The position numbers were made by a program, and so were the translations under genes. The notes beneath the pieces are model-generated. The model had not been told where the DNA came from. It saw only the letters and a list, made by a program, of their open reading frames with translations, and made no database searches. A stretch of 64,000 bases of DNA from Micromonospora sp. NBC_00389 (lineage in GTDB: Bacteria; Actinomycetota; Actinomycetes; Mycobacteriales; Micromonosporaceae): contig NZ_CP107947.1 in NCBI RefSeq assembly GCF_036059255.1, forward strand, positions 4,526,001 to 4,590,000. Direction: 5' to 3'. Positions within the stretch are counted from its first letter, which is position 1, and the number at the start of each line of letters is the position of its first letter. Shown piece after piece: positions 1 to 64,000 of this stretch.

Positions 1-231
1 CTCGGCCATCCCTACCTCGACCGCTGGCGCGGCCGGGAGGCCGAGCTCGCCGCCGATCCCCAAGCCCGTCAGGCGTACCAGGACGACGTGGCACGCGGTG
101 CGGTGCCCCCGCTGCCGGTCTGGGCGGGCGAGGCCGTCGACCTCATCACCGACCTGCCCTCGGCGGAGGACCTGGTCACGGCCATGGCCACCCAGGCCCA
201 GGACGCCCTGACCCGAGCGGGACGCCACTGA
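1..231 (+). CDS. Nitronate monooxygenase-like protein, C-terminal end (partial)
   Basis: The window opens inside a gene. Frame 1 is open from base 1 to a TGA at 229-231 and gives 76 residues. The tail contains a WAGEAVDLI stretch followed by a short helix. This resembles the C-terminus of FMN-dependent nitronate monooxygenases (2-nitropropane dioxygenase family), which oxidise alkyl nitronates. None of the flavin-binding barrel lies inside the window, so the family call rests on the tail only. It is followed by more than 1 kb without a convincing gene. Confidence 0.5.
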   Translation, partial: LGHPYLDRWRGREAELAADPQARQAYQDDVARGAVPPLPVWAGEAVDLITDLPSAEDLVTAMATQAQDALTRAGRH

Positions 232-1593
232 CCCACCAGCCGTCAGCGCCGTTCCGGCTTGCTCGTCACGCGCCGCGGCGAAGTTATCGAGCGAAGAGCG
301 ATCACTCACAGCCACACCGCGACTGGCCGTCCATGGGGAATTTTGGTGGCCGCTGTCAGGCGCGGCTTGCTGGTGCGCGTCTGCGTGGACCAGCGACGCT
401 CCGGAGACCACTCTTTTCACACCGCAGTGCTCAACTGCACCGCACTTACTTCAACTGCGCTCTATGTCGCCTGGTAGGGGAGTATGCGCAGGTCAGGGCG
501 GTAACGACTCTGCGGCCGGGGCGGGCCTTGCACTGGGAGCAGATTGGGTGCGCGTCAACGAAGTGGTCATCGTTGCCGAAGTGCTCAACCAGCCCGCCGC
601 CGGCCAAGGCCGTGAGCAGCAACGATAGAACCGTCCGACGTGCTTGACCTCCCAGTGAAGACCGAAGTAATCAGGCCGACGGCGTTTCGGGGTCGGCCCG
701 CTTTGGCGGCCACGTCGGCTGCCTCAGCGACTCAGCATCAAAGCAGCTAAATCGGCGTACATCGCTGCGCTATGTCATCCGTGGGCCGGCAGCTGTCCTA
801 CTTTCTGGAACACCGATCTCACTGGCAATGGGTTGGCCAGGGCTTCCTGCTCGGTGACCTCTTCGGCGGCTCCGAAGTGGTCTTGTGGCGCTAAGTCGCC
901 AATGGGCCGAGCGCCACCGGTCAGGGGAGCATTGGTTTCCTAAACCAACGCTCGTCGATTGATTGCAGGCGCCTGACCTGCTGCTTCGGAATCTCAAACC
1001 CCACTCTTGGGGTCGCATTCGCGTGCACGCTGCTCGGCGGGCCGTCGGTCGATTGGTGGTGATGCCACGTTCGCCTCGCTGTGGCATCGGCCTCGTCGAC
1101 TCACCATTCCCCGATCAGGCCAGGCTCTGGGCCTGCACGGCGCCAGGGCCTACCTGTAACCCGTCGTGCCAACACCGCCATCACTGATCCCAACGCCGCC
1201 ACACTCGCCCCGGGCGGCAGCGAGCCGGATGGCTGCCGCGCGCGGTTCCGGCTGGTCCGGTTCGGCGCCGATGGCGATCACATAGGCCGATTCAGGCGGC
1301 GGGGACGAAGCGAGTTCAAGACGCGGGACCAAGCCGCATCGAAGTCTTAGCTTGCGTCGGTAGACAGTACGGCGAAGGCATGGCGCAGCCCGACGTGCGA
1401 CCGTTAGGCCGGAGTATTCGATCGTGGCGAGGTCGGCGATGTGGGCCGCTCAGGATGACTCTCGGTGGTGGGGTCGGCGACACAGCGCCCCGGATCATCT
1501 GAACGACAGGGGCAGGAAGTCATACCGGGCCGGGCGACGGAGGAGTCCACGGCTGGGGGCTATCAGAGCGTAACGGGGGAGGAGGTGAGCGGC
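232..1593. other. Long stretch without a supported gene; holds att-like repeat copy 1
   Basis: No open frame here shows recognisable protein features, and the short ones have compositions typical of non-coding frames in high-GC DNA. The stretch around 411-900 is a diverged copy of a repeat seen again near 6130-6610, and in part near 54180-54310. The last 20 bases (from about 1575) carry the GGGGAGGAG ribosome binding site of the next gene. Confidence 0.6.
411..900. repeat. Degenerate att-like repeat, copy 1
   Basis: From about 411 (TTTTCACACCGCAGTGCTCA) the sequence aligns with 6138-6610. Shared blocks are the short core with TTCACAC, a run of CAAC/GAAC half-repeats, GGCGGTAA, a TGGGAGCAGATTGGGTGC block (535 versus 6252), AGCAACGAT...TTGACCTCCCAGT (about 620 versus 6350), and CACCGATC...CTCTTCGGCGG (about 810-870 versus 6535-6590). 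The left arm found in copies 2 and 3 is missing here. This looks like the right arm of an old integrative-element attachment region. It is non-coding as far as can be seen. Confidence 0.55.
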
Positions 1594-2232
1594 ATGTCGG
1601 GGCGAGGACACGGTACGGCGCAGCCCGGGAGCCGCCATGACCGGGACGTACTGCGCACCGAACTGTTCAGCGATGCCGTGCTGGCGATCATTATCACCCT
1701 GCTCGGACTGGAGCTGCGGCCACCTCAGGTCGAGTCTGGGCGCCTGCTCGCCGGGCTGCTGGCGGAATGGCCGGTCTACCTGGCGTACACGACCTCGTTT
1801 GTGAACATCGCTGTAGTGTGGCTGTCCCACCGCACGGCGTTCAGCCGGATCATCCGGGTGGATCTCGGGTTGAGCTGGGCCAACTTCGGGGTGTTGTTCT
1901 GCACGGCCCTGCTTCCGTTCGCCACGGCGGTCGTCTCGCAGTCGCTGAAGGACGGTAGCGGGGCGGACATCCGCACTGCGACCGCCTTCTACGGCCTGGT
2001 GGGCACGATTCTGCTCGGCAGCTGGTGGATTCTCTACGCCCGGCTCGTCCGGCGCCCGGAGCTGACCGAGCAGGGCGGGCCGGACTTCTTCCGCCGGGAG
2101 CGGCGTCGGCCGCTGCTGGGCATGCTCCTGTTTCCCGCTGGGGCCTTGGTTGGCTACTTCTCGTTCTGGGTCGCGTTTGCGATCTTCCTCGCGTTGCCGC
2201 TGATCTATGCCACAACAGCCACCCGGGAGTGA
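1594..2232 (+). CDS. TMEM175/DUF1211-type membrane protein
   Basis: This 212-residue integral membrane protein starts with the family signature (about residues 14-30, R-x-E-L-FSDAVLAIIITLLGLEL) in the first transmembrane helix. That helix is the selectivity-filter helix of TMEM175-type potassium channels. About five further hydrophobic segments follow and the protein ends in a basic tail. ATG 1594 is chosen because GGGGAGGAG ends about ten bases upstream. The in-frame ATG at 1465 has no such site and would add a low-complexity extension. The likely role is a potassium or cation leak channel. It stands alone between repeat copy 1 and a block of gene fragments. Confidence 0.82.
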   Translation: MSGRGHGTAQPGSRHDRDVLRTELFSDAVLAIIITLLGLELRPPQVESGRLLAGLLAEWPVYLAYTTSFVNIAVVWLSHRTAFSRIIRVDLGLSWANFGVLFCTALLPFATAVVSQSLKDGSGADIRTATAFYGLVGTILLGSWWILYARLVRRPELTEQGGPDFFRRERRRPLLGMLLFPAGALVGYFSFWVAFAIFLALPLIYATTATRE

Positions 2233-2336
2233 CCTGCTCCCCGGTGCCGGCCGACGTCTCGTCGCCGAGGACCCGCCGGCCGGCACCACGGTCCCAGTGT
2301 CCGGAGCCGCCGTGGCGGCTCCGGACACTGGTTCGG

Positions 2337-2778
<442 letters not shown>

Positions 2779-2782
<4 letters not shown>

Positions 2783-3030
2783 TCGTCCTCCTCGGGGGCG
2801 TCATCATCATCGACATCGACATCACGCTGGTCGACGTACTGATGCCAAAGATCGCTGAGGCAGCGGCGGCTCTTTCGGTCAACCAGCCAGAACGACCAGC
2901 CGTTTTCCGCTGTCCCAGTCACGGCTCGCGCCGCTGCGGATGGCGTGGTGTGCCGGACCCCGCCGATGTCGAGAACCCCGTCAGGCAGGACGATTGCGGT
3001 TCGCTCGGCTACCCGCGCCCGTCGGGCATG
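2779..3030 (-). pseudogene. RAMA/DUF4357-like domain fragment (restriction-associated)
   Basis: The minus strand encodes a C-terminal domain of about 80 residues. It reads LPDGVLDIGGVRHTTPSAAA, then VTG and NGWSFWLV, and ends in an aspartate/glutamate-rich tail. The pattern of a small beta unit, T-P-S-A-A-A and N-G-W-x-F-W is that of RAMA/DUF4357 domains. These occur at the C-termini of restriction-modification and DUF262-type proteins and are thought to help recognise modified DNA. The rest of the protein is missing upstream of about 3030, where a phosphoesterase fragment begins on the other strand. Confidence 0.6.
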
Positions 3031-3035
3031 CAGGG

Positions 3036-3632
3036 TCGGCAATCTTCGTGGTCGAGGACGACTCCCAGGCGGGCCTCGACCACGTCGGCGGCCACCGCGC
3101 CCCGATCCAGATCATCAGCCCCTGGGCCCAGCGCGGCGTCGTCGACAGCCACTACTACACGCAGATCACGATGATCCGGACCATCGAGCAGATCCTCGGG
3201 ATCCACCCGATGAACCAGAAGGACAGCGCCGCCAGCCCGATGCGTCAGGCGTTCACCCAGAACGCAGACTTCACGCCGTTCACCGCGCTGCCGAACCGGA
3301 CCTCGCTGACCGCGGGTCTGGCCACCCCGCCTGCCTGCGGCGTGGACACCCCCGCGCCGCAGAACCCCCTCGCCGCAGCCGTGCCGCCGGCGACGGTGCC
3401 GGCGGACAAGCAGCAGGTGGCAGCGCAGTGGGACGAGTGGAAGTCGCACCAGCGGCTGACCGGGCCCGACGCCAAGCCCGACTACGCGAACCCCGCGCAG
3501 ATGAACCACTTCACGTGGTACCAGGCGCACGCGTGGACGAAGCCGTACCCCGGCGAGGACAAGATCTTCGCGCCGGAGGACGTGCCGGGCGCCTACATCC
3601 CGTCGGCGAGTCCGACGGCTGACGTAGGCTGA
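3036..3632 (+). pseudogene. Alkaline phosphatase-superfamily phosphoesterase, C-terminal fragment
   Basis: About 198 residues match the C-terminal part of large secreted phosphoesterases of the alkaline-phosphatase superfamily. It begins with SAIFVVEDDSQAGLDHVGGH, which contains metal-binding D-D and H positions. The conserved HYYTQITMIRTIEQILG and a family tail with NHFTWYQAHAW follow. The N-terminal catalytic part is missing, and the residues before about 3036 are unrelated. The frame still ends in a clean TGA at 3630-3632, so only the 5' side was lost. Confidence 0.8.
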
Positions 3633-4024
3633 TCGCCTCAAAGGGGCCCCTGGCCGGCATGACCGCTGGCCAGGGGCCTCTTCGTGCCCTGCCCGGCCTC
3701 CGTCGAATTTCTTCGATCGAAGGTGAACCGGGTGTACCAGGGGTGCGTGCCTACCAGTGAGACCCGAGGTCCCGGCGCGCCTTCCCCGACGATCGTTCTG
3801 CGGGCTGTCGACCTCGGGCCATGCCGGGTGTCCACGGCGGGAGACCCGGTAGCCACCAGCAGACTCGCCCGGACGCAACGGCCCCCCGGCCGTCGGCCGC
3901 GCCCGGATTGAACGGAAGGGGGAGCACCACAACCCAACCGCGCCAAGCGGCGGCAGTCGGATGGCACGCCGGCCCCCGCCGCCCGCAGAACACTCGCCAC
4001 CACTCGGGCAAGAGGGAGTTTGGC

Positions 4025-5572
4025 ATGCACGCACGACCTCGCCGTACCGTCGTCCCACGCCGCAAGACCCTGCAAGTGCCGAATGGATCACCCAACGGCC
4101 GCGTAACACCCGCCCGCCGCCGAACCCGAGCCGCCACCGTGATGCTGGCCCTGGCCGCATCAGCCCTGTCCATGACCGCCATCGGCGCCCCAGCCCACGC
4201 CGAGGGCGGCCCGACAATGCTCGACCCGAAGCTGGCCGTGCGGACTGCCGCAACGGGGTTGACCAGCCCCACCGGCCTGGCATTCATCGGCGACAACGAC
4301 ATGTTCGTGCTCGAGAAGACGACCGGGCGGATCCAACGCGTGGTCAACGGAGCCGTCGCCAGCACGCCACTGGACCTTGCCGTCAACTCCGGCTCCGAGC
4401 GAGGCCTGCTCGGGATCGCCCTACACCCCAACTTCCCCGCGAACCCCGGGGTCTACCTGTACTGGACGGAGAGCACGACCGGCGCGGACACCACCGTCCT
4501 CAGCGAAACCCCACTGCTCGGCAACCGGGTCGACCGGTTCGTGTGGAACGGCAGCACACTCACCTTCGACCGCAACCTGATCCGCATCCGAGCCCGTCAG
4601 GAGGACGCCGGCCAGCCCGCACGCGCCAACCACAACGGCGGAGTGATCGACTTCGGCCGCGACGGGAAGCTGTACACCTTCACCGGCGACCTCGGCCGGC
4701 GTGGCCACCTGCAAAACCTCACCTGCGGCCCCACCGCCGTCTGCCCCGGACCGACCGTGCCCGACGACCAGTTCGGCGGCCCGCAAACAGACAACGCCCA
4801 CCTCAGCGGCGTCGTCCTGCGCCTCAACGACGACGGCACCACACCCACCGACAACCCCTTCTACGGTCCCGGCGCCGCCATGGGCGGCGAGGTCGGCGCC
4901 ACCTTACAGAAGATCTTCTCCTACGGTCACCGCAACGGCTTCGGCATGGCCGTCGACCCCGACACCGGCAACGTGTGGATGCAGGAGAACGGCGACGACA
5001 GCTTCAGCGAGATCAACCGGCTGGAGCCGGGCATGAACGGCGGCTGGATCCAGATCGCAGGACCGGTGCAGCGCGTCGCCCAGTTCAAGGAGATCGAGAC
5101 GACGTTCGGCGGGCAGAACCTTCAGCAACTGCGCTGGCCGCCGAGCAACATCGCCGACAGCACGCAACAAGCGCTCGGCAGGCTGTACATGCTCCCCGGG
5201 GCGCACTACAGCGATCCCGAGTTCAGCTGGAAGTGGGAGGTCGCACCCGGCGGGATGGGCTTCCTCAACAGCCGAGCGCTCGGGCCGCAGTTCAAGGGTG
5301 ACCTGTTCATGGGCGCCGCGACGCCCGCCCTCAACGGCGGCTACCTGTTCCACTTCAACCTGACCGGCAATGGCCAGAAGATCGCCGTCGACGACCCACG
5401 ACTGAACGACCGGGTGGCGGACAACCTCGCCAAGCACGAGATCACCGAGAGCGAGAGCCTTCTGATCGGCCGTGACTTCGGGGTCGTCACGGACATCGAG
5501 ACCGCCCCGGACGGGAACCTGTCCGTCCTCTCGCTGACCAACGGCGCGGTCTACACGGTCTACCGCCGCTGA
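4025..5572 (+). CDS. Secreted PQQ-dependent sugar dehydrogenase-like protein
   Basis: This 515-residue protein belongs to the glucose/sorbosone dehydrogenase (soluble GDH-like) beta-propeller family. These proteins oxidise sugars outside the cytoplasm with PQQ. Visible blocks are GLTSPTGLAFIGDN, ERGLLGIALHPNFPANPGVY, ANHNGGVIDFGRDGKLYTFT with the catalytic-type histidine, YGHRNGFGMAVDPDTGNVW and NRLEPGMNGGW. A long basic leader with a hydrophobic core and an APAHA site near residue 59 marks a secretion signal. ATG 4025 is chosen because AGAGGGA sits seven bases upstream and the signal peptide starts there. PQQ biosynthesis genes are not in the window, so use of the cofactor in vivo is assumed. 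A strong terminator hairpin follows at 5593. Confidence 0.88.
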   Translation: MHARPRRTVVPRRKTLQVPNGSPNGRVTPARRRTRAATVMLALAASALSMTAIGAPAHAEGGPTMLDPKLAVRTAATGLTSPTGLAFIGDNDMFVLEKTTGRIQRVVNGAVASTPLDLAVNSGSERGLLGIALHPNFPANPGVYLYWTESTTGADTTVLSETPLLGNRVDRFVWNGSTLTFDRNLIRIRARQEDAGQPARANHNGGVIDFGRDGKLYTFTGDLGRRGHLQNLTCGPTAVCPGPTVPDDQFGGPQTDNAHLSGVVLRLNDDGTTPTDNPFYGPGAAMGGEVGATLQKIFSYGHRNGFGMAVDPDTGNVWMQENGDDSFSEINRLEPGMNGGWIQIAGPVQRVAQFKEIETTFGGQNLQQLRWPPSNIADSTQQALGRLYMLPGAHYSDPEFSWKWEVAPGGMGFLNSRALGPQFKGDLFMGAATPALNGGYLFHFNLTGNGQKIAVDDPRLNDRVADNLAKHEITESESLLIGRDFGVVTDIETAPDGNLSVLSLTNGAVYTVYRR

Positions 5573-5592
5573 CGAGTGTCAAACCTGACCCG

Positions 5593-5630
5593 GTGACCCG
5601 CCCGCCCGGCATGTCGGACGGGCGGGTCAC
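5593..5630 (+). terminator. Hairpin terminator after the sugar dehydrogenase gene
   Basis: A perfect 12-base inverted repeat (GTGACCCGCCCG with CGGGCGGGTCAC) encloses a 14-base loop and starts 20 bases after the stop codon. There is no clear T-tract, which is common for actinobacterial terminators. Confidence 0.75.
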
Positions 5631-7188
5631 CCGCGAAGCGGCGGTGCCGACCATCGAAGTGGTCAGCCCATCTCGGGGCGCCGACATCGACGCAGCCCGG
5701 ACCTCGGAGCCAGACGACTCGGCGACAGCGCCCCTCGCAACCGGAACCCGATCCGAACTGGCTGCAACGTCGAGCAGGCATCAACTAGGCGTTCGACCAA
5801 GAGACGTCACCGCTCGATCTGGTGACCCCATCGCCCGGGTCCCGTCGGGCATACCCTGCGCTGCCTCGACCAGCCGGACAAGGGCGCGCTTCTCGATGTC
5901 ACACCGGCGATGGTCGGGTCGGGTCCAGCAGCTCTCTTACCCCGCCCCGGTCGAGTTGGCCGTGTCAGCCGATCGACCGCCGCCGGTTTCGCGGGCCGAA
6001 ATTGGGGAGCAGGTTGGGAGCAACCGGGTGCACTGAACGGCGTTAAACAGCGCTCAACGGCACTGAACGGCATCCAACTGCACCCACCACGACGTGCGGG
6101 TCCTCGTTTTCGCAGGTCAGAGTAGGTGCGGCGTCCTGTTTCACACAGCAGTGCTCAACGGCTCTGAACGTACTTCAACTGCTGCCTGCGTCGCCTGGTG
6201 GGGGAGTGTGAGCCGCTCGGGGCGGTAAGGACCCGGTGTGGCGGCTGGGCCTTGCGTTGGGAGCAGATTGGGTGCAGGCCGGCGAAGTGGTCACCGCAGC
6301 GAAGAGCTCACTAGGCTGTTTCCCGGTCAGGCTGCTGACCAGCAACGATGCCGCGCTTCGGGCCGCTTGACCTCCCAGTAGAGGTCGAAGGGGTCACGTA
6401 CTGCTGCCCCCAGGCTGTCTGACGCCGGCCAGTGCCACGGGACGCCGAAAATCACCGCGGCAGCGCGGCGTAGGTCGATGAGTAGCGTTGGGGTCGATCG
6501 TCCTGGAGCTGTCGGCGGTCCCTTCATCTGAGACACCGATCCCACCGGCGATGCCTTGACCAGGCCCTTCTGGTTGGAGAACTCTTCGGCGGCACCGAAG
6601 GAGACAGCGGTACTGCGCGACTGACATGAATCCGGGGTGTCCGGCTGGCAGGCGTCACACCCCCGCTTATGTCGTGCACTCGTGGGACCTCGACCAGCAG
6701 CGTCGCGGGACGCGTACGGATGGCCGCCACTGCCTTGGCCAGGGCCGCAGCGGATCTTCGTCCTCACCGACATCTGGCAGCGACGGCAGCGAAATTTGGT
6801 GGTCTGGCGGCGGCAGTCCGCGCCGCTCAGCGCGGGAACGGTGCCACACCAAGCTCACAAGGTCGTTGTTGCGCTCGTCGGGGAGGCGGCCCAGACGAGG
6901 GTAGGCGCCGTCGTTGACCGTCTTGCCGTCGCCGTCTAGAGAGGGTGCCGCGAGGCGACGGGCAACCCGCGATACCCCGGAACGCAGTCGGCGCTTCCGC
7001 CCGGCCGGTAACCCGCCCCTGTGCAACTTGGCCTGGTCGAGTCACAGGTTTCCCTGAGGCGGCTGCCGGACCCGGCCACCCCGTCAGGATTGGGGCGAGG
7101 TCAGGTTCCGTATCAAACGGGCAAAACCTACCGCCGAAAGACCGGGCAGGCGTCCGGCAGGTGTCCCCAAGAAATCTTGTCTTAACAC
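5631..7188. other. Non-coding stretch with att-like repeat copy 2
   Basis: No gene is supported here. The last codons of a frame ending at 6034-6036 (GEQVGSNRVH) also occur at 51832-51834 and look like the worn end of an integrase gene. About 5995-6610 is the repeat region described separately. From 6620 to 7188 there are short frames on both strands but nothing I recognise. Confidence 0.6.
5995..6610. repeat. att-like repeat copy 2 (left arm, core and right arm)
   Basis: The left part, 5995-6140, matches 51793-51940 at most positions. Shared features are the integrase-like tail codons, the TGCACTGAACGGCGTT run with several TGAACGG/CAACGGC half-repeats, and GCGTCCTGTTTCACAC. The right part, from about 6138, matches copy 1 (411-900). 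Copy 2 therefore joins a left arm, a short TTTCACAC core and a right arm, as an attP site or an empty excision product would. No integrase gene remains beside it. Confidence 0.55.
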
Positions 7189-7218
7189 TTGTGCTCCCAA
7201 GAGTTCACATCCTAGGCT
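7189..7218 (+). promoter_or_regulatory. Possible promoter of the tetritol operon
   Basis: TTGTGC (7189-7194) and TAGGCT (7213-7218) are separated by 18 bases, which resembles an actinobacterial housekeeping promoter. It lies about 80 bases before the first gene. An interrupted inverted repeat brackets it: CCCAAGAAATCT near 7157 and AGATCTTCTTGGG near 7229. That could be a regulator site or leader structure. This is judged by eye only. Confidence 0.35.
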
Positions 7219-7296
7219 GCGAACATCACAGATCTTCTTGGGCGTTTCCCCACACGCTCGCCGCCCCTGCGGCAACCCCCGATTTGAGGTGACTGT

Positions 7297-7947
7297 ATGA
7301 GTTCCGAGAAGGGACATCGGTCGAGATCGATGAAAAGGCTCGTGGGTCTCGCCGTCATTGCTGCCCTCCTGGTTGCGGCGGCGCTCGACACCAAGTTCCT
7401 CTCGCCCCAGCAGGCGGCGGAGCTGAACCCGGCACCGTTCAATGCGGAAAGCTACGCTGCGAAAGCATTTCCCGAGGTCGCGGGCGCAATCAAGGAGAAG
7501 GCAACGGACCTCGAGGTGCTGGCGCCAGCCGTCGAAGCGGACCCTGCGGCCGCCGGCAAGCAGTACGGCCAGGACCTGGGCAGTGGTTCCTACGCCATTC
7601 CGGTCAAGGTGACCGGCACGGTGGACCAGGTCGATGAGAACTTCATGCAGCTGAAAGTCTCCGGCGTGCCGGACAGTACCGCGGTTCGCGTCCCGGTGGG
7701 GCCGGCCCTCAGTGGAACGCCGGTCCGGGACGCCACTGGAACCATCAAGTTTGGTGATTTCGCAGGACAGAGTGATTACCAGTCGGTGGCCAACCAGTTC
7801 AAGCTCCGGATGCAGCAGGACGTGCTCGCCAAGATCGACCCGGCGTCGCTGAAGGGCAAGCGAGTGACGGTCTACGGAGCCTGGTCGACGGGGGGACCGC
7901 CGAAATCCTTCGTCATCCAGCCGGTCGAAATCGAGGCGCGGTCGTGA
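7297..7947 (+). CDS. DUF2291 family membrane-anchored extracytoplasmic protein
   Basis: The 216-residue product has a basic N-terminus, one hydrophobic segment (about residues 15-30) and a soluble domain of the DUF2291 type. Members of this family are usually encoded first in operons for ribose-like sugar ABC importers. No lipobox cysteine follows the hydrophobic segment, so it is probably held by an uncleaved anchor and is not a lipoprotein. GAGGTG lies just upstream of the ATG. The stop overlaps the start of the ABC ATPase gene by four bases (GTGA), which implies translational coupling. Its biochemical role is unknown. An accessory role with the binding protein is an inference from context. 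Confidence 0.8.
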   Translation: MSSEKGHRSRSMKRLVGLAVIAALLVAAALDTKFLSPQQAAELNPAPFNAESYAAKAFPEVAGAIKEKATDLEVLAPAVEADPAAAGKQYGQDLGSGSYAIPVKVTGTVDQVDENFMQLKVSGVPDSTAVRVPVGPALSGTPVRDATGTIKFGDFAGQSDYQSVANQFKLRMQQDVLAKIDPASLKGKRVTVYGAWSTGGPPKSFVIQPVEIEARS

Positions 7948-9536
7948 TCGCGCCCAGCGCGTCCTCGGTACCCGGTGACGCGCCTCCCGGCATGGACGAC
8001 GACGTGGTGCTGCGCGCGGTCGACATCACCAAGACATACGGTGTCACCCGAGCGCTGAAGGGCGTCAACTTCGAGGTGCGACGTGGGAAAGTCACCGTTC
8101 TGTTTGGTGAAAACGGCGCCGGCAAGTCCACGCTGATGAAGATCCTCTCCGGCGTCGAGCGGCCGACGAGCGGCCACCTCGAACTCGACGGCAAGGTTGT
8201 CGACCTGCGGTCGACCACCCAGGCGGTCGACCGCGGCATCTCGATCATCCACCAGGAGCTCAACCTCTGTCCGAACCTGAACGTCCGGGACAACATCTTC
8301 GTCGGGCGCGAGCTGCGCTCGCGCCGCGGTGGCGTGGCCTACGCGCGCGAGGGGGAGATCACCCGAGAGCTCATGGCGAGGCTGGAGGAGGACATTGCAC
8401 CCACCACCCTGGTGGCTGACTTGCGCCTCGGTCAGCAACAGGTGGTGGAGATCGCGCGGGCCCTCGCCACCAACGCTCGAATCCTGATCATGGATGAGCC
8501 GACATCAGCGTTGAGCGCGGCCGAGGTCATGGTCCTGTTCAAGGTCATTCGCGAGCTGAAGTCCCAGGGCGTGGCGATCGTGTACATCTCCCACCACCTT
8601 GAGGAGGCGATCGAGATCGCCGACCACGCGGTGGTCTTCCGCGACGGGGCGCTGGTCGCCAAGAAGGACGCGGCCGACATCGACCTGCCCTGGGTGGTGT
8701 CCAAGATGGTCGGGCGCGCCGCCGAGTACGACTTCACCGGCGAGCCGCGCGGCCACGGGGAGGTCGCCCTTTCCATCGAGAAAGTCCGGGTACCCGATCC
8801 GGACGCCAGCGGTCGGTTGGCAGTCAACGACGTCTCGTTGCAGGTGCGCGCCGGAGAGATCGTGTGCCTCTACGGTCTGATGGGCGCAGGCCGTACCGAA
8901 TTGTTGGAAGCGCTTGCCGGGCGGCAGCCCATCGCGGCCGGCCGGGCGCTCCTGGAAGGCCGGGATCTGCGTCGGCTCTCGATCGAGGAGCGGATCTCCG
9001 GCGGCATCGGGCTCGTCCCCGAGGATCGCCAGCGCGACGGTCTCGTCCAGCTCATGTCCGTCGGGGCGAACATGTCGCTGTCCAGCCTGCTGTCCATGGT
9101 CAAACGCACGTTCGTCTCCCGCGGCAGGGAGAACGCCGACGTCCAGACCATGATCAAGGAGGTGCGGGTGAAGACCGCCGGACCGGGTGCCCCGCTCACC
9201 TCCCTCAGCGGCGGCAACCAGCAGAAGGTCGTCATCGGCAAGATGCTGATGACCCGGCCCAAGGTCCTGCTGCTCGACGAGCCCACCCGCGGCATCGACG
9301 TCGGAGCGAAGGGCGAGATCTTCGCCCTGCTGTTCCACGAGGCGCGCAAGGGTCTCGCCGTGCTGTACGCGACGTCCGAGATCAGCGAGGCGCTGACCGC
9401 CTCGCATCGGCTGGTCGTCATGTCGAAGGGCCGCATCGTGCGGGAGTTCGACCCGGGCACCGCCACTCGAGAGGAAGTCATGGCCGCCTCCGGCGAGCCC
9501 GAGCCTGAGGCCCTACACATCGGAGCATCGGAATGA
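7944..9536 (+). CDS. Sugar ABC importer, double ATPase subunit (RbsA/MglA type)
   Basis: The 530-residue protein has two nucleotide-binding domains in tandem, as in carbohydrate-uptake CUT2 importers. NBD1 has an intact Walker A (GENGAGKST), a LGQQQ-type signature and Walker B (ILIMDEPTSAL). NBD2 has the degenerate Walker A usual for the family (GLMGAGRTELLEAL), an LSGGNQQK signature and LLLDEPTRGIDVG. It energises uptake through the permease encoded next. The start is a GTG overlapping the previous stop, and its own stop overlaps the permease ATG by four bases. Operon context suggests a tetritol or tetrulose substrate. Confidence 0.93.
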   Translation: MIAPSASSVPGDAPPGMDDDVVLRAVDITKTYGVTRALKGVNFEVRRGKVTVLFGENGAGKSTLMKILSGVERPTSGHLELDGKVVDLRSTTQAVDRGISIIHQELNLCPNLNVRDNIFVGRELRSRRGGVAYAREGEITRELMARLEEDIAPTTLVADLRLGQQQVVEIARALATNARILIMDEPTSALSAAEVMVLFKVIRELKSQGVAIVYISHHLEEAIEIADHAVVFRDGALVAKKDAADIDLPWVVSKMVGRAAEYDFTGEPRGHGEVALSIEKVRVPDPDASGRLAVNDVSLQVRAGEIVCLYGLMGAGRTELLEALAGRQPIAAGRALLEGRDLRRLSIEERISGGIGLVPEDRQRDGLVQLMSVGANMSLSSLLSMVKRTFVSRGRENADVQTMIKEVRVKTAGPGAPLTSLSGGNQQKVVIGKMLMTRPKVLLLDEPTRGIDVGAKGEIFALLFHEARKGLAVLYATSEISEALTASHRLVVMSKGRIVREFDPGTATREEVMAASGEPEPEALHIGASE

Positions 9537-10654
9537 GCGACACACAGGCCGCCATCGGCCCTCGGATCCTCGGCCGTCGGGTGAACCTCAACAAGCTGCT
9601 CGTCGAGGGACGGGCCCTGGTAGCGCTGGCGATCATCATCATCGTCTTCTCGTCGCTGTCGTCAAACTTCCTGCAGCCGGACAACCTCATCCTGATGACC
9701 CGGCACGTCGCCATGAACGCGATCCTGGCCATCGGCATGCTGATGGTGATCCTCAACGGCGGCATCGACCTCTCGGTCGGCTCCACCGTCGGCCTGTCAG
9801 GCGTGATGGCCGGCTATCTGCTGCAGGGCTCCAACGTTCCCTTCTCGGACATGGTCGCCTACCCGTCGGTGTGGGTGGTGATCCTGGTCTCGCTGGCGGT
9901 GGGGGCCCTGGTCGGCTATGTCAACGGGCTGCTGGTCGCCCGGCTGAACGTCGCGCCGTTCATCGCCACCCTCGGCATGCTCTATGTCGCCCGTGGCATC
10001 GCGCTGCTGATCACCAACGGGGAGACCTTCACCAAGCTGCGCGGTGAGGAGACACTGGGAAACAGAGGCTTCATCCCGGTCCTCGCCGGCACCCCGCTCG
10101 GCATTCCCATGCCGGTGTGGCTGATGGTCGTCTTCGCCATCGTGTTCTCCCTGGTGCTCAACCGCACCGCGTTCGGCCGGTGGCTCTACGCCACCGGTGG
10201 CAACGAGCGAGCGGCGGAACTGTCCGGCGTACCGGTGCGGCGGGTCAAGGTCCTCATCTACGTCATCTCCGGCTTCTGCGCCGGCACCGTCGGTCTGCTG
10301 CTCGCCGCCGACCTGCCGGCAGCCACCCCGCGGGGCGGCGAATTCTACGAGCTCAATGCAATCGCGGCGGTGGTCATCGGCGGCGCCGCCCTCTCCGGTG
10401 GCCGAGGCACGATCCGGGGAACACTCATCGGCGCTTTCGTCATCGGCTTCCTCGTTGACGGTCTCGTCCTGGTCGGGGTGTCCGTCTTCTGGCAGCAGGT
10501 GATCAAGGGGGCGGTCATCATCCTCGCCGTCGCTGTTGACCAGATCCAGCAGATGCTGCAGAAGCGCCGCGACCTCAAGCGCGCCGCCGCCCCGAACCCG
10601 CCGGCCGACCCTACGTCCACTGCCGGCGACCCGGCACTGGCCGGTGCCCGGTGA
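9533..10654 (+). CDS. Sugar ABC importer permease (RbsC type)
   Basis: This 373-residue, strongly hydrophobic protein has the BPD_transp_2 fold of CUT2 permeases. The conserved segment MNAILAIGMLMVILNGGIDLSVGS lies near residues 60-85, and the EAA-like cytoplasmic loop TGGNERAAELSGVPVRRVK lies near 220-240. A polar, alanine/proline-rich tail ends it. It forms the membrane pore with the double ATPase encoded upstream. The ATGA overlap with that gene gives strict coupling. Confidence 0.93.
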   Translation: MSDTQAAIGPRILGRRVNLNKLLVEGRALVALAIIIIVFSSLSSNFLQPDNLILMTRHVAMNAILAIGMLMVILNGGIDLSVGSTVGLSGVMAGYLLQGSNVPFSDMVAYPSVWVVILVSLAVGALVGYVNGLLVARLNVAPFIATLGMLYVARGIALLITNGETFTKLRGEETLGNRGFIPVLAGTPLGIPMPVWLMVVFAIVFSLVLNRTAFGRWLYATGGNERAAELSGVPVRRVKVLIYVISGFCAGTVGLLLAADLPAATPRGGEFYELNAIAAVVIGGAALSGGRGTIRGTLIGAFVIGFLVDGLVLVGVSVFWQQVIKGAVIILAVAVDQIQQMLQKRRDLKRAAAPNPPADPTSTAGDPALAGAR

Positions 10655-10719
10655 CGTCGTTCCACCCGTTCACAGACGTCCATCCCCCATCCCCCATCCC
10701 TCGAAAAAGAAGGTGTTCG

Positions 10720-11688
10720 ATGAAGCGCAGACTCGCCCTGCTCGCCCTGCCGATGGCGGTGGTTTTCGGCGTCGCCGCTTGTGGCGGCTCCGGCTCCGGC
10801 TCCGGCGGCGACAAGGCAGGCGGAACCGTCGCCGTCATCACGGTCGACCCCTCCAACCCGTACTGGAAGGCCGAGGTCGACACTGCGGTCGCCGAGGCCA
10901 AGAAGCTCGGGTACGACACCACGGTCGACGCCCACAACAACGACCCCGACAAGCAGAACCAGTTCATCGACGGGGCCATCTCGAAGAAGGTCAAGGCGAT
11001 CATCCTCGACCCGGCCGGCGCCAAGGAGAGCGTCGGGGCGGTGCGGAAGGCCACTGACGCCGGTATCCCGGTGTTCCTGGTCAACGCCGAGATCGCCGAG
11101 CAGGGCATCGCGAAGTCCCAGATCGTGTCCAACAACGCTCAGGGCGCCACCGTAGGTGCTCAGGAGTGGGCCAAGGCCATGGGCGGCAAGGGCAAGTACG
11201 TCGAGCTCTTCGGCAACCCGACCGACAACAACGCCAAGGTCCGCTCCGACGGTTACGCCGAGGTGCTGGCCCAGTACCCGGACCTGAAGTCGGTGCAGCG
11301 GGAGACCGCGAACTGGGATCGGGCGGAGGGCAAGCAGAAGATGGAGGTCATGCTCCGGGCGCACCCCGACATCACCGGCGTGGTGGCCGGCAACGATGAG
11401 ATGGCCCTCGGCGCGATCCAGGCACTCAAGGATGCCGGCAAGCTGTCGAAGATCAAGGTTCTCGGGTTCGACGGCAACCAGGACGCGGTCAACGCCGTCA
11501 AGGCGGGGGAGATGGTGGCCACCGTGCTGCAGCCCATCGTCCAGGGCACCACGCTCGCGGTGCAGCAGGCCGACCAGTTCCTCAAGAACGGCAAGACCGG
11601 TGCGGCCCAGGAGAAGCAGGCACTGGACTGCGTGCTTGTCACCAAGGACAACGCGGACAAGCTGAACAACTTCGTCGTCGCCGGCTGA
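10720..11688 (+). CDS. Sugar-binding lipoprotein of the ABC importer (RbsB type)
   Basis: This 322-residue periplasmic-binding-protein-like lipoprotein has a signal peptide with a VAACGG lipobox, a glycine/serine linker and a type-I two-lobe sugar-binding fold. Examples are AVITVDPSNPYWKAEVD at the start and GVVAGNDEMALGAIQAL in the second lobe. ATG 10720 is chosen because AGAAGG lies six bases upstream and a typical signal peptide follows. The GTG at 10651 would add a useless extension. Ligand identity cannot be read from sequence. The neighbouring enzymes point to erythritol, threitol or erythrulose. Confidence 0.92.
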   Translation: MKRRLALLALPMAVVFGVAACGGSGSGSGGDKAGGTVAVITVDPSNPYWKAEVDTAVAEAKKLGYDTTVDAHNNDPDKQNQFIDGAISKKVKAIILDPAGAKESVGAVRKATDAGIPVFLVNAEIAEQGIAKSQIVSNNAQGATVGAQEWAKAMGGKGKYVELFGNPTDNNAKVRSDGYAEVLAQYPDLKSVQRETANWDRAEGKQKMEVMLRAHPDITGVVAGNDEMALGAIQALKDAGKLSKIKVLGFDGNQDAVNAVKAGEMVATVLQPIVQGTTLAVQQADQFLKNGKTGAAQEKQALDCVLVTKDNADKLNNFVVAG

Positions 11689-11754
11689 TCCGGCGGTCCG
11701 ACGGGCCCTTCCGACGACGCGTCGACGGGTCGGTCGTGGGCCCCGGCAGATGAC

Positions 11755-11770
11755 CTCCATCAAGATGGAG
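11755..11770. promoter_or_regulatory. Inverted repeat upstream of the deoR-type gene
   Basis: CTCCAT-CAAG-ATGGAG forms a perfect six-base inverted repeat between the binding-protein gene and the regulator gene. It could be an operator for the DeoR protein encoded just downstream, or a weak hairpin. A GC-rich partial hairpin at about 11703-11745 precedes it and may slow transcription. Confidence 0.35.
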
Positions 11771-11850
11771 CTTGTCGAAGCGGCACACGGCGAATTGCCG
11801 GTGCACGCTGCCAGTCCATGACCGACCCCCGGCCCTGCAAGGGACACCAC

Positions 11851-12669
11851 ATGAACAACGCCCGGTCCAACGCCCAGGGAACAGTCCGTCAGCGCGAGCG
11901 CAAGACGGAGACGCGGCAACGGCAGATTGCCGAGCGCGTGGCCGCGGAGGGTTCCTGCTCTCCACAGGAACTCGCCAGCGCGTTCAACGTGAGCATCATG
12001 ACCATCCACCGCGACCTCGAACAACTGGAACGACGGGGGATCGTGCGCCGCTTCCACGGCGGGGTGACCGCACAGCCGTCCGGGGTCTTCGAGTCCCAGA
12101 TGTCGTACCGGATGATGTCCAGGACCGAGGAGAAGAGTGCCATCGCCGCAGCGGCGATGCGCCACGTCGACGCAGGCATGTCGGTGCTACTCGACGACTC
12201 GACCACGGTCATGCACATGATCGAAGGCCTGGGCGAGCGGGCGCCCCTGCACGTCGCGACGACCTTCCTGGAGGGCCTGCGCCGGCTCAGCCAGCTCGCC
12301 ACCGAGACGGACCTGACCGTCATCGGCCTGGGTGGGGTCTACGACGTACCGCACGACTCCTTTGTGGGACTGCAGACCATCGAACAGATCGCCGGCCTGC
12401 AGGCCGACGCTCTGTTCCTGTCGACCTCGGCGATCTCGCTGACCGACGCCTTCCACCAGGAGGAGCGCATCGTGGCCCTCAAACGGGCCATGGTGCAGGC
12501 CGCGACCCGGCGGTACCTCCTGGTCGACCACAGCAAGCTCGGCCGGGTCGCCCTGCACAAAATCGTGCCGCTCGACGTGTTCGACCTCGTCATCACCGAC
12601 GCGGGAGCGGATCCGAAGGTGCTGGCCGCGTGGGACGCGGCGGGCATCCGGTACGAGGTGGCCTCATGA
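11851..12669 (+). CDS. DeoR-family transcriptional regulator of the tetritol operon
   Basis: This 272-residue repressor-like protein has an N-terminal helix-turn-helix (SCSPQELASAFNVSIMTIHR, then DLEQLERRGIVRRFHGG). A C-terminal DeoRC sugar-phosphate-sensing domain follows, with a KSAIAAAAMRHV segment, the DDSTTVMHM phosphate-loop region and a VDHSKLG motif. Proteins of this class usually release DNA when they bind a phosphorylated intermediate. Here a tetrulose phosphate made by the kinases next door is the logical effector. ATG 11851 has AAGGGA about seven bases upstream, and the alternative ATG 11818 does not. It sits inside the operon between transport and catabolic genes. Confidence 0.9.
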   Translation: MNNARSNAQGTVRQRERKTETRQRQIAERVAAEGSCSPQELASAFNVSIMTIHRDLEQLERRGIVRRFHGGVTAQPSGVFESQMSYRMMSRTEEKSAIAAAAMRHVDAGMSVLLDDSTTVMHMIEGLGERAPLHVATTFLEGLRRLSQLATETDLTVIGLGGVYDVPHDSFVGLQTIEQIAGLQADALFLSTSAISLTDAFHQEERIVALKRAMVQAATRRYLLVDHSKLGRVALHKIVPLDVFDLVITDAGADPKVLAAWDAAGIRYEVAS

Positions 12670-12721
12670 CGGTCCACAAGTACCGCCGCACCTTGAGCAC
12701 ACGCGGGCAGGAGAGCTGGCG

Positions 12722-14548
12722 ATGACACACATCTACGACAACCCGGCGGATTTCAAGGACCAGGTGATCGCTGGTTTCGCCGCGGCGTACGGTCGCTATG
12801 TCGAGCGGGTGCCCGGGGCGTCGGGCTTCCTCCGGCGGGGCGGACCTCGAGCGGGAAAGGTCAGCCTCGTGGTGGGCGGCGGCTCCGGCCACTACCCGTC
12901 GTACTCCGGCACGGTTGGTCCCGGTTTCGCCGACGGCTGCGTGTTGGGCGACGTCTTCGCGTCCCCGTCAGCCGAGCAGATCGTCCGCGTCGCCCGGGCA
13001 GCCGACGGTGGCGCCGGCGTGGTGCTGTCCTACGGCAACTACGCCGGGGACCGGCTCAACTTCGGCGCCGCACAGGAGCGGCTGCGGGCGGCCGGTGTGG
13101 ACTGCCGCAACGTGTACGTAACCGACGACATCGCCTCTGCCGGCCCCGACGAGGCCGACCGGCGTCGTGGCATCGCCGGCACCTTCCTCGTCTACAAGAT
13201 CGGCGGTGCCGCCGCCGACACCGGATGCGACCTCGACACCGTGGAGCGGGTGATGCGTTCGGCCAACGCCGCCACCTTCTCGTTCGGCGTCGCGTTCGGC
13301 GGCTGCACGCTGCCCGGGCGGGCCGAGCCGCTGTTCTCCGTCGACAAGAACCAGATGGAATTCGGCCTGGGCATCCACGGCGAACCCGGCATCCGGGCGG
13401 CCTCCTGGGTGCCCGCCGAGGAGTTGGCGAAGGTCCTGGTCGAAGCCGTTCTCGCCGAGCGTCCCGCCGGCGCCGGTGGCCGGGCGGCGGTGATCCTCAA
13501 CGGACTGGGAAGCACCAAGTACGAGGAACTCTTCGTGCTCTACCGACACGTCCAGCGCCGGCTCGCCACCGCCGGGATCGAACCCGTGCTGCCCGAGATC
13601 GGCGAGCTGGTGACCAGCCTCGACATGGCCGGCTGTTCGCTGTCGGTCACGTGGCTGGACGAGGAGCTGGAACGGTACTGGGTTGCACCGGCCGACACCG
13701 CCGCCTTCCGTCGCGGTGAAACCTCGGCGCTGCCGGCCTACGAACGGCGGGCCGGCGCGATAGAGCACGAGCGCGGCGACTGTGGTTCGGCCGAGGCAAG
13801 CGCCGCATCCCGGGCGGCCGCCGACGTCGCTCGGCGGGCCATCGCAGCGATGGCGGATGTCGTCGTGGAGAACGAGGAGGCCCTCGGCCGCATCGACGCC
13901 GTAGCGGGCGACGGCGACCACGGCATCGGCATGGTACGTGGCCTGCGTGCGGCGCAGGTGGCAGCCGAGGCGACCGACGGCGGGGTCGGCGATGTGCTGA
14001 CCGCAGCCGGGGACGCCTTCAGCGACAAGGCCGGCGGCACCAGTGGCTTGCTGTGGGGAGTCAGCCTCGCCGCCGTCGGTGCCGCCCTCGGAAACACCGA
14101 CCAGGTAACGCCGGAACGCCTGCGGGATGCCGTTTGTGCCGGCGCGGCGACGATCCAGCGGGTCGGCAAAGCGGAGCGGGGCGACAAGACCATGCTCGAC
14201 GCGCTGTTGCCCTTCGTCGACGAGCTTGAGGAGCGGCTCGATGCCGGCTCCCCCCTGACCGACGCGTGGCGGGGGGCCGCCGCCGTCGCCGTCGAGGCCG
14301 GCGCCGCCACCGCATCCCAGCGCGCGCGGGTCGGCCGGGCGCGACCGCTGGCCGAGCGAAGCGTCGGCACCCCTGACGCCGGCGCTGTCTCCATGGGGCT
14401 GATCCTCACCGCCGTCGGGGAGGTGCTCGCGAGCAGGCCGACTGCGGCCGATGAGCAACCGCACTCCCGATCCCTTGCCTCTTCGGCTTGCAGCAACCAC
14501 CGCCACGGCGGTGCGCGCCCACCCCTCGATGAAGGAGAAGCACGATGA
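12722..14548 (+). CDS. Dihydroxyacetone kinase-family tetrulose kinase 1 (DhaK-DhaL fusion)
   Basis: The 608-residue protein fuses a DhaK substrate domain and a DhaL ATP domain, as in ATP-dependent kinases of the DAK family. The DhaK part has [12 protein letters not shown] near residue 52 and the substrate-binding histidine in [10 protein letters not shown] near residue 220. The DhaL part has GDGDHGIGMVRG, DKAGGTSG and GDKTMLDAL, the Mg-ATP motifs. Mycobacterial homologues in tetritol operons phosphorylate L-erythrulose at C1 or D-erythrulose at C4, and which one applies here cannot be told by eye. AGGAG lies seven bases before the ATG. The stop overlaps the dehydrogenase start (ATGA). Confidence 0.88.
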   Translation: MTHIYDNPADFKDQVIAGFAAAYGRYVERVPGASGFLRRGGPRAGKVSLVVGGGSGHYPSYSGTVGPGFADGCVLGDVFASPSAEQIVRVARAADGGAGVVLSYGNYAGDRLNFGAAQERLRAAGVDCRNVYVTDDIASAGPDEADRRRGIAGTFLVYKIGGAAADTGCDLDTVERVMRSANAATFSFGVAFGGCTLPGRAEPLFSVDKNQMEFGLGIHGEPGIRAASWVPAEELAKVLVEAVLAERPAGAGGRAAVILNGLGSTKYEELFVLYRHVQRRLATAGIEPVLPEIGELVTSLDMAGCSLSVTWLDEELERYWVAPADTAAFRRGETSALPAYERRAGAIEHERGDCGSAEASAASRAAADVARRAIAAMADVVVENEEALGRIDAVAGDGDHGIGMVRGLRAAQVAAEATDGGVGDVLTAAGDAFSDKAGGTSGLLWGVSLAAVGAALGNTDQVTPERLRDAVCAGAATIQRVGKAERGDKTMLDALLPFVDELEERLDAGSPLTDAWRGAAAVAVEAGAATASQRARVGRARPLAERSVGTPDAGAVSMGLILTAVGEVLASRPTAADEQPHSRSLASSACSNHRHGGARPPLDEGEAR

Positions 14549-15645
14549 CCGCGACAAGCATCCAGCCCGTGCCCGAGACCATGCAGGCAGTCGTCTGCCA
14601 CGGCCCGGAGGATTACCGCTTGGAGGAGGTGCCGGTTCCGCAGCCGGGCCTGGGCGAAGCGCTCGTCCGCGTCGAGGCCGTGGGCATCTGCGCCAGCGAC
14701 CTGAAGTGCTACCACGGCGCTGCGAAATTCTGGGGCGACGCCAACCGGCCCGCCTGGGCCGAGACCGAGGTCATCCCGGGCCACGAGTTCGTCGGCGAGA
14801 TCGTGCAGCTCGACGATGAGGCCGCCCGGCGCTGGGGTGTGGCTGTCGGCGACCGCGTCGTGTCCGAGCAGATCGTGCCGTGTTGGAAGTGCCGGTACTG
14901 CGTCCGTGGCGAGTACTGGATGTGCGCGCCGCACGACATGTACGGGTTCAAGCGCCGCAACCCGGGCGGGATGGCGTCCTACATGGTCTTCCCGGCGGAG
15001 GCGCTCGTCCACAAGATCAGCAAGGACCTGCCCCCGGCCCACGCCGCCTTCACCGAGCCGCTGTCGTGCGCGCTGCACGCCGTCGAGCGGGCCAACATCA
15101 AGTTCGAGGACGTCGTGGTCGTCGCCGGCTGCGGCCCCATCGGCCTCGGCATGATCGCCGGCGCGGCCGCGAAGTTCCCGGTCGAAGTGATCGCCCTGGA
15201 CATGTCGCCGGCCAAGCTCGAACTGGCCAAGCAGTGCGGCGCCACTCGGACCATCAACATCTCCGAGCAGGACGCCGTGGCGCTGATCAAGGAACTCACC
15301 GATGGCTACGGTGCGGACGTCTACCTGGAGGGCACCGGGCATCCCTCGGCGGTGGCGCAGGGTCTGAACCTGCTCCGCAAGCTCGGCCGCTACGTCGAGT
15401 ACAGCGTCTTCGGCTCCGACGTCACCGTCGACTGGAGCATCATCAGCGACGACAAGGAGCTGGACGTGTTGGGCGCCCACCTGGGTCCGCACTGCTGGCC
15501 GGCGGCCATCCGGATGCTCGAGTCCGGGAAGCTGCCGATGGACAAGATCTGCACCCACCAGCTCCCTTTGAGCAAGTTCCAGGAGGGGCTCGACCTGGTC
15601 GCCGAAGGCACCAAGTCGATCAAGGTTTCCCTGATCCCCGGCTGA
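14545..15645 (+). CDS. eltD: Erythritol/L-threitol dehydrogenase (zinc-dependent MDR family)
   Basis: This 366-residue medium-chain dehydrogenase closely resembles the actinobacterial erythritol/L-threitol dehydrogenase that oxidises these tetritols to erythrulose. Catalytic zinc ligands are Cys49 (GICASD), His80 and Glu81 (PGHEFVG). The structural zinc site is Cys113, 116, 119 and 127 (CWKCRYC...C). The Rossmann motif AGCGPIGLG is followed by an aspartate (ALDMSPAK), favouring NAD over NADP. It lies between the two DAK-type kinases and overlaps the first by four bases, with GGAG upstream. The specificity call rests on overall resemblance and context, not on assays. Confidence 0.85.
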   Translation: MTATSIQPVPETMQAVVCHGPEDYRLEEVPVPQPGLGEALVRVEAVGICASDLKCYHGAAKFWGDANRPAWAETEVIPGHEFVGEIVQLDDEAARRWGVAVGDRVVSEQIVPCWKCRYCVRGEYWMCAPHDMYGFKRRNPGGMASYMVFPAEALVHKISKDLPPAHAAFTEPLSCALHAVERANIKFEDVVVVAGCGPIGLGMIAGAAAKFPVEVIALDMSPAKLELAKQCGATRTINISEQDAVALIKELTDGYGADVYLEGTGHPSAVAQGLNLLRKLGRYVEYSVFGSDVTVDWSIISDDKELDVLGAHLGPHCWPAAIRMLESGKLPMDKICTHQLPLSKFQEGLDLVAEGTKSIKVSLIPG

Positions 15646-15700
15646 CATCGCCGGCCGCAGGGGACGACCCGCTGCCACCCACGCCCCTCAAGGAGTGCAG

Positions 15701-17458
15701 ATGACCCGCATCTTCGACGACCCCGCGAACTTCACCGACGACATGCTGGTGGGCTTCCTCGACGCCAACGCCCGGTACGTGACGGGGGTGCCGGGCGGGG
15801 TGGTTCGGGCCACCACCACCCGGCCCGGCAAGGTGGCGGTCGTGGTGGGCGGCGGCTCCGGCCACTATCCCGCGTTCTGCGGCATCGTCGGGCCAGGCTT
15901 CGCCGATGGCGCTGTCGTCGGCAACGTTTTCACCTCCCCATCGGCGGCCGATGCGGCGTCGGTTGGGCGTGGCGCCGACGGCGGTGCCGGCGTGGTGTTC
16001 AGCACCGGCAACTACGCCGGTGACGTGATGAACTTCAACCAGGCGGTGCAGCGGCTCGCCGCCGAGGGGATCGAAGCGCGGTACGTGCTCGTCACCGACG
16101 ACGTGGCCAGCGCCCCGGCGACGGAACGGTCCCGGCGGCGGGGCATCGCGGGCGACTTCACGGTGTTCAAGGTGGCCTCCGCGGCAGCCGAGGAGGGCTA
16201 CGACCTTGACGGCGTCGTACGCGTGGCGGAACACGCCAACGGCCGCACGCGTACCCTCGGCGTCGCGTTCGACGGGTGCACGATGCCGGGCGCGCGGGAG
16301 CCGCTGTTCATGGTGGAGCCCGGCCGGATGGGGCTCGGTCTCGGCATCCACGGCGAGCCCGGCATCGCCGACGAGGCACTGCCCCGGGCGGCGGACCTCG
16401 CCCGGACGCTTGTCAACGGGGTGCTCGCCGAGCAGCCGGACGGTGCCGGGACGAGAGTCACGGCGATCCTGAACGGGCTGGGCCGCACAAAGTACGAGGA
16501 ACTCTTCATCCTCTGGGCCACGGTGAGCCGGCTGCTGCGCGAGGCCGGACTCGACGTTGTCGAACCCGAGGTGGGGGAGCTCGTCACCAGCCTTGACATG
16601 GCGGGCTGCTCGCTAACCCTGATGTGGCTCGACGACGAACTGGAGCGGCTATGGTCCGCTCCGGCCGACACCCCGGCGTACCGGAAAGGGGCCGGAACGG
16701 TGGCCGGGGCGACCGGCGAGCGCCGCCGCGCGTCCGATGCGACGACCGCCATCGCCGGCGAGCGGGATCCGGCTATCGTGCCGGACCGTTCGGAGCGGCC
16801 CGCCGACGAGGCGGCCCTTAGATGTGCGGCCACCGCCCTCACCGCCCTAGAGGCGATGGCGCACGCCGTGGGCGAGGCCGAGGAGGAACTTGGCCGCCTC
16901 GACGCCGTCGCCGGAGACGGGGACCACGGCCGGGGAATGGTCCGGGGGAGCGCGGCCGCCGTACAGGCCGCACGCCATACCCTCGACGCTGGAGCCGGCC
17001 CGGGTTCCCTTCTCATCGCCGCAGGCGATGCGTGGGCGTCCAAGGCGGGCGGGACGTCGGGGGTGCTGTGGGGCGCGGCGATCGCGGCGATGGGCCGACG
17101 CGTCGGCGATGCCGGACGACCTGACGAGGCGACCGTGGCGGCCGGCGTGCGTGACGGGTACCTCAGCCTTATCAGCACCGGCGGCGCCAAGCCCGGCGAC
17201 AAGACGATGCTCGACGCGCTGCTGCCCTTCACCGAGTGGCTTTCTACCGCGGTGGCTGCGGGTGAACCACTGGCCACGGCATGGGCGGAGGCCGCCCGGG
17301 AGGCGGAGCGTGCCGCCGAGGCGACGGCCTCGCTACGGCCGCAGGTGGGCAGGGCCCGCCCGCTGGCCGAGCGCAGCCTCGGCACCCCGGACCCCGGCGC
17401 GGTGTCGATGGCGCTGTGCCTGCGTGCGGTCGCAGACGTACTTGGAGACGGGCACTGA
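15701..17458 (+). CDS. Dihydroxyacetone kinase-family tetrulose kinase 2 (DhaK-DhaL fusion)
   Basis: A second, clearly diverged DhaK-DhaL fusion of 585 residues. It keeps [12 protein letters not shown], the substrate histidine in [12 protein letters not shown], and the DhaL motifs [23 protein letters not shown] and [12 protein letters not shown]. The linker between domains is longer and alanine-rich. Two such kinases beside one tetritol dehydrogenase suggest one for each erythrulose enantiomer or position, as with LerK and DerK in mycobacteria. The alternative is a recent duplication with redundant function. ATG 15701 is used because AAGGAG ends five bases before it. The GTG at 15695 lies on that site. 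Confidence 0.87.
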
Positions 17459-17517
17459 AACAGGGCGGGACGGCTGCCGTCGGCTGCGGCGCAGCAGTGA
17501 CAAGCAAGGAGAAGGCA

Positions 17518-17988
17518 ATGTCTGACAAGCTACGTATTGTGCTCGGCAGCGATGACGCCGGTGCGCGCTACAAGACGCAACTGACGGCGGACCTGCGGGC
17601 CGACGACCGGGTGAGCGAGGTCATCGACCTCGGCGTCGACCAGGACGAGGACACCCACTACCCGCACGTTGCCGCGGCGGCGGCCCGGCTCATCGCCGAG
17701 GGAAGGGCCGACCGGGCCCTGCTCATCTGCGGCACCGGCCTCGGAGTGGCGATCACCGCGAACAAGATCCCCGGAATCCGAGCAGTGACCGCCCACGACA
17801 GCTACTCCGTGGAGCGGGCGGTGCTGAGCAACAATGCGCAGGTGCTTTGCATGGGCGAGCGGGTGGTCGGCTTGGAGGTCGCCCGCCGGCTGGCGAAGGA
17901 GTGGCTGGGCTACCGCTTCGACCCCGGATCCGCCTCGGCAGAAAAGGTCGCCGCCATCAGCGAGTACGAGTCCGGAACCGAGGCGTGA
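17518..17988 (+). CDS. RpiB-family isomerase, probable D-erythrulose 4-phosphate isomerase
   Basis: This 156-residue member of the RpiB/LacAB sugar-phosphate isomerase family starts with [18 protein letters not shown]. It carries the catalytic cysteine in [20 protein letters not shown] and the [15 protein letters not shown] phosphate-binding segment. In Brucella the homologue EryI converts D-erythrulose 4-phosphate to D-erythrose 4-phosphate. The same reaction is the best fit here, since the kinases and dehydrogenase for erythrulose phosphate precede it. A typical ribose-5-phosphate isomerase role is the alternative. AAGGAGAAGG lies just upstream of the ATG. Confidence 0.85.
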
Positions 17989-18000
17989 AGGACGGCGATC

Positions 18001-18927
18001 GTGGGTGACCGGGCCGGTGTCCGCGCTGTCGTGGTGGGCAGCCTGAACGCCGATCTCGTCACCGAGGTGCCCCGAATCCCGCCGGTCGGGCAGACGCTGC
18101 AGGCCACCGCGGTGCGTCGGTCGGCCGGCGGCAAGGGCGCGAACCAGGCTGTGGCGCTCGCCCGGCTGGGCGCAACGGTCGACATGGTCGGCGCCGTCGG
18201 GAACGATGCCGACGGCCGGAGGATGCTGGATGAGCTGGCCGCAGCCGGCGTGTCGGCCCGCCATGTCGCCGTCGACGCCCACGAGCCGACGGGACTCGCC
18301 CTGGTCATGGTGGATGCCAACGGTGACAACGCCATCGTGGTCGTGCCGGGCGCGAACGACAGCGTGGACAAGGCAGCCGTGCCGGCTGGCGGCGGGGCGA
18401 TCGACGGGTGCGACGTGCTGCTCGCGCAGCTCGAGATTCCGATGTCGGCAGTGGAGGCGGCTCTAAGCCGCGGAGCGGCGTGCGGGGCACTCGTCGTGCT
18501 CAATGCGGCGCCGGCGCGGCCCCTGCCCGACGAACTGCTGGCACTCGTGGACGTACTCGTCGTCAATGAGCACGAAGCGCGGGAGCTGTCCGACCGTACC
18601 GATGTGGAGGCGGCGGCCGTCCACCTGTGCGGCCGCGGCGCCGCTGCAGTCGTGGTCACGCTCGGTGCCGACGGCGCCCTGATGCTGCGCGGCGACGAAC
18701 GCGTCACCGCCGCGGGCTTCCCGGTGCGTCCGGTCGACACCACCGGAGCGGGTGACTGCTTCGTCGCCGCGCTCACGATGGCCCTCGCCGCACGTCGCCC
18801 CCCAGCGGATGCCCTCCGCTTTGCCAACGCCGCCGCCGCGGTGGCGGTGACCCGCCAGGGCACGCAGTCCGCTATGCCGAGCCGCGACGAGGTGGAGGCG
18901 TTCCTCGCCAGCCACCCGCTCGCCTGA
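18001..18927 (+). CDS. PfkB-family (ribokinase-like) carbohydrate kinase
   Basis: This 308-residue ribokinase-like protein has the N-terminal GGKGANQAVALARLGA substrate motif. The C-terminal DTTGAGDCFVAAL motif contains the catalytic aspartate and the anion hole. It starts with GTG twelve bases after the rpiB-type gene and is followed closely by the TIM homologue, so it belongs to the same transcript. Ribokinases are usually paired with RbsABC importers, so ribose could be a second substrate. Phosphorylation of a tetrose or of D-erythronate-type intermediates is another possibility. The substrate cannot be deduced from sequence. Confidence 0.88.
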   Translation: MGDRAGVRAVVVGSLNADLVTEVPRIPPVGQTLQATAVRRSAGGKGANQAVALARLGATVDMVGAVGNDADGRRMLDELAAAGVSARHVAVDAHEPTGLALVMVDANGDNAIVVVPGANDSVDKAAVPAGGGAIDGCDVLLAQLEIPMSAVEAALSRGAACGALVVLNAAPARPLPDELLALVDVLVVNEHEARELSDRTDVEAAAVHLCGRGAAAVVVTLGADGALMLRGDERVTAAGFPVRPVDTTGAGDCFVAALTMALAARRPPADALRFANAAAAVAVTRQGTQSAMPSRDEVEAFLASHPLA

Positions 18928-18955
18928 GCACTGACGAGGAAGGGGTCTGTCGACC

Positions 18956-19735
18956 ATGCTCTGGATCGGTACGAGCTGGAAGATGAACAAGACCATCGGG
19001 GAGAGCCGCGACTACGCCCGGCGGCTGGCCGCGGCACTGGCCGAGGCGCCGCTGCCCCAGGGAGTGCAACCCTTCATCCTGCCGCCGCACACCAGTCTCG
19101 CGGCCGTCCGCGACCAGCTCGCCGGCGCGCCCGTGATGCTCGGCGCACAGAACGCGCACTGGGCAAAGGAGGGGGCTTGCACGGGCGAGATCTCCATGCG
19201 CATGGTCGCCGACGCGGGCGCCCAAGTCGTCGAAATGGGCCACTCCGAACGGCGGGAGCAGTTCGGGGAAACCGATGAGACCGTGGCGCGCAGGGCCCGC
19301 GCGGCCGTCGACCTGGGCCTGCTGCCGCTGATCTGCGTCGGTGAGCCGCGGTCGGTCCGCGCGGCCGGTCGCGCGGAGCGGTTCGTCACCGAGCAGGTAC
19401 GGGTGGCCCTGTCCCTGCTGCGTCCCGACGAGATCGGAGGAGCGCTGATCGCGTACGAGCCGGTGTGGGCCATCGGCGCTCGCGGAACACCTGCGACCCC
19501 CGAGCAGGTCGCGCCTGTCATGGACCTGATCGCCGAAGAGGTCCGCCGTCTCAGCGACGGAGGCGGATGCCACGCCCTGCTGTATGGGGGGGGCGTCGAC
19601 CTCGACAATGCCGCCCTCCTGCTGCGTGACACGCCCGCGGACGGGCTCTTCGTCGGCCGGGCCGCCTGGGGTGTCGACGGATTGCTGCAACTGCTCGCGA
19701 TCGGAAGTCGGCACGTCGAGGTCGCTGCCGCGTAG
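18956..19735 (+). CDS. Triosephosphate isomerase homologue, probable L-erythrulose 1-phosphate isomerase
   Basis: A 259-residue TIM barrel with all catalytic residues of the family: the lysine in GTSWKMNKT, histidine in EMGHSERR, glutamate in YEPVWAIG and the GGGV phosphate loop. Housekeeping TIM is normally encoded with gap and pgk, not in a sugar operon. In tetritol operons a TIM paralogue (EryH/TpiA2 in Brucella, LerI in mycobacteria) interconverts L-erythrulose 1-phosphate and D-erythrulose 4-phosphate. That fits the last missing step here. GAGGAAGGGG lies upstream of the ATG. This gene ends the operon, and an IS6 fragment begins 60 bases later. Confidence 0.85.
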   Translation: MLWIGTSWKMNKTIGESRDYARRLAAALAEAPLPQGVQPFILPPHTSLAAVRDQLAGAPVMLGAQNAHWAKEGACTGEISMRMVADAGAQVVEMGHSERREQFGETDETVARRARAAVDLGLLPLICVGEPRSVRAAGRAERFVTEQVRVALSLLRPDEIGGALIAYEPVWAIGARGTPATPEQVAPVMDLIAEEVRRLSDGGGCHALLYGGGVDLDNAALLLRDTPADGLFVGRAAWGVDGLLQLLAIGSRHVEVAAA

Positions 19736-19797
19736 GCGCTTCGCGGCCGCCAATCGCCTGCCACTGGTGGCCCCTCGCCGCGATCGCTAAATCCGCT

Positions 19798-20138
19798 GGG
19801 GTCCTGTTGCGTTGCCGGATCGATGAACGCGTTGTCCCCCGGGGGGGCCGAGGTCAGATCGCCTGGGCGAGCTCAGCAAACGCCGTCGACACCCGCGTTG
19901 CCGGCGGGGCATCGACGGCGAGTTCGTAGTGGCCACGTCGTAGGTTCTGCATAAGGCGTGTCCAGCGATGATCACCTGCGTTGTCCTGTCGGTTCGTAGT
20001 CCGCGCATCGGTCTCAACCGGTGTTTGAGCTGGCTGTGGTCGGCCTCGATCGGGTTGTTCGCGTACTGCTCGACGTGGTGCCACGCCTGCGGGATCAGCT
20101 CGTCGAGCACTCTGCGGTAGACCGGCGCGGCGTCGGTG
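19798..20138 (-). mobile_element. IS6-family insertion sequence, 3' end fragment
   Basis: A terminal inverted repeat at about 19798-19821 (TGTTGCGTTGCCGGATC) is followed on the minus strand by the end of an IS6 transposase. The visible piece is NNPIEADHSQLKHRLRPMRG and downstream residues up to the stop at 19854-19856. A frameshift near the HAL/MQN segment splits it into two frames. Homology with the fuller copy at 28423-29243 stops at about 20138, just before the next gene. The catalytic N-terminal half is missing. Confidence 0.8.
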
Positions 20139-20147
20139 GGTGTGAGT

Positions 20148-20420
20148 ATGCGGTTGATCGACTTGGTGGAGCGCCTAGACCAGCTCCCCGATGAGGCGAC
20201 GATCTACGCCGGCCGACCCTGGTCCCCGGAGGCGCGCGCCGAGGCTGTGGTGGACGATGAGAACCAGCGGCCTGACTACCTGCTTGAAGTCAGCCTGGCG
20301 CGTGAGGTGCTTGAGGTCTGGTCGGCGTGGCGCGGTGGCCGAACACCAAGCCCAGCCGAGGCGTGCGCCGCCGTAATCCACTACGCGGAATGGGACGCCT
20401 ACTTGCCGGTGGAGGAGTAG
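20148..20420 (+). CDS. Small DUF7716-like protein of unknown function
   Basis: A 90-residue acidic protein with MRLIDLVERLDQLPDEATIY at the start and an AREVLEVWSAWR helix. It resembles small uncharacterised DUF7716-type proteins (remembered from databases, low certainty). The ATG at 20148 gives the natural N-terminus. The IS6 fragment ends only about ten bases upstream, so the native promoter is probably gone and expression is doubtful. Nothing indicates a function. Confidence 0.55.
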   Translation: MRLIDLVERLDQLPDEATIYAGRPWSPEARAEAVVDDENQRPDYLLEVSLAREVLEVWSAWRGGRTPSPAEACAAVIHYAEWDAYLPVEE

Positions 20421-20702
20421 CCGTCAGCCGCCCCTTGACCGAGCGGTCCGTATCTAGTCGGCAAGAGGTCGACGCACAGCGGGGGAGTGGTGTGAGATGT
20501 CGGAAGCATTTCCGCTGCTAGACCCCCACGTGCCAGGGCGGCGGGGCGCATTTTGATCTCACAATCCCTCGGTCGCCACGTCGGTCTTGACGAACGCCAT
20601 TGAGACTCGTCCGGTCGGGCGCTCCACCTTGTCCCCGCCCGGGGAGCCTGGACGGTCTGCGACTGCCCGACGAGGAAATCCGCACCGGGGTAAGTTGCTC
20701 TG

Positions 20703-21223
20703 GTGATAGCACCCGCGTGGGAAGAGATCTCAAGCGAGCGCTACGAGGACTTTTGGGCACCGTTTCAGGCCAGGTTCGACTTTTCTCCTCGCTACACCGA
20801 ACCGGGTCCCGCGATCGTCGAGCCCCAGCCCTCGGTAACCATCGACCTCGGCCCACTGTTCACCAGCCCGCGCCCTACGTTCGCGGCGGGCCGAGCGGCG
20901 GTCAACGCCCTCGCGCTACTGGCCATGACGCAGGCCTTTCCCGACTCCGAGCGGATCCTCGTGCTGGATTGGCAACATCCCAGTTAATGGTTCTGGCCCC
21001 ACCGAGAGGCCACCGGCGACGACCAGGTGTGGCCGGCGAGGCGGGCGTGGCCGGTCGAGGTGTTTCCGGACGGGGACTACTACGCCTTCCTCACGGAGGA
21101 CATGACCGAAGGCACCTTCGGCCACCGTGGGAGCAGACCCTCTGCATCTTCCGCCCCCGCCTGAGGCCGAAGCTGGAACCTCTGCTCACCAACTGGTTGC
21201 CGGTCAAGCGTTCATACCGGTGA
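20703..21223 (+). pseudogene. DUF2716-family protein, broken by a stop and a frameshift
   Basis: The frame encodes a DUF2716-like protein: MIAPAWEEISSERYEDFWAP, then VLDWQHPS. A TAA at about 20985-20987 interrupts it. Directly after the stop the same frame continues with family sequence (WFWPHREATGDD, PDGDYYAFLTEDMTEGTFGH). A frameshift near 21127 is followed by PWEQTLCIFRPRLRPKLEPL to a TGA at 21221-21223. Homologues have tyrosine at the stop position, so a TAC-to-TAA change is likely. The gene is inactivated twice. Function of the family is unknown. Confidence 0.78.
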
Positions 21224-21374
21224 TCTTTGCAAGGCAGGGGAGTGGCGTGCCCGTTGCGTGGCCGTTGGCGCGGGAGTCGAGGGTCAACGGCGGTCAGCTT
21301 CTGGGCGTGGGTGCCGGCATGGCGACGCAGGTCAAGCCAGGTCACTGCCCCGCGACTCCCGGGCGTGTCCACAC

Positions 21375-21419
21375 TTTCTAAACCGTGTGTCGCAGGTTCG
21401 AATCCTGCCGGGGGCACCA
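21375..21419 (+). other. tRNA-Arg(TCT) 3' half: attachment-site relic
   Basis: From TTTCTAA the sequence follows a tRNA from the anticodon loop through a T-arm (GCAGG-TTCGAAT-CCTGC) to an acceptor strand CGGGGGC, discriminator A and encoded CCA. The anticodon reads TCT. The matching 5' half (GCCCCCG and a D-arm) is not present upstream, so this is not a complete gene. Such 3' halves are left or created when an integrative element recombines at a tRNA gene. It separates the DUF2716 relic from recD2. Confidence 0.72.
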
Positions 21420-21572
21420 GGTCAACGCCTTGATCAACGATCGCTGTTCCGCCTTCCGGGGCTTCGTGCCCGCTGCGTGCCCGATCGCTTTGCCGCCTTC
21501 GCCCTGCTCGCGCCCAGGTGCTCGGCGACCTCAGCGTCCCGTCCGTCGACCGGCTGCCGGTTCGATTAGCTG

Positions 21573-23786
21573 TCAGGTGAGCCGGTGGTCGAGGGCGGTG
21601 TGGCGGCGGCCGGCGCCGACGGTGCGCACGGCGGCGGCGAGAGCCCGCCGCGAGCCGATGAGGACGACGAGTTTCTTGGCGCGGGTGACGGCGGTGTAGA
21701 GCAGGTTGCGTTGCAGCATCATCCAGGCGCTCGTGGTGAGGGGGATGACCACTGCGGGGTATTCGGAGCCCTGGGATCGGTGGATGGTCATGGCGTAGGC
21801 GTGGGCGAGTTCGTCGAGTTCGTCGAAGTCGTAGTCGATGCTTTCGTCCTCGTCAGTGCGCACCGTGAGGGTCTGTTCGTCTGGGGAGAGGGCGGTGACG
21901 ATGCCGAGGGTGCCGTTGAAGACACCAGCCTGGCCCTTGTCGTAGTTGTTGCGAATCTGGGTGACCTTGTCGCCGATGCGGAACACCCGCCCACCCATTC
22001 GCCGCTCCGGCTGGCCCTCGCGGTGCGGGGTGAGGCGCTGCTGGAGCAGGGTGTTGAGTGCGCCGGCGCCGGCGGGGCCGCGGTGCATGGGGGTGAGGAC
22101 CTGAACGTCCCGGCGCGGGTCGAGCCCGAACTTTGCGGGGATGCGGGTGCATGCGACGTCGACGGTCAGAGCGGCGGTGGCGTCGGTGTCGTCGCAGGCG
22201 AACAGGAAGAAATCCGACAGGCCTTCCAGGAGGGGTGAGCGGCCGGCGTTGATGCGGTGGGCGTTGGTGACGACGCCGGACTGGGCGGCCTGGCGGAAGA
22301 TCTGCGTCAACCGCACCCGCGGGATCGCGGGGGCGGCGAGTAGGTCGCGCAGGACCTCTCCGGCGCCGACGGAGGGGAGTTGGTCGACGTCACCGACCAG
22401 CAGTAGGTGCGCGCCGGGCGGAATAGCTTTGACGAGTTTGTTGGCCAGAATCAGGTCGAGCATGGAGGCCTCGTCGACGACGAGCAGATCCACGTCGAGG
22501 GGGTTGTCCCGGTCGTAGGAGGCGTCGCCGCCGGGGCGTAGTTGCAGCAGCCGGTGCACGGTGGCCGCGGGGTGCCCGGTGAGCTCGGACAGTCGTTTGG
22601 CGGCGCGGCCGGTCGGGGCGACGAGGGTGACCTTGGCTTTCTTAGCGGCGGCGAGTTCGACGATCGAGCGGACGGTGAAGCTCTTGCCGCAGCCCGGCCC
22701 GCCCGTCAGCACCGCCACCTTCGACGTCAGCGCCAGGCGGACGGCCTGTTCCTGCTCCGGGGCCAGGTCGGCGCCGGTGCGCACCTTCAACCACGCGAGG
22801 GCCTTGCCCCACGCAACGCCGGCGAAGTGGGGCAGCCGGTCGGCCCGGTCGTTGAGCAGGCGCAGCAGGGAGCCAGCGAGGGACTGCTCGGCGCGGTGGA
22901 ACGGCACCAGATACACCGCCTGCACCGGCTCCCCGTCCGGGCCGGGCAGCGTCTCGCGGACGACGCCCTCGTCGGCGGCGAGGTCGTCGAGGCAGCGGGT
23001 GACGAGGTCGCCGGGCACGTCGAGGATCTTCGTGGCGTCGGCGACGAGCTGCGTGGCAGGCAGGAAGCAGTGGCCGCTGTCGGTGGCCTCGGACAGGGTG
23101 TACTGCAGCCCGGCCATGACCCGCTGGGGGCTGTCGTGGGGGATCCCGACGGCTTGGGCGATGGTGTCGGCGGTCTTGAACCCGATGCCCCACACGTCCG
23201 CGGCCAGCCGGTACGGCTCCTTCGTGACCACGCCGATGGAAGCGTCGCCGTACTGCTTGAAGATCCGCACTCCTAGGGACGTCGACACCCCGACGCCTTG
23301 CAGGAAGACCATCACCTCTTTGATGGCTTGCTGCTCCTCCCACGCCGCGGTGATCTTCGCGGTGCGTTTCGGCCCCAGCCCGGGCACCTCGACCAGCCGG
23401 GCGGGTTCCTCCTCGATCACCTGCAGGGTGTCCAGGCCGAAGTGGGCCACGATCCGCTCGGCGAACACCGGCCCGATACCTTTGACCAGGCCGGAGCCGA
23501 GGTAGCGCTGGATGCCCTGGATCGTGGCCGGCAGGACCGTGGTGTACGAGTCGACCTCGAACTGCCGGCCGTACTTCGGATGCGACGACCACCACCCCGA
23601 CAACCGCAGGCTCTCCCCAGGCTGCGCCCCCAACAACGACCCCACCACGGTCAACAGGTCGCTGCTGCGGTCGGTAGCCACCCGGGCCACGGTGTAGCCC
23701 GTCTCCTCGTTGACATACGTCAGCCGCTCCAGCACCGCGTCCAGCGTGGCAAGCGGCACACGGGCGGCGGCGGTCACGGCAACCAT
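21573..23786 (-). CDS. recD2: RecD2-type SF1B DNA helicase
   Basis: The 737-residue protein has the RecD2 layout: an N-terminal OB-like and helix-hairpin-helix region (VNEETGYTVARV, then GIGPVFAERIVAHFG and VPGLGPKRTAKI), then two RecA-like domains. Walker A is LTGGPGCGKSFT, Walker B is LLVVDEASMLD, and the C-terminus has YAMTIHRSQGSEYPAVV and LLYTAVTRAKKLV. It is a 5'-3' helicase acting in DNA repair without RecBC. The frame is open to 24164, but ATG 23786 gives the standard N-terminus and length. The upstream extension has no helicase character. Confidence 0.92.
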   Translation of the reverse strand: MVAVTAAARVPLATLDAVLERLTYVNEETGYTVARVATDRSSDLLTVVGSLLGAQPGESLRLSGWWSSHPKYGRQFEVDSYTTVLPATIQGIQRYLGSGLVKGIGPVFAERIVAHFGLDTLQVIEEEPARLVEVPGLGPKRTAKITAAWEEQQAIKEVMVFLQGVGVSTSLGVRIFKQYGDASIGVVTKEPYRLAADVWGIGFKTADTIAQAVGIPHDSPQRVMAGLQYTLSEATDSGHCFLPATQLVADATKILDVPGDLVTRCLDDLAADEGVVRETLPGPDGEPVQAVYLVPFHRAEQSLAGSLLRLLNDRADRLPHFAGVAWGKALAWLKVRTGADLAPEQEQAVRLALTSKVAVLTGGPGCGKSFTVRSIVELAAAKKAKVTLVAPTGRAAKRLSELTGHPAATVHRLLQLRPGGDASYDRDNPLDVDLLVVDEASMLDLILANKLVKAIPPGAHLLLVGDVDQLPSVGAGEVLRDLLAAPAIPRVRLTQIFRQAAQSGVVTNAHRINAGRSPLLEGLSDFFLFACDDTDATAALTVDVACTRIPAKFGLDPRRDVQVLTPMHRGPAGAGALNTLLQQRLTPHREGQPERRMGGRVFRIGDKVTQIRNNYDKGQAGVFNGTLGIVTALSPDEQTLTVRTDEDESIDYDFDELDELAHAYAMTIHRSQGSEYPAVVIPLTTSAWMMLQRNLLYTAVTRAKKLVVLIGSRRALAAAVRTVGAGRRHTALDHRLT

Positions 23787-24237
23787 CGTGCCGGCTGCCC
23801 GATCCGCCCCGCCACCCGCCCCGGTCGGCGGGACTGCCTGCGGCGGTCGGTCCGCTCGCCATACGCGGTGGGCGAGGTACCGCAACAGGTCCAGGATGTG
23901 GCGCTTCGCCTCCGCAGGAACGGAATCGGTCGCCAGCCGCTGGCGGATCGCCCTGCTGTCGGCCTCGACCTCACCCGCGCCGCGACCGGGCGCCTGGCTT
24001 CCGGAAGGTCCCTGGGCAAGCGACCCTGCGGCAGTGTGGCTCACGGTAGACGCGATCACTTGGTGATCAACTCTCACATCAGCGATGCCTGCGATCACCG
24101 CTGGCACTGGCCTTGACCGCACGCGATCAGGCCGCGGCGGTCGCCGGACGTTTGGTAATGCCATCCGGGACGCCGCGATTTCACGGCCGGACTACCTCAA
24201 GCGCGTGGGCTCCGGCCTGCTCCGACGGCGGCGACCG
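23787..24237. other. Gap between recD2 and the membrane-anchored protein gene
   Basis: The minus-strand frame continuous with recD2 stays open here. A segment of about 35 residues (near 23860-23960, with AKRHILDLLRYLAHR) looks protein-like. It has no start with a clear ribosome site and I do not recognise it. It may be a relic of an upstream gene. The rest is featureless. Confidence 0.4.
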
Positions 24238-24858
24238 TCAGGAGGTGACCGGTGTCGTCGTACCTGTGGGGCTTGCCGGTGGCGACGCCGGGTCGGTGGA
24301 CGGGGAGCCGCTGGGCGCCGGGCTGCTCGGCCCCGGCGTGCCGCCCGACGGGGTCGGACCAGGTGTGGACGGGGCCGGGGTGGGGCTGCCGGACGGGCTG
24401 GGAGTGGCGGTGGGCGGCGGCAACGAGGGGGCGCCGGTCGATCCGGGCGTCGGACGCACCGTCGGCTTCGTGGTCGGTGGCCTGGTGGCCGGGCTCGTGG
24501 CCGTCGGCTTCGGTGCGCTGGTCGCCGAGCGCGGAGTCGCCGGGTCGGCGGTCGGCTGGCGCAGCGACTCGGTCTGGGCCACCGGAACGGTCGGTGGTGC
24601 GATGTCGGTGGGAGACGGACCGGAGACGACGTCCGCACTGGGCGTCGCCGGGAGATCCGGCGTGGGGGTGGCCGGTGCCGGCCGGAGGTCCGGCGCGTCG
24701 GCGGCCCGCGCCTGTACGGCGCCGCCGGAGTCAGCCTCGGCGTCTCCGATCAGCGCGAAGCCGAGGCCCGCTCCGCCGACCAGCAGGGCGGCGAGGGCTC
24801 CGGTCGCGACGGGCAGCGCGGCCGAACGGGGTGGGCGGGGACGCCGGTGGGCGGGCAA
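24238..24858 (-). CDS. Membrane-anchored protein with a long proline/threonine/serine-rich tail
   Basis: The predicted 206-residue product has a short basic N-terminus, one hydrophobic segment (ATGALAALLVGGAGLGFAL) and then about 150 residues rich in proline, threonine, serine and alanine. The tail is a low-complexity domain typical of actinobacterial surface proteins, possibly glycosylated. The start is taken as TTG at 24858-24856 because AGGAG lies six bases upstream of it on the minus strand. A longer frame from 24930 has no such signal. No catalytic domain is visible, so a structural or spacer role is all that can be proposed. Confidence 0.55.
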   Translation of the reverse strand: MPAHRRPRPPRSAALPVATGALAALLVGGAGLGFALIGDAEADSGGAVQARAADAPDLRPAPATPTPDLPATPSADVVSGPSPTDIAPPTVPVAQTESLRQPTADPATPRSATSAPKPTATSPATRPPTTKPTVRPTPGSTGAPSLPPPTATPSPSGSPTPAPSTPGPTPSGGTPGPSSPAPSGSPSTDPASPPASPTGTTTPVTS

Positions 24859-25099
24859 CGAACACTCCTGACCTGCTGGGACGACTGAGCTGGCGCGACG
24901 ACGTCGACCCCCGACCCTGCCGCCCGCCATGCGCGACCGCCAATGGCCGGACGGCGGAGGTGACCGGGATCACCACCAATCAGGCATGCGGCGGCCGAGG
25001 CAGCCACCAGACCGACATGTCGGACGAGCGCGCCGATGCGGCGGAGATCAACGCCCTGTTGCCCGGCTCGCCGAGCCGGAAATGCTGACCGGCATGGAG

Positions 25100-25895
25100 A
25101 AGCGCGGGCGGTCGGCGGCGTGGACCTGGCCATCGACCCGCCGGCCTGGCTGACCGGCTCGGCTGGGGACTGGCGCGTCGCGCTGGACGCCGGGCAGCCG
25201 GGTACCAGCCGGCCGCTGCAATTCTCGTCGATGTCGCAGCCGCGCGGGTCGAAGTGGATGCCCAGGCCGCTGCTCAGCATCGGCAACGCGTCCGGGGTGG
25301 CCGCCCATCGTCGGGTGCGCTGCTTGCGGGAGGCGACCACGACCTCGCCGGGCAGGTAGGGGTAGATCCTGTCCTGTTCGTCGGCGTCGTCGTGCAGCAC
25401 CTTGATCGCCGCGCGCAGCCGCGACGGGTTGCCCGGGTCGGCCTCGCCCACCATCGTCCGCGGGTCCTCCGCGGTGATCAGCGGGGCGCCGGTCTCGTCG
25501 TCCAGTTCGCCGACGATGACGTAAGACTCGTGCAGCCAGAGCATCTTGTTGTGGGTATCCGAGGCCACCACCGACAGGCCGGCCCGCTCCCAGACCGCCG
25601 CGGCCTCGGCGTCGCCGGTGACGTCGGCGTCCCGCGCGGTGCGGAACCCGACCGGGGTCATCCGCTCCGACCCGGCCGAGGTGATCAGCTCGGCGAAGTT
25701 CCACCGGCTGTGCAACGCCTCGAAGGACTCCCGGGCCGCCTCCGCGCCCTCGGGCATCGGCGGCGATCCGGCGTAGTAGTTGTGCAGCTTCCACAGCCGC
25801 TGGCGCCGGTTCCGGTCGTTGAGCTGGAAGACCAGCCGCTTCATCCACCAGCCGGGAGAGTTGCGCTGCTCCACGTCGATCGGCACGCCGCGCAC
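25100..25895 (-). pseudogene. Phage portal protein, 3'-truncated
   Basis: The minus strand encodes about 235 residues resembling actinophage portal proteins (SPP1 gp6-like): WKLHNYYAGSPPMPEG, WNFAELITSAGSERMTPVGF and AAVWERAGLSVVASDTHNKM. After about residue 230 (near 25205) family character fades into unrelated sequence and the frame drifts to a later stop. A complete portal would be about twice as long. In the minus orientation it lies directly downstream of a terminase fragment, the usual phage order. It is a prophage scrap. Confidence 0.78.
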
Positions 25896-25938
25896 CTCCT
25901 CGGTGCGCGATCGGCTATGGCTAATCGACGGCTTATTA

Positions 25939-25953
25939 GCGGATTAAATCCGC
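25939..25953. promoter_or_regulatory. Perfect palindrome between terminase and portal remnants
   Basis: GCGGATT-A-AATCCGC is a 15-base perfect inverted repeat with an AT-rich centre. It lies about 45 bases upstream of the portal start, in the only AT-rich spot of this segment. It could be an operator or a short hairpin left from the phage. No function can be shown. Confidence 0.35.
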
Positions 25954-26160
25954 CATAATCGGCGCCCGAGTGTCAGCGGGCGCCGATACTCTTCACCACG
26001 CGGAAGGTCGGGGTCCGAAGGACTTCTGCACCCGGCCGCCCGAGGCAGTGAACGCCGAGGGCAACGACCCCGGGCCTTCCGTCCAAACCTCGGTCCGCGT
26101 TCGGGTCGCGGCCCGATGCCGGCGCCGCCCGTATCCCCCGCAACGGGCGGCGTCCGGCAT

Positions 26161-26352
26161 TTACCGGATCCGCTTCGCGGCGTACGCCTTGCGCCGGCGC
26201 GGCTTCACGTTGGCGGCGATCGCGTCGCCGCGCGCCTCGAAACTGAGCACCGCGGCCATCACACTGTCGATGCGGCGAGGCGATTTCGGGTAATCCATCC
26301 CGATCTGCACCCCAGCGTTCGTGAGCTTGCGGCGAGCATTCGAGGCATGGCG
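26161..26352 (-). pseudogene. Phage terminase large subunit, C-terminal fragment
   Basis: The minus strand encodes about 63 residues ending in a very basic tail. It includes FEARGDAIAANVKPRRRKAY, preceded by a YPKSPRRIDSVMAAVL segment. This K-S-P-R-(K/R)-I-D-x-x-x-A pattern is the end of large terminase subunits, where the nuclease domain finishes. Everything upstream of about 26352 is lost. Together with the portal fragment it marks the packaging module of a decayed prophage. Confidence 0.7.
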
Positions 26353-26444
26353 CCACAGCGTCATCGCCAGCACGGCGCCCTGACGAGACACTTACGGTTG
26401 CGGGGCCGGCGGTTCGTCCGACCCCGCAACCAATGCGAGGGACG

Positions 26445-26915
26445 ATGACTGAACCACTGGGCAGCGTCGAGGCGCTGCTGGCGCCAGATCACCGCGTCAT
26501 CATCGTCGCGGGTGTGGCTGCCGAGTTCCTGGACCTGCCCGCCAGGGCCAGCGCGCTTTGCTACGCCAGCGACGACGTCCTGTACCTGTTGAGCGCCTCC
26601 GGCTCCTACCACCGTGCCCGGGTGGTGCTCGAGTCGTGGGCCGCCGTCCCGCCCGACGACCGGTGGGACGTGGACGCTCAGCAGCAGGTGACCCTGGCCC
26701 TGAGCGACGGCACCGTGCACGTCTCCGGCATGTTGGAGTTCCAGGCCAGCTCGATTCTGACCCTCGGGCCGCCGGGCCGCTACCACGCTCAGGTCAGTGT
26801 CACCGGGCGTGCCGAACTGCGCCGGATCGAGGCCCAACCGGACCACCCCATCCCCATCATGGACGTGGAACGGTTCCGGGTCCGCTTTTGGGCTGCCAGG
26901 CCGGGCCGTGGGTGA
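26445..26915 (+). CDS. Hypothetical protein of about 156 residues
   Basis: The frame gives a soluble protein with no signal peptide or membrane segment. It has alternating beta-type stretches (HRVIIVAGVAAEFLDLP, VTLALSDGTVHVSGML) and ends in RFRVRFWAARPGRG. I do not recognise the family. GAGGGA lies just before ATG 26445, with a short gap. An in-frame ATG at 26433 has no ribosome site. It stands alone between the prophage scrap and a transposase relic. Base composition and codon pattern look coding. Confidence 0.6.
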   Translation: MTEPLGSVEALLAPDHRVIIVAGVAAEFLDLPARASALCYASDDVLYLLSASGSYHRARVVLESWAAVPPDDRWDVDAQQQVTLALSDGTVHVSGMLEFQASSILTLGPPGRYHAQVSVTGRAELRRIEAQPDHPIPIMDVERFRVRFWAARPGRG

Positions 26916-27077
26916 CCGTAAGGCTGGGCCGATTAAGTCCGACCCGAGGCCGCCCTCGAACTTCGGTTATCACGAGCCCGACCTTGACGCGCGACTACGG
27001 CCTGCGCTGGAGCCGGTGCGCGCGTCGGCTGGTGGATCCCACGCGCGCTCACTGCCACGGTCAGCTCGCGACTCGCC

Positions 27078-27140
27078 GGCCACCGACGCTTCGACCCCAC
27101 CATCTACCAGCAGCGCCACGGAGTCGAGTGCGGCCGGTGA
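27078..27140 (+). pseudogene. IS5-type transposase fragment
   Basis: About 19 residues (GHRRFDPTIYQQRHGVECG) match the region of IS5-family transposases that contains the catalytic glutamate, where R-N/H-x-V-E is typical. A stop follows at about 27138. The surrounding 26916-27198 holds no other recognisable feature. This is a very short relic, called on motif alone. Confidence 0.4.
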
Positions 27141-27198
27141 GGGCTGCCAGGGCGAGGGTGGTGAGGTGCCGGCTTGCGCGTGCCACGCCCCGAGTTGA

Positions 27199-27625
27199 TC
27201 AAAAGCGGATGGTCGGGTCAGTGAGCCGGGCGGCGGTGATGATCTGGCCTATGTGCGACAGCGCCTGGGGCGTATTGCCCAGGTATTCACCCATCACCAG
27301 GTCGATCTGCTCGGCGAAGATGCCGAGGTCGTTGGCCTTGGTGCAGGTGCGCTCGAAGAGCTCCGTCGCTCGTTGGTTGTCGCCGGCGAGCACCAGGCAC
27401 CCCACCAGCCAAAACGAGCACCACACGAAGCCTGCGGGTTCGTTCGCCGAGCGCCGGACGACGCCGTCGGTGGCGAGTTCCCGCTCGATGGCCTCGATCG
27501 TCGCCCGCATCCGCCCATCGGTGGCCGGGAGGAAGTTCACCAGCGGCATCAACAGCACCGAGGCGTCCAACTCGTCCGACCCGAAGGCGTCCGTGAAGGC
27601 CCCAACCCGCTCGTTCCAGCCCTGC
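27199..27625 (-). pseudogene. GH15 glucoamylase/trehalase-type protein, C-terminal fragment
   Basis: The minus-strand sequence from WNERVGAFTDAFGSDELDAS through PLVNFLPATDGRM, ANEPAGFVWCSFWLVGCL and TKANDLGIFAEQIDLVMGEY to QALSHIGQIITAARL is the C-terminal third of a glycoside hydrolase family 15 protein of the type found beside trehalose genes. It contains a catalytic-region glutamate (FAEQID). The N-terminal domain and most of the barrel are absent. It is fused in frame to a sigma-factor fragment upstream, so it is not a native gene. Confidence 0.78.
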
Positions 27626-27850
27626 TCCAGCGTGGCCAGCGCGGGCGCGAGGGCGACGGGTAATTCGACCAGCTCGTAGTCGTGGTCGTCGGCGCCGAGG
27701 GTGTCGGCGAGTTCGGTGGTGGTGGCGGTGCCGACCGGGGTGGACAGCGAGGTTGCTCGGTAGGCGCGGGCGCCCTCCAGCCCTTCCAGCACGGCCTCCT
27801 CGGTGACGCCGAGGTAGGTCGCGATGTCGATGACCTTCGGGGATCGACTC
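27626..27850 (-). pseudogene. SigB/SigF-type sigma factor internal fragment fused to GH15 remnant
   Basis: The minus-strand residues SPKVIDIATYLGVTEEAVLE, then GLEGARAYRATSLSTPVG and DDHDYELVELPVALAPALAT, are the region 3 segment of SigB/SigF/SigG-type stress and sporulation sigma factors. Regions 2 and 4 are missing. The frame runs directly into GH15 sequence near 27625 without a stop. An in-frame deletion appears to have joined two unrelated genes. The piece cannot bind promoters. Confidence 0.72.
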
Positions 27851-27856
27851 AGCGCG

Positions 27857-28249
27857 TCAGCTGACGGTTAGGTCGTCGGATGTTGGCCACACGTCGCTGC
27901 CTCGCAGGTCCAGTTTCTCGCCTAGCGCTTGCCGCCACTCGGGCGCGGTGAACGGCTCGCCCCAGTAGTCGGTCACCCGGATCGCCTCGCCATTGCGCAG
28001 CTCGGCGATCGAGACGTTGCGGTAGATCCGGCCGTCACCATAATCGTTGCTCCACTCGACGACCAAGGTGTCTCCGCAGGGGTGCCGCATGCCGACGCCG
28101 AGCCGCAGCCCGACGAAGTGTGACTCCACTTCCGCTATTCGCGCCCGTCCCCGGATCAGCTCGCCAGACTGCGGCCACTGGCGCACCGCATCCTGCGCGA
28201 GCGGTACGCCGAGAATGCGCTCAAGCCGAGTGTTCGAATCGCCGTCCAC
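27857..28249 (-). CDS. SnoaL-like / NTF2-fold protein
   Basis: A 130-residue protein with an NTF2-like pattern: an N-terminal helix region (ERILGVPLAQDAVRQWPQSG), then strands VESHFVGLRLGVGM, TLVVEWSNDYGDGRIYRNVS and IRVTDYWGEPFTAPEWR. The conserved D-Y-W-x-E-P-F-x-A-P-E-W-R ending is common in SnoaL-like proteins of unknown substrate. The start ATG at 28249 has no strong ribosome site, and the gene sits between relics, so activity is uncertain. It could be a small hydrolase or isomerase, or a binding protein. Confidence 0.65.
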   Translation of the reverse strand: MDGDSNTRLERILGVPLAQDAVRQWPQSGELIRGRARIAEVESHFVGLRLGVGMRHPCGDTLVVEWSNDYGDGRIYRNVSIAELRNGEAIRVTDYWGEPFTAPEWRQALGEKLDLRGSDVWPTSDDLTVS

Positions 28250-28422
28250 TCCTGAAATTTTACTGAAAGATCACCCCGGCGGTGCGGAGATCGCCTGACG
28301 AGTGCCAAATCGCGCCTGGCCCTGCTCCCGTTGACGTGCAGACGGACCTTGCCTACCGGCGGAATCACCCCTGCACCAAGCGGCCAGAGTCTGACGCTGC
28401 TCATTGTCGAGCGCATGGGCGA

Positions 28423-29243
28423 GGGTCCGTTGCGTTGTCTGATCGGGAGATGCCGTCAGGCCGGATCGGGTCCGGCGGTCAGATCACCTGGGCGAGCTCA
28501 CTGAACGCCGTAGCGACTCGGAGCTTGGGCTGACTGTCGAGTCCGAGTTCGTAGTGTCCGCGTCGTATGTTTTGCATGAAGGCGTGTCCGGCGATGATCA
28601 CTTGTGCGGTCTGGTCGGTCCGGAGCCCGCGCATGGGTCGTAGCCGGTGTTTGAGTTGGCTGTGATCGGCCTCGATCGGATTGTTGGCGTGCTGCTCGAG
28701 GTGGTGCCGGGCCGAGGGGATGAGGTCGTCGAGCACGGCGGGGTAGACCGGGGCGGCGTCGGTGACGACTTCGCTGGGCGTCACCTTCAGCATCCGCAGT
28801 GCACGTTGGAAGAACCGCCGGGCCGCGGCGGCATCTCGGGAGCCGAGACGAGCACGTCAATTACCTGCCCGTGTTGGTCGATCGCGCGGTAGACGTAGCG
28901 CCACACGCCGTTGACCCTGACGTAGGTCTCGTCGACAAACCACCGATCACCGGGCGAGTGACGGGCGAACCGGGCGGCATCGGCCAACAGCGGGGTGAAC
29001 CGTTGCACCCACCGGAACACGGTGACGTGGTCAACCTCAACTCCGCGTTCGATGAGCAGTTCTTCCACGTCTCGGTAGGACAGGTTGTAGCGCAGGTACC
29101 ACCGGACCGCGACGACGATCACCTCGGAGGGGAAACGGAACCCGGTGAACGCCGACGTCGGTGGCGACCAAGGGCGACGACGGCTCGATAGCTTCACCCG
29201 CCAAGCCTGCCTCGACCCCTGGCCACCGGCAACGCAACAGCGC
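28423..29243 (-). mobile_element. IS6-family insertion sequence with a frameshifted transposase
   Basis: Imperfect terminal repeats (GGGTCCGTTGCGTTGTC at 28423 and, inverted, CGCTGTTGCGTTGCCGG near 29243) bound about 820 bases. The minus strand encodes an IS6 DDE transposase in two frames. The first, from about 29197, runs FRFPSEVIVVAVRWYLRYNL, then VTVFRWVQRF and WFVDETYVRVNG. The second, to a stop at 28479-28481, begins DAAAARRFFQRALRM and contains SEVVTDAAPVYPAVLDDLIP and NNPIEADHSQLKHRLRPMRG. One base is missing near 28830. The DDE residues are all present but split, so the element is probably inactive. Confidence 0.85.
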
Positions 29244-29347
29244 CGTTTCGTCGTTCACCGTCCTGGCGGCAGCCGGTCGCGTCATCATGACCGCGTAGCT
29301 GCTTCGGTTGCCGTCCGGGCGTCGGTGGGTGGAGGGGGTGGACGGAC

Positions 29348-31180
29348 GTGCAGGAGGTGGTGGTAGCGCCGGTGGTCACCGGCGCCACGTCGGCGGGCCT
29401 GGCGGACATGGTGTGGGACAACGCGCGCCAGGATCCCGAAGGTGTGCAGTTCGTGCGCCCGCATCCGGTTCCCCGGTCCTGGCCGGCCCCGCGATCTGTG
29501 CGGGGCGGGGGCGTGCCGGTGACGTGCGCGCAGTTCCGCGACGACGTGCTTTCCCTCGCACGGGGCCTGCTCGCCGCAGGGATCGGGCACGGTGACCGGG
29601 TGGGGTTGATGAGCCGCACCCGCTACGAATGGACCCTCGTCGATTACGCGTTGTGGTCGATCGGGGCGGTCACCGTCCCGATCTACGACACGTCCAGCCC
29701 GGAGCAGATGGAATGGATTCTGGCTGACTCCGGTGCGGTGGGATGTGTGGTGGAGGCCGACAAGCACGCCGCGATGCTCGCCGGCCTGCGTGATGACCTG
29801 CCCGCGGTACGCCAGGTATGGCGGATCGACGCCGGGGACCTGATCGCGCTGGCCGGTCGGGGTCGCGCCGTCGACGACGCTCAGGTCGACGCCCGCCGCA
29901 CGGCGGTCTCGGGCAGCGATGTGGCGACGATTGTCTACACCAGTGGCACGACCGGCCGGCCGAAGGGCTGTGTGCTGACGCACCGCAACATCTACTGCGA
30001 CATCACCAACGCCACCGCCGTGCTGCCGGAGCTGTTGCATCCGGGGGCGTCGACGGTGCTGTTCCTGCCGTTGGCGCATGCGTTCGCCCGGCTCATCCAG
30101 GTCGGCATGGTGCACGCCCGCGCCACCCTGGTGCACAGCGCCGACATGACCGGCGTACTCGAGCAACTACGGCAGCACCGCCCCACCTTCATCCTCGCCG
30201 TGCCGAGGGTTTTCGAGAAGATGCACACCCAGGCACGGCAGAAGGCCGCCGACGCGCACCAGGAACGGCTGTTCACGGTCGCGGACACCGTGGCCGTGCG
30301 CTACAGCCGCGCCATGGACACGCCAAAGGGTCCAGGAGTACTGCTGCGGCTGGCGCACGTGGTGTTCGACGTAATCGCCTACCGGAAACTGCGGGCCACG
30401 CTGGGCGGACGCTGCCGCACCGCGATCGTCGGCGGCGCCCCGCTGGGGGAGCGGCTCGGGCATTTCTTCCGCGGCGCCGGGCTGACAGCGCTGGAAGGAT
30501 ACGGGCTGACCGAGACGTCACCGGCGTTGACGCTGAACCTGCCGTCCGCGATGCGGATCGGTACGGTCGGCCGCCCGATACCCGGCGTGGAGATCCGCAT
30601 CGCCGACGACAGGGAGGTCCTCGCACGCGGCGAGGTGGTGTTCCCCGGCTATTGGAACAACCCTGACGCCACCGCGGCGACATTCACCGACGACGGGTGG
30701 CTGCGCACCGGGGACCTGGGCAGCCTCGACGACGACGGCTTCCTGCGCATCACCGGCCGCACGAAAGAGATCATCGTGACGGCGGCGGGCACCAACCTCG
30801 CCCCCGCCCCCATCGAGGAGAGCATTCGCGCGCATCCCCTGATCAGTCAGTGCATGCTCGTCGGCGACGACCGGCCGTATGTCGCCGCGCTGGTCACCAT
30901 CGACCCGCAGGCGTGGGAACGCTGGAGCGACACCCATGGCTACCCCCGCGCGTCCCTGACGGACCAGCGAGACAACGCCGAGCTGCGCGAGCAGATCCAG
31001 GAAGCCGTCGACCAGGCCAACGAGACGGTGTCCCGGGCGGAACAGGTCAAGACCTTCCGCATCCTGCCCCGAGACCTCACCGAAGCCGACGGCGAACTCA
31101 CCCCCACCCTCAAGATCAAACGAGAGGCGGTTCAGTCACGCTACACCGCCGACATCGACGCCCTCTACCGCGGCCACTGA
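29348..31180 (+). CDS. Long-chain acyl-CoA ligase (FadD15-like AMP-forming synthetase)
   Basis: The 610-residue enzyme belongs to the AMP-dependent synthetase family and activates fatty acids to acyl-CoA through acyl-AMP. Motifs are the ATP loop TIVYTSGTTGRPKGCVLTHR, the A5 region EGYGLTETSPALTLN, and YWNNPDATAATFTDDGWLRT followed by GDLG. The A8 region is GRTKEIIVTAAGTNLAP, and a late lysine (LKIKREAV) replaces the usual A10 motif. The overall layout is that of FadD15/LACS-type ligases. Start choice between GTG 29348 and a GTG shortly downstream is open because AGGAGG lies inside the first codons. It is apparently monocistronic. Confidence 0.9.
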   Translation: MQEVVVAPVVTGATSAGLADMVWDNARQDPEGVQFVRPHPVPRSWPAPRSVRGGGVPVTCAQFRDDVLSLARGLLAAGIGHGDRVGLMSRTRYEWTLVDYALWSIGAVTVPIYDTSSPEQMEWILADSGAVGCVVEADKHAAMLAGLRDDLPAVRQVWRIDAGDLIALAGRGRAVDDAQVDARRTAVSGSDVATIVYTSGTTGRPKGCVLTHRNIYCDITNATAVLPELLHPGASTVLFLPLAHAFARLIQVGMVHARATLVHSADMTGVLEQLRQHRPTFILAVPRVFEKMHTQARQKAADAHQERLFTVADTVAVRYSRAMDTPKGPGVLLRLAHVVFDVIAYRKLRATLGGRCRTAIVGGAPLGERLGHFFRGAGLTALEGYGLTETSPALTLNLPSAMRIGTVGRPIPGVEIRIADDREVLARGEVVFPGYWNNPDATAATFTDDGWLRTGDLGSLDDDGFLRITGRTKEIIVTAAGTNLAPAPIEESIRAHPLISQCMLVGDDRPYVAALVTIDPQAWERWSDTHGYPRASLTDQRDNAELREQIQEAVDQANETVSRAEQVKTFRILPRDLTEADGELTPTLKIKREAVQSRYTADIDALYRGH

Positions 31181-31506
31181 CCCCGCCACCACCACATCGA
31201 AGGACCCTTGTTCAGATTCGGAGAAGCCCGCGATACATCGGCCAACGGCGGCCCACGCCGCCTCCCTCGCCGTCGCCGACGGGCGGCAATGCCAACGGTC
31301 GGACTTCCACCGATCGTCGAGCGGCACCTGCCCGACGACCATGAACCAGGAGCCCGCGGCCAGCACACCATCGCCTCGCCGGTAGCCGCCGTAGCCAGCC
31401 GGCCCTTGTCTCCGGGTCGTACAGGTCCAGCCCCACCCATCGCTCGAAGGGGCCGACCGCGTCCGCGCCGGCGAGAGCATGTCCGGGACTGCAGGTGGTG
31501 TTCGTG
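31181..31506. other. Gap after the acyl-CoA ligase; possible minus-strand relic
   Basis: No gene is supported. A minus-strand frame at about 31215-31360 (GSWFMVVGQVPLDDRWKSDR, then ATAREAAWAAVGRCI) looks protein-like for about 50 residues. It lacks a start and a known family. It may be the end of a lost gene. Confidence 0.35.
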
Positions 31507-31710
31507 TTAGCGAGCGGTGCGTGAAGGGTTCGTTGCAGTGCGGCGGCGTCGCCACGCCTCGGCGAGCATCAGCACGCCGGCCACGATGGCGTAGGCGCCG
31601 ATAACCTGTGCTATGGCCACTGCGCCGACGTCGGGGCGGAGCAGCAGAAGGACGCCGGCGACGATCGACAAGATCCCGACCACGGCGAGCAGCCACCGGC
31701 GCCGCCGCAC
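31507..31710 (-). CDS. Short HdeD/DUF308-like membrane protein, possibly a fragment
   Basis: The 67-residue frame has two hydrophobic helices (WLLAVVGILSIVAGVLLLL and AIAQVIGAYAIVAGVLML) and basic ends. This pair is the repeating unit of HdeD-like DUF308 proteins, which normally have six helices in about 190 residues. It is therefore either a two-helix mini version or the C-terminal third of a broken gene. It is divergent from the ArsR gene, whose palindrome lies 30 bases from its start, so the two may share control. Confidence 0.5.
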   Translation of the reverse strand: MRRRRWLLAVVGILSIVAGVLLLLRPDVGAVAIAQVIGAYAIVAGVLMLAEAWRRRRTATNPSRTAR

Positions 31711-31739
31711 CAGCAGCGGCCTCCTTGACCGGAAACGCC

Positions 31740-31755
31740 GTAAGCCGTAGCTTAC
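31740..31755. promoter_or_regulatory. Palindromic operator at the start of the arsR-type gene
   Basis: GTAAGC-CGTA-GCTTAC is a perfect 6-4-6 inverted repeat ending five bases before the GTG start codon of the ArsR-family gene. ArsR dimers bind such palindromes, and its position on the start region fits autorepression. There is no Shine-Dalgarno sequence here, so the transcript may be leaderless. Confidence 0.6.
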
Positions 31756-31760
31756 CGTTC

Positions 31761-32084
31761 GTGGCTACTTACCATGCTGGCGACGGCTGGGACGCATTGG
31801 GAGATCCCACCAGGCGCGCCATCGTGGCGTGCCTGGCCGAACGACCGCGGGCCGTCGGCGAGCTCGCCGAGGCGCTGCCGATCAGCCGGCCAGCGGTATC
31901 CCAGCACCTCAAGGTGCTCAAGGACGCCGGACTGGTCACTGACCGCGCTGCCGGCACCCGCCGGGTCTACCGGCTCAACCCGGCGGGCGTGGCCGCGCTG
32001 CGCGATCAGCTCGAGACGTACTGGAACCGCGCGCTGGACAGTTACCAGGACGTCGCCGAACAACCGACCGAGGAGAGGTCATGA
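31761..32084 (+). CDS. ArsR-family transcriptional regulator
   Basis: A 107-residue winged-helix regulator: WDALGDPTRRAIVACLAERP, then VGELAEALPISRPAVSQHLK as the recognition helix and TDRAAGTRRVYRLNPAG as the wing. The metal-binding ELCVC motif is absent, so it is not an arsenic or cadmium sensor. This subgroup is typically encoded with an AHSA1/SRPBCC protein. GTG 31761 gives the standard N-terminus, and the palindrome sits immediately before it. The stop overlaps the next ATG by four bases. Confidence 0.88.
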   Translation: MATYHAGDGWDALGDPTRRAIVACLAERPRAVGELAEALPISRPAVSQHLKVLKDAGLVTDRAAGTRRVYRLNPAGVAALRDQLETYWNRALDSYQDVAEQPTEERS

Positions 32085-32563
32085 CCCAAGCAGCTGAAGT
32101 CGTGGTGCGCCGGCACATCGTCGTCGAGGCACCGATCGAACGGGCCTTCACCGTGTTCACCGAGCGGTTCGGCGACTTCAAACCGCCGGAGCACAACCTC
32201 CTCGGTGCAGCTATTGCCGAGACCGTGTTCGAACCGAAGGTCGGCGGACACATCTACGACCGGAGCGTCGACGGCCGCGAGTGCCGCTGGGCGCGGGTGC
32301 TGGCCTACGAGCCACCGGACCGCGTCGTGTTCAGCTGGGACATCAGCCCGCAATGGCAGATCGAGACCGACCCGGACAACACCAGCGAGGTCGAGGTCAA
32401 GTTCATCGCCGAAACCCCAGACCGCACTCGGGTGGAACTGGAGCACCGCCACCTCGACCGGCACGGCCCCGGCTGGCAGGCCGTCAGCGACGGCGTCGCC
32501 CACGACCAGGGATGGCCGCTGTACCTCACCCGGTACGCCGCACTGTTCACCGAGGGCAGCTGA
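32081..32563 (+). CDS. SRPBCC (AHSA1-like) protein
   Basis: A 160-residue START/Bet v1-like helix-grip protein: VVRRHIVVEAPIERAFTVFT, then EPKVGGHIYDRSVDGRECRW, VLAYEPPDRVVFSWDI and FIAETPDRTRVELEHRHLDR. Such proteins bind small hydrophobic ligands and are commonly co-transcribed with an ArsR regulator, as here through an ATGA overlap. The pair probably forms a small ligand-responsive or stress-related unit. The ligand is unknown. Confidence 0.87.
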   Translation: MTQAAEVVVRRHIVVEAPIERAFTVFTERFGDFKPPEHNLLGAAIAETVFEPKVGGHIYDRSVDGRECRWARVLAYEPPDRVVFSWDISPQWQIETDPDNTSEVEVKFIAETPDRTRVELEHRHLDRHGPGWQAVSDGVAHDQGWPLYLTRYAALFTEGS

Positions 32564-33000
32564 ATGCCGCCGATCACCGCCACTACAGAAGTGGACCGGT
32601 CGGCGGAGGACGTGTTCGCCTACGCCACCGACCCGACCCGCTTCCACGAGTGGCAGAAAGGTGTCATCGACGGCCACATGGACCAGCCGGGCACCCCCGC
32701 CGTCGGAGCGCGGTGCCAGACCACCCGGCGCATCGGCGGCGCCAACCGTCCCAGCACCGCCGAAGTCGTGCACATCAACCCACCCACGACCTGGGCGTCC
32801 GCGGCAACGCCGACCCCATCAGGGCCATCGTCGACGTCACCGTCGAACCCCTGACCGCCCACCGATCCCGCCTCACCATCGCCGTCGACTTCCAGGGCCA
32901 CGGCATCGGCAAGCTACTCGTCCCGCTCATCGTCCGCCGCGAAGCACGCAAGGAGATGCCGACCAACCTCGCGACACTGAAGCAGCGACTCTGGGCTTGA
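32564..33000 (+). pseudogene. Second SRPBCC protein, frameshifted
   Basis: The gene starts with ATG at 32564, directly after the previous stop. It reads TEVDRSAEDVFAYATDPTRF and continues to VVHINPPTTW, then one base is missing near 32790. In the next frame the family sequence continues as GVRGNADPIRAIVDVTVEPL and VDFQGHGIGKLLVPLIVRRE, ending LWA. The present stop (32998-33000) falls on the first bases of the IS3 terminal repeat, so the native end may also have been changed. The protein is polyketide-cyclase-like. Confidence 0.8.
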
Positions 33001-33037
33001 CCCGTTTCGACGGACAGGGTCGATGTGTTGATCTTAG

Positions 33038-33934
33038 TCAGGCTGCCTGGACCGCTGGTAGCAGGTGCGAACCGGTGGCTTCGAAGGCGGCGGGGCTGAG
33101 GTAGCCCAGGGTCGAGTGCCGGCGGCGGGTGTTGTACCACCCTTCGATGTACTCGAATATGGCCTGGCGGGCAGCTTGATGGGTGGGCCATGGCTGGCGG
33201 TGCAGGAGTTCTGTCTTGATGGTGGAGAAGAACGATTCGGCGACCGCGTTGTCCCAGCACTGCCCGCGCCGTCCGACGGACAGGCGGATGCCGTGACGTT
33301 GCGCGAGGCGGGCGTGCTGGGCACTGGTGTATTGACAGCCGCGATCCGAGTGGAAGACCAGCCCAGACTTGGGTCGGCGCCGCATGAGGGCGTCGGTGAG
33401 AGCGGCGTCGATCAGGTCGGTTTTGAGGTGGTCGGCGATGGCCCAGCCGACGATGCGGCGTGAGGCCAGGTCGATAACGGTGGCCAGGTAGAGCCAGCCC
33501 TGCCAGGTGTTGATGTAGGTGATGTCCCCGCACCAGCGGGAATCGACCGCAGCCGGATCGGTGCTGAAATCACGCCCGACCAGGTCAGGGCGTCTGCCGG
33601 CGTTCGGGTCCGGGATCGTAGTGGCCCGCCACCGGCGAGGGCTCTTACCGGCCAGTTCAGCGGCGCGCATCAGCCGGGCGACGCGTTTACGGCCGTGCCG
33701 CATGCCGGCGTCGGCGAGGTCGGCGTGGATCCGTGGCGCCCCGTAGGTGCCCTTCGACACCGCATGGACCTGGATGATCTTCTCGGTGAGCTGGGCATCA
33801 AGGCGCCCGCGAACAGACTGGACGCCGGATTTGCGCTGGTAGTAGGCGGACCTGGAGACCTCGAGCAGCTCACACGCACGCTTGACGTTGTGTTTGCCGG
33901 CTTGCTCCGCCTCGATGAACGGGTGCACGTTCAC
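33038..33934 (-). CDS. IS3-family transposase OrfB
   Basis: The 298-residue protein has the IS3 orfB features: an HTH_21 region (NVKRACELLEVSRSAYYQRK, then GTYGAPRIHADL) and the rve integrase core. The core has DDE residues in WCGDITYINT, FHSDRGCQYTS and NAVAESFFSTIKTEL. It ends with YNTRRRHSTLGYLSPAAFE. In an intact element it is translated as an OrfAB fusion by frameshifting, which is impossible now because IS30 separates the two. OrfB alone usually does not transpose. Confidence 0.92.
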   Translation of the reverse strand: MNVHPFIEAEQAGKHNVKRACELLEVSRSAYYQRKSGVQSVRGRLDAQLTEKIIQVHAVSKGTYGAPRIHADLADAGMRHGRKRVARLMRAAELAGKSPRRWRATTIPDPNAGRRPDLVGRDFSTDPAAVDSRWCGDITYINTWQGWLYLATVIDLASRRIVGWAIADHLKTDLIDAALTDALMRRRPKSGLVFHSDRGCQYTSAQHARLAQRHGIRLSVGRRGQCWDNAVAESFFSTIKTELLHRQPWPTHQAARQAIFEYIEGWYNTRRRHSTLGYLSPAAFEATGSHLLPAVQAA

Positions 33935-33961
33935 CGGGTCTCCTTCGCGAAGAAAGCCGTC

Positions 33962-35163
33962 TTAGATTCAGGTGGTCAATGCAACGGTGCTGGTAGATGG
34001 GTGACTTGTGGCGCGAATGGGTCGGCCTGGCATGTCGGACGCGATGAAAGAGGACTTGTGGCGGCGGTGGCGCGACGGCGACTCCATCAGCGTGATCTCC
34101 CGGGCCTTGGACAAGCCGCCGGGCTCCGTTTTCACGGTGCTGAAGCACCATGGCGGCATCGCGCCGGCCGAGCGGGTACGTCGGGCGGACCGCTTGACCG
34201 CGGAAGAGAGGGAATCGATCTCTCGCGGTCTTGAGGCCGGTGCCTCGCTGCGTTCGATCGCTGTGTCGATCGGCCGTCCATCATCGACGGTGAGCCGAGA
34301 GGTGGCCCGCAACGGCGGCCGAGGGAAATACCGGGCAGTCGCTGCCGAGCAACGTGCTCAGGAGCAGACCCGCCGCCCGAAACCGTCCGCCCTGCAGGAG
34401 AACCCGGTGCTTCGCCAGCTGGTAATCGAGCTGCTGGAGAACGAGTGGTCCCCGGAGCAGATCGTCGGCCACCTGCGGCTGACCCACGCCGACAACTCGT
34501 TGATGAGGATCAGCCACGAGAGCATCTACCGTGCGATCTACACGACCCGGTGGAAAATGATTCCGCGAGAGCTGTGCACCAAGCTGCGCACGGGCCGTCC
34601 CATCCGAAAAAACAAGCGCAACACCGTCAAAGGCCAGTGGCGCTCCCAGATCACCGGAGCACGGCCGATCGAGGAACGACCGGACGCCGCCGACGCACGG
34701 ACCGAACTGGGCCACCTCGAGGGCGATCTCATCGTCGGCGCCAAGAACAGCCAGGTCGCGACGCTGGTCGACCGAAGATCTCGCTACCTGACCATGGTGG
34801 CCCTGCCCAGCCGGCACACCACGACTGTCATCCCCGCTCTTCAGCAGGCGTTCTCGCTGATGGATCCCCGCCTACTCAGCACCTTGACCTGGGATCGCGG
34901 CATGGAACTCGCCGGCCACCGGCTGCTGACCGAGGCCACCGGCGTCGACGTCTTCTTCGCCGCACCGCGCAGCCCCTGGCAGCGCGGCACGAACGAGAAC
35001 ACGAACAAGCTGATCCGCCAATACCTACCGAAAGGCACCGATCTCGGCCTACACGGCCAAGCCGACCTCGACGCCCTGGCCGCACGACTGAACAACCGGC
35101 CCCGCAAATGCCTCGGTTACCGCACCCCAGCCCAGTGTGTTGCCTTGACTCTTTGAACCTAAG
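33962..35163 (+). mobile_element. IS30-family element inserted in the IS3 element
   Basis: The element is 1202 bases long. Its ends are TTAGATTCAGGTGGTCAATG (left) and, inverted, CTTAGGTTCAAAGAGTCAAG (right). The trinucleotide GTC lies directly on both sides (33959-33961 and 35164-35166), a 3-bp target duplication in the size range usual for IS30. Removing the element and one GTC restores a continuous orfA tail (ILKRAT-AFFAKETR-stop), which proves that it inserted after the IS3 element. Confidence 0.92.
34008..35156 (+). CDS. IS30-family transposase
   Basis: The 382-residue transposase is intact. An N-terminal HTH (SISVISRALDKPPGSVFTVL) and the HTH_38 helix region (RSIAVSIGRPSSTVSREVAR with NGG) are followed by the catalytic core. 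The core has GHLEGDLIVGAKNSQVATLV, TWDRGMELAGH and PWQRGTNENTNKLIRQYLPK (DDE), then LNNRPRKCLGYRTPAQ. GTG or ATG starts near 34008-34032 are possible. It fills the whole element and its stop lies inside the right terminal repeat. It is probably capable of transposition. Confidence 0.92.
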   Translation: MARMGRPGMSDAMKEDLWRRWRDGDSISVISRALDKPPGSVFTVLKHHGGIAPAERVRRADRLTAEERESISRGLEAGASLRSIAVSIGRPSSTVSREVARNGGRGKYRAVAAEQRAQEQTRRPKPSALQENPVLRQLVIELLENEWSPEQIVGHLRLTHADNSLMRISHESIYRAIYTTRWKMIPRELCTKLRTGRPIRKNKRNTVKGQWRSQITGARPIEERPDAADARTELGHLEGDLIVGAKNSQVATLVDRRSRYLTMVALPSRHTTTVIPALQQAFSLMDPRLLSTLTWDRGMELAGHRLLTEATGVDVFFAAPRSPWQRGTNENTNKLIRQYLPKGTDLGLHGQADLDALAARLNNRPRKCLGYRTPAQCVALTL

Positions 35164-35438
35164 GTCGCCCGCTTGAGGATGTCCACGTCCTCGCGCAGCC
35201 TGCGGTTCTCCCGCCTCAGCTGCGCGAGCTCGTCTCGTTCGCTGCTGGTCAGCCCGTCGGTGCGGGTGCCGGTATCGAGGTCGGCCTGCTTGACCCAGTC
35301 ACGCACCGCGGTCTCGGTCAGGTCGAAATCCTGGCTGACCTGTCGAAGCGTGCGGTCACCGCGCTGGCACAACTCGACGATCTCGGCCTTGAACTCCGGC
35401 GTGAACGACCGGCGAGGCCGCGGCCGCTTCTTCCCCAT
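35164..35438 (-). pseudogene. IS3-family transposase OrfA, interrupted at its end by IS30
   Basis: The minus strand encodes the IS3 orfA helix-turn-helix protein: RSFTPEFKAEIVELCQRGDR, then VSQDFDLTETAVRDWVKQA and the leucine-zipper part LAQLRRENRRLREDVDILKR. After RAT the reading runs into the IS30 end. The natural tail (AFFAKETR) lies on the far side, at about 33930-33958. About eight residues and the frameshift window leading to OrfB are cut off. Confidence 0.85.
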
Positions 35439-35738
35439 GCTCTCCATGATGATGGACACCCTCCCGGAGACCCCAGGTCCCCTGATCTTGGATGTCCGTC
35501 AAAACGGGGCAGGCCCACTCGAGAGCCGTTAGGCGCCAGCACGGCGAGCGATACCAGCACGAGCGGATCCCGGTCGACTCGCCGCAGATGAGTTTTACCT
35601 GGAGGCATCTGGCAGTCGTTACCCGCGCGCCGGGAGCGGGAACGATGTACTGATCGCCTATGGCGCACGACCGGGCGAGCAGGGCGCACTTGGGCAGCCC
35701 TGCTCGCCGTCCGGTACACGGTAGCCAGATCGAACTGG

Positions 35739-35950
35739 TCACTCGCAGCGGTCGTCGGCGCCCCGGCCGTGCGCCTCGCAGCAGTCGGGGCGGTGCCGGT
35801 ACACCCGCAGGTCGCGTCCCCGCCGGTGGGCGAACTCGGGCGTGATCTCGTACAGGCACGCCCGCCAGACGACGGTTTCCCCGCCGCCGGCCACCACCTG
35901 GCCGTCGCCGGGCCCGCCGTGACGCTCGACGAACGTGTCGAAGTCGGGTC
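35739..35950 (-). pseudogene. Unrecognised protein fragment rich in Cys and His
   Basis: On the minus strand an open frame ends at a TGA (35739-35741). Its last 70 residues look coding: FDTFVERHGGPGDGQVVAGG, ETVVWRACLYEITPEFAHRR, then YRHRPDCCEAHGRGADD. The two cysteines and histidine near the end could bind a metal. No start codon belongs to it and a different frame takes over upstream. I do not recognise the family. The surrounding 35512-36031 has no other supported gene. Confidence 0.35.
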
Positions 35951-36031
35951 TCGGTGCACATGTGCCTGAAGTTGTACGCAGCGTCGGTGTGATGGGCGAA
36001 GGGGAACGCCAGGCGGCACCGACGCCCCGAG

Positions 36032-36196
36032 GGCATGGTTTCGCGGCACTTCACCCCGACCAGCTCGTCCTGGATCAACCAGGTGAAACGCTGGTTCGGC
36101 TTCCTGACCGACCAGATGATCCGCCGCGGCACCCACAAATCCGTGCAGGCACTGGAAGCCGACGTCCGCTCGTGGGTCGCCAATTGGAACGAGAAG
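36032..36196 (+). pseudogene. IS630-family transposase fragment
   Basis: About 54 residues match the C-terminal DDE_3 region of IS630-type transposases: HFTPTSSSWINQVKRWFGFL, then HKSVQALEADVRSWVANWN. The catalytic glutamate that usually follows S-W-x-N-x-V/I-E is lysine here (VKRWF). Sequence after about 36196 is unrelated. This is a different copy from the relic at 45059-45312. Confidence 0.72.
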
Positions 36197-36414
36197 GAGG
36201 TCCTGGTGCCCTGTGGGGAGGTCACCACGCTGCGCGCGGACCTGCCCGCGGCGGAAGGGCTGCGGCAACCACCCCCGACTGGAGAACGGCGCCCACCGAG
36301 GCGACACTCGGCACCACCGGCACGCCCTCATGCCCAAACCCGCACCCCACGACGATCAATCATCCACGCACATCAACATTCTTGAGGTCGTGGAACGTCG
36401 AGGTATAGGAACGT

Positions 36415-36600
36415 CGCCACGCCCGCACCGTGCTCGACGAATACGGCCCAGTTCAACGGCCATCGTCCACACCAGAGCCTCGTCCAACACCCACCGGACC
36501 ACGATCCGGCCGTCGTCATCCCGATCGACGCCCCGATACGGCGCCGCCGAGTCCTCGGTGGCATGATCAACGAGTACCAGCGAGGCGCCCGGCGACAACG
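36415..36600 (+). pseudogene. Integrase-core transposase C-terminal fragment
   Basis: The plus strand encodes [20 protein letters not shown], then [20 protein letters not shown]. This is the end of the same kind of integrase-core transposase as the one at 59955-61007 (NGRRPHRALDLRPP, LGGLINEYDRAA). A frameshift near 36440 separates RTVLDEY from the NGHRPH motif. The catalytic core is absent. The bases between 36197 and 36414 hold nothing recognisable. Confidence 0.6.
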
Positions 36601-36653
36601 CAACAGCGCCGGCATCAGAGCCTTCCTCGGGCTACCGGATCGGGCGGAGATCA

Positions 36654-36866
36654 CTATGTGTCGAGAACGAATGTGATCAGCAGGTTCACCTGGTAGCCCG
36701 TCGCGGTTCCCGCGCCATCGAAGTTTATCCGCTGCTCCTTGACCCAGGCGCTGGTCACCTTCCGTAACGTCTGGTTGGCGCGGGCGACGCCGATCATGAT
36801 GGCGTCCTCGAAGCTCAAATCGGACGTTGCGCTGATCTCGGTGACGCGAGCGACTGTGCCGGCCAT
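36654..36866 (-). CDS. Dodecin family flavin-binding protein
   Basis: The 70-residue protein fits dodecin in length and pattern: [20 protein letters not shown], then [20 protein letters not shown] and a strand-rich end [11 protein letters not shown]. Dodecins form dodecameric shells that store or scavenge flavins or CoA. In the usual ligand-binding tryptophan region (LRNLxWxEV) the tryptophan is kept as SAWVKEQ. The gene is monocistronic, with no obvious partner, and lies next to a transposase relic. It appears complete. Confidence 0.85.
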
Positions 36867-37593
36867 TGGCTGCTCCCTGTTCGCGGATCCTTCTTACACG
36901 GTAGGCGGTGGCTGCCGCGCCCGAGGCATTCCTTCCCAATCGGCTACGCGCGCTGCCGAAACCCGCGCAGCACGGACCAGCCGTGCTCGTGTCGTGCATG
37001 CCGGTACGCGGGTCGTCGGTTGTTTCGGCGAGATCCGCCTGAGTTCTGGACTTGTCCGTCTCGTCCCGCACAGACCGGTGGAGGGTATCGAAGCCGCTAG
37101 TGGCGGTCCTGCGCATGACGAGGCGACGATCAAGGCACGACCAACGGCCACGCTGCCTGCTGCCGTTGCTGATGTGAGTTCTGCTCGCCCCAACGAGAAG
37201 GTTCGGGTAGAGCGGCGGCCGGAGGCGAGGCGGATGTTCGTGTCGGTGCCGCGTAGGTGCCCTCGCCGTCGCAGGCCTCGATTCACAAGACCGGCAACAA
37301 CGGGTTGATCAAGCTCGTGGCCGTGCTCGTCGGTGCCTCCTCAGCCAGCAGGACCGGAGTGAGATCAGCCGGCCAGGTAAACCCTGATCAGGCCGACGGC
37401 ACCCGCGCCAGGGCTGAGGCCAGGACTGGGTCAGCGCTGAGCCAGTCCAGCCTTGGCGTCGCATCGGGTCGCCCATGCCGGGCGCGACCGGCGTCACGCG
37501 CAGCGCCGGATACCTAAGCGCGACCGGCAACGGTGTGGTCGGCTTGAGCGAGGCCAACCCCGGCACAAGCGGACCATCGCCATTGCCATTCAC
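36867..37593. other. Gap of about 730 bases upstream of the radical SAM operon
   Basis: No gene is supported on either strand. The frames have arginine- and alanine-rich compositions typical of non-coding high-GC DNA. The last bases carry the AAGGAG ribosome site (37594-37599) of the radical SAM gene. A promoter must lie here, but no clear hexamers or palindrome stand out. Confidence 0.5.
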
Positions 37594-37607
37594 AAGGAGT
37601 GTCGCCC

Positions 37608-39260
37608 ATGACCGCTGTCGAACCAGCCGCCACACCTTTCGCGGCCGCCTCAGCGCCGGTGAAGCGGGACCGGAATGAGATCTTCGTCGAGTACACCAAG
37701 TCGATCTGTCCGGTGTGCAAGGTGGTCGTGGACGCGCAGGTCAACATCCGGGACGGCGGGGTGTACCTGCGTAAGTGCTGTCGCGAGCACGGCCAGTTCG
37801 AGGCTCTGGTGTACGGCGACGCGCAGATGTACGTGGACTCTGCCAGGTTCAACAAGCCGGGCACGATCCCGCTGGCCTTCCAGACCGAGGTCAAGGAGGG
37901 CTGCCCGTCCGACTGCGGGCTGTGTCCGGAGCACAAGCAGCACGCCTGCCTTGGCATCATCGAGGTCAACACCGGCTGCAACCTGGACTGCCCGATCTGC
38001 TTCGCCGACTCCGGCCACCAGCCCGATGGCTACTCCATCAGCCTCGAGCAGTGCGAACGGATGCTCGACGCGTTCGTGGCCGCCGAGGGTGAGGCCGAGG
38101 TGGTGATGTTCTCGGGCGGCGAACCCACCATCCACAAGCAGGTCCTGGAGTTCATCGACGCCGCGCAGGTCCGCCCGATCAAGGCGGTCAACCTCAACAC
38201 CAACGGTATCCGGCTGGCCAGCGACAAACGCTTCGTTGACGCTCTGGGCGAGCGCAACCGGCCCGGCCGGGCGGTCAACATCTACCTGCAGTTCGACGGG
38301 TTTGATGAGCGCACCCACCGCGAGATCCGCGGCCGGGACCTGCGCGAGATCAAACAGCGCGCCCTGGACAACTGTGCCGCGGCCGGTCTGACCGTCACCC
38401 TGGTCGCTGCCGTGGAGCGCGGCCTCAACGAGCACGAGCTCGGCGCGGTCATCGAGTACGGGCTGACCCATCCAGCGGTGCGCAGCGTGTCGTTCCAGCC
38501 GGTCACCCACTCCGGCCGGCACGTCGAGTTCGACCCACTGACCCGGTTGACCAACTCCGACATCATCCACCGGATCGTCGCCCAGCTACCCGGCTGGTTC
38601 CGCGCCAGCGACTTCTTTCCCGTACCCTGCTGCTTCCCGACCTGCCGGTCGATCACGTACCTGCTCACCGACGGCGCTCCCGGCAGCCCGGACTTCGGCG
38701 TGGTACCGATCCCCAGGTTGCTCAACGTCGCCGACTACCTTGACTACGTCTCCAACCGAGTGGTGCCGGACGACGCCATCCGCGAGGTCTTGGAGAAGCT
38801 GTGGTCCGCCTCGGCGTTCATGGGCACCGACACCACCAACGAGAAACTCGCCGCCGCGGCGGCGGCCCTCGATTGCGCCGACGCCTGCGGGGTCAACCTG
38901 CCCGAGGCGACCGCGAATCTCACCGACCGAGCCTTCATGATCGTCATTCAGGATTTCCAGGATCCGTACACGCTCAATGTCAAGCAGCTGATGAAGTGCT
39001 GCGTCGAGGAGATCACCCCCGACGGCCGGCTGATCCCGTTCTGCGCCTACAACTCCGTCGGCTACCGAGAACAGGTCCGCGAGCACATGTCCGGCGTCCC
39101 GGTCGCCGACGTCGTCCCCAACGCCGTCGGATTGCAGCCGATGCTGAGCAACTCACCGTACGGGTCGAAGATCGCCCGCCACACCACCACCAACGCCGCG
39201 GGCAATGATCAACGGGGCGTGGCGCGTGACACCACCAACGTGGGGAGGCGCATCCGGTGA
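37608..39260 (+). CDS. Radical SAM protein resembling tetraether lipid synthase (Tes-like)
   Basis: The 550-residue enzyme has the radical SAM motif Cys124-x3-Cys128-x2-Cys131 (TGCNLDCPICFADSG) and a GGEP motif (VVMFSGGEPT). Ahead of it lie a rubredoxin-like set (CPVCKVV at 34-37, KCCREHG at 57-61) and a second cysteine set (EGCPSDCGLCPEHKQHAC, 99-114). The C-terminus has KCCVEEITPDGRLIPFCAYN, another cluster-type site. This layout matches the MJ0619/Tes group, where archaeal members join lipid chains through C-C bonds. Bacterial homologues are uncharacterised, so substrate is unknown. ATG 37608 lies eight bases after AAGGAG. The stop overlaps the next gene by four bases. Confidence 0.85.
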   Translation: MTAVEPAATPFAAASAPVKRDRNEIFVEYTKSICPVCKVVVDAQVNIRDGGVYLRKCCREHGQFEALVYGDAQMYVDSARFNKPGTIPLAFQTEVKEGCPSDCGLCPEHKQHACLGIIEVNTGCNLDCPICFADSGHQPDGYSISLEQCERMLDAFVAAEGEAEVVMFSGGEPTIHKQVLEFIDAAQVRPIKAVNLNTNGIRLASDKRFVDALGERNRPGRAVNIYLQFDGFDERTHREIRGRDLREIKQRALDNCAAAGLTVTLVAAVERGLNEHELGAVIEYGLTHPAVRSVSFQPVTHSGRHVEFDPLTRLTNSDIIHRIVAQLPGWFRASDFFPVPCCFPTCRSITYLLTDGAPGSPDFGVVPIPRLLNVADYLDYVSNRVVPDDAIREVLEKLWSASAFMGTDTTNEKLAAAAAALDCADACGVNLPEATANLTDRAFMIVIQDFQDPYTLNVKQLMKCCVEEITPDGRLIPFCAYNSVGYREQVREHMSGVPVADVVPNAVGLQPMLSNSPYGSKIARHTTTNAAGNDQRGVARDTTNVGRRIR

Positions 39261-40066
39261 ACCGGACAATTGAACCCGCCGCGGCGGCGCAGGCCAAGGC
39301 GTGCTGTGCAGCCACCTACGGCTCCGACGTGGCGGCGCTGCTGCTGGACGACTCCTACCACCCCGGTGGCCTGGCGCTGACCCGCCGGCTGGCCGATCGG
39401 CTCGCCCTGCGCGCCGGCGAGCGGGTCCTGGACGTGGCCAGCGGTCGGGGCACCACGGCGCTGACGCTCGCGGCCGAGTGCGGTGTCGATGTCACCGGTG
39501 TCGAGCTTTCCGGTGCCAATGTCGCGCTCGCCACCGGCGCGGCGCAGTCCGCCGGCCTCGGCAACCAGGCCCGGTTCCGGGTAGGCGACGCCGAGCGGCT
39601 CCCCGTCGACGCGCAGTCGGTCGACGCGGTCGTGTGCGAGTGCGCGTTCTGCACCTTCCCCGACAAGCCCACAGCCGCCAGCGAACTGACCCGGGTGCTC
39701 CGCCCGGGCGGCCGGGTCGGGATCACCGACGTCACCGTTGAGCCCGACCGGCTCCCGCCCGAGCTGACCGGGATGGGGGCGTGGATCGCGTGCGTCGCCG
39801 ACGCGCGCCCCCTCGACGAGTACGCCGCCCTGCTGACCGATGCGGGGCTGACAGTCACCCACACCGAACGCCACGACGACGCGATCGCCGCGATGATCGA
39901 TCAGATCGAGGCCCGCCTCACCGTCGTGCGGATGACTGCCCGAGCGCGGGCCGATGCCCTCGGCGTGGACTTCGCACGCGCCCCGGCGGTGCTGGCCGCC
40001 GCCCGCGCCGCGGTCGCCGACGGTGTTCTCGGCTACGCGCTGCTGACGGCCATAAAACCGCGTTGA
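39257..40066 (+). CDS. Class I SAM-dependent methyltransferase coupled to the radical SAM gene
   Basis: The 269-residue protein has the SAM-binding motif VLDVASGRGTTALTLA, an acidic residue in TGVELSGANV, and motif II/III segments VDAVVCECAFCTFPDKPTAA and VLRPGGRVGITDVT. It resembles ArsM- and UbiE-type enzymes. Its distinctive N-terminus AKACCAATYGSDVAALLLDD has a Cys-Cys pair, and another CxxxC-like pair (CECAFC) sits in the catalytic region, so thiol or metalloid chemistry is possible. GTG 39257 overlaps the radical SAM stop (GTGA), which argues that the two work in one pathway. Confidence 0.85.
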   Translation: MNRTIEPAAAAQAKACCAATYGSDVAALLLDDSYHPGGLALTRRLADRLALRAGERVLDVASGRGTTALTLAAECGVDVTGVELSGANVALATGAAQSAGLGNQARFRVGDAERLPVDAQSVDAVVCECAFCTFPDKPTAASELTRVLRPGGRVGITDVTVEPDRLPPELTGMGAWIACVADARPLDEYAALLTDAGLTVTHTERHDDAIAAMIDQIEARLTVVRMTARARADALGVDFARAPAVLAAARAAVADGVLGYALLTAIKPR

Positions 40067-40111
40067 CGCGAAACCGGTGCTCCGGCACCGGACAGGAGAT
40101 TGGAGACGATC

Positions 40112-40753
40112 ATGGCAGGACCGCTGCGCGCGAGCTGGACCCTGGCGGCCATGACCGCGGCAGCGGCCGGCGCGGTCGGGTACCTGGGGCTGGTCACCGG
40201 CTGGCTCACCCTCGATCTCGGCATCGGCCGGCGGACACGTGCGCTCGGGCCGCAGGTGTTCGAGATCGCCGCGCCCCGTGAGCTGGTCTTCGACGTGATC
40301 GCCCAGCCGTACCTCGGCCGGGCCACCCGGGCCCAGCAGGAGAAGATCCAGGTGCTGGAACGCGGTGACGGGATGGTCCTGGCCGCCCACCGTACGGCGG
40401 TCGGCCGTGGTCTGGTCACCCAGACGATCGAGACGGTTGCCTTCACCCGCCCCAACACCGTCGACTTCCGCCTCGTACGCGGCCCCGTGCCGCACGTACG
40501 GGAACGCTTCACCCTCACCGACGACGGCGGCCACACCCGACTGGAGTACACCGGCGAGATGGGCACCGATGGCTGGGCGCTGGGTGCCGGGTGGGCGGCG
40601 GTTGTCGCACGGCGATGGGAGGCGACGGTCGCCGACTCGCTCGCCACGGTGAAGTCCGAGGCCGAACGCCGGCACGCGCTGCGGCGCACAACCTCCCCGG
40701 GGGACCGCTCCGGCACGGCCACCAAAGACCCCACCGCCGGCCAGACGGAATGA
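40112..40753 (+). CDS. Membrane-anchored SRPBCC protein of the radical SAM cluster
   Basis: The 213-residue product has one N-terminal membrane segment (LAAMTAAAAGAVGYLGLVTG). A START/polyketide-cyclase-like domain follows: QVFEIAAPRELVFDVIAQPY, VLERGDGMVLAAHRTAVGRG, then RFTLTDDGGHTRLEYTGEMG. A polar tail ends it. Such a domain held at the membrane could present a hydrophobic or lipid substrate, which suits a Tes-like partner. ATG 40112 is preferred because GGAGA lies five bases upstream. It is 45 bases after the methyltransferase gene on the same strand. Confidence 0.8.
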   Translation: MAGPLRASWTLAAMTAAAAGAVGYLGLVTGWLTLDLGIGRRTRALGPQVFEIAAPRELVFDVIAQPYLGRATRAQQEKIQVLERGDGMVLAAHRTAVGRGLVTQTIETVAFTRPNTVDFRLVRGPVPHVRERFTLTDDGGHTRLEYTGEMGTDGWALGAGWAAVVARRWEATVADSLATVKSEAERRHALRRTTSPGDRSGTATKDPTAGQTE

Positions 40754-40895
40754 CCATCCTGCGGTGGACGCCGCCACGCCGCCCACCAGTGACCTTCCCG
40801 TCGCCGGGTAACCGGTCCGGCACGCCTGCTTGGCGTCCGGATGGCCCGGAGTGCCGCCCGTGGAACGAGTGACGGCGGACCAGGACAAACCGTGG

Positions 40896-41090
40896 TGTAT
40901 GGCTGAAGTCGACATCCTCTGCGACCTGTCACCGGCCGAGATGAACCGCCATCGCCGCCACCGCCCCCTCAAAGACCTATCCTGGAGGGGTGGACATGCA
41001 GCCGGCCGACCAGGGCCATCGGCTGCCGCAGGGCCAGGTCGTCTACCCGCACACCGACTGCTGCCGTTCGGCCTGCCGGGGAGGAAGGAC
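40896..41090 (+). pseudogene. Possible Crp/Fnr-family regulator N-terminal fragment
   Basis: The frame around 40896-40980 reads MAEVDILCDLSPAEMNRHRR, very like the first helix of Crp/Fnr regulators. The cyclic-nucleotide-binding beta-roll does not follow. A frame-shifted GQVVYPHTD near 41035-41060 may be the next family block. The call is tentative. If correct, the cluster once had its own regulator. The bases 40754-40895 show nothing. Confidence 0.35.
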
Positions 41091-41092
41091 GG

Positions 41093-41425
41093 ATGAGCGT
41101 GATCGAGGTGTTGTACTTCGACGGCTGCCCGAACCACGAGGGCTTCGTGCCGCATCTGCGGGCGCTGCTCGACACCGCTGGGGTGGATGATCCGATCCAC
41201 GAGCGCGCGGTGGAGACTGACGTCGACGCCCAGGCACACGGTTTCCTCGGATCGCCGACGCTGCGAATCGACGGCGTGGACGTCGACACAACGGCCGCGC
41301 AACGCACGGATTACGGCCTGCAGTGCCGGCTCTACCCCACCGAGGATGGCGTTTGCGGCACCCCGCCCGATCAGTGGATCCTGGCCGCCCTGCAGCGCCG
41401 GCAGTCCGCCTTGGCGGCCGGCTGA
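41093..41425 (+). CDS. Thioredoxin-like DF-family protein
   Basis: The 110-residue protein starts IEVLYFDGCPNHEGFVPHLR, carries a cis-proline-type GSPTLRIDGVDVDT segment and ends with cysteines in LQCRLYPTEDGVCGTPP. This is the pattern of the small DF-family (seleno)proteins, thioredoxin-fold proteins often found near SAM methyltransferases and mercury or arsenic genes. Only one cysteine is present in the first motif (GCPNH), so it may form mixed disulphides or bind a metal or thiol ligand. GAGGAAGGA lies just upstream of ATG 41093. It is likely the last gene of the radical SAM cluster, though 340 bases separate them. Confidence 0.75.
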   Translation: MSVIEVLYFDGCPNHEGFVPHLRALLDTAGVDDPIHERAVETDVDAQAHGFLGSPTLRIDGVDVDTTAAQRTDYGLQCRLYPTEDGVCGTPPDQWILAALQRRQSALAAG

Positions 41426-41462
41426 TGGTTGCCCGGATCGATCTAACGCGGCTGCGTGCGCT

Positions 41463-41545
41463 GCTCGACGCGGGCGCCCAGGCGATCTGATCTCGGCCCC
41501 CACCCGGGTACAACGCGTTCATCGATCCGGCAACGCAACAGCGCC
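41463..41545 (+). mobile_element. IS6 end scar
   Basis: The bases encode the last residues of an IS6 transposase (GAQAI, stop at 41488-41490), followed by the terminal repeat (GATCCGGCAACGCAACAG). They match, inverted, 19798-19870, including the non-coding part between stop and repeat (CGCGTTCATCGATCCGG). Only this 80-base end remains. The opposite orientation relative to the fragment at 19798 is notable. Confidence 0.75.
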
Positions 41546-41575
41546 GCTCTGGCTATCTGACGGGCTCGCCGGGAG

Positions 41576-41722
41576 TCACCCGCGTCGCCGGAGTCGTTGC
41601 GCAAGCTTCCGCAGCCGCTGCTGGTTGTCGGGCTTGTTGAGCTGCTCACGCGCTTGGCGGGTGAGCCGTTGTCCTTGCGGGTTGTGCAGGAATGTACGGA
41701 TGCGGTCGACCATGGTTGCCAT
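41576..41722 (-). CDS. Small basic protein of 48 residues
   Basis: The minus-strand ATG at 41722-41720 has GGAAGGAAA about six bases upstream. The product begins MATMVDRIRTFLHNPQGQRL and ends KLAQRLRRRG. It is strongly basic and probably helical. Similar short proteins with an NPQGQ motif are common in actinobacteria and uncharacterised (from memory). No partner gene is evident. It could bind nucleic acid or membrane phosphate groups, but nothing more can be said. Confidence 0.6.
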   Translation of the reverse strand: MATMVDRIRTFLHNPQGQRLTRQAREQLNKPDNQQRLRKLAQRLRRRG

Positions 41723-42524
41723 GCTGGTTTCCTTCCTATCGTGGATCTTCGTGCCGGCGGCGGGGCGTTCGCCGGAGTCGGGTGAGGGCGGGGATGGGTG
41801 CGCGGCAAACCGGCGCCCGACGCTGACACGGGTGGCTGCTTCCGTCATTGCTGCCATCACTGTTCCGATCCACGCGCCCAGGATCGGGGCCCGGTCCGCC
41901 GGTCGGTCGGAATCATGGCAGCCAGGCTGTCCCCGTCGGTCTTCCACACGTCCCGGGCAGGCTGTTCGCGCGGCTGATCCAGGCGGCGCTCGCCAGGGTG
42001 GGGGGCACCTGGCTGGTGGGGCCTGCTGCGGCCCGCGGCGGCGCTGTGGTGGCCGGGTCTGCCGGTGCGTTTCGGGTGCGATTGACGGACATGACATCCC
42101 CTTGGGGTAGGGCCGGTGTGGCTGGCACCTCAGGAGTGGGATGTCGTCGATTCCGGGATAACTCGATCGTACGCTTGTTCGGCCTGGCGCGCTTGGTGCT
42201 CTTGGGGGTCGTTGCGTTCCCTCATCGGCGGCCGCGTTGAACGTGGGTGCGCTGCAGCCAACCGGTTCCATGCGCAGACGTGAGTCTGCAGCGGCGTTCA
42301 GTGAACGTTGGCCGATCGCATGTCCACGATGACCGGCAGGCCGCTCGCCATACCTCCGCTGCCCGCGGCGCAGGCGGGCAGCGCCGCTATCTCCGCCTGC
42401 GCTTGGCTTGTGGGGTTCAGGTCCGTGACACGACCCATCAGACACACCCCGTGCGCTTCCCGGCGAGGGGTCAAGGGTGGGCGCAGGGCGTGCGCGATCG
42501 CCTCGTGCCCCCGGACATGCCGCA
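41723..42524. other. Stretch of about 800 bases without a supported gene
   Basis: Frames on both strands are long only because of GC content. A minus-strand frame at about 42301-42445 (LMGRVTDLNPTSQAQAEIAA, then LPVIVDMRSANVH) looks somewhat protein-like but has no start signal and no family I know. Nothing else is recognisable. Confidence 0.4.
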
Positions 42525-42961
42525 TCACAAGTCGCGCGCGAGCGCGGTGAGCATCCCGTGGACGACCGGTTCGGCGTGGCGTATGCAGTCGCAGTCTGCC
42601 CCGTGGGTGTCGCGGTGCCAGGCGATGAGGTACTGCAGAGCGAGCTGGTTGACCTGGTAGTCGTGTTCGGCCTTGACCCGGTCGGTGTCGGCCTGGCGGT
42701 TCTGGCTGAGCAGGATCAGCGGGGCGGCGTAGGCGGCCTGGGTGGAGAAGAGCAGGTTGAGCAGGATGAACGGGTAGGGATCCCATCGGTACAGCACGGC
42801 GACGACGTTGATGGCTATCCAGACCGCGACGACAGCGGTCTGGACGAGATGAACCGCCAGGACCCGAACACCGAGGTGACCGAGTCGGCCAGGCGTTGTC
42901 CGGACGTGCGGTGATCGTGCCGGTACTGGTCAGCGGGGTGTCGGTGGTGATGCGGGGTCAT
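42525..42961 (-). pseudogene. DUF1003 membrane protein, frameshifted
   Basis: The minus-strand gene starts at ATG 42961, reads RLADSVTSVFGSWRFI, then shifts frame near 42855. It continues VQTAVVAVWIAINVVAVLYR and DPYPFILLNLLFSTQAAYAA, followed by PLILLSQNRQADTDRVKAEH, to a stop at 42525. These are the two membrane helices and the conserved DPYPFILLNL motif of DUF1003 proteins. One base change would restore it. It overlaps the end of the broken nitroreductase gene upstream. Confidence 0.8.
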
Positions 42962-44022
42962 GTCGGCCGCCACCCTTCGGCCCGGAGGGCCTGTCGTCTT
43001 CAGCCCGGCCGGGACGAGATGCCTTCGGCGTCGGCCGGTCGATGCGCTGCTGGGCGGGCAGTCGCGGCGCGTGCGGCGGCCCGACGTCGTCGGTGTCGAG
43101 CATCCCCAGTCGCAGCACCAGGTACGGATGACCGAGGTCGGCCGCCAGCCGCCGCATCGACTGGCGGGTGCCGGCCATCTCGACGGCGGCGCTGAGCGGC
43201 AGGACGGACACCCCGAGCTCGACCGCGGTGAGCCAGGCCGACGACAGGGCTTCACCCGCGCGCAGCCAGTCCACTGGCTGGTCATTGGGACCGTAGAGCA
43301 CCGCGTACACGGCAATGCGGTCGTGCCCGGTGCTCACCGGTAGGTCGCCGTGGTGGCCGAAGTCGCGGCCGGGCACGGTCGTCTGCGGAGCACGGAGGGG
43401 AATCGTGTCGTCGGGAACACCGGTGCCCGCTGGTCGGGTGCCACCGGTCCAGCACGCCAGCTCCGCCTGCCACGCCGGATCGGCGGTCTCCGCCTGTTGG
43501 GCGTGACTGGCGGCGGCGGCGAGGTCCAGCAGTTGGTCGGGTCGCAGGATGTGCAGCCACGCTCCTTCGGCCTGCACCGCGGCGGTGATGGCGCGCAGGT
43601 CGTCGGGTCCGACCGCCGGGCCGGTGACGGGACGGCGATCGGTGTGGCGCAGCCGGATGGTGTGCGTACGGCGGACCGCCCGCAGTTCGACCGGCGCCCG
43701 CCCGACGACGCGCAGGCGGGCGAGATGGCCGGGGTCGGTCGGATCCGGCATCCGGGTCACGATGGCGCCAGCCTTGCGCGGCCAGGGCGATCCGGGCGTG
43801 CTGCAGAGCGGCCCCGCAGCTCAGCGTCGCGAGCCGGCTGTCAGGGTCCGTGACGGCGAGCGCCCGGGCGCAGTCGGCGAAGAGGTCCAACCGGGTCCCG
43901 CCCACCCGCCACCGCCACGGCTGGGTGTTGTGGATCGACGGCGCGTAGCCCGCCACGGTTGCTGCTCCGACCAGCGCCTGGATCACGGCCCGAGCGTCGG
44001 TCGGTTGAGTCTGGGTCGGCAC
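42930..44022 (-). pseudogene. Acg-type nitroreductase, frameshifted
   Basis: A minus-strand gene of about 363 codons starts with GTG at 44022, with GAAGGGA upstream. It encodes the Acg/DosR-regulon nitroreductase pattern: AGYAPSIHNTQPWRWRVGGT, then LATLSCGAALQHARIALAAQ. A frameshift near 43770 leads into TRMPDPTDPGHLARLRVVGR, GEALSSAWLTAVELGVSVLP and RRLAADLGHPYLVLRLGM. The shift removes the C-terminal flavin half from the N-terminal half. In mycobacteria such genes belong to dormancy regulons. A proteobacteria-like housekeeping nitroreductase is less likely because of the NTQPW motif. Confidence 0.82.
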
Positions 44023-44260
44023 GACAGCGTCCCTTCGTGGATCTCTATGTCGTCTGGCGATGCCGGTCACCCACCTCGCTCGGCTCATAACGGGCGCGGC
44101 CCGAGGCCCAGCGGTTGGCGGCATCGGTTCATCCCGCCCGGCGCGACCGGCGAGGCCTGCGGCAGGAGTGGTCCGCGAGGCAGCGCCGCAATTGCTTCCC
44201 AGAACGGGATCGGGCCGTCATCGGGGCCTTAACCGAGGGCGTGTGCACCAGCGGTGGACT

Positions 44261-44438
44261 GTCAGCCACCGGGGTCCCGAGCGACACCCGCAGCCTACCG
44301 CTCCCACACCGCAGGCGGCGATGATCGGATCGAACCCGCTTCCCCACCAGCCCGGCTGATTCGCCCCCGGTCAGCGCGAAGCCTTTCCCGCTGACTGCGC
44401 GTATGGTGAGGGTGTCGCTCGGGCCCCCGGTGGCTGAC
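44261..44438. repeat. 29-bp inverted repeats enclosing 120 bases (MITE-like)
   Basis: The arms 44261-44289 (GTCAGCCACCGGGGTCCCGA onwards) and 44410-44438 are reverse complements at 28 of 29 positions. The 120 bases between them encode nothing recognisable. The arrangement resembles a miniature inverted-repeat element or a very long hairpin. The rest of 44023-44612 shows no gene. Confidence 0.6.
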
Positions 44439-44612
44439 CGCCCGCCGCCGTCGACCCGCCCACGAGCCGACCAGATCCCGTTGCTGTCGCACCGCGCTGT
44501 GCACGGCCGGCCGCCCGGTTGTGGCACCGATTCGCCGGCCCGACCGCGTGACTCACACACGGCCGTTCGCGTCGTGGGACTGCTCGATGAGCATCGAAGG
44601 AATGTGAGCGCG

Positions 44613-45020
44613 ATGGCCTACATCGCCAAGGACCACGACAGCGCCGTACACACATCCGTGCTGAGCGCCGGCATGGCACCGCTGGTGCCGGACGTTGCCG
44701 GGCACCAGCCCGCAGGGGAGCAGGTCAGGCCGATCGGTACCGCCACCGACGGTGGCCGTGGATCGGCGCCGACCCCCAGGACCGAGGTCGGCCCACACCT
44801 GAGCGCGGCGGTCCGGTATCTGCTCGCGGGCATCCGGCTCGCCTTGGGCTGGATCTTCCTATGGGCGTTCCTGGACAAGATGTTCGGCCTGGGACACGAG
44901 ACGACCGCCGCGAAGTCTTGGGTCAACGGTGGCAGCCCGACGGAGGGGTTCCTGGGAACCGCCGCCAAGGGCCCGTTCGCCGGCTTCTACCACTCGATCG
45001 CCGGCGCCGGCCTGACTGAA
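44613..45020 (+). pseudogene. DoxX-like membrane protein, 3'-truncated
   Basis: The frame encodes a polar N-terminus, then LSAAVRYLLAGIRLALGWIF, LWAFLDKMFGLGHETTAAKS and GFLGTAAKGPFAGFYHSIAG. This is the first helix and loop of DoxX/thiosulfate:quinone oxidoreductase small-subunit-like proteins. At about 45020 family sequence stops and the frame ends at 45038, just before an IS630 relic. Three of the expected four helices are missing. ATG 44613 or GTG 44604 could be the start. GAAGGA lies at about 44596. Confidence 0.75.
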
Positions 45021-45058
45021 TCGCCCCGGGTTTGGTAGCGGCCCTGCCAAACCCGGGG

Positions 45059-45312
45059 CGGTTCACTTCACACCAACCTCCGGGAGCTGGCTCAACCTGG
45101 TCGAACGCTGGTTCGCTGAACTGACCAACCGCAAGCTCCGCCGCTCCACGCACCGCAGCGTCAAAGCCCTCGAAGACGACGTCAACGCCTGGATCGCGGC
45201 ATGGAACGACCCGAAACCCTTTGTCTGGACCAAAACCGCCGACCAGATCCTCGACAACCTCGCCAACTACTGCGCCCGGATCAATAAGGCTTCCAACGAC
45301 TCAGCACACTAG
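45059..45312 (+). pseudogene. IS630-family transposase C-terminal fragment
   Basis: About 83 residues of the DDE_3 region remain. HFTPTSGSWLNLVERWFAEL carries the catalytic glutamate, and HRSVKALEDDVNAWIAAWND, KPFVWTKTADQILDNLANYC and a stop at 45310-45312 follow. The N-terminal two thirds are absent. The insertion or a deletion beside it truncated the DoxX-like gene. Confidence 0.82.
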
Positions 45313-45377
45313 ATGTCGGGCGTCGGGATCGCCGCCGGGCTCACCCGGCTTCGTACGCGGGCCTCATAGCCGGGCCC

Positions 45378-45412
45378 CAAAGCCCGGCTTTCGGCGCTTA
45401 GAAGCCCGGCTT
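45378..45412. terminator. Two tandem short hairpins
   Basis: AAAGCC-C-GGCTTT (45378-45390) is repeated as AAGCC-C-GGCTT within 45401-45412, each followed by CGGC. Such closely spaced hairpins can act as a terminator. Here they insulate the transposase relic from the HupE gene that starts 67 bases later. Confidence 0.5.
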
Positions 45413-45478
45413 TCGGCCGGTGGTGACCGGCAGCGGAAGCTTCGGTGAATTGGGCCGTCGTGAGTTGCCGGGTGTGGA

Positions 45479-46633
45479 GTGAGCACTGCAAAGTGCTTGC
45501 CTGTGCGTCTACTGCCGTTCCTCGCTGCCCTTGTTGCCATGCTTGTCGTCGCCGCTCCCGCGCAGGCGCACGTCCGTGCGACCTCGGTCGCGGTCGACCT
45601 GCGAAGCCAGGGCAGCGGCGTCGTGGCTGTCGTAGATGTGGAGTACGACGTCCTCGCCCGGCTGTTGAGTCTCGACGGTGTCCTGAGCCCGGACGCGGTC
45701 GGCGTGGACGGCGCGGCCGCCGAGGTGCCGACCGAGGTGCGGCGCAGGTCGTTGGAGGCGCACGCGAGCGACGTGGCGGCGTACGTCGGCGAGCGGCTGC
45801 GGCTGAGCCGCGGCTCGATCGGGTGCACCGCTGAGGACGACGCCCGCGTCGAACTCGCCGACTCCGGCGCGGTGCAGGTCGCGCTCGCCTACGGCTGCGC
45901 GGCGTCCGGGGCGCTCACCGTCCGCAGCGACATCTTCCGCGTCTCCGACGGCGTTGTCGACGACACCACCACTATGGTGGCCTACGACATCGACGGTCGC
46001 CGCGGTTCGACGTTGCTCGACTCCGCCCGCACCAGCGTCACGGTGGGGCACACCGCTCTGCTCAGCGACATCCCGCGGTTCGTCCGGCTCGGGGCGGAGC
46101 ACCTGCTCTTCGGGCTCGACCACGTGTTGTTCCTGCTGGCGCTGTTGCTGGGCGCGAAGCGGCTGCGCGACGTCGTCGAGGTCGCCACGGCGTTCACGGT
46201 CGCGCACTCGGTGACCCTGGTGCTGGCCGCGGTCGGCTGGGTCAGCGTGCCCGGGTGGATCGTCGAGCCGCTCATCGCGCTGTCGATCGCGTTCGTCGCG
46301 GTCGACAATCTGCTCTCGCCGAGGACGAGCCACCGGCTGCCCGTGGTCTTCGGCTTCGGGCTGCTGCACGGGCTCGGCTTCGCGGGCGCGCTCAGCGTCG
46401 ACGGGCCGCTGTCGGCCTCGACGCTGGCCGACCTGGTCTCCTTCAACGTCGGCATCGAACTCGTTCAGTTGGCGATCATCGCGCTCTCCTTCCCGGCGCT
46501 GCTGTTCCTGCGCAGGGCCGTGACCAAGCCGGTCGCCGCTCGCGCTCTCACGCTCGGCACCGTCGCGGCGACCGTCGCCGTCGCTGGTGCCGGTCTGGTC
46601 TGGTTCGTCGAACGTTCGCCGCTCCTGACCTGA
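45479..46633 (+). CDS. HupE/UreJ-family membrane protein with an extracytoplasmic domain
   Basis: The 384-residue protein has a signal peptide ending in APAQA, an extracytoplasmic domain of about 170 residues, and a C-terminal HupE/UreJ_2 membrane domain of six to seven helices. Conserved histidines are EHLLFGLDHVLFLLALLL, FTVAHSVTLVLA and GLLHGLGFAGAL, which probably bind nickel or another metal ion. HupE-type proteins import nickel for hydrogenase or urease, but no such enzymes are nearby. The start is a GTG. It precedes, by 35 bases, the gene for a large secreted phosphatase/propeller protein and may be co-transcribed with it. Confidence 0.85.
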   Translation: MSTAKCLPVRLLPFLAALVAMLVVAAPAQAHVRATSVAVDLRSQGSGVVAVVDVEYDVLARLLSLDGVLSPDAVGVDGAAAEVPTEVRRRSLEAHASDVAAYVGERLRLSRGSIGCTAEDDARVELADSGAVQVALAYGCAASGALTVRSDIFRVSDGVVDDTTTMVAYDIDGRRGSTLLDSARTSVTVGHTALLSDIPRFVRLGAEHLLFGLDHVLFLLALLLGAKRLRDVVEVATAFTVAHSVTLVLAAVGWVSVPGWIVEPLIALSIAFVAVDNLLSPRTSHRLPVVFGFGLLHGLGFAGALSVDGPLSASTLADLVSFNVGIELVQLAIIALSFPALLFLRRAVTKPVAARALTLGTVAATVAVAGAGLVWFVERSPLLT

Positions 46634-46668
46634 CACTCATCTCCCGCCCCCCATCCCGAAGGATCCCG

Positions 46669-49600
46669 ATGTCCGCGTTCACCTGGACACGCGCGCGCCT
46701 GCGCGTCGTCCTGTACACCACTACGCTGGGGCTCGCCGCCAGCGTCGTGGCGGGCCCGCTTGCGTCGTACGCGGCGTACGCTATCGACCCGCCGGAGGCC
46801 ACCGTCAGTGGCGTCGTGTACGTCGACGCCAACGGCGACGGCGTTCGGAACGACGCCGAGGCCGGTCTGGCCGGCGTCCGCGTCTCCGACGGCGTGGTCG
46901 CCACCACGACCGCCGCCGACGGCTCCTACTCGCTGACGATCTCCACCGACCGTCGCAAGACGGACATCGTGTGGGCCGGCCAGCCGCGGGGCTACCGGTT
47001 CGGCCTGGACCAGTACAAGGAGCCGAGGTTCTGGGCCAACCTCGGCCAGCTCGCCGACGACGCCACGCCGACCGCGGACTTCGCGCTCGTCCGTGACGGC
47101 CTCTCCGACGGCGACACCTTCTCCTGGGCCAACGTCGCCGACCCGCACGTCAACGCACAGCTGCCCGACCAGATCCGCGAGATTAACTCCACGGGCACCG
47201 ACCTGCGCTTCATCGCGGTCAGCGGTGACCTCACCAACGACGCCAGCCAGGGGCAGTTCGACACGTATCGTCGCGGCACCCAGCAGTCGGCCGTCGGCGT
47301 GTGGCCGGCCGTCGGCAACCACGAGTACGCGAGCGGCTCGGCGTACGCGGACAAGATCGACAACTATCGCAAGAACGTCGGTCCGGAGTGGTACTCGTTC
47401 AACTACGGCAACCGGCACTTCGTGGTGCTCGAGAACAACGGCTCGGCGCCGTTCGACGAGGAGCTGGACTGGCTCAAGGACGACCTCGCCGCGAGCGTTC
47501 CGCTCGACGACGACCCGACCAACGACATCGAGGTCGTCGTCCTCACCCACCAGCCGATGAACGTCCCGTTCGGCTCGCCGTCGACGTACGACGCCTTCGG
47601 TGACGTGCTCGAGCACTACAAGGCGCAGCTGATCCTGGTCGGCCACGAGCACTCCAACCACGTCGAGAACCATTCGGCGTTCGCCTCGACCGCCAAGCAC
47701 ATCCAGACCGTGTCGAGCTCCTACACGATCGACAACGCGCCCCGCGGCTTCCGCTACATCCACATGGCAGGTCCGGGCTTCGACAACCCGTTCCGGATGT
47801 ACGGCGAGAACGAGCGCCTCACCATCGTCAGCCCCGCGCCCGGCTCGAAGGTGCCAGCCGCGAAGTTTCCGGGCATCCAGATCAACGCCTACGACACCGG
47901 CGACGAGGTCGTCTCGGCGCGCTACCGGATCGCCGGCGACAAGAACTGGATGCCGCTGCACCACAGCGGCGAGTTCACCTGGCAGAGCAACCTGCCCGAC
48001 AGCCTGCAGACGGTCGGTGAGCACAGCATCGACGTGAAGGTGGTAGACGCGGCGGGCAAGACCTGGACCAAGTCGGCGGACTTCACCCTCACCGACGAGC
48101 CGGCGCTCGAGCCGGTCGCCAGCGGTGACTGGGACCAGCACCACGGCAACGAGGCCCACTCCGGTGTCGCGCCGGCGCAGGAGGCCGGCCGCCGCCTGGC
48201 CTGGAGCTTCCGCACCGACGGCAGCTTCCTCACCGGGTCGCCGGTCATCCACGACGGTGTCGTCTACGCGGGCACCCGCGACGAGAACGGCGACGGCAAC
48301 AGCCGGATCCACGCCGTCCAGCTCAAGAACGGCAAGGAGCTGTGGAACCTCGAGGTGCCGCAGTCGATCCACGGCAGCCTCGCCTACGGCGACGGCCTGA
48401 TCTTCGCGCCGACCCTCGGCTCGGAGCTCTACGCCGTGGACGCGGTGACCGGCGAGCTGCGCTGGAAGGCCGTGCCCGAGCAGGCGCCGGCCCCGAACAA
48501 CCAGCGCGCCTACGGCTACTACTCGCCGGCCGTCTCCGGCCACACCGTGCTCTGGCCCTACCAGACCCGTTTTGGCATTGGCAGCCAGGGCGTCCTAAAG
48601 GCGCTCGACACCAAGACCGGTGAGCAGATCTGGGCCTCGCCGATGTCCGGCAACCAGATGAGCGACGGCACCCCGGCCGTCATGAACGGCACCGTATACA
48701 TCGGCAACCAGACCGCCGACCGCGTGCTCGCCTACGACCTGGCCACGGGCGCCCGCAAGTGGACCGGTGCCGAGTCGCTCGGCAGCTGGCAGGACGGCGT
48801 ACCGACCGCGGCCGAGGGCAAGGTCTTCATCGGCGCCAACAACGGCATCGCCGCCCGTGACGCCAAGACCGGCGCGACGCTGTGGACCTACCGGAGCGCG
48901 CGCTCCTCGCTCGTCTCGAGCGGCTCGACCCCGAGCGCCGCGGCCGTCAAGGACGGCGTCGTCTACATGGGCTTCCCGAGCGGCGCCGTCGTCGCCCTCG
49001 ACGCCCAGACCGGCAACGTCTTCTGGGAGCGGGTGCTGCCCGGCGACGTCTACCACGGTGGCGTCATGTCCAGCCCGGTCGTGGCCGGCGACACGCTCTT
49101 CGTCGGCGCCAACAACGGCAAGTTCTACGCCCTGGCCACCGACACCGGCCAGCTCCTGTGGAGCCACGAGGTCGGCACCTGGGTGGGCGCCGGCCCGGCC
49201 GTCAGCGGCAACACCGTCGTGACGGGCGCCTGGGACGGCAACCTCTACGCCTACGTGCCGGGCGGCGAGTCCGCGCAGCGCTGGGCGACCGTGACCGGCA
49301 CGGTTAGCGACCCGCAGACGGGCGCTCCGATCGCCGGCGCGAAGGTCACCGCCATCGCCGCCGGCCAGGACACCGCGGTGACCAGCACCGACGCCCAGGG
49401 CCACTACCGGATCGGCCTGCCGGGGTCGACCTGGACCGTCACGGCGGCCAAGCGCGGCCTGATCGCCGACGACCGCTCGGCGGCCAGCGTCACGGTCGGC
49501 ACCACCGGCAACGCGACGGCCGACCTCAAGCTGCTCAAGGTGACCCACCCGGTCGCCGGCAAGTCGACGTACGCGCCGGACTACGGCAACGGCAGCACGC

Positions 49601-51369
49601 GTACGGACGTCGTCACGGGCAAGGAGTACTACTACCTGGCCAACGACAAGATCCGGGCGTCCGTGACGCCGTACGCCGCCGGCAACAACGGCGTCGGCGG
49701 TCTGGGCCAGGGCGCGCTGTCGGACCTCATGCTCAACGACGCCAACGGCGCCGAAACCCTCGACTGGGGCGAGATGCTGCTGCGTCCGAGCCTCACGCCG
49801 CCCGATTCGTGGGACCGGCCGAACGACCAGCTCGACCTGCCCGACCTCGCGGTCGACGGCGCTGCCGTGGTCGGCAACGGTCAGTACCGGGCGAACCCGG
49901 CCATCAAGGCGCAGGTCCGCTACCAGACCCTGCCCGACGCTCCGATCGTGAAGATGACGGTCAAGCTGACCAACACCGGCACGACGGGCTACCAGGGCTA
50001 CTTCAACTACATGATCGACCCCGACAGCTCGCTCGACAACGGCCGGATCCCCGGGTTCAGCGGCATCAACCCGGGTCTGAAGACCTCGGGCTGGACCGGG
50101 AACTACGTCTACGTCGGTGCTGACGCGGCCACCACGAACGGCCAGGCCGCCCACGGTCTCGCGTGGGCACTGGACATGCCGACCGCGGTCGGCGCGTACG
50201 GCTACGTCGAGGGTCTCTACTACGACGCCACGATGGCGCCCGGTGCGACCAAGCAGTTCAGCTTCTACCACCTGACCGACTACGCGACCGCCGGTGGCGA
50301 CCCCACCCGCAACGTCGCGAAGTGGGCCGACGAGATCGACCTGCACGACGCGGCCGTCCCGGACGCCGCTCGCGCGGCCGGCACGATCACCGCGGGCGGC
50401 GCCGCCGTCTCCGGTGCCCGGGTCGCCCTCGAGCAGGCCGGCACGGTGGTCGCGACCACGAGCACCGACGCCCAGGGCAAGTACCTCGTCAAGGCCCCGA
50501 CCGGTCAGTACGACGTCCGGGTGTCCAAGCTGGGCTATCAGACGGCCACCGGCACGGTCACCGTGCCGGCGGTGGGCAGCGGCGTCGCCGACGTCGCGCT
50601 GAGCCCGGTCACGGTCGAGGCGAGCTACGGCAAGCAGATCGGCTCGGGTCTGGTCGAGGCGGGCTACGGCGACGTCATGCTCGAGAACGACAAGCTCTCG
50701 ATGGCGATCGCCGATGCCTACAACGACTCGCAGCTCTCCGGTGGCACCCGCGGCAAGCCGGTCGACATCGCCGTCCGCGGTATGGCCGACCAGTTCGACT
50801 GGATCAACCTGCCCTACGTCTCGGCGACCCAGCCGACCGGCGATAGCGCGTGGGACAACCGGTCGGTGGCGGCGACCGACGTCCAGATCGTCCAGGCGAC
50901 CGGCGACAAGGCCGTCGTCCGGGTGTCCGGGCCGGTCAAGGGCTTCACTGGTCTGACGGCGACGACGACGTACACGCTGAAGCCGGGCGACAACTTCGCC
51001 ACGGTCTCGACGGAGCTGAGCAACTCCGGCTCGGCTCCGCTCAACGTGTGGACCGGTGACGCGATGGACCACGACGCGGCCGGCCAGGCCAGTGTCATCC
51101 CGGGCGCCGGCATCGTGACGCCGGGTGCGACGGCGGCGTACGCCCCGACCAAGCCGTACATCGGCATGACCGGGACCGACCCGCAGGTCTTCGGTCTCGT
51201 CTACGGTACGCCGGCCAGCGCCTTCGACGTCTACGCCGCGGGCAACTGGGTGATGAGTCGGTTCAACGTCGACGTGCCGGCGGGTGGCTCGTACACCCTC
51301 ACTCACAAGCTCGTCGTCACCCCGGGCACCGACGCGGTGGGCATCCTCGACGGCGTCCCCGCGCCGTAA
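46669..51369 (+). CDS. Giant secreted protein: metallophosphatase plus PQQ-type beta-propeller plus carboxypeptidase-like repeats
   Basis: The 1566-residue protein begins with a signal peptide. An SdrD/Cna-B-like domain follows at about 45-140 (VYVDANGDGVRNDAEAGLAG). A calcineurin-like phosphoesterase lies at about 150-390, with metal ligands in VADPHVN, SGDLTND, GNHEY, LTHQP and VGHEHSNH. The next part is a PQQ-repeat beta-propeller (GSPVIHDGVVYAGTRDENGD, many W-x-G-D/N repeats) to about 870. Two carboxypeptidase regulatory-like domains and long beta-rich C-terminal regions complete it. There is no sortase motif. It probably hydrolyses phosphoesters outside the cell. ATG 46669 has CGAAGGA upstream. 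A terminator follows. Confidence 0.87.
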   Translation: MSAFTWTRARLRVVLYTTTLGLAASVVAGPLASYAAYAIDPPEATVSGVVYVDANGDGVRNDAEAGLAGVRVSDGVVATTTAADGSYSLTISTDRRKTDIVWAGQPRGYRFGLDQYKEPRFWANLGQLADDATPTADFALVRDGLSDGDTFSWANVADPHVNAQLPDQIREINSTGTDLRFIAVSGDLTNDASQGQFDTYRRGTQQSAVGVWPAVGNHEYASGSAYADKIDNYRKNVGPEWYSFNYGNRHFVVLENNGSAPFDEELDWLKDDLAASVPLDDDPTNDIEVVVLTHQPMNVPFGSPSTYDAFGDVLEHYKAQLILVGHEHSNHVENHSAFASTAKHIQTVSSSYTIDNAPRGFRYIHMAGPGFDNPFRMYGENERLTIVSPAPGSKVPAAKFPGIQINAYDTGDEVVSARYRIAGDKNWMPLHHSGEFTWQSNLPDSLQTVGEHSIDVKVVDAAGKTWTKSADFTLTDEPALEPVASGDWDQHHGNEAHSGVAPAQEAGRRLAWSFRTDGSFLTGSPVIHDGVVYAGTRDENGDGNSRIHAVQLKNGKELWNLEVPQSIHGSLAYGDGLIFAPTLGSELYAVDAVTGELRWKAVPEQAPAPNNQRAYGYYSPAVSGHTVLWPYQTRFGIGSQGVLKALDTKTGEQIWASPMSGNQMSDGTPAVMNGTVYIGNQTADRVLAYDLATGARKWTGAESLGSWQDGVPTAAEGKVFIGANNGIAARDAKTGATLWTYRSARSSLVSSGSTPSAAAVKDGVVYMGFPSGAVVALDAQTGNVFWERVLPGDVYHGGVMSSPVVAGDTLFVGANNGKFYALATDTGQLLWSHEVGTWVGAGPAVSGNTVVTGAWDGNLYAYVPGGESAQRWATVTGTVSDPQTGAPIAGAKVTAIAAGQDTAVTSTDAQGHYRIGLPGSTWTVTAAKRGLIADDRSAASVTVGTTGNATADLKLLKVTHPVAGKSTYAPDYGNGSTRTDVVTGKEYYYLANDKIRASVTPYAAGNNGVGGLGQGALSDLMLNDANGAETLDWGEMLLRPSLTPPDSWDRPNDQLDLPDLAVDGAAVVGNGQYRANPAIKAQVRYQTLPDAPIVKMTVKLTNTGTTGYQGYFNYMIDPDSSLDNGRIPGFSGINPGLKTSGWTGNYVYVGADAATTNGQAAHGLAWALDMPTAVGAYGYVEGLYYDATMAPGATKQFSFYHLTDYATAGGDPTRNVAKWADEIDLHDAAVPDAARAAGTITAGGAAVSGARVALEQAGTVVATTSTDAQGKYLVKAPTGQYDVRVSKLGYQTATGTVTVPAVGSGVADVALSPVTVEASYGKQIGSGLVEAGYGDVMLENDKLSMAIADAYNDSQLSGGTRGKPVDIAVRGMADQFDWINLPYVSATQPTGDSAWDNRSVAATDVQIVQATGDKAVVRVSGPVKGFTGLTATTTYTLKPGDNFATVSTELSNSGSAPLNVWTGDAMDHDAAGQASVIPGAGIVTPGATAAYAPTKPYIGMTGTDPQVFGLVYGTPASAFDVYAAGNWVMSRFNVDVPAGGSYTLTHKLVVTPGTDAVGILDGVPAP

Positions 51370-51387
51370 CGCACATGCACCCCACCG

Positions 51388-51426
51388 CACGGGGCCGGCC
51401 TGGACTCCAGCCGGGCCGGCCCCGTG
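51388..51426 (+). terminator. Strong hairpin terminator
   Basis: CACGGGGCCGGCC (51388-51400) pairs with GGCCGGCCCCGTG (51414-51426) over 13 bases around a 13-base loop. It starts 19 bases after the stop codon of the giant secreted protein gene. Confidence 0.8.
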
Positions 51427-51458
51427 CGCCGAGCCGCCAGAACAATGCGGCGGTCGCG

Positions 51459-51614
51459 TCAGGTGGACTGCATCACCACGATGGTGCGCGGGCCGATCGT
51501 GAGCGACTGCCCCGCGGCCAGCGGCGTTCCCACGAGGGCCCAGCGGCGCACACCGGCGGCCACACGGGCGTAGGCCTGCCCAACAGATGTCAGATCAGCT
51601 GTCGAGACGTACAT
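51459..51614 (-). pseudogene. Short C-terminal fragment, possibly of a glycoside hydrolase
   Basis: On the minus strand MYVSTADLTSVGQAYARVAA, RRWALVGTPLAAGQSLTIGP and RTIVVMQST end at a stop at 51459. The final beta-strand pattern resembles the C-terminal domain of GH13-type enzymes, but 51 residues are too few for a firm call. Upstream sequence is unrelated. It is listed as an unassigned relic. The stretch 51615-51792 holds nothing else. Confidence 0.35.
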
Positions 51615-51792
51615 GCCCTCGGTGAGCCGGTTGACGGGTGCCGGGGAGCGGATCGGGAGCATGGGGGATCCGATGACCCTAGGCAGCGCGTCGGTTGCAG
51701 CAGCGGATCCGGCACCACGGAACCCCACCCGACATGGGCGCGGGCCTGCGCGACAAGAGACGCCAACCGATCAGCTGCCGCCGGCGTCGCGG

Positions 51793-51982
51793 CCCGAGAC
51801 CGGGGAGCAGTTTGGGAGCGACCGGGTGCACTGAACGGCGTTGAACAGCGCCCAACGGCACTGAACAGTACTCAAGTGCACCCGCCATGACCTTCGGGTC
51901 TCCGCTTTCGCAGCTCAGAGCCGGTGCAGCGTCCTGTTTCACACCGAAGAGGTCACTGGTTCGATCCCAGTATCGCCCACCA
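51793..51982 (+). repeat. att-like repeat copy 3 joined to a tRNA-Val(CAC) 3' half
   Basis: 51793-51940 matches the left arm of copy 2 (5995-6140), including the integrase-like tail codons (GEQFGSDRVH and stop at 51832-51834) and the TGAACGG half-repeats. From TTTCACACC (51937) it passes into a tRNA 3' half: anticodon CAC, GAAGAGGTC, T-arm ACTGG-TTCGATC-CCAGT, acceptor ATCGCCC, A and CCA to 51982. No 5' half (GGGCGAT and D-arm) precedes it. This is the structure of an attachment junction in which an element carries the 3' end of its target tRNA. Confidence 0.7.
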
Positions 51983-52000
51983 TTAATATATGCAGGTAGG

Positions 52001-52033
52001 AAGCCCGTCACCGGAACCCCCGGTAACGGGCTT
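52001..52033 (+). terminator. Hairpin after the tRNA-Val 3' half
   Basis: AAGCCCGTCACCGG (52001-52014) pairs with CCGGTAACGGGCTT (52020-52033) except at one position, and TCTCC follows. Its place 18 bases after the CCA end is typical for a tRNA gene terminator, supporting that this flank is original tRNA-Val context. From 52034 to 52385 I see no convincing gene, although one short frame (52065-52298) is open. Confidence 0.65.
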
Positions 52034-52385
52034 CTCCGCTGTTGCCCCTTAAATTGGGAGCAGTTTGGGAGCAGGGGCGTTGATGGCGCCGGATCGAGGT
52101 CTCCAACCGGCCTCTTGCGAGAGGCTGGGCAGGTGCCTGGTGGGCGTTCTGGTCGACGACGATCTTCACTGGCGGCAAGATCGGGAACGCGACCCCTCAT
52201 GGCGCCCCTGGCTCAGATGTGGACTCGTGCTGGATTGCCAAGAAGTCGCCGCGGGGGAGGTGCGTCAAGTCACCCTCCGCGTTTGTCTGGGCTGGTAAGC
52301 GCGGTGGGCATCCTCGATTACCGGCATCGGCGCTGGCCCTGCTGCACCTCTATGGCCACATAGGACCCGCCGGTTCCGCTATCAA

Positions 52386-54147
52386 TGTCGACGACGGGTG
52401 GAAACTGGATCTGGATCTGGCCCACTTTCCGTGATCGGGTTTGACCCGGTCAGCTCAGCAGGACTCGCTTGCGGAGCAGGTCGAGGTTCGCGCGGCCATA
52501 CATCTGTCGTTTGATCATTTTGATGCGGTTGACGTGTCCTTCGATGACGCCGGAGCTGTAGGGAAGGGTCAGGCCGTTGAGGACGGCGTCGTGGTCGCGG
52601 CGCAGGCCGGCGATGAATGAGTGCAGGTCGGGTTGGTCGTCTGCGGTCACTGCGGTGATCCAGGCGTTGAGGCGGTGCCCGTGGCGGCCGGTGAGGATCT
52701 TCGCGAATGCGTTGACGTGGTCCGCGATAGCGTTCAGGTGCGGGCAGGCAGCGCGGATCGTGGCGAGGCCGGCCTGGTCGTCGGGGTGCAGTGTGTCGGG
52801 GTGGCGCAGCAGCCAGGCGGTGATCCGGCGGACTTTCGGCGGCCGGGGCCGGGTTGGTGGTGGCGTGGCGGCGGTTCGTAGGGGTTGCAGGTAGGTGCGC
52901 AGGGTGGTGGCACTGCCGCGGTAGCCACGGACGCGGATCTCGGCGAACAGTTGGGTGGCGTTGGTGATGCCAGCGTTGAGGCGTTGATGCAGTTAGTCGA
53001 GGTGGTCATCGAGGATGCTGGGCCGGCCGGCGCGAGGTTTGGCCAGGAGTTCATCGACGCTGCCGGCGCGGGCGAAGCGGCGCACGGTGCCGCGGGCGAG
53101 GTCGAGTCGCCGGGTGATCTCCCGGATGCTGTGGCCCTCAGCCCATAGCGCCTGAACCTGTTCGTAACGGCGCCGGGTTCGAGGCACCAACAGTCCCTGC
53201 TCTGCCCGTTGGGCAGTGGCGTCGACGGCAACCTGGGTCGGGTCCGCCGTGGCCGTCGGTGCGGGCTGCGGCGGCGCGATGGTGAGGCAGCGGTGGTGGC
53301 GGGCGACGGTCTTCTCGACGTGTTCGGCGAGGTTGTGCCACAGATGCCACCGGTCGGCCACCTGGATAGCCTGGGGCGCACCGGTGCGGGCGCCCTCGGC
53401 GTAGGCGTTGGCGCGATCTCGGCAGATGACCTGCACGCTCGGATGCTGCGCCAGCCAGGTGGCGAGGGTGGCCGCTTCCCGGTCGGGTAGCAGGTCGACC
53501 GGCCGGCGGGTGTCGACGTCAACCAGTACCGTCGCGTAGCGGTGGCCTCGGCGCAGGGCGAAGTCATCCACGCCCACCGCGGTGAGCGTCCGGACCGGCG
53601 GGTCGGGCAGGGCGCGGACCAGCCGCAGGACGCTGCTGCGGCTGGTCACCAGGCCGAGACGGTCGGCCAGCCGGGCACCCGCGCGACCGGCAAGCGCCAC
53701 CCCGATCTTCTCCAGAGTCTGACGAAGCAACGGACTACGCCGAGTGTATGGGCAGGTCAACCCGGTGACCTGCTCGGCGAACGTACGGACCGGGCAGCGC
53801 ACCGTGTCACAGAAGAACCGGCGGACCCGCAACCGGATCTCCACCGGCAGGCCAGCCACCGCGGCGTCGCTGAGTCGACGTTCGTAGCGGCTGTGAACCC
53901 GCCGGGCCCGGCGCCCACAACCGGTACACGCCACACGACGGGCTCGCGCTCGCGCCCATATCCGCAGGCCAGCCGACTGCCGATCCACTCGCTCAACCAC
54001 GACAGGTGCCAGATGAGGCAGGACCGCAACAAGATCAGCCGATCGCACGACGAACCCTACACAGTGGACTTGGCGCCCCCGATCCGGGTCAATCCCGATC
54101 ACGGAAAGTGGGCCAGATCCAGATCCAGTTTTCACCCGTCGTCGACA
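52386..54147 (-). mobile_element. ISL3-family element with unusually long inverted repeats
   Basis: The arms 52386-52449 and 54084-54147 are reverse complements over 64 bases with only two or three differences. They contain CTGGATCTGGATCTGG and CCACTTTCCGTGATCGGG. The inner part (GGCCCACTTTCCGTGATCGG) is probably the true IS end, and the outer 30 bases may be pre-existing or transduced sequence. Flanking eight-base blocks are similar (GCTATCAA and GCCATCGA) but not identical. The minus strand carries the transposase. Confidence 0.8.
52450..54135 (-). pseudogene. ISL3-family transposase with an in-frame stop
   Basis: The frame runs 561 codons. Landmarks are the zinc-finger [20 protein letters not shown], the DDE core [40 protein letters not shown] and the [18 protein letters not shown] region, and an HTH ([20 protein letters not shown]). 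A TAA at 52995-52993, after DDHLD, interrupts it. The same frame then continues with LHQRLNAGITNATQLFAEIR to the family C-terminus IEGHVNRIKMIKRQMYGRAN, which carries the catalytic glutamate. Tyrosine is usual at the stop position. Without readthrough the catalytic triad is incomplete, so the element is probably immobile. Confidence 0.85.
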
Positions 54148-54517
54148 GCCATCGACGAAGCCGCCTGATCGATGTACATCTCTGCACTGCGCCTGCTAAG
54201 CGTCGGAGCTTGTCCCACGGTCTGGAACTCAGATCTCATCGCGAACGCGTTGAGCAGGGCGTCCTGCTCGGTGACCTCTTCGGCGCCAGCGAAGTTGTCA
54301 GAACGACTCCGCGCTGGACCGGCCAGGTGCTGTTTGGCTGCTGGGGGCACACCACTGCCGGTCGGGTCGGTTGGCATGCTCACGCAGCGGTCGCCTCTGC
54401 CGATCCCGCAAGGAGTTGACCGCTTGGGCAGGCGAGATCTCCACTAGCCGTCGAACTGGTCCCACGTGAAGCCCGGGGCGCCGCCGACGACCACCGGCCT
54501 TGCTGACCGGGGACCCG
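54148..54517. other. Gap holding a short third copy of the 411-900 repeat tail
   Basis: The block near 54215-54310 (TCCTGCTCGGTGACCTCTTC and neighbours) matches 780-890 and, less well, 6510-6605. The shared unit reads on the minus strand as EEVTEQ plus about 20 residues in all copies, but no start or complete gene exists. Nothing else is recognisable. Confidence 0.5.
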
Positions 54518-55042
54518 TCACGGGTCAGTGACCAAGGGTGCGGCGGCCGCCGAGTGTGTTTCGTGAGCTACCTGCCGGCGTAGGCGCGGCTTGTACATGC
54601 CCAGGGCCACGTTGACGGCGAGTAGGACCGCGGCGCCGGCCGGCGCGAGAACGTACAGGATCTGCTGGGTATGCGTGACCGGGTCCGGCGGGGTTGCGGT
54701 CACGGCGTCGCCGGCGCGGCCGAGGCCGGGTACGAGCACGGCCAGCAGCAGGCCGGTGAGGACCACAGTGATACTGCCTTTGATCGTGACCCACCGGTGG
54801 CGGAACGGCTTGAAGGTGGTGATGGCGGCTAGCAGAACGCCGCTCGCGAGGCTGGCGACCGCGAGGGGTGCGGCCAGCCACTGTCCGACCAAGTGTGCGG
54901 CCGGGTAGACGGTGCGGGGGTCGGTTCCGCGCAGGCCGGCGATGCCGAGGGCGAGCAGGGCCAGGTCGGCGCCGAGGACCGCGACGGTGGCGGTGACGTG
55001 GATGGTGAGCAGCAGCATGTGCTCCCGTGGACGCAGGACCAT
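54518..55042 (-). CDS. DUF2269-like four-helix membrane protein
   Basis: The 174-residue protein has four hydrophobic helices. These are LTIHVTATVAVLGADLALLA, the AAPLAVASLASGVLLAAITT region, VTIKGSITVVLTGLLLAVLV and VLAPAGAAVLLAVNVALGMY, followed by a basic tail. The histidine in the first helix and the W-V-T-I-K segment recall DUF2269-type proteins, some of which are haem-containing or export-associated. It is encoded 27 bases downstream of the MMPL exporter on the same strand and probably shares its transcript. Its function is unknown. Confidence 0.75.
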   Translation of the reverse strand: MVLRPREHMLLLTIHVTATVAVLGADLALLALGIAGLRGTDPRTVYPAAHLVGQWLAAPLAVASLASGVLLAAITTFKPFRHRWVTIKGSITVVLTGLLLAVLVPGLGRAGDAVTATPPDPVTHTQQILYVLAPAGAAVLLAVNVALGMYKPRLRRQVAHETHSAAAAPLVTDP

Positions 55043-55069
55043 GGGATATCCCTTTCGGTGGTGGAGGTG

Positions 55070-57250
55070 TCAGCGGGGCTCGCCGGCGTCCGCAAGGGCT
55101 GCCGGGTGAGACTGGGCTTTCGGCGTGCGGTCTTCACCGATGCCGTAGCGGCGGTACAGGGCTGCCAGCGGGCGGGGCGCCCACCAGTTCCACCGGCCGA
55201 GTAGGCGCATGCTGGCCGGGACGAGGAGCGTGCGTACCAGTGCGGCGTCCACGACGATCGCGGTGATCATGCCGACGCCGATGAGTTTGGCGAACACGAC
55301 CTGTCCGGCGGTGAACCCGGCGACCACGATGACGAGCAGCAGCGCGGCGGCGGTGATGATCCGGCCGGTGTGTTGCATGCCGGTGGCGACGGCGGTGGTG
55401 TTGTCGCCGGTGGCGTCCCACTGTTCGCGGATGCGGGAGAGTAGGAACACCTCGTAGTCGGTGGCGAGTCCGAAGAGGACGGCGAGGATGAGGATGGGCA
55501 GGTTGGGTTCGAGGTATCCGGTCGGGGTAAAGCCGAGCCAGCTGGCGAGGTGGCCGTCCTGGAACACCCACACCACGGCACCGAACGATGCGCCGATGGA
55601 GACGAGGTTCATCAGCACCGCCTTGACCGGCAGCAGCAGCGACCCGAACGCGAGGAACAGCAGCACCAGCGTGACCGCGGCCATGATCGCGGCCATCCAC
55701 GGCAGGCGGGACGCCAGGCTGGCCACGAGGTCGATGTCCTGGGCCGGACGGCCGCCGACCAACATCTGGACTCCCACGGATGTGGGCAGGTCGCGGATCG
55801 CCCGGACCGTGTCGTAGGCGACGTCGCCGGTCGGCTCGCCGGTGTAGCTGACCACGACCAGGGTGGTGTCACCGCGGCTGGCGGCGACCTGCGCGCCAGT
55901 GACGCCAGGCAGTGCCCGGACGCGGCCGACGACATCGGCCACCTGCGCGCTGGAGGCCGCCTCGATCAGCACCTGGATCGGGCCGGTCGTAGCACCGGCG
56001 GGGAACTGGGTGGCGATCCGTTCGGCGACGACCCGGGCCGGCGTGCCGGGGGGCAGGACCCGCTCGTCCGCGCCGCCGAAGCGGGCATGCCCGAACGGCA
56101 GCGCCAGCGCGGCGAGCACCGCCAGTACCGCGACCACGTATGGCAGCGGGCGGCGCATCACCGCGTGCGCCAGCTTCGCCCAGCCACCGTGCACAGTGGA
56201 CGCCGCCGGGTGCCGGCGGCGCCACGGCACCGGTACGCGCAGAGCGTTGATGCGCGGGCCGAGGATGGCCAGCAGGGCGGGGAGCACGGTCAGCGCGCCG
56301 AGCATGGCGACCAGCACGGCAGCCATCCCGCCGATGCCCATCGAGCGGAGGAAGATCTGCGGGAAGATCAGCAGGCTGGACAGGGCCAGCGCGATCGTCG
56401 CCCCGGAGACGAGCACGGTACGCCCGGCGGTGGCCATCGTCCCGGCAACCGCCTGCGGGGTGTCGTGGCCGGCGGCGAGTTCTTCCCGGAAGCGGCTGAC
56501 CATGAACAGGGAGTAGTCGATGGCCATGCCCAGACCCAGCAGGGTGATGCTGTTGACCGCGAAGGTGGACACGTCGGTGACAGTGGCGATCAGCCGTGTC
56601 GTGGTGAGCGCGCCGAGGATGGCCAGGATCCCGATCAGCAGCGGCATGCCGGCGGCGACCAGGCCGCCGAAAACGATCACCAGCAGGATCAGGACGATCG
56701 GCATGGCGATGGCCTCGCCACGGGCGATGTCCTGCTCGGTCAGTTCGTCGGCGGTGGCCATCAACGCCACGACACCGCCGACCTGGGTGTCGACCCCGGG
56801 CGCGGGCAACGCCGGCCGCAGCGACCGGTACGCGTCGAGCTTGGCGTCGTCGCTCGTGGCGCGCAGCGTGATCGCCGCGTAGGTGGCGTGCCGGTCGGTG
56901 GAGACCAGCAGCGGCGAGCCGGTGTCGTAGAAGTCGACCACCTTGGCGACCTCGGGGCGCTGCCGCAGCGCGGCCAGGGTCGCGGTCACCGGATCCCGCA
57001 GCCCCGACGCGTCGACGGTGGCGACGGGGTTGGAGTACAGCACCACCAGATCGGGGCTCTGGGCGCCCAGCTCCACGGTGATCCGTTGTGCTGTTTGGGC
57101 CGATTCGCTGCCGGGGGCGTCGAAGCCGCCGCTGGACAGCGCGCCGAAAACCCCCGTGCCCCAACCCCCGCCGACCACCGCTAGCGCCAGGGCGCCGGCG
57201 AGCACCCACCACCGAACCTGGACCACGGTGCGACCCCACCAGCTGAACAT
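55070..57250 (-). CDS. MMPL-family RND transporter
   Basis: The 726-residue exporter has the MMPL layout: helix 1, a large extracytoplasmic loop, a five-helix bundle (GEAIAMPIVLILLVIVFGGL, SITLLGLGMAIDYSLFMVSR), a second loop, and a second bundle (FGLATDYEVFLLSRIREQWD). The two GMAIDYSLF- and ATDYEVFL-type motifs carry the proton-relay aspartate-tyrosine pairs. Such proteins export lipids or drugs. ATG 57250 gives the normal N-terminus (FSWWGRTVVQVRWWVLAGAL) and has GGTGG upstream, while the frame to 57373 is an extension. The gene diverges from a two-component system, which probably controls it. Confidence 0.9.
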   Translation of the reverse strand: MFSWWGRTVVQVRWWVLAGALALAVVGGGWGTGVFGALSSGGFDAPGSESAQTAQRITVELGAQSPDLVVLYSNPVATVDASGLRDPVTATLAALRQRPEVAKVVDFYDTGSPLLVSTDRHATYAAITLRATSDDAKLDAYRSLRPALPAPGVDTQVGGVVALMATADELTEQDIARGEAIAMPIVLILLVIVFGGLVAAGMPLLIGILAILGALTTTRLIATVTDVSTFAVNSITLLGLGMAIDYSLFMVSRFREELAAGHDTPQAVAGTMATAGRTVLVSGATIALALSSLLIFPQIFLRSMGIGGMAAVLVAMLGALTVLPALLAILGPRINALRVPVPWRRRHPAASTVHGGWAKLAHAVMRRPLPYVVAVLAVLAALALPFGHARFGGADERVLPPGTPARVVAERIATQFPAGATTGPIQVLIEAASSAQVADVVGRVRALPGVTGAQVAASRGDTTLVVVSYTGEPTGDVAYDTVRAIRDLPTSVGVQMLVGGRPAQDIDLVASLASRLPWMAAIMAAVTLVLLFLAFGSLLLPVKAVLMNLVSIGASFGAVVWVFQDGHLASWLGFTPTGYLEPNLPILILAVLFGLATDYEVFLLSRIREQWDATGDNTTAVATGMQHTGRIITAAALLLVIVVAGFTAGQVVFAKLIGVGMITAIVVDAALVRTLLVPASMRLLGRWNWWAPRPLAALYRRYGIGEDRTPKAQSHPAALADAGEPR

Positions 57251-57483
57251 CGATACCACCCGTTCCCTCAGATCGAGACCCGAACGCCACTGCCCTGCGA
57301 TGCGATCCTGCGGCGGGAACAGGGTCCGGGGCGTCACCCGGCAAGCGGCACCGGGTACGGCGGCGCGCGTCATTCCGTCCGGGACCAGCTACGTGGCGGA
57401 CCGCAGCGTGCGGACCGGGGAGGCGCCCGGCGGCGTACGCCGCCGGGCGGGTGGGCGTACGCGCCTCGACGTAGTCGACTACC

Positions 57484-57504
57484 GCGCTGGGCCGATCCCA
57501 GCGC
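57484..57504. promoter_or_regulatory. Perfect inverted repeat in the exporter/two-component divergent region
   Basis: GCGCTGGG-CCGAT-CCCAGCGC lies 26 bases before the kinase start, and the palindrome GTAGTCGACTAC lies just upstream at 57471-57482. Both are in the 280-base region between the divergent exporter and kinase genes. They are candidate binding sites for the response regulator or leader hairpins. Confidence 0.5.
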
Positions 57505-57529
57505 TCCGACCCACCGGTACCATCGGCGC

Positions 57530-58711
57530 ATGGGCGGCATTGTCACCCGGCTGCGCCTGCCCGCGATGGTGCAGGACATCCTCCTCGCGGTCTTCGTCGC
57601 GTACTTCCAGATCCGCGGCACCCTGCTGGTCGCCGTCGGCGACCCGGCCCGATCGCTGGCGCAGCCGCACCAGGTCGGCTACCTGTTGCTGGCCGGCACC
57701 GGTCTGGTCCTGTTGGCCCGGCGGCGTTTCCCGGTCGTGGTGTTCGCCGCCCTGGCGGCGGCCAGCGTCGGGTACTACCTGGCCGGCTACCCCGACGGGC
57801 CCGGCTGGGTCAGCCTGTTCATCGCCGCGTACAGCCTGGCCGCGTACGGCGACGGGCACCGGTCACTACAGATCATCACGGCCACGCTCGCGGGGCTGAG
57901 TGTGGTGTGGCTGCTCACCGCGGACCTGAGCCCGCTGAGCGCGGCTGGCTGGGTGTTCTTCCGGATCGGGGCCGCCGTCATGGCCGCGGCGCTCGGCGAG
58001 TCGGTCCGCACCCGGCGGGTCATCGCCGAGGAGGCCATCGAGCGGGCCGAGCGGGCCGAACGCACCAAGGAGACCGAGGCCCGCCAGCGGGTGGACGCCG
58101 AACGGCTGCGCATCGCCCGCGACGTCCACGACACCGTCGCGCACTCCCTCGCCGTCATCAACGTGCACGCCGGGGTCACCGCACACATGCTCGACAGACA
58201 CCCCGAGCAGGCCCGCGACACGCTGGTCACGATCGAGCAGACCAGCGCCCAGGCCCTGCATGAGCTGCGCACCACCCTCGGCATGCTCCGCGACGGCGAC
58301 GACGACCGTAGCCCCACCCCAGGTTTGGGCCAGCTCGACCAGCTCACCGCGATGGCCCGCGACGCCGGCCTCGATGTCACCGTTGACGTGCACGGCCCGC
58401 CTCGTGAGCTGCCCAGCGCCGTGGACCACACCGCCTACCGCATCCTGCAGGAATCGGTCACCAACGCGATCCGCCACGCCGGCCCCGCCCACGTCACCAT
58501 CGGGCTCGCCTACCGCGACAGCGACCTGCTGATCCGGGTCACCGACGACGGCCCTGGCCCACGGAGCAGCGCCGACGGGCGGGGAATCGTCGGGATGCGC
58601 GAACGGGCCGCGCTGCTCGGTGGCCGCCTCACTGCGGCACCCTGCCCCGGTGGCGGGTTCGAGGTCACCGCCGACCTGCCGCTGGCGCCCGACCAGGCGG
58701 CACACCGGTGA
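57530..58711 (+). CDS. NarL-type sensor histidine kinase
   Basis: The 393-residue kinase has four or five N-terminal membrane helices with very short loops. A coiled linker (EEAIERAERAERTKETEARQ) leads to a HisKA_3 dimerisation helix with the phosphoacceptor histidine (IARDVHDTVAHSLAVINVHA). The HATPase domain has the N-box ILQESVTNAIRHAG, then DDGPGP and GIVGMRERAALLGG. Kinases of this type sense membrane stress or cell-wall-active compounds, with the signal read in the membrane. ATG 57530 follows the hairpin described upstream. The stop overlaps the regulator start (GTGA). Confidence 0.9.
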   Translation: MGGIVTRLRLPAMVQDILLAVFVAYFQIRGTLLVAVGDPARSLAQPHQVGYLLLAGTGLVLLARRRFPVVVFAALAAASVGYYLAGYPDGPGWVSLFIAAYSLAAYGDGHRSLQIITATLAGLSVVWLLTADLSPLSAAGWVFFRIGAAVMAAALGESVRTRRVIAEEAIERAERAERTKETEARQRVDAERLRIARDVHDTVAHSLAVINVHAGVTAHMLDRHPEQARDTLVTIEQTSAQALHELRTTLGMLRDGDDDRSPTPGLGQLDQLTAMARDAGLDVTVDVHGPPRELPSAVDHTAYRILQESVTNAIRHAGPAHVTIGLAYRDSDLLIRVTDDGPGPRSSADGRGIVGMRERAALLGGRLTAAPCPGGGFEVTADLPLAPDQAAHR

Positions 58712-59436
58712 CCCCGCCCGCTCACCCCGCCGAGCCGAACTCGCCACCCGTCGTGCCCGCGGGCCAGGCGATCACGGTGCTGCTCGCCGACGACCAGGCC
58801 CTGGTCCGCTCCGGTTTCAAGATGCTCCTCGACGCCGAAGCCGACATCACCGTCGTCGGCGAGGCCGCCACCGGCGCCGAGGCCGTCACACTGGCCCGCG
58901 CCCACCGGCCCCACGTGGTGCTCATGGATATCCGCATGCCCGTCCTGGACGGCATCGACGCCACCCGGCAGATCGCCACCACCCGCGGCCTGCAGACCGT
59001 CCGCATCCTGATCCTGACCACCTACGACACCGACGCCTACGTCTACGACGCCCTGGCCGCCGGTGCCAGCGGCTTCCTGCTCAAAGACGCCGGCCCGGCC
59101 GAGCTGCTGCACGCCATCCGCGTCATCGCCGCCGGCGACGCGCTGCTCGCCCCCAGGATCACCCGCCGACTTATCGCCCAGTTCACCGCCGCCCGCACCG
59201 CCCACTACACGGCCGAACACCGTCTGGCCGTGCTCACCCACCGCGAACGGGAGGTCCTCGCCCTGGTCGGACAGGGCCTGAGCAACGACGAGATCGCCGC
59301 CACGCTGACTCTTAGCTCGGCCACCGCCCGCACCCACGTCAGCCGCGCCATGGTCAAACTCGGGGCCCGCGACCGCGCCCAACTCGTCGTCATCGCCTAC
59401 CAGACCGGGCTGGTCACGCCCGGCCCACTGCCCTGA
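58708..59436 (+). CDS. NarL/LuxR-type response regulator
   Basis: The 242-residue regulator has a receiver domain with the acidic pair in LLADDQALVRSG, the phosphorylated aspartate in VVLMDIRMPVLDGIDATRQI, threonine in ILTTYDTDAY and lysine in FLLKDAGP. A LuxR-type helix-turn-helix follows (LTHREREVLALVGQGLSNDE, then SSATARTHVSRAMVKLGARD). A GTG start overlaps the kinase stop by four bases and adds a proline-rich leader of about 25 residues. It probably regulates the divergent MMPL exporter. Confidence 0.92.
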   Translation: MTPPAHPAEPNSPPVVPAGQAITVLLADDQALVRSGFKMLLDAEADITVVGEAATGAEAVTLARAHRPHVVLMDIRMPVLDGIDATRQIATTRGLQTVRILILTTYDTDAYVYDALAAGASGFLLKDAGPAELLHAIRVIAAGDALLAPRITRRLIAQFTAARTAHYTAEHRLAVLTHREREVLALVGQGLSNDEIAATLTLSSATARTHVSRAMVKLGARDRAQLVVIAYQTGLVTPGPLP

Positions 59437-59448
59437 CCTCGGACCAGA

Positions 59449-59838
59449 TCACCCATCGTGAGATCGCTCGACGTGGGTGGCACTCGGCTCAGTGTCGACC
59501 GGACCAGCCGTCGTGCCGCCCCTGACAACGCTCCGGGCCCGCCAGGCGAGAATCACGGCGCCGGTGAGGACCGCCGTGAACGCGACGGCGACGGCGATCG
59601 CGCCGAGCTGGTCGACGCCATCGGCAAGCCACCCCTGCAGCGTGACGACGGCGGCGATAACCGGGTCCGCGACGTCGCGCCCACGCAGCAGGCGCAGCTC
59701 ATACCGGCCGTAGTAGGCGACGTACCCGCCGGCCAGCAGCACGACCGCGCCGCCGGCACGGGATACCACCGGCGCGAGACGGCGCAGGCGAGAAATCACC
59801 GAACTGCCCGCCACCGCCACCGCCTGTACCGCTCGGAA
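59449..59838 (-). pseudogene. CcdA-like cytochrome c biogenesis protein, C-terminal fragment
   Basis: The minus-strand frame encodes SVISRLRRLAPVVSRAGGAV, VLLAGGYVAYYGRYELRLLR and a final helix (LGAIAVAVAFTAVLTGAVIL), as at the C-terminus of actinobacterial CcdA/DsbD-type thiol transporters. The helices with the redox cysteines are absent. The fragment ends a few dozen bases from the inverted repeat of the IS element at 59882, so insertion or deletion removed the 5' part. The intact protein would pass electrons across the membrane for cytochrome c maturation. Confidence 0.7.
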
Positions 59839-59881
59839 ACCCGGTTTTGGCCTCTGAGGTTCGGTTCTGTGCGGCCCGGCT

Positions 59882-61077
59882 AGCCTGTGGGGTGCCGAAA
59901 CCGTGTTGCCAGGTGCTGATCAGGGCTTCTACGCGGCTCGATCGTACTCGTTGATCAAGCCGCCGAGGACCGGTCGGCGCTTGATCCGTTCGGGCCCAGG
60001 TCGGTGATGGGCCGATCCGGGCGTGGTGGTCGCAGGTCCAGCGCCCGGTGTGGCCGCCGCCCGTTGTAGTGCCGGGCGTATTCGCCGGGGACGCGGCGCA
60101 AGTGCTCTGCACCGGTGATGAGCATCCGATCGGTCACCTCCGAGCGGACGGTACGCACGAACCGTTCCGCATAGGCGTTCGCCCTCGGGCTGCGCGGCGG
60201 GATCTTGCATGCGGTGATCCCAGCATCGGCGAGGACAGCGTCGAAGGCGGTGGTGAACTGCCCGGCCCGGTCCCGGATCAGAACCTTGAAACGGTCGGTG
60301 CGGTCGCCCAGGTCGATGAGCAGATTCCTGGCCTGTTGCGTGGTCCAGGCCCCGTCAGGGTTGGCGGTGACGCCCAGGATGTGCACGTAGCGGGTGCCGA
60401 CCTCGATTACGAAGAACACATACACCCGGCGGAGCGTCACCGCGCAGTCCACATGGAAGAAGTCGCACGCCAGCGTCGTTGCGGCCTGTGTGCGCAGGCA
60501 TTGACGCCAGGTGGTGCCGTCGTGACGGACCGGCGCTGCGGGGATGCCCGCACGGGCAAGGATCCGGCGGATCGTGGAGGCGCCGAGGCGGTGGCCGAGG
60601 CCGCGCAATTCGCCTCGGATTCTTTGGTAGCCCCAGCCTGGATTGTCCCTGGCAAGGTGCTCCACCAGTGCTACGACCGTCGGGTCGGTTGGCGGTCGAC
60701 CGGCCCGTTGCGGGTAGGTCCAGTGGCGGGCCACAAGCCGGCGATGCCAGGCCAGAACCGTGGCCGGAGTGACGAGCCGGTGCGCCCGCAACACCCGGGG
60801 CAGGTGCCGGATCAAGGCCGCGAGGACAGCTCGATCCGCCCAGTTCAGTCGTGGCTTCGGATGCTGCCGTCGCAGGACCGTGTTCTCGTGGCGCAGGACA
60901 AGGATCTCCACCTCCTTGGCCGACGGTGTCCGGGTGAACAGGATCAGCCAACCGGCGACCCGGCAGACTACGAGATACAGCAGACGAAACCCCACGATCA
61001 CGATCATCGCCCACGACGCCGGGCATCGCGTTCACCCAGTTCAGCGACCTTGGCCCAGTTTTGGTACCCCACAGGCT
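59882..61077 (-). mobile_element. Integrase-core insertion sequence (IS481/IS3-like)
   Basis: Imperfect terminal repeats are AGCCTGTGGGGTGCCGAAAC at 59882 and, inverted, AGCCTGTGGGGTACCAAAAC ending at 61077. They bound 1196 bases with one minus-strand transposase. No target duplication was evident by eye. A remnant of the same kind of element lies at 36415-36600. Confidence 0.78.
59955..61007 (-). CDS. Integrase-core transposase with an altered C-terminus
   Basis: The 350-residue protein begins with a hydrophobic stretch (VGFRLLYLVVCRVAGWLILF), then EVEILVLRHENTVLRRQHPK, an HTH part (RAHRLVTPATVLAWHRRLVA, then NPGWGYQRIRGELRGLGHRL) and the rve core. The core carries LACDFFHVDC, IRDRAGQFTTAFDAVLADAG and SPRANAYAERFVRTVRSEV (DDE). 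The family ending (RRPVLGGLINEYDRAA) is present in another frame at about 59939-59990, so one frameshift near the end has replaced the last 15 residues. The catalytic residues remain intact, so activity is possible. Confidence 0.85.
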   Translation of the reverse strand: MIVIVGFRLLYLVVCRVAGWLILFTRTPSAKEVEILVLRHENTVLRRQHPKPRLNWADRAVLAALIRHLPRVLRAHRLVTPATVLAWHRRLVARHWTYPQRAGRPPTDPTVVALVEHLARDNPGWGYQRIRGELRGLGHRLGASTIRRILARAGIPAAPVRHDGTTWRQCLRTQAATTLACDFFHVDCAVTLRRVYVFFVIEVGTRYVHILGVTANPDGAWTTQQARNLLIDLGDRTDRFKVLIRDRAGQFTTAFDAVLADAGITACKIPPRSPRANAYAERFVRTVRSEVTDRMLITGAEHLRRVPGEYARHYNGRRPHRALDLRPPRPDRPITDLGPNGSSADRSSAA

Positions 61078-61112
61078 GACCAGCGCACGGCAGGACAGTC
61101 CTCCGCCTGTTG

Positions 61113-63689
61113 CTATCGCGTCACGTGATCGGGGCTGCCACCAAGGCGGCTTGAGGGGTGCTCCTGACCCTTCTGCGCACTGACCTTTGCCGCTGTTACG
61201 AACCGCGCCAGCCGCCGGGCGAGTACCGCGCACGCGATGCCAACGGCCAGGGATACGGCCAGCGCCGCCGACCGCGACCAGGGGCCGATGACCGGCATCA
61301 CCTGCCAGTGGGTGAGGTAGATCCAGAGTGAGCTGGCGGCCAGTACGGCGGCCGCCCGATTGATGGCCGGCCGGCTCGGCAGCCGCGGCACCCAGACCAG
61401 CAGGGCGAAGCCGGCGACGATGAACGCCTCGCGGAACGGTTCGCCGAACAGGCCCGGCACCGTGAGCGCCGCCGCGGCGGTGACAGCCACCCGCTGGGCG
61501 GTCCGGGCGGCGCGGGCTGCGGCCCAGCCGAGCGCGAAGAGCCAGCACACCACCAGGGCCGACGGGACGTAGCCGAACGTGGCGAGGCCGGGCAGGTCGT
61601 ACCGGGTGATCAGGCCGAGGGCAGCGAGCGCCAGCGGCAGGCCGAACGGGTACCGCCGTTCGATCCGGTCCACGGCCGGCACGGCGATCAGCGCGGTCGT
61701 CGCCAGCAGGATGTGGACCAGCGCCTCGATGAACCAGAACTGCCACTCCGTGGCGCCGTCGTGCGGGCCGAGGACGCTGTTGAGCAGCAGCACGTTGGTC
61801 AGCGTGTAGTCGCCGGTGACCGCCCCGGCCAGGGCGATGAAGGCCACCGACGGCAGCATGATCCGGCCGACCGAACGTACGACGGCGCGTACCCGCTCCC
61901 GCCGGGCCGCGGTGGTGAGCTGGAACCGGGCGAAGTTGAACCCCGCTACGGCGAGCAGCAGGTGCGCCCCGCCCTTGACGGTGAAGACGGGAATGTGCGA
62001 GCCGACGATGACCACGATCGCCAGCGCCCGCAGGGCCACGCTGGTCTCCAGCACGCGGCGCCGAGTCGGGCGGGCCGGCGCGGGTCGGGCCAGCTCCTGG
62101 ATCGGCGTGATGTGCCAGTCGGCGGGCAGGCCGCCGAGGAGTTGTTCGAGGCGGACCGACATCTCGACGTACGACAGGGAATCGCCGCCCAGGTCGACGA
62201 AGCTGTCGTCAGCGCTGACGCCGGGCTGGTCGAGCAGGTCGGCGTAGAGCCGGCAGAGCTGCTCGGTCCCCACGCCGGGCGCGTCCACGGCGGAGACCGG
62301 CGGAGGAGCGGTGGTGAGGGCCTGGACCGCCGCCAGGTCCGGCTTGCCGTTGCCGAGCCGGGGCAGCTCGGCCAGCAGGTGCACCCGGACCACCCGGGCG
62401 GGCAGCCCCGCCGCGGCGGCGGCCAGGCGCCGTACCCGCTCGGGCCGGTGACCGCCGGCCGCCGCCACCACCAGCTCGCAATCCGTCCCGACGCAGTACG
62501 CCTCGACGCCCGCCACCCGGAGTCGATCCTCCACCCGTCGCGGATCGACCCGTAGGCCGAAGATCTTTACGAAGTCCGCGGTCCGCCCGACGATCTCGTA
62601 GAGCCCGTCCGGTCCACGCCGGGCGACGTCCCCGGTGGGCAGCTTCTCGACGGTGCGCCCCAGCGCCAGGTCGCTCGGCCGTTGCGCGTAGCCCAGCATC
62701 ACGTTTGGCCCGGCGTAGACCAGCTCGCCCGTGTCCGGCTCGGGCCGGTCCGGCAGCGCGCGCAGCCGGAAGGCCCCGCCCGGGATCGGCACACCGATCG
62801 CCTCCGGCCGGCGCTCGGCCAGCTCCGGCGGCAGGTACGCCATCCGGGCGGTGGCCTCGGTCTGGCCGTACATAACGAAGAACCGCCAGCCCTGGCGGCG
62901 GCCGAGGGCGGCGTACCGGGCCACCCGCTCCGGGTCGAGCCGGCCCCCGGCCTGGGTGACGTAACGCAGGTGGGGCAGGCGCATCCGGTCGAAGCCGACC
63001 CGGTCCAGCAGGTCGAAGGTGTACGGCACACCCGCCAGGCTGGTGCCGCGCTCGGCCCGGAACAGCTCCCAGAAGCAGCGGTCGGTGACCGAGAGCCCGG
63101 TGAGGATGAGCGCCGCCCCGCGCAGCAGGTGGCTGTTCACCACCGACAGGCCGTAGCAGTAGTGCAGCGGCAGCGTGGTGGCGGCCCGGTCGGTGTCGCG
63201 GATGTCCAGGTACTCGGCGATCGCCTCGGCGTTGGCCTGAAGGTTCGCCGACGAGAGCCGGACCAGCTTGGGTGAGCCGGTCGACCCGGAGGTGCTGAGC
63301 AGCAGCGCCAGGTCGGGGTGCAGCTCGTGCCTGGTGCCCGGGCGCCGCTCGTCCACCACGAGCTGCCCGTCCACGCGGCGGATCACCACGTCCGGGTCGT
63401 ACGCGCGGGTCAGCTCTGTGGTGGCGGGGTTGTGGTCGCCGGGCACCAGCAGCAGGGGATGCCCGCCGGCCAGCGCCGCCAGGTACGCGACCAGCTCGTC
63501 GACCCGGTTCGCGCCGGCAAGCAGCACCAGCCGGCGGGTCGTGCCGAGCCGGGCGGCCAACGAGCCGACTCGCGCGGCGAGCTCGGCGTAGCTCAGCCGG
63601 CCGTCGGCGGTGATCACAGCCGGCCGGTCGCCGTGCCCCGCCAGGGCACGGACGAACAGCGCCGGCCCGATGTCGGGGAGGACGCGCAT
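61113..63689 (-). CDS. Adenylation - carrier protein - membrane acyltransferase (AT3) fusion
   Basis: The 858-residue protein has three parts. Residues 1-455 are an AMP-forming adenylation domain with A3 (STSGSTGSPKLVRLSS, 132-147), A5 (MYGQTEAT, 273-280), A7/A8 (TGDVARRGPDGLYEIVGRTA, DFVKIFGLRVDPRRVED) and the A10 lysine (GNGKPD, 446-451). Residues 475-540 are a carrier domain with the phosphopantetheine serine at 504 (DLGGDSLSY). Residues 549-835 are an acyltransferase-3 domain of about ten helices with a catalytic-type histidine (565). It probably activates an acid, loads it on the carrier and transfers it to a partner at the membrane. An iron box lies just upstream. Confidence 0.88.
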   Translation of the reverse strand: MRVLPDIGPALFVRALAGHGDRPAVITADGRLSYAELAARVGSLAARLGTTRRLVLLAGANRVDELVAYLAALAGGHPLLLVPGDHNPATTELTRAYDPDVVIRRVDGQLVVDERRPGTRHELHPDLALLLSTSGSTGSPKLVRLSSANLQANAEAIAEYLDIRDTDRAATTLPLHYCYGLSVVNSHLLRGAALILTGLSVTDRCFWELFRAERGTSLAGVPYTFDLLDRVGFDRMRLPHLRYVTQAGGRLDPERVARYAALGRRQGWRFFVMYGQTEATARMAYLPPELAERRPEAIGVPIPGGAFRLRALPDRPEPDTGELVYAGPNVMLGYAQRPSDLALGRTVEKLPTGDVARRGPDGLYEIVGRTADFVKIFGLRVDPRRVEDRLRVAGVEAYCVGTDCELVVAAAGGHRPERVRRLAAAAAGLPARVVRVHLLAELPRLGNGKPDLAAVQALTTAPPPVSAVDAPGVGTEQLCRLYADLLDQPGVSADDSFVDLGGDSLSYVEMSVRLEQLLGGLPADWHITPIQELARPAPARPTRRRVLETSVALRALAIVVIVGSHIPVFTVKGGAHLLLAVAGFNFARFQLTTAARRERVRAVVRSVGRIMLPSVAFIALAGAVTGDYTLTNVLLLNSVLGPHDGATEWQFWFIEALVHILLATTALIAVPAVDRIERRYPFGLPLALAALGLITRYDLPGLATFGYVPSALVVCWLFALGWAAARAARTAQRVAVTAAAALTVPGLFGEPFREAFIVAGFALLVWVPRLPSRPAINRAAAVLAASSLWIYLTHWQVMPVIGPWSRSAALAVSLAVGIACAVLARRLARFVTAAKVSAQKGQEHPSSRLGGSPDHVTR

Positions 63690-63699
63690 GGCCGACAGA

Positions 63700-63718
63700 T
63701 TAGGGCAGCCTCACCTAA
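63700..63718 (-). promoter_or_regulatory. Iron box (IdeR/DmdR/DtxR operator)
   Basis: TTAGGGCAGCCTCACCTAA agrees with the DtxR-family iron-box consensus TTAGGTTAGGCTAACCTAA at 15 of 19 positions and keeps both TTAGG/CCTAA half-site ends. It lies 11-29 bases before the ATG of the adenylation-carrier-acyltransferase gene, where a bound repressor would block transcription under iron sufficiency. Confidence 0.75.
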
Positions 63719-63787
63719 GAAGAAAGCGGAGGTGGCCTGCGTCATCTCTTGGAAGGCGGGGGACCCGCCGTAGCACCGTCGGACGAG

Positions 63788-64000
63788 TCAGCGTCGAGGG
63801 AATGACCGGACGGGTGCGGGTGCGGCGATACTCACCTTGTCGCCTGGGCGAGGGGCCCTATCGCCGGGGACGCGCGCCACCAGGCGGCTGGTCTGGTCGA
63901 TCAGATCCAGGCGGACCATCGCGTCGGCGCCCTGGTAGGTCACCGACGAGACCAAGGCCGTGGTTTCGGACGGCTCGCCCAGCACGAGTTGCTCGGGTCG
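63788..64000 (-). CDS. ABC transporter ATPase, TOBE-domain end (partial)
   Basis: The minus-strand frame enters from beyond the window. It begins RPEQLVLGEPSETTALVSSV and continues with TYQGADAMVRLDLIDQTSRL and RAPRPGDKVSIAAPAPVRSF to a stop at 63788-63790. This is the TOBE_2 domain at the C-terminus of importer ATPases of the Fe3+/polyamine/sulfate type (FbpC/PotA-like). The nucleotide-binding domain is outside the window. The iron-box gene lies directly downstream, which makes a ferric-iron importer likely, but a polyamine or sugar importer cannot be excluded. Confidence 0.75.
   Translation of the reverse strand, partial: RPEQLVLGEPSETTALVSSVTYQGADAMVRLDLIDQTSRLVARVPGDRAPRPGDKVSIAAPAPVRSFPRR

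Follow-up and report, generated by a model that had tools for sequence, protein, structure and literature searches.

The window analysed here is a stretch of 64,000 nucleotides from Micromonospora sp. NBC_00389. It contains four neighboring reading frames on the forward strand, encoding a Tes-fold radical SAM enzyme (rSAM), an ArsM-related methyltransferase, a membrane-anchored SRPBCC protein and a thioredoxin-like protein of the DF family, all of which were found where an earlier sequence-only reading had placed them (Table 1). The translational coupling of rSAM to the methyltransferase proposed there was likewise observed, as the start codon of the methyltransferase overlaps the rSAM stop codon by 4 nt. 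The GC3 of the rSAM frame is 0.90, which favors that frame. In place of the methyltransferase, SRPBCC and DF genes, a crude GC-frame picker chose a minus-strand frame of 764 residues (39209-41503); we take these three as real because of their family matches and conserved relatives. The DF protein had been counted as part of the cluster; its family identity holds, but its gene lies outside the tight operon, 339 nt from that of the SRPBCC protein. This gap contains what appears to be the beginning of a degenerate Crp/Fnr regulator gene, in which 16 of 43 residues are identical to the regulator of a related locus (L044; E 0.001). Its distance from the rSAM start is 3.27 kb; in seven Streptomyces loci, the regulator is found at 3.1-3.2 kb.

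Table 1 Features of the locus (positions within the window)
Feature	Position	Strand	Basis
Tes-fold radical SAM enzyme (rSAM), 550 aa	37608..39260	+	Radical_SAM and HMPTM zinc ribbon families
Rubredoxin-type site C34, C37, C58, H61	37707..37790	+	aligned with C9/C12/C33/H36 of 7tol
N-terminal auxiliary cluster motif C99, C103, C106, H109	37902..37934	+	aligned with C73/C77/C80/His of 7tol
Radical SAM CX3CX2C, C124, C128, C131	37977..38000	+	alignment
Family-specific PCCFPTC motif, C341, C342, C346	38628..38645	+	PCC-class alignment
Family-specific cysteines C423, C427	38874..38888	+	PCC-class alignment, 92 rows
C-terminal auxiliary cluster cysteines C464, C465, C479	38997..39044	+	aligned with CC and C of 7tol
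ArsM-related class I methyltransferase, 269 aa	39257..40066	+	GTG start, Methyltransf_11
Cys129 codon of methyltransferase, aligned with an ArsM cysteine	39641..39643	+	
Cys179 codon of methyltransferase, aligned with second ArsM cysteine	39791..39793	+	
Membrane-anchored SRPBCC (START-type) protein, 213 aa	40112..40753	+	Polyketide_cyc2, E 9e-9
Probable Crp/Fnr-type regulator gene remnant	40878..41006	+	likeness to L044 regulator
DF family thioredoxin-like protein, 110 aa	41093..41425	+	NF049942, 105.9 bits

The Tes-like fold and cofactor set suggested for rSAM was borne out by a structure match and by ligand alignment. In its predicted structure, rSAM has the whole fold in common with Tes/GDGT-MAS (MJ0619; PDB 7tol, 7tom; NF045702) and keeps the ligands of the rubredoxin site (C3H), the N-terminal cluster (C3H), the radical SAM cluster (C3) and the C-terminal cluster (C3), with all columns matching 7tol. 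The four cysteine sets described before are present, but the third rubredoxin ligand is C58, which is invariant in 71 sequences, and not C57, whose column holds Cys in about 1% of 92 rows. The tally of four was also too low, having overlooked C341/C342/C346 (PVPCCFPTC) and C423/C427. C341 and C342 have no equivalent in 7tol and occur in 92 of 92 PCC-class rows, as follows from the selection of that class by these two residues; C346 does have a Cys counterpart in 7tol. The C423 and C427 columns hold Cys in 0.99 and 1.00 of the 92 rows and no Cys in 7tol or in L157. Both residues lie in or beside a poorly predicted stretch of the rSAM structure (pLDDT < 50 at 423-426), which counts against the explanation we favor below.

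Despite the common fold, rSAM differs from Tes in several respects. Its score of 317.3 bits lies below the curated NF045702 cut-off of 450, and Tes membership was rejected. Met439 and Tyr459 of Tes are both missing, with Gln in the first column, which lies upstream of the C-terminal cluster stretch, and Glu in the second; the two residues occur jointly in only 3 of 129 rows (7tol, L157 and L160), an alignment from which the true Tes L156 and several other short loci are missing. Moreover, the rSAM family carries five extra conserved cysteines and has a fixed methyltransferase partner. The best-scoring NCBIfam family for rSAM is the TrsS radical SAM (seleno)protein (NF045646), but membership was rejected here as well (328.2 bits, curated cut-off 490), and no TrsS member above the cut-off occurred in 298 genomes of the order or in 188 genomes of the phylum of a second carrier (G921). 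The window frame contains no internal TGA, and the name (seleno)protein leaves room for Cys forms of the family. Selenocysteine in two relatives (L012, L061) was not supported, the TGA of L012 fitting an ordinary gene end. For the methyltransferase, the DVU_1556 family (NF045667) scores best, at 123.5 bits and below the cut-off of 155; TrsS and DVU_1556 family proteins are probably partners elsewhere. In the accessible part of PMC13188914, TrsS appears as a single table entry. A firm grouping of rSAM with a characterised non-lipid family, which would have spoken against the earlier lipid proposal, did not occur. rSAM belongs to a family that is separate from Tes and physically coupled to a methyltransferase. 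No description of this cluster was found among the matches listed from open-licence PubMed Central papers.

The AF2 model of the methyltransferase has a pLDDT of 93. Cys129 is kept in 91 of 91 relatives and Cys179 in 90 of 91, the exception (L129) running off its locus, and both align with Cys in three of three ArsM. Like ArsM/AS3MT (NF008823), the protein thus has two aligned ArsM cysteines 50 residues apart, as well as an N-terminal CC. Unlike ArsM, it scores only 104.1 bits (NF008823 cut-off 263), has HPGG in place of the GCGNP-type cysteine region of the three ArsM, and belongs to a type with little ars context. By spacing and motif, C129/C179 would correspond to the As-binding cysteines C174/C224 of CmArsM, the aligned sequences being the three annotated ArsM and not CmArsM itself; the GCGNP-type cysteine, which has no counterpart here, is probably the equivalent of C72, the third As-binding cysteine of CmArsM. 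Among the fold matches listed, the nearest are small-molecule methyltransferases (AtmM, MitM, RebM-type), and cyclopropane fatty acid and geranyl diphosphate methyltransferases also appear. ArsM is not among the 50 matches listed in either PDB comparison, which proves nothing against ArsM kinship.

In the SRPBCC protein, a single N-terminal hydrophobic stretch agrees with the membrane anchor assigned to it. The protein matches PF10604 (Polyketide_cyc2) with 36.2 bits, above the gathering score of 27.4, and at E 1e-4 its own genome has no further match. As a functional neighbor it is supported, being present in 21 of 56 ortholog loci including the window and in 0 of 40 controls, but it is not universal: 35 of the 56 are without it, some of them cut by contig ends. 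In two Chloroflexi loci (L066, L079) its gene sits between those of rSAM and the methyltransferase, and five genomes of the order have it without rSAM. The DF protein scores above the NF049942 (DF_fam_seleno) cut-off of 70; of the 56 ortholog rSAM genes, 8, that of the window included, have a DF gene nearby, as against 0 of 40 controls, and the genome contains one further, weak match.

The survey of ortholog loci supported conservation of the rSAM–methyltransferase pair. As a fixed unit, however, the four-gene set was rejected, since it is complete in only 4 of 56 loci (the window, L055, L101 and L134). The second outcome named as speaking against the earlier proposal, a lack of joint conservation of the four genes, therefore came about in part. 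A strong rSAM match occurs in 9 of 298 genomes of the order, a sporadic distribution. Of the Chloroflexota, Acidobacteria and actinobacterial members studied, the majority belong to the methyltransferase-linked type, as do two thaumarchaeal ones. This type also occurs alongside true Tes in two MAGs (G922, G923) and alongside a Met/Tyr-type homologue in a third (G926), where binning errors are possible. A sister type within the same Tes-like protein family (L068, L070, L071, L074, L084, L097, L109, L113, L137) differs from the window in having an Lgt-like gene within about 4 kb and no methyltransferase found; of the 49 distant loci, three have no methyltransferase and end within 1.2 kb of rSAM.

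Neighbors of the rSAM loci include a CDP-alcohol phosphatidyltransferase and the thiol-redox proteins CcdA, MauE and pyridine-nucleotide disulfide reductase, and some distant loci have VKOR. The archaeal and Chloroflexi loci are flanked by other genes. A disulfide reductase lies near 22 of 56 ortholog loci and 2 of 40 controls, a small membrane protein with a CC motif near 17 of 56, and a MerR-type regulator near 12 of 56 and 0 of 40, in counts that draw their query families from the very loci surveyed, include the loci that supplied a query and contain many closely related loci (Streptomyces). Names for the queries CC membrane protein, CcdA, Lgt and MerR come from the sequence, in the case of MerR by eye, or from a relative's annotation and not from a family scan, and the controls were placed at round coordinates within the genomes of 10 actinobacterial carriers. 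The neighbor 'Rv1678l' is a membrane protein without family match. The neighbor count covers 105 loci, with L200, L207 and L209 dropped as duplicates of L136, L101 and L124. Outside it stand L003, L005, L006 and L008 (other types), L058-L061 and L063 (distant types), L050 and L053 (the same loci as L092 and L128), L211-L215 (SRPBCC without rSAM) and L048, although the latter has methyltransferase and SRPBCC. For L141, the rSAM–methyltransferase distance is meaningless, as its rSAM frame was taken as 4 residues.

Taken together, the rSAM–methyltransferase pair probably carries out a chemistry separate from that of Tes, on a hydrophobic molecule. As best explanation we tentatively propose a two-step pathway, in which rSAM would form a carbon-heteroatom bond and the methyltransferase would then methylate the soft atom. 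Judging from fold and ligands, rSAM may abstract hydrogen at an unactivated carbon within a lipid-like chain, and the carbon radical may be caught at the C-terminal auxiliary iron-sulfur cluster, as in Tes. In rSAM, where Gln stands in the Met439 column, Tyr459 is replaced and five cysteines are added, the reaction probably ends in a bond to sulfur or a metalloid and not in the joining of two chains. Fusion, overlap and cysteine conservation suggest that the ArsM-type enzyme would hold the soft atom via Cys129 and Cys179 during methylation. The SRPBCC protein may bind or present the hydrophobic intermediate, and DF protein, CcdA, MauE and disulfide reductase (VKOR in some distant loci) may supply thiol redox. 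The lipid pathway proposed initially has become more plausible through the phosphatidyltransferase and Lgt-like neighbors; the substrate itself is putative. Weighing against the two-step proposal are the kinship of the methyltransferase fold to small-molecule methyltransferases, the ortholog loci that lack SRPBCC and the genomes of the order that have SRPBCC without rSAM.

Rather less probably, the substrate is a non-lipid hydrophobic small molecule or cofactor that rSAM rearranges and the methyltransferase modifies by ordinary O-, N- or C-methylation. The AtmM, MitM and RebM-type folds among the matches listed and the sporadic distribution are in line with this, but the near-invariant methyltransferase cysteines are then hard to explain, and the phosphatidyltransferase and, in the sister type, Lgt-like neighbors suggest lipids. 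We regard as unlikely an organometalloid pathway, in which rSAM would link carbon to arsenic or a similar element and the trivalent organic compound so formed would be methylated by the methyltransferase. The metalloid or thiol alternative of the sequence-only reading gains from the ArsM cysteine pair, retained while the GCGNP-type Cys gives way to HPGG: in the available part of PMC3877260, two cysteines are enough for methylarsenite and insufficient for arsenite. Arsinothricin biosynthesis offers a working precedent, an rSAM step by ArsL followed by ArsM-type methylation, although ArsL, likened here by its description and not by sequence, is a 428-residue enzyme (PMC8552651, as far as accessible). 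Against this, the queried arsenic genes, which did not include Acr3 and ArsB, are rare (ArsH 0/56, ars-region permease 0/56, ArsC 2/56, ArsR 2/56), and the Tes fold offers no connection to a metalloid. An arsenic-resistance context was not supported, as the queried ars genes are not enriched in the 56 ortholog loci; members of an ArsR-type regulator cluster, which was named by eye, are present in 4 loci.

Quite unlikely, in our view, is a bacterial Tes that couples two lipid chains by a carbon-carbon bond into membrane-spanning lipids, the methyltransferase acting elsewhere. Fold, cofactor ligands and lipid-type neighbors agree with such a role, and in its available part PMC8941075 proposes bacterial Tes homologues for branched GDGTs. 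The loss of Met439 leaves Tes chemistry possible, as M439A Tes is still active according to the accessible part of PMC9433317. However, the score (317/450 bits), the rarity of Met439 with Tyr459 (3/129 rows), the five extra cysteines and the co-occurrence with true Tes or a Met/Tyr-type homologue, subject to possible binning errors, argue otherwise. Least likely is a mercury or heavy-metal resistance island with Mer functions as redox neighbors: the MerR-type regulator, the CC-motif protein, the disulfide reductase and a MerA-type terminal CC in 5 of 47 reductases near the loci would fit, but the terminal CC is missing from the reductases encoded immediately upstream of rSAM in L069, L077, L080, L088, L092 and L114, the two of these that were tested score below the MerA cut-off, and archaeal and Chloroflexi members have other neighbors.

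The methyltransferase-linked family matters for membrane-lipid proxies. Membrane-spanning lipids are used as climate proxies, and bacterial Tes homologues, proposed as their makers (PMC8941075, accessible part), are now counted as possible producers; in its available part, PMC11868695 includes Chloroflexota among the phyla in which it counts such homologues, and states the role as unconfirmed. As their chemistry is probably separate from that of Tes, methyltransferase-linked genes should not be taken to indicate membrane-spanning lipids. Met439 with Tyr459, no PCC motif and no adjacent methyltransferase would tell true Tes from the methyltransferase-linked type.

Lgt normally acts on a thiol. 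A bolder and very doubtful extension of the two-step proposal is that Tes-derived rSAM enzymes install sulfur (or arsenic or selenium) on the inert chain end of a membrane lipid, and that a dedicated partner then alkylates the soft atom with a methyl (ArsM-type) or, in the sister branch, a diacylglyceryl group (Lgt-type). If true, a new way of making thio- or arsenolipids would be spread across bacteria and archaea. If the proposed chemistry holds, one fold would choose between a carbon-carbon bond, as in Tes, and a carbon-heteroatom bond, as in the rSAM family.

The methyltransferase (METHYLTRANSFERASE; ArsM-related class I, 269 aa) is a fixed partner of the Tes-fold radical SAM enzyme (rSAM, 550 aa). 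Among 105 distinct rSAM loci, 56 orthologs (at least 63% identity, window counted) and 49 more distant ones, it was present in all 52 ortholog loci and in 37 of the 46 distant loci that had at least 1.2 kb of downstream sequence. Of 67 loci examined, 38 show an overlap of exactly 4 nt between the end of the rSAM gene and the methyltransferase start (start codons by rule). The close relatives Mycobacterium persicum (L104) and M. gastri (L115) encode the two proteins as a single frame, which has 778 residues in the former and 798 in the latter.

The rSAM was rejected as a member of the archaeal tetraether synthase (Tes) family at 317 bits against a cut-off of 450, and as a member of the TrsS family (NF045646) at 328 bits against 490. 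Where Tes carries Met439 and Tyr459, the window rSAM has Gln and Glu. Met and Tyr occur together in 3 of 129 aligned proteins, namely the Tes structure 7tol, a thaumarchaeal Tes (L157) and the second homologue in a Terriglobia MAG (L160), and the tree of these proteins separates the three from the remaining 126 rows (SH 0.997). The residue aligned with Met439 varies between branches and can be Gln, Lys, Arg, His, Glu, Thr, Val or Met. Among the 92 rows that carry the PCC motif (PCCFPTC in the window rSAM), C114, C341, C342, C423 and C427 are Cys in 99-100%, C341 and C342 reaching 100% by construction because PCC defines the class, whereas none of the five is Cys in 7tol and one is in L157. According to PMC9433317, the Tes M439A variant is still active, and Met439 alone therefore does not decide the chemistry; the same paper points out that where an enzyme makes a C-S bond to a sulfur of its cluster, the cluster ligands can be unusual (Arg in biotin synthase, Ser in lipoyl synthase).

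In two MAGs of Thaumarchaeota (loci L107 and L122), a Tes that exceeds the cut-off, at 690 and 698 bits, is accompanied by a PCC-type rSAM adjoining a methyltransferase, with binning errors possible. One true or Met/Tyr-type Tes accompanies one PCC-type protein beside a methyltransferase in the MAGs with two Tes-fold proteins (L156 and L157 with L166 and L167; L160 with L083).

The distribution of the rSAM is sporadic: 9 of the 298 genomes sampled from the order match it strongly, 14 of 394 class genomes match at E < 1e-100 and 13 of 296 phylum genomes, distant types counted, at E < 1e-30. Named carriers among the best 80 of at least 584 matches include Streptomyces, Amycolatopsis, Pseudonocardia, Mycobacterium, Ktedonobacter, Bradyrhizobium, Acidobacteria and Nitrosotalea; many of the carriers are MAGs. 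A Mycolicibacterium vanbaalenii plasmid carries the rSAM-methyltransferase pair beside CcdA and a Rv1678-Rv1681-like set, and a distant form is found on two plasmids of haloarchaea, where DUF547 and redoxin-type genes adjoin it.

In the window genome (7.87 Mb, single contig) the rSAM gene is present once; the closest proteins with a named source belong to Micromonospora and related genera, which makes a host of that family probable. The presence of two transposase-type genes upstream suggests that the region around the cluster may be mobile or decaying. The gap between the SRPBCC (membrane-anchored START-type) and DF-family (thioredoxin-like) genes contains, 3.27 kb from where the rSAM gene starts, a short stretch of 43 residues that matches the L044 regulator of Crp/Fnr type at 37% (E 0.001); in seven Streptomyces loci the regulator lies at 3.1-3.2 kb.

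Features of the window
Feature	Position	Strand	Remark
Dihydroxyacetone-kinase type, alcohol dehydrogenase and triosephosphate isomerase genes	12722-19735		downstream of ABC transporter gene; possibly for catabolism of a polyol or tetritol (substrate a guess)
Second START-type protein (AHSA1 family)	32081-32563		near transposase genes; missed by SRPBCC query
Transposase-type gene	33038-33934		upstream of cluster
Transposase-type gene	34008-35156		upstream of cluster
rSAM gene	37608-39260	+	reading frame
Methyltransferase gene	39257-40066	+	4-nt overlap with rSAM gene
SRPBCC gene	40112-40753	+	N-terminal hydrophobic stretch; 45 nt past methyltransferase gene
DF-family gene	41093-41425	+	339 nt past SRPBCC gene
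Short frame with DUF1003, followed in the list by two overlapping frames that match no Pfam family	42525-44124		overlapping frames resemble, by eye, a broken nitroreductase-type gene
Single 1704-residue frame	46255-51369		metallophosphoesterase, PQQ-type beta-propeller and carboxypeptidase-regulatory domains

The neighbours fall under two themes, one of hydrophobic-ligand or phospholipid proteins and one of thiol redox at the membrane. In the 56 ortholog loci we counted DUF427 (28), Crp (22), SRPBCC (21), MauE (17), a small CC membrane protein (17), CcdA (16), CDP-alcohol phosphatidyltransferase (14), DUF3179 (9), DF (8) and an unassigned membrane protein (7), counts that take in the window and the query-supplying loci and in which related loci are not independent. 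Disulfide reductase occurred in 22 of 56 against 2 of 40 control stretches (19.5 kb each, 10 carrier genomes), which gave 0/40 for the other neighbour queries; VKOR was found in 0/56 ortholog and 5/49 distant loci. Family identity was checked on representatives for Crp, DUF427, phosphatidyltransferase, MauE, DUF3179, VKOR and the reductase. Two Chloroflexi loci, L066 and L079, have the SRPBCC gene placed between the genes for rSAM and methyltransferase. Across the 298 order genomes, strong rSAM matches occur in nine and SRPBCC matches in eight, both together in three (0.24 expected; hypergeometric P 0.001, n = 298), SRPBCC without rSAM in five and rSAM without SRPBCC in six. As to the metalloid chemistry that the sequence-only reading had named as an alternative, the queried arsenic genes are rare around rSAM loci. 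Some copies may lie near mercury genes, since disulfide reductases with a MerA-type C-terminal CC occur no more than about 11 kb away from the rSAM gene in L046, L100, L126, L128 and L141.

Nine distant loci without the methyltransferase (L068, L070, L071, L074, L084, L097, L109, L113 and L137) all carry an Lgt-like gene at a distance of up to about 4 kb, and the two genes occur together in 0 of 105 loci. L003 and L005 are also Tes-fold sister types near an Lgt-like gene, without methyltransferase; the Lgt-like label comes from annotation for L003 and from sequence for the other loci. A simple pattern search found no usual HGGL-type Lgt motif in the nine cluster members. The best-known Lgt relatives act on a thiol, and replacement of the methyltransferase by an Lgt-like gene, a pattern in nine loci only, fits a thiol intermediate.

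Tentatively, and as a possibility somewhat short of probable, we propose a lipid-like substrate on which the rSAM would act by radical chemistry, forming a carbon-heteroatom bond at the C-terminal cluster or close to it; the product would then be capped by a methyl group. The separation of this rSAM family from Tes is already useful; the chemistry is what would be surprising.
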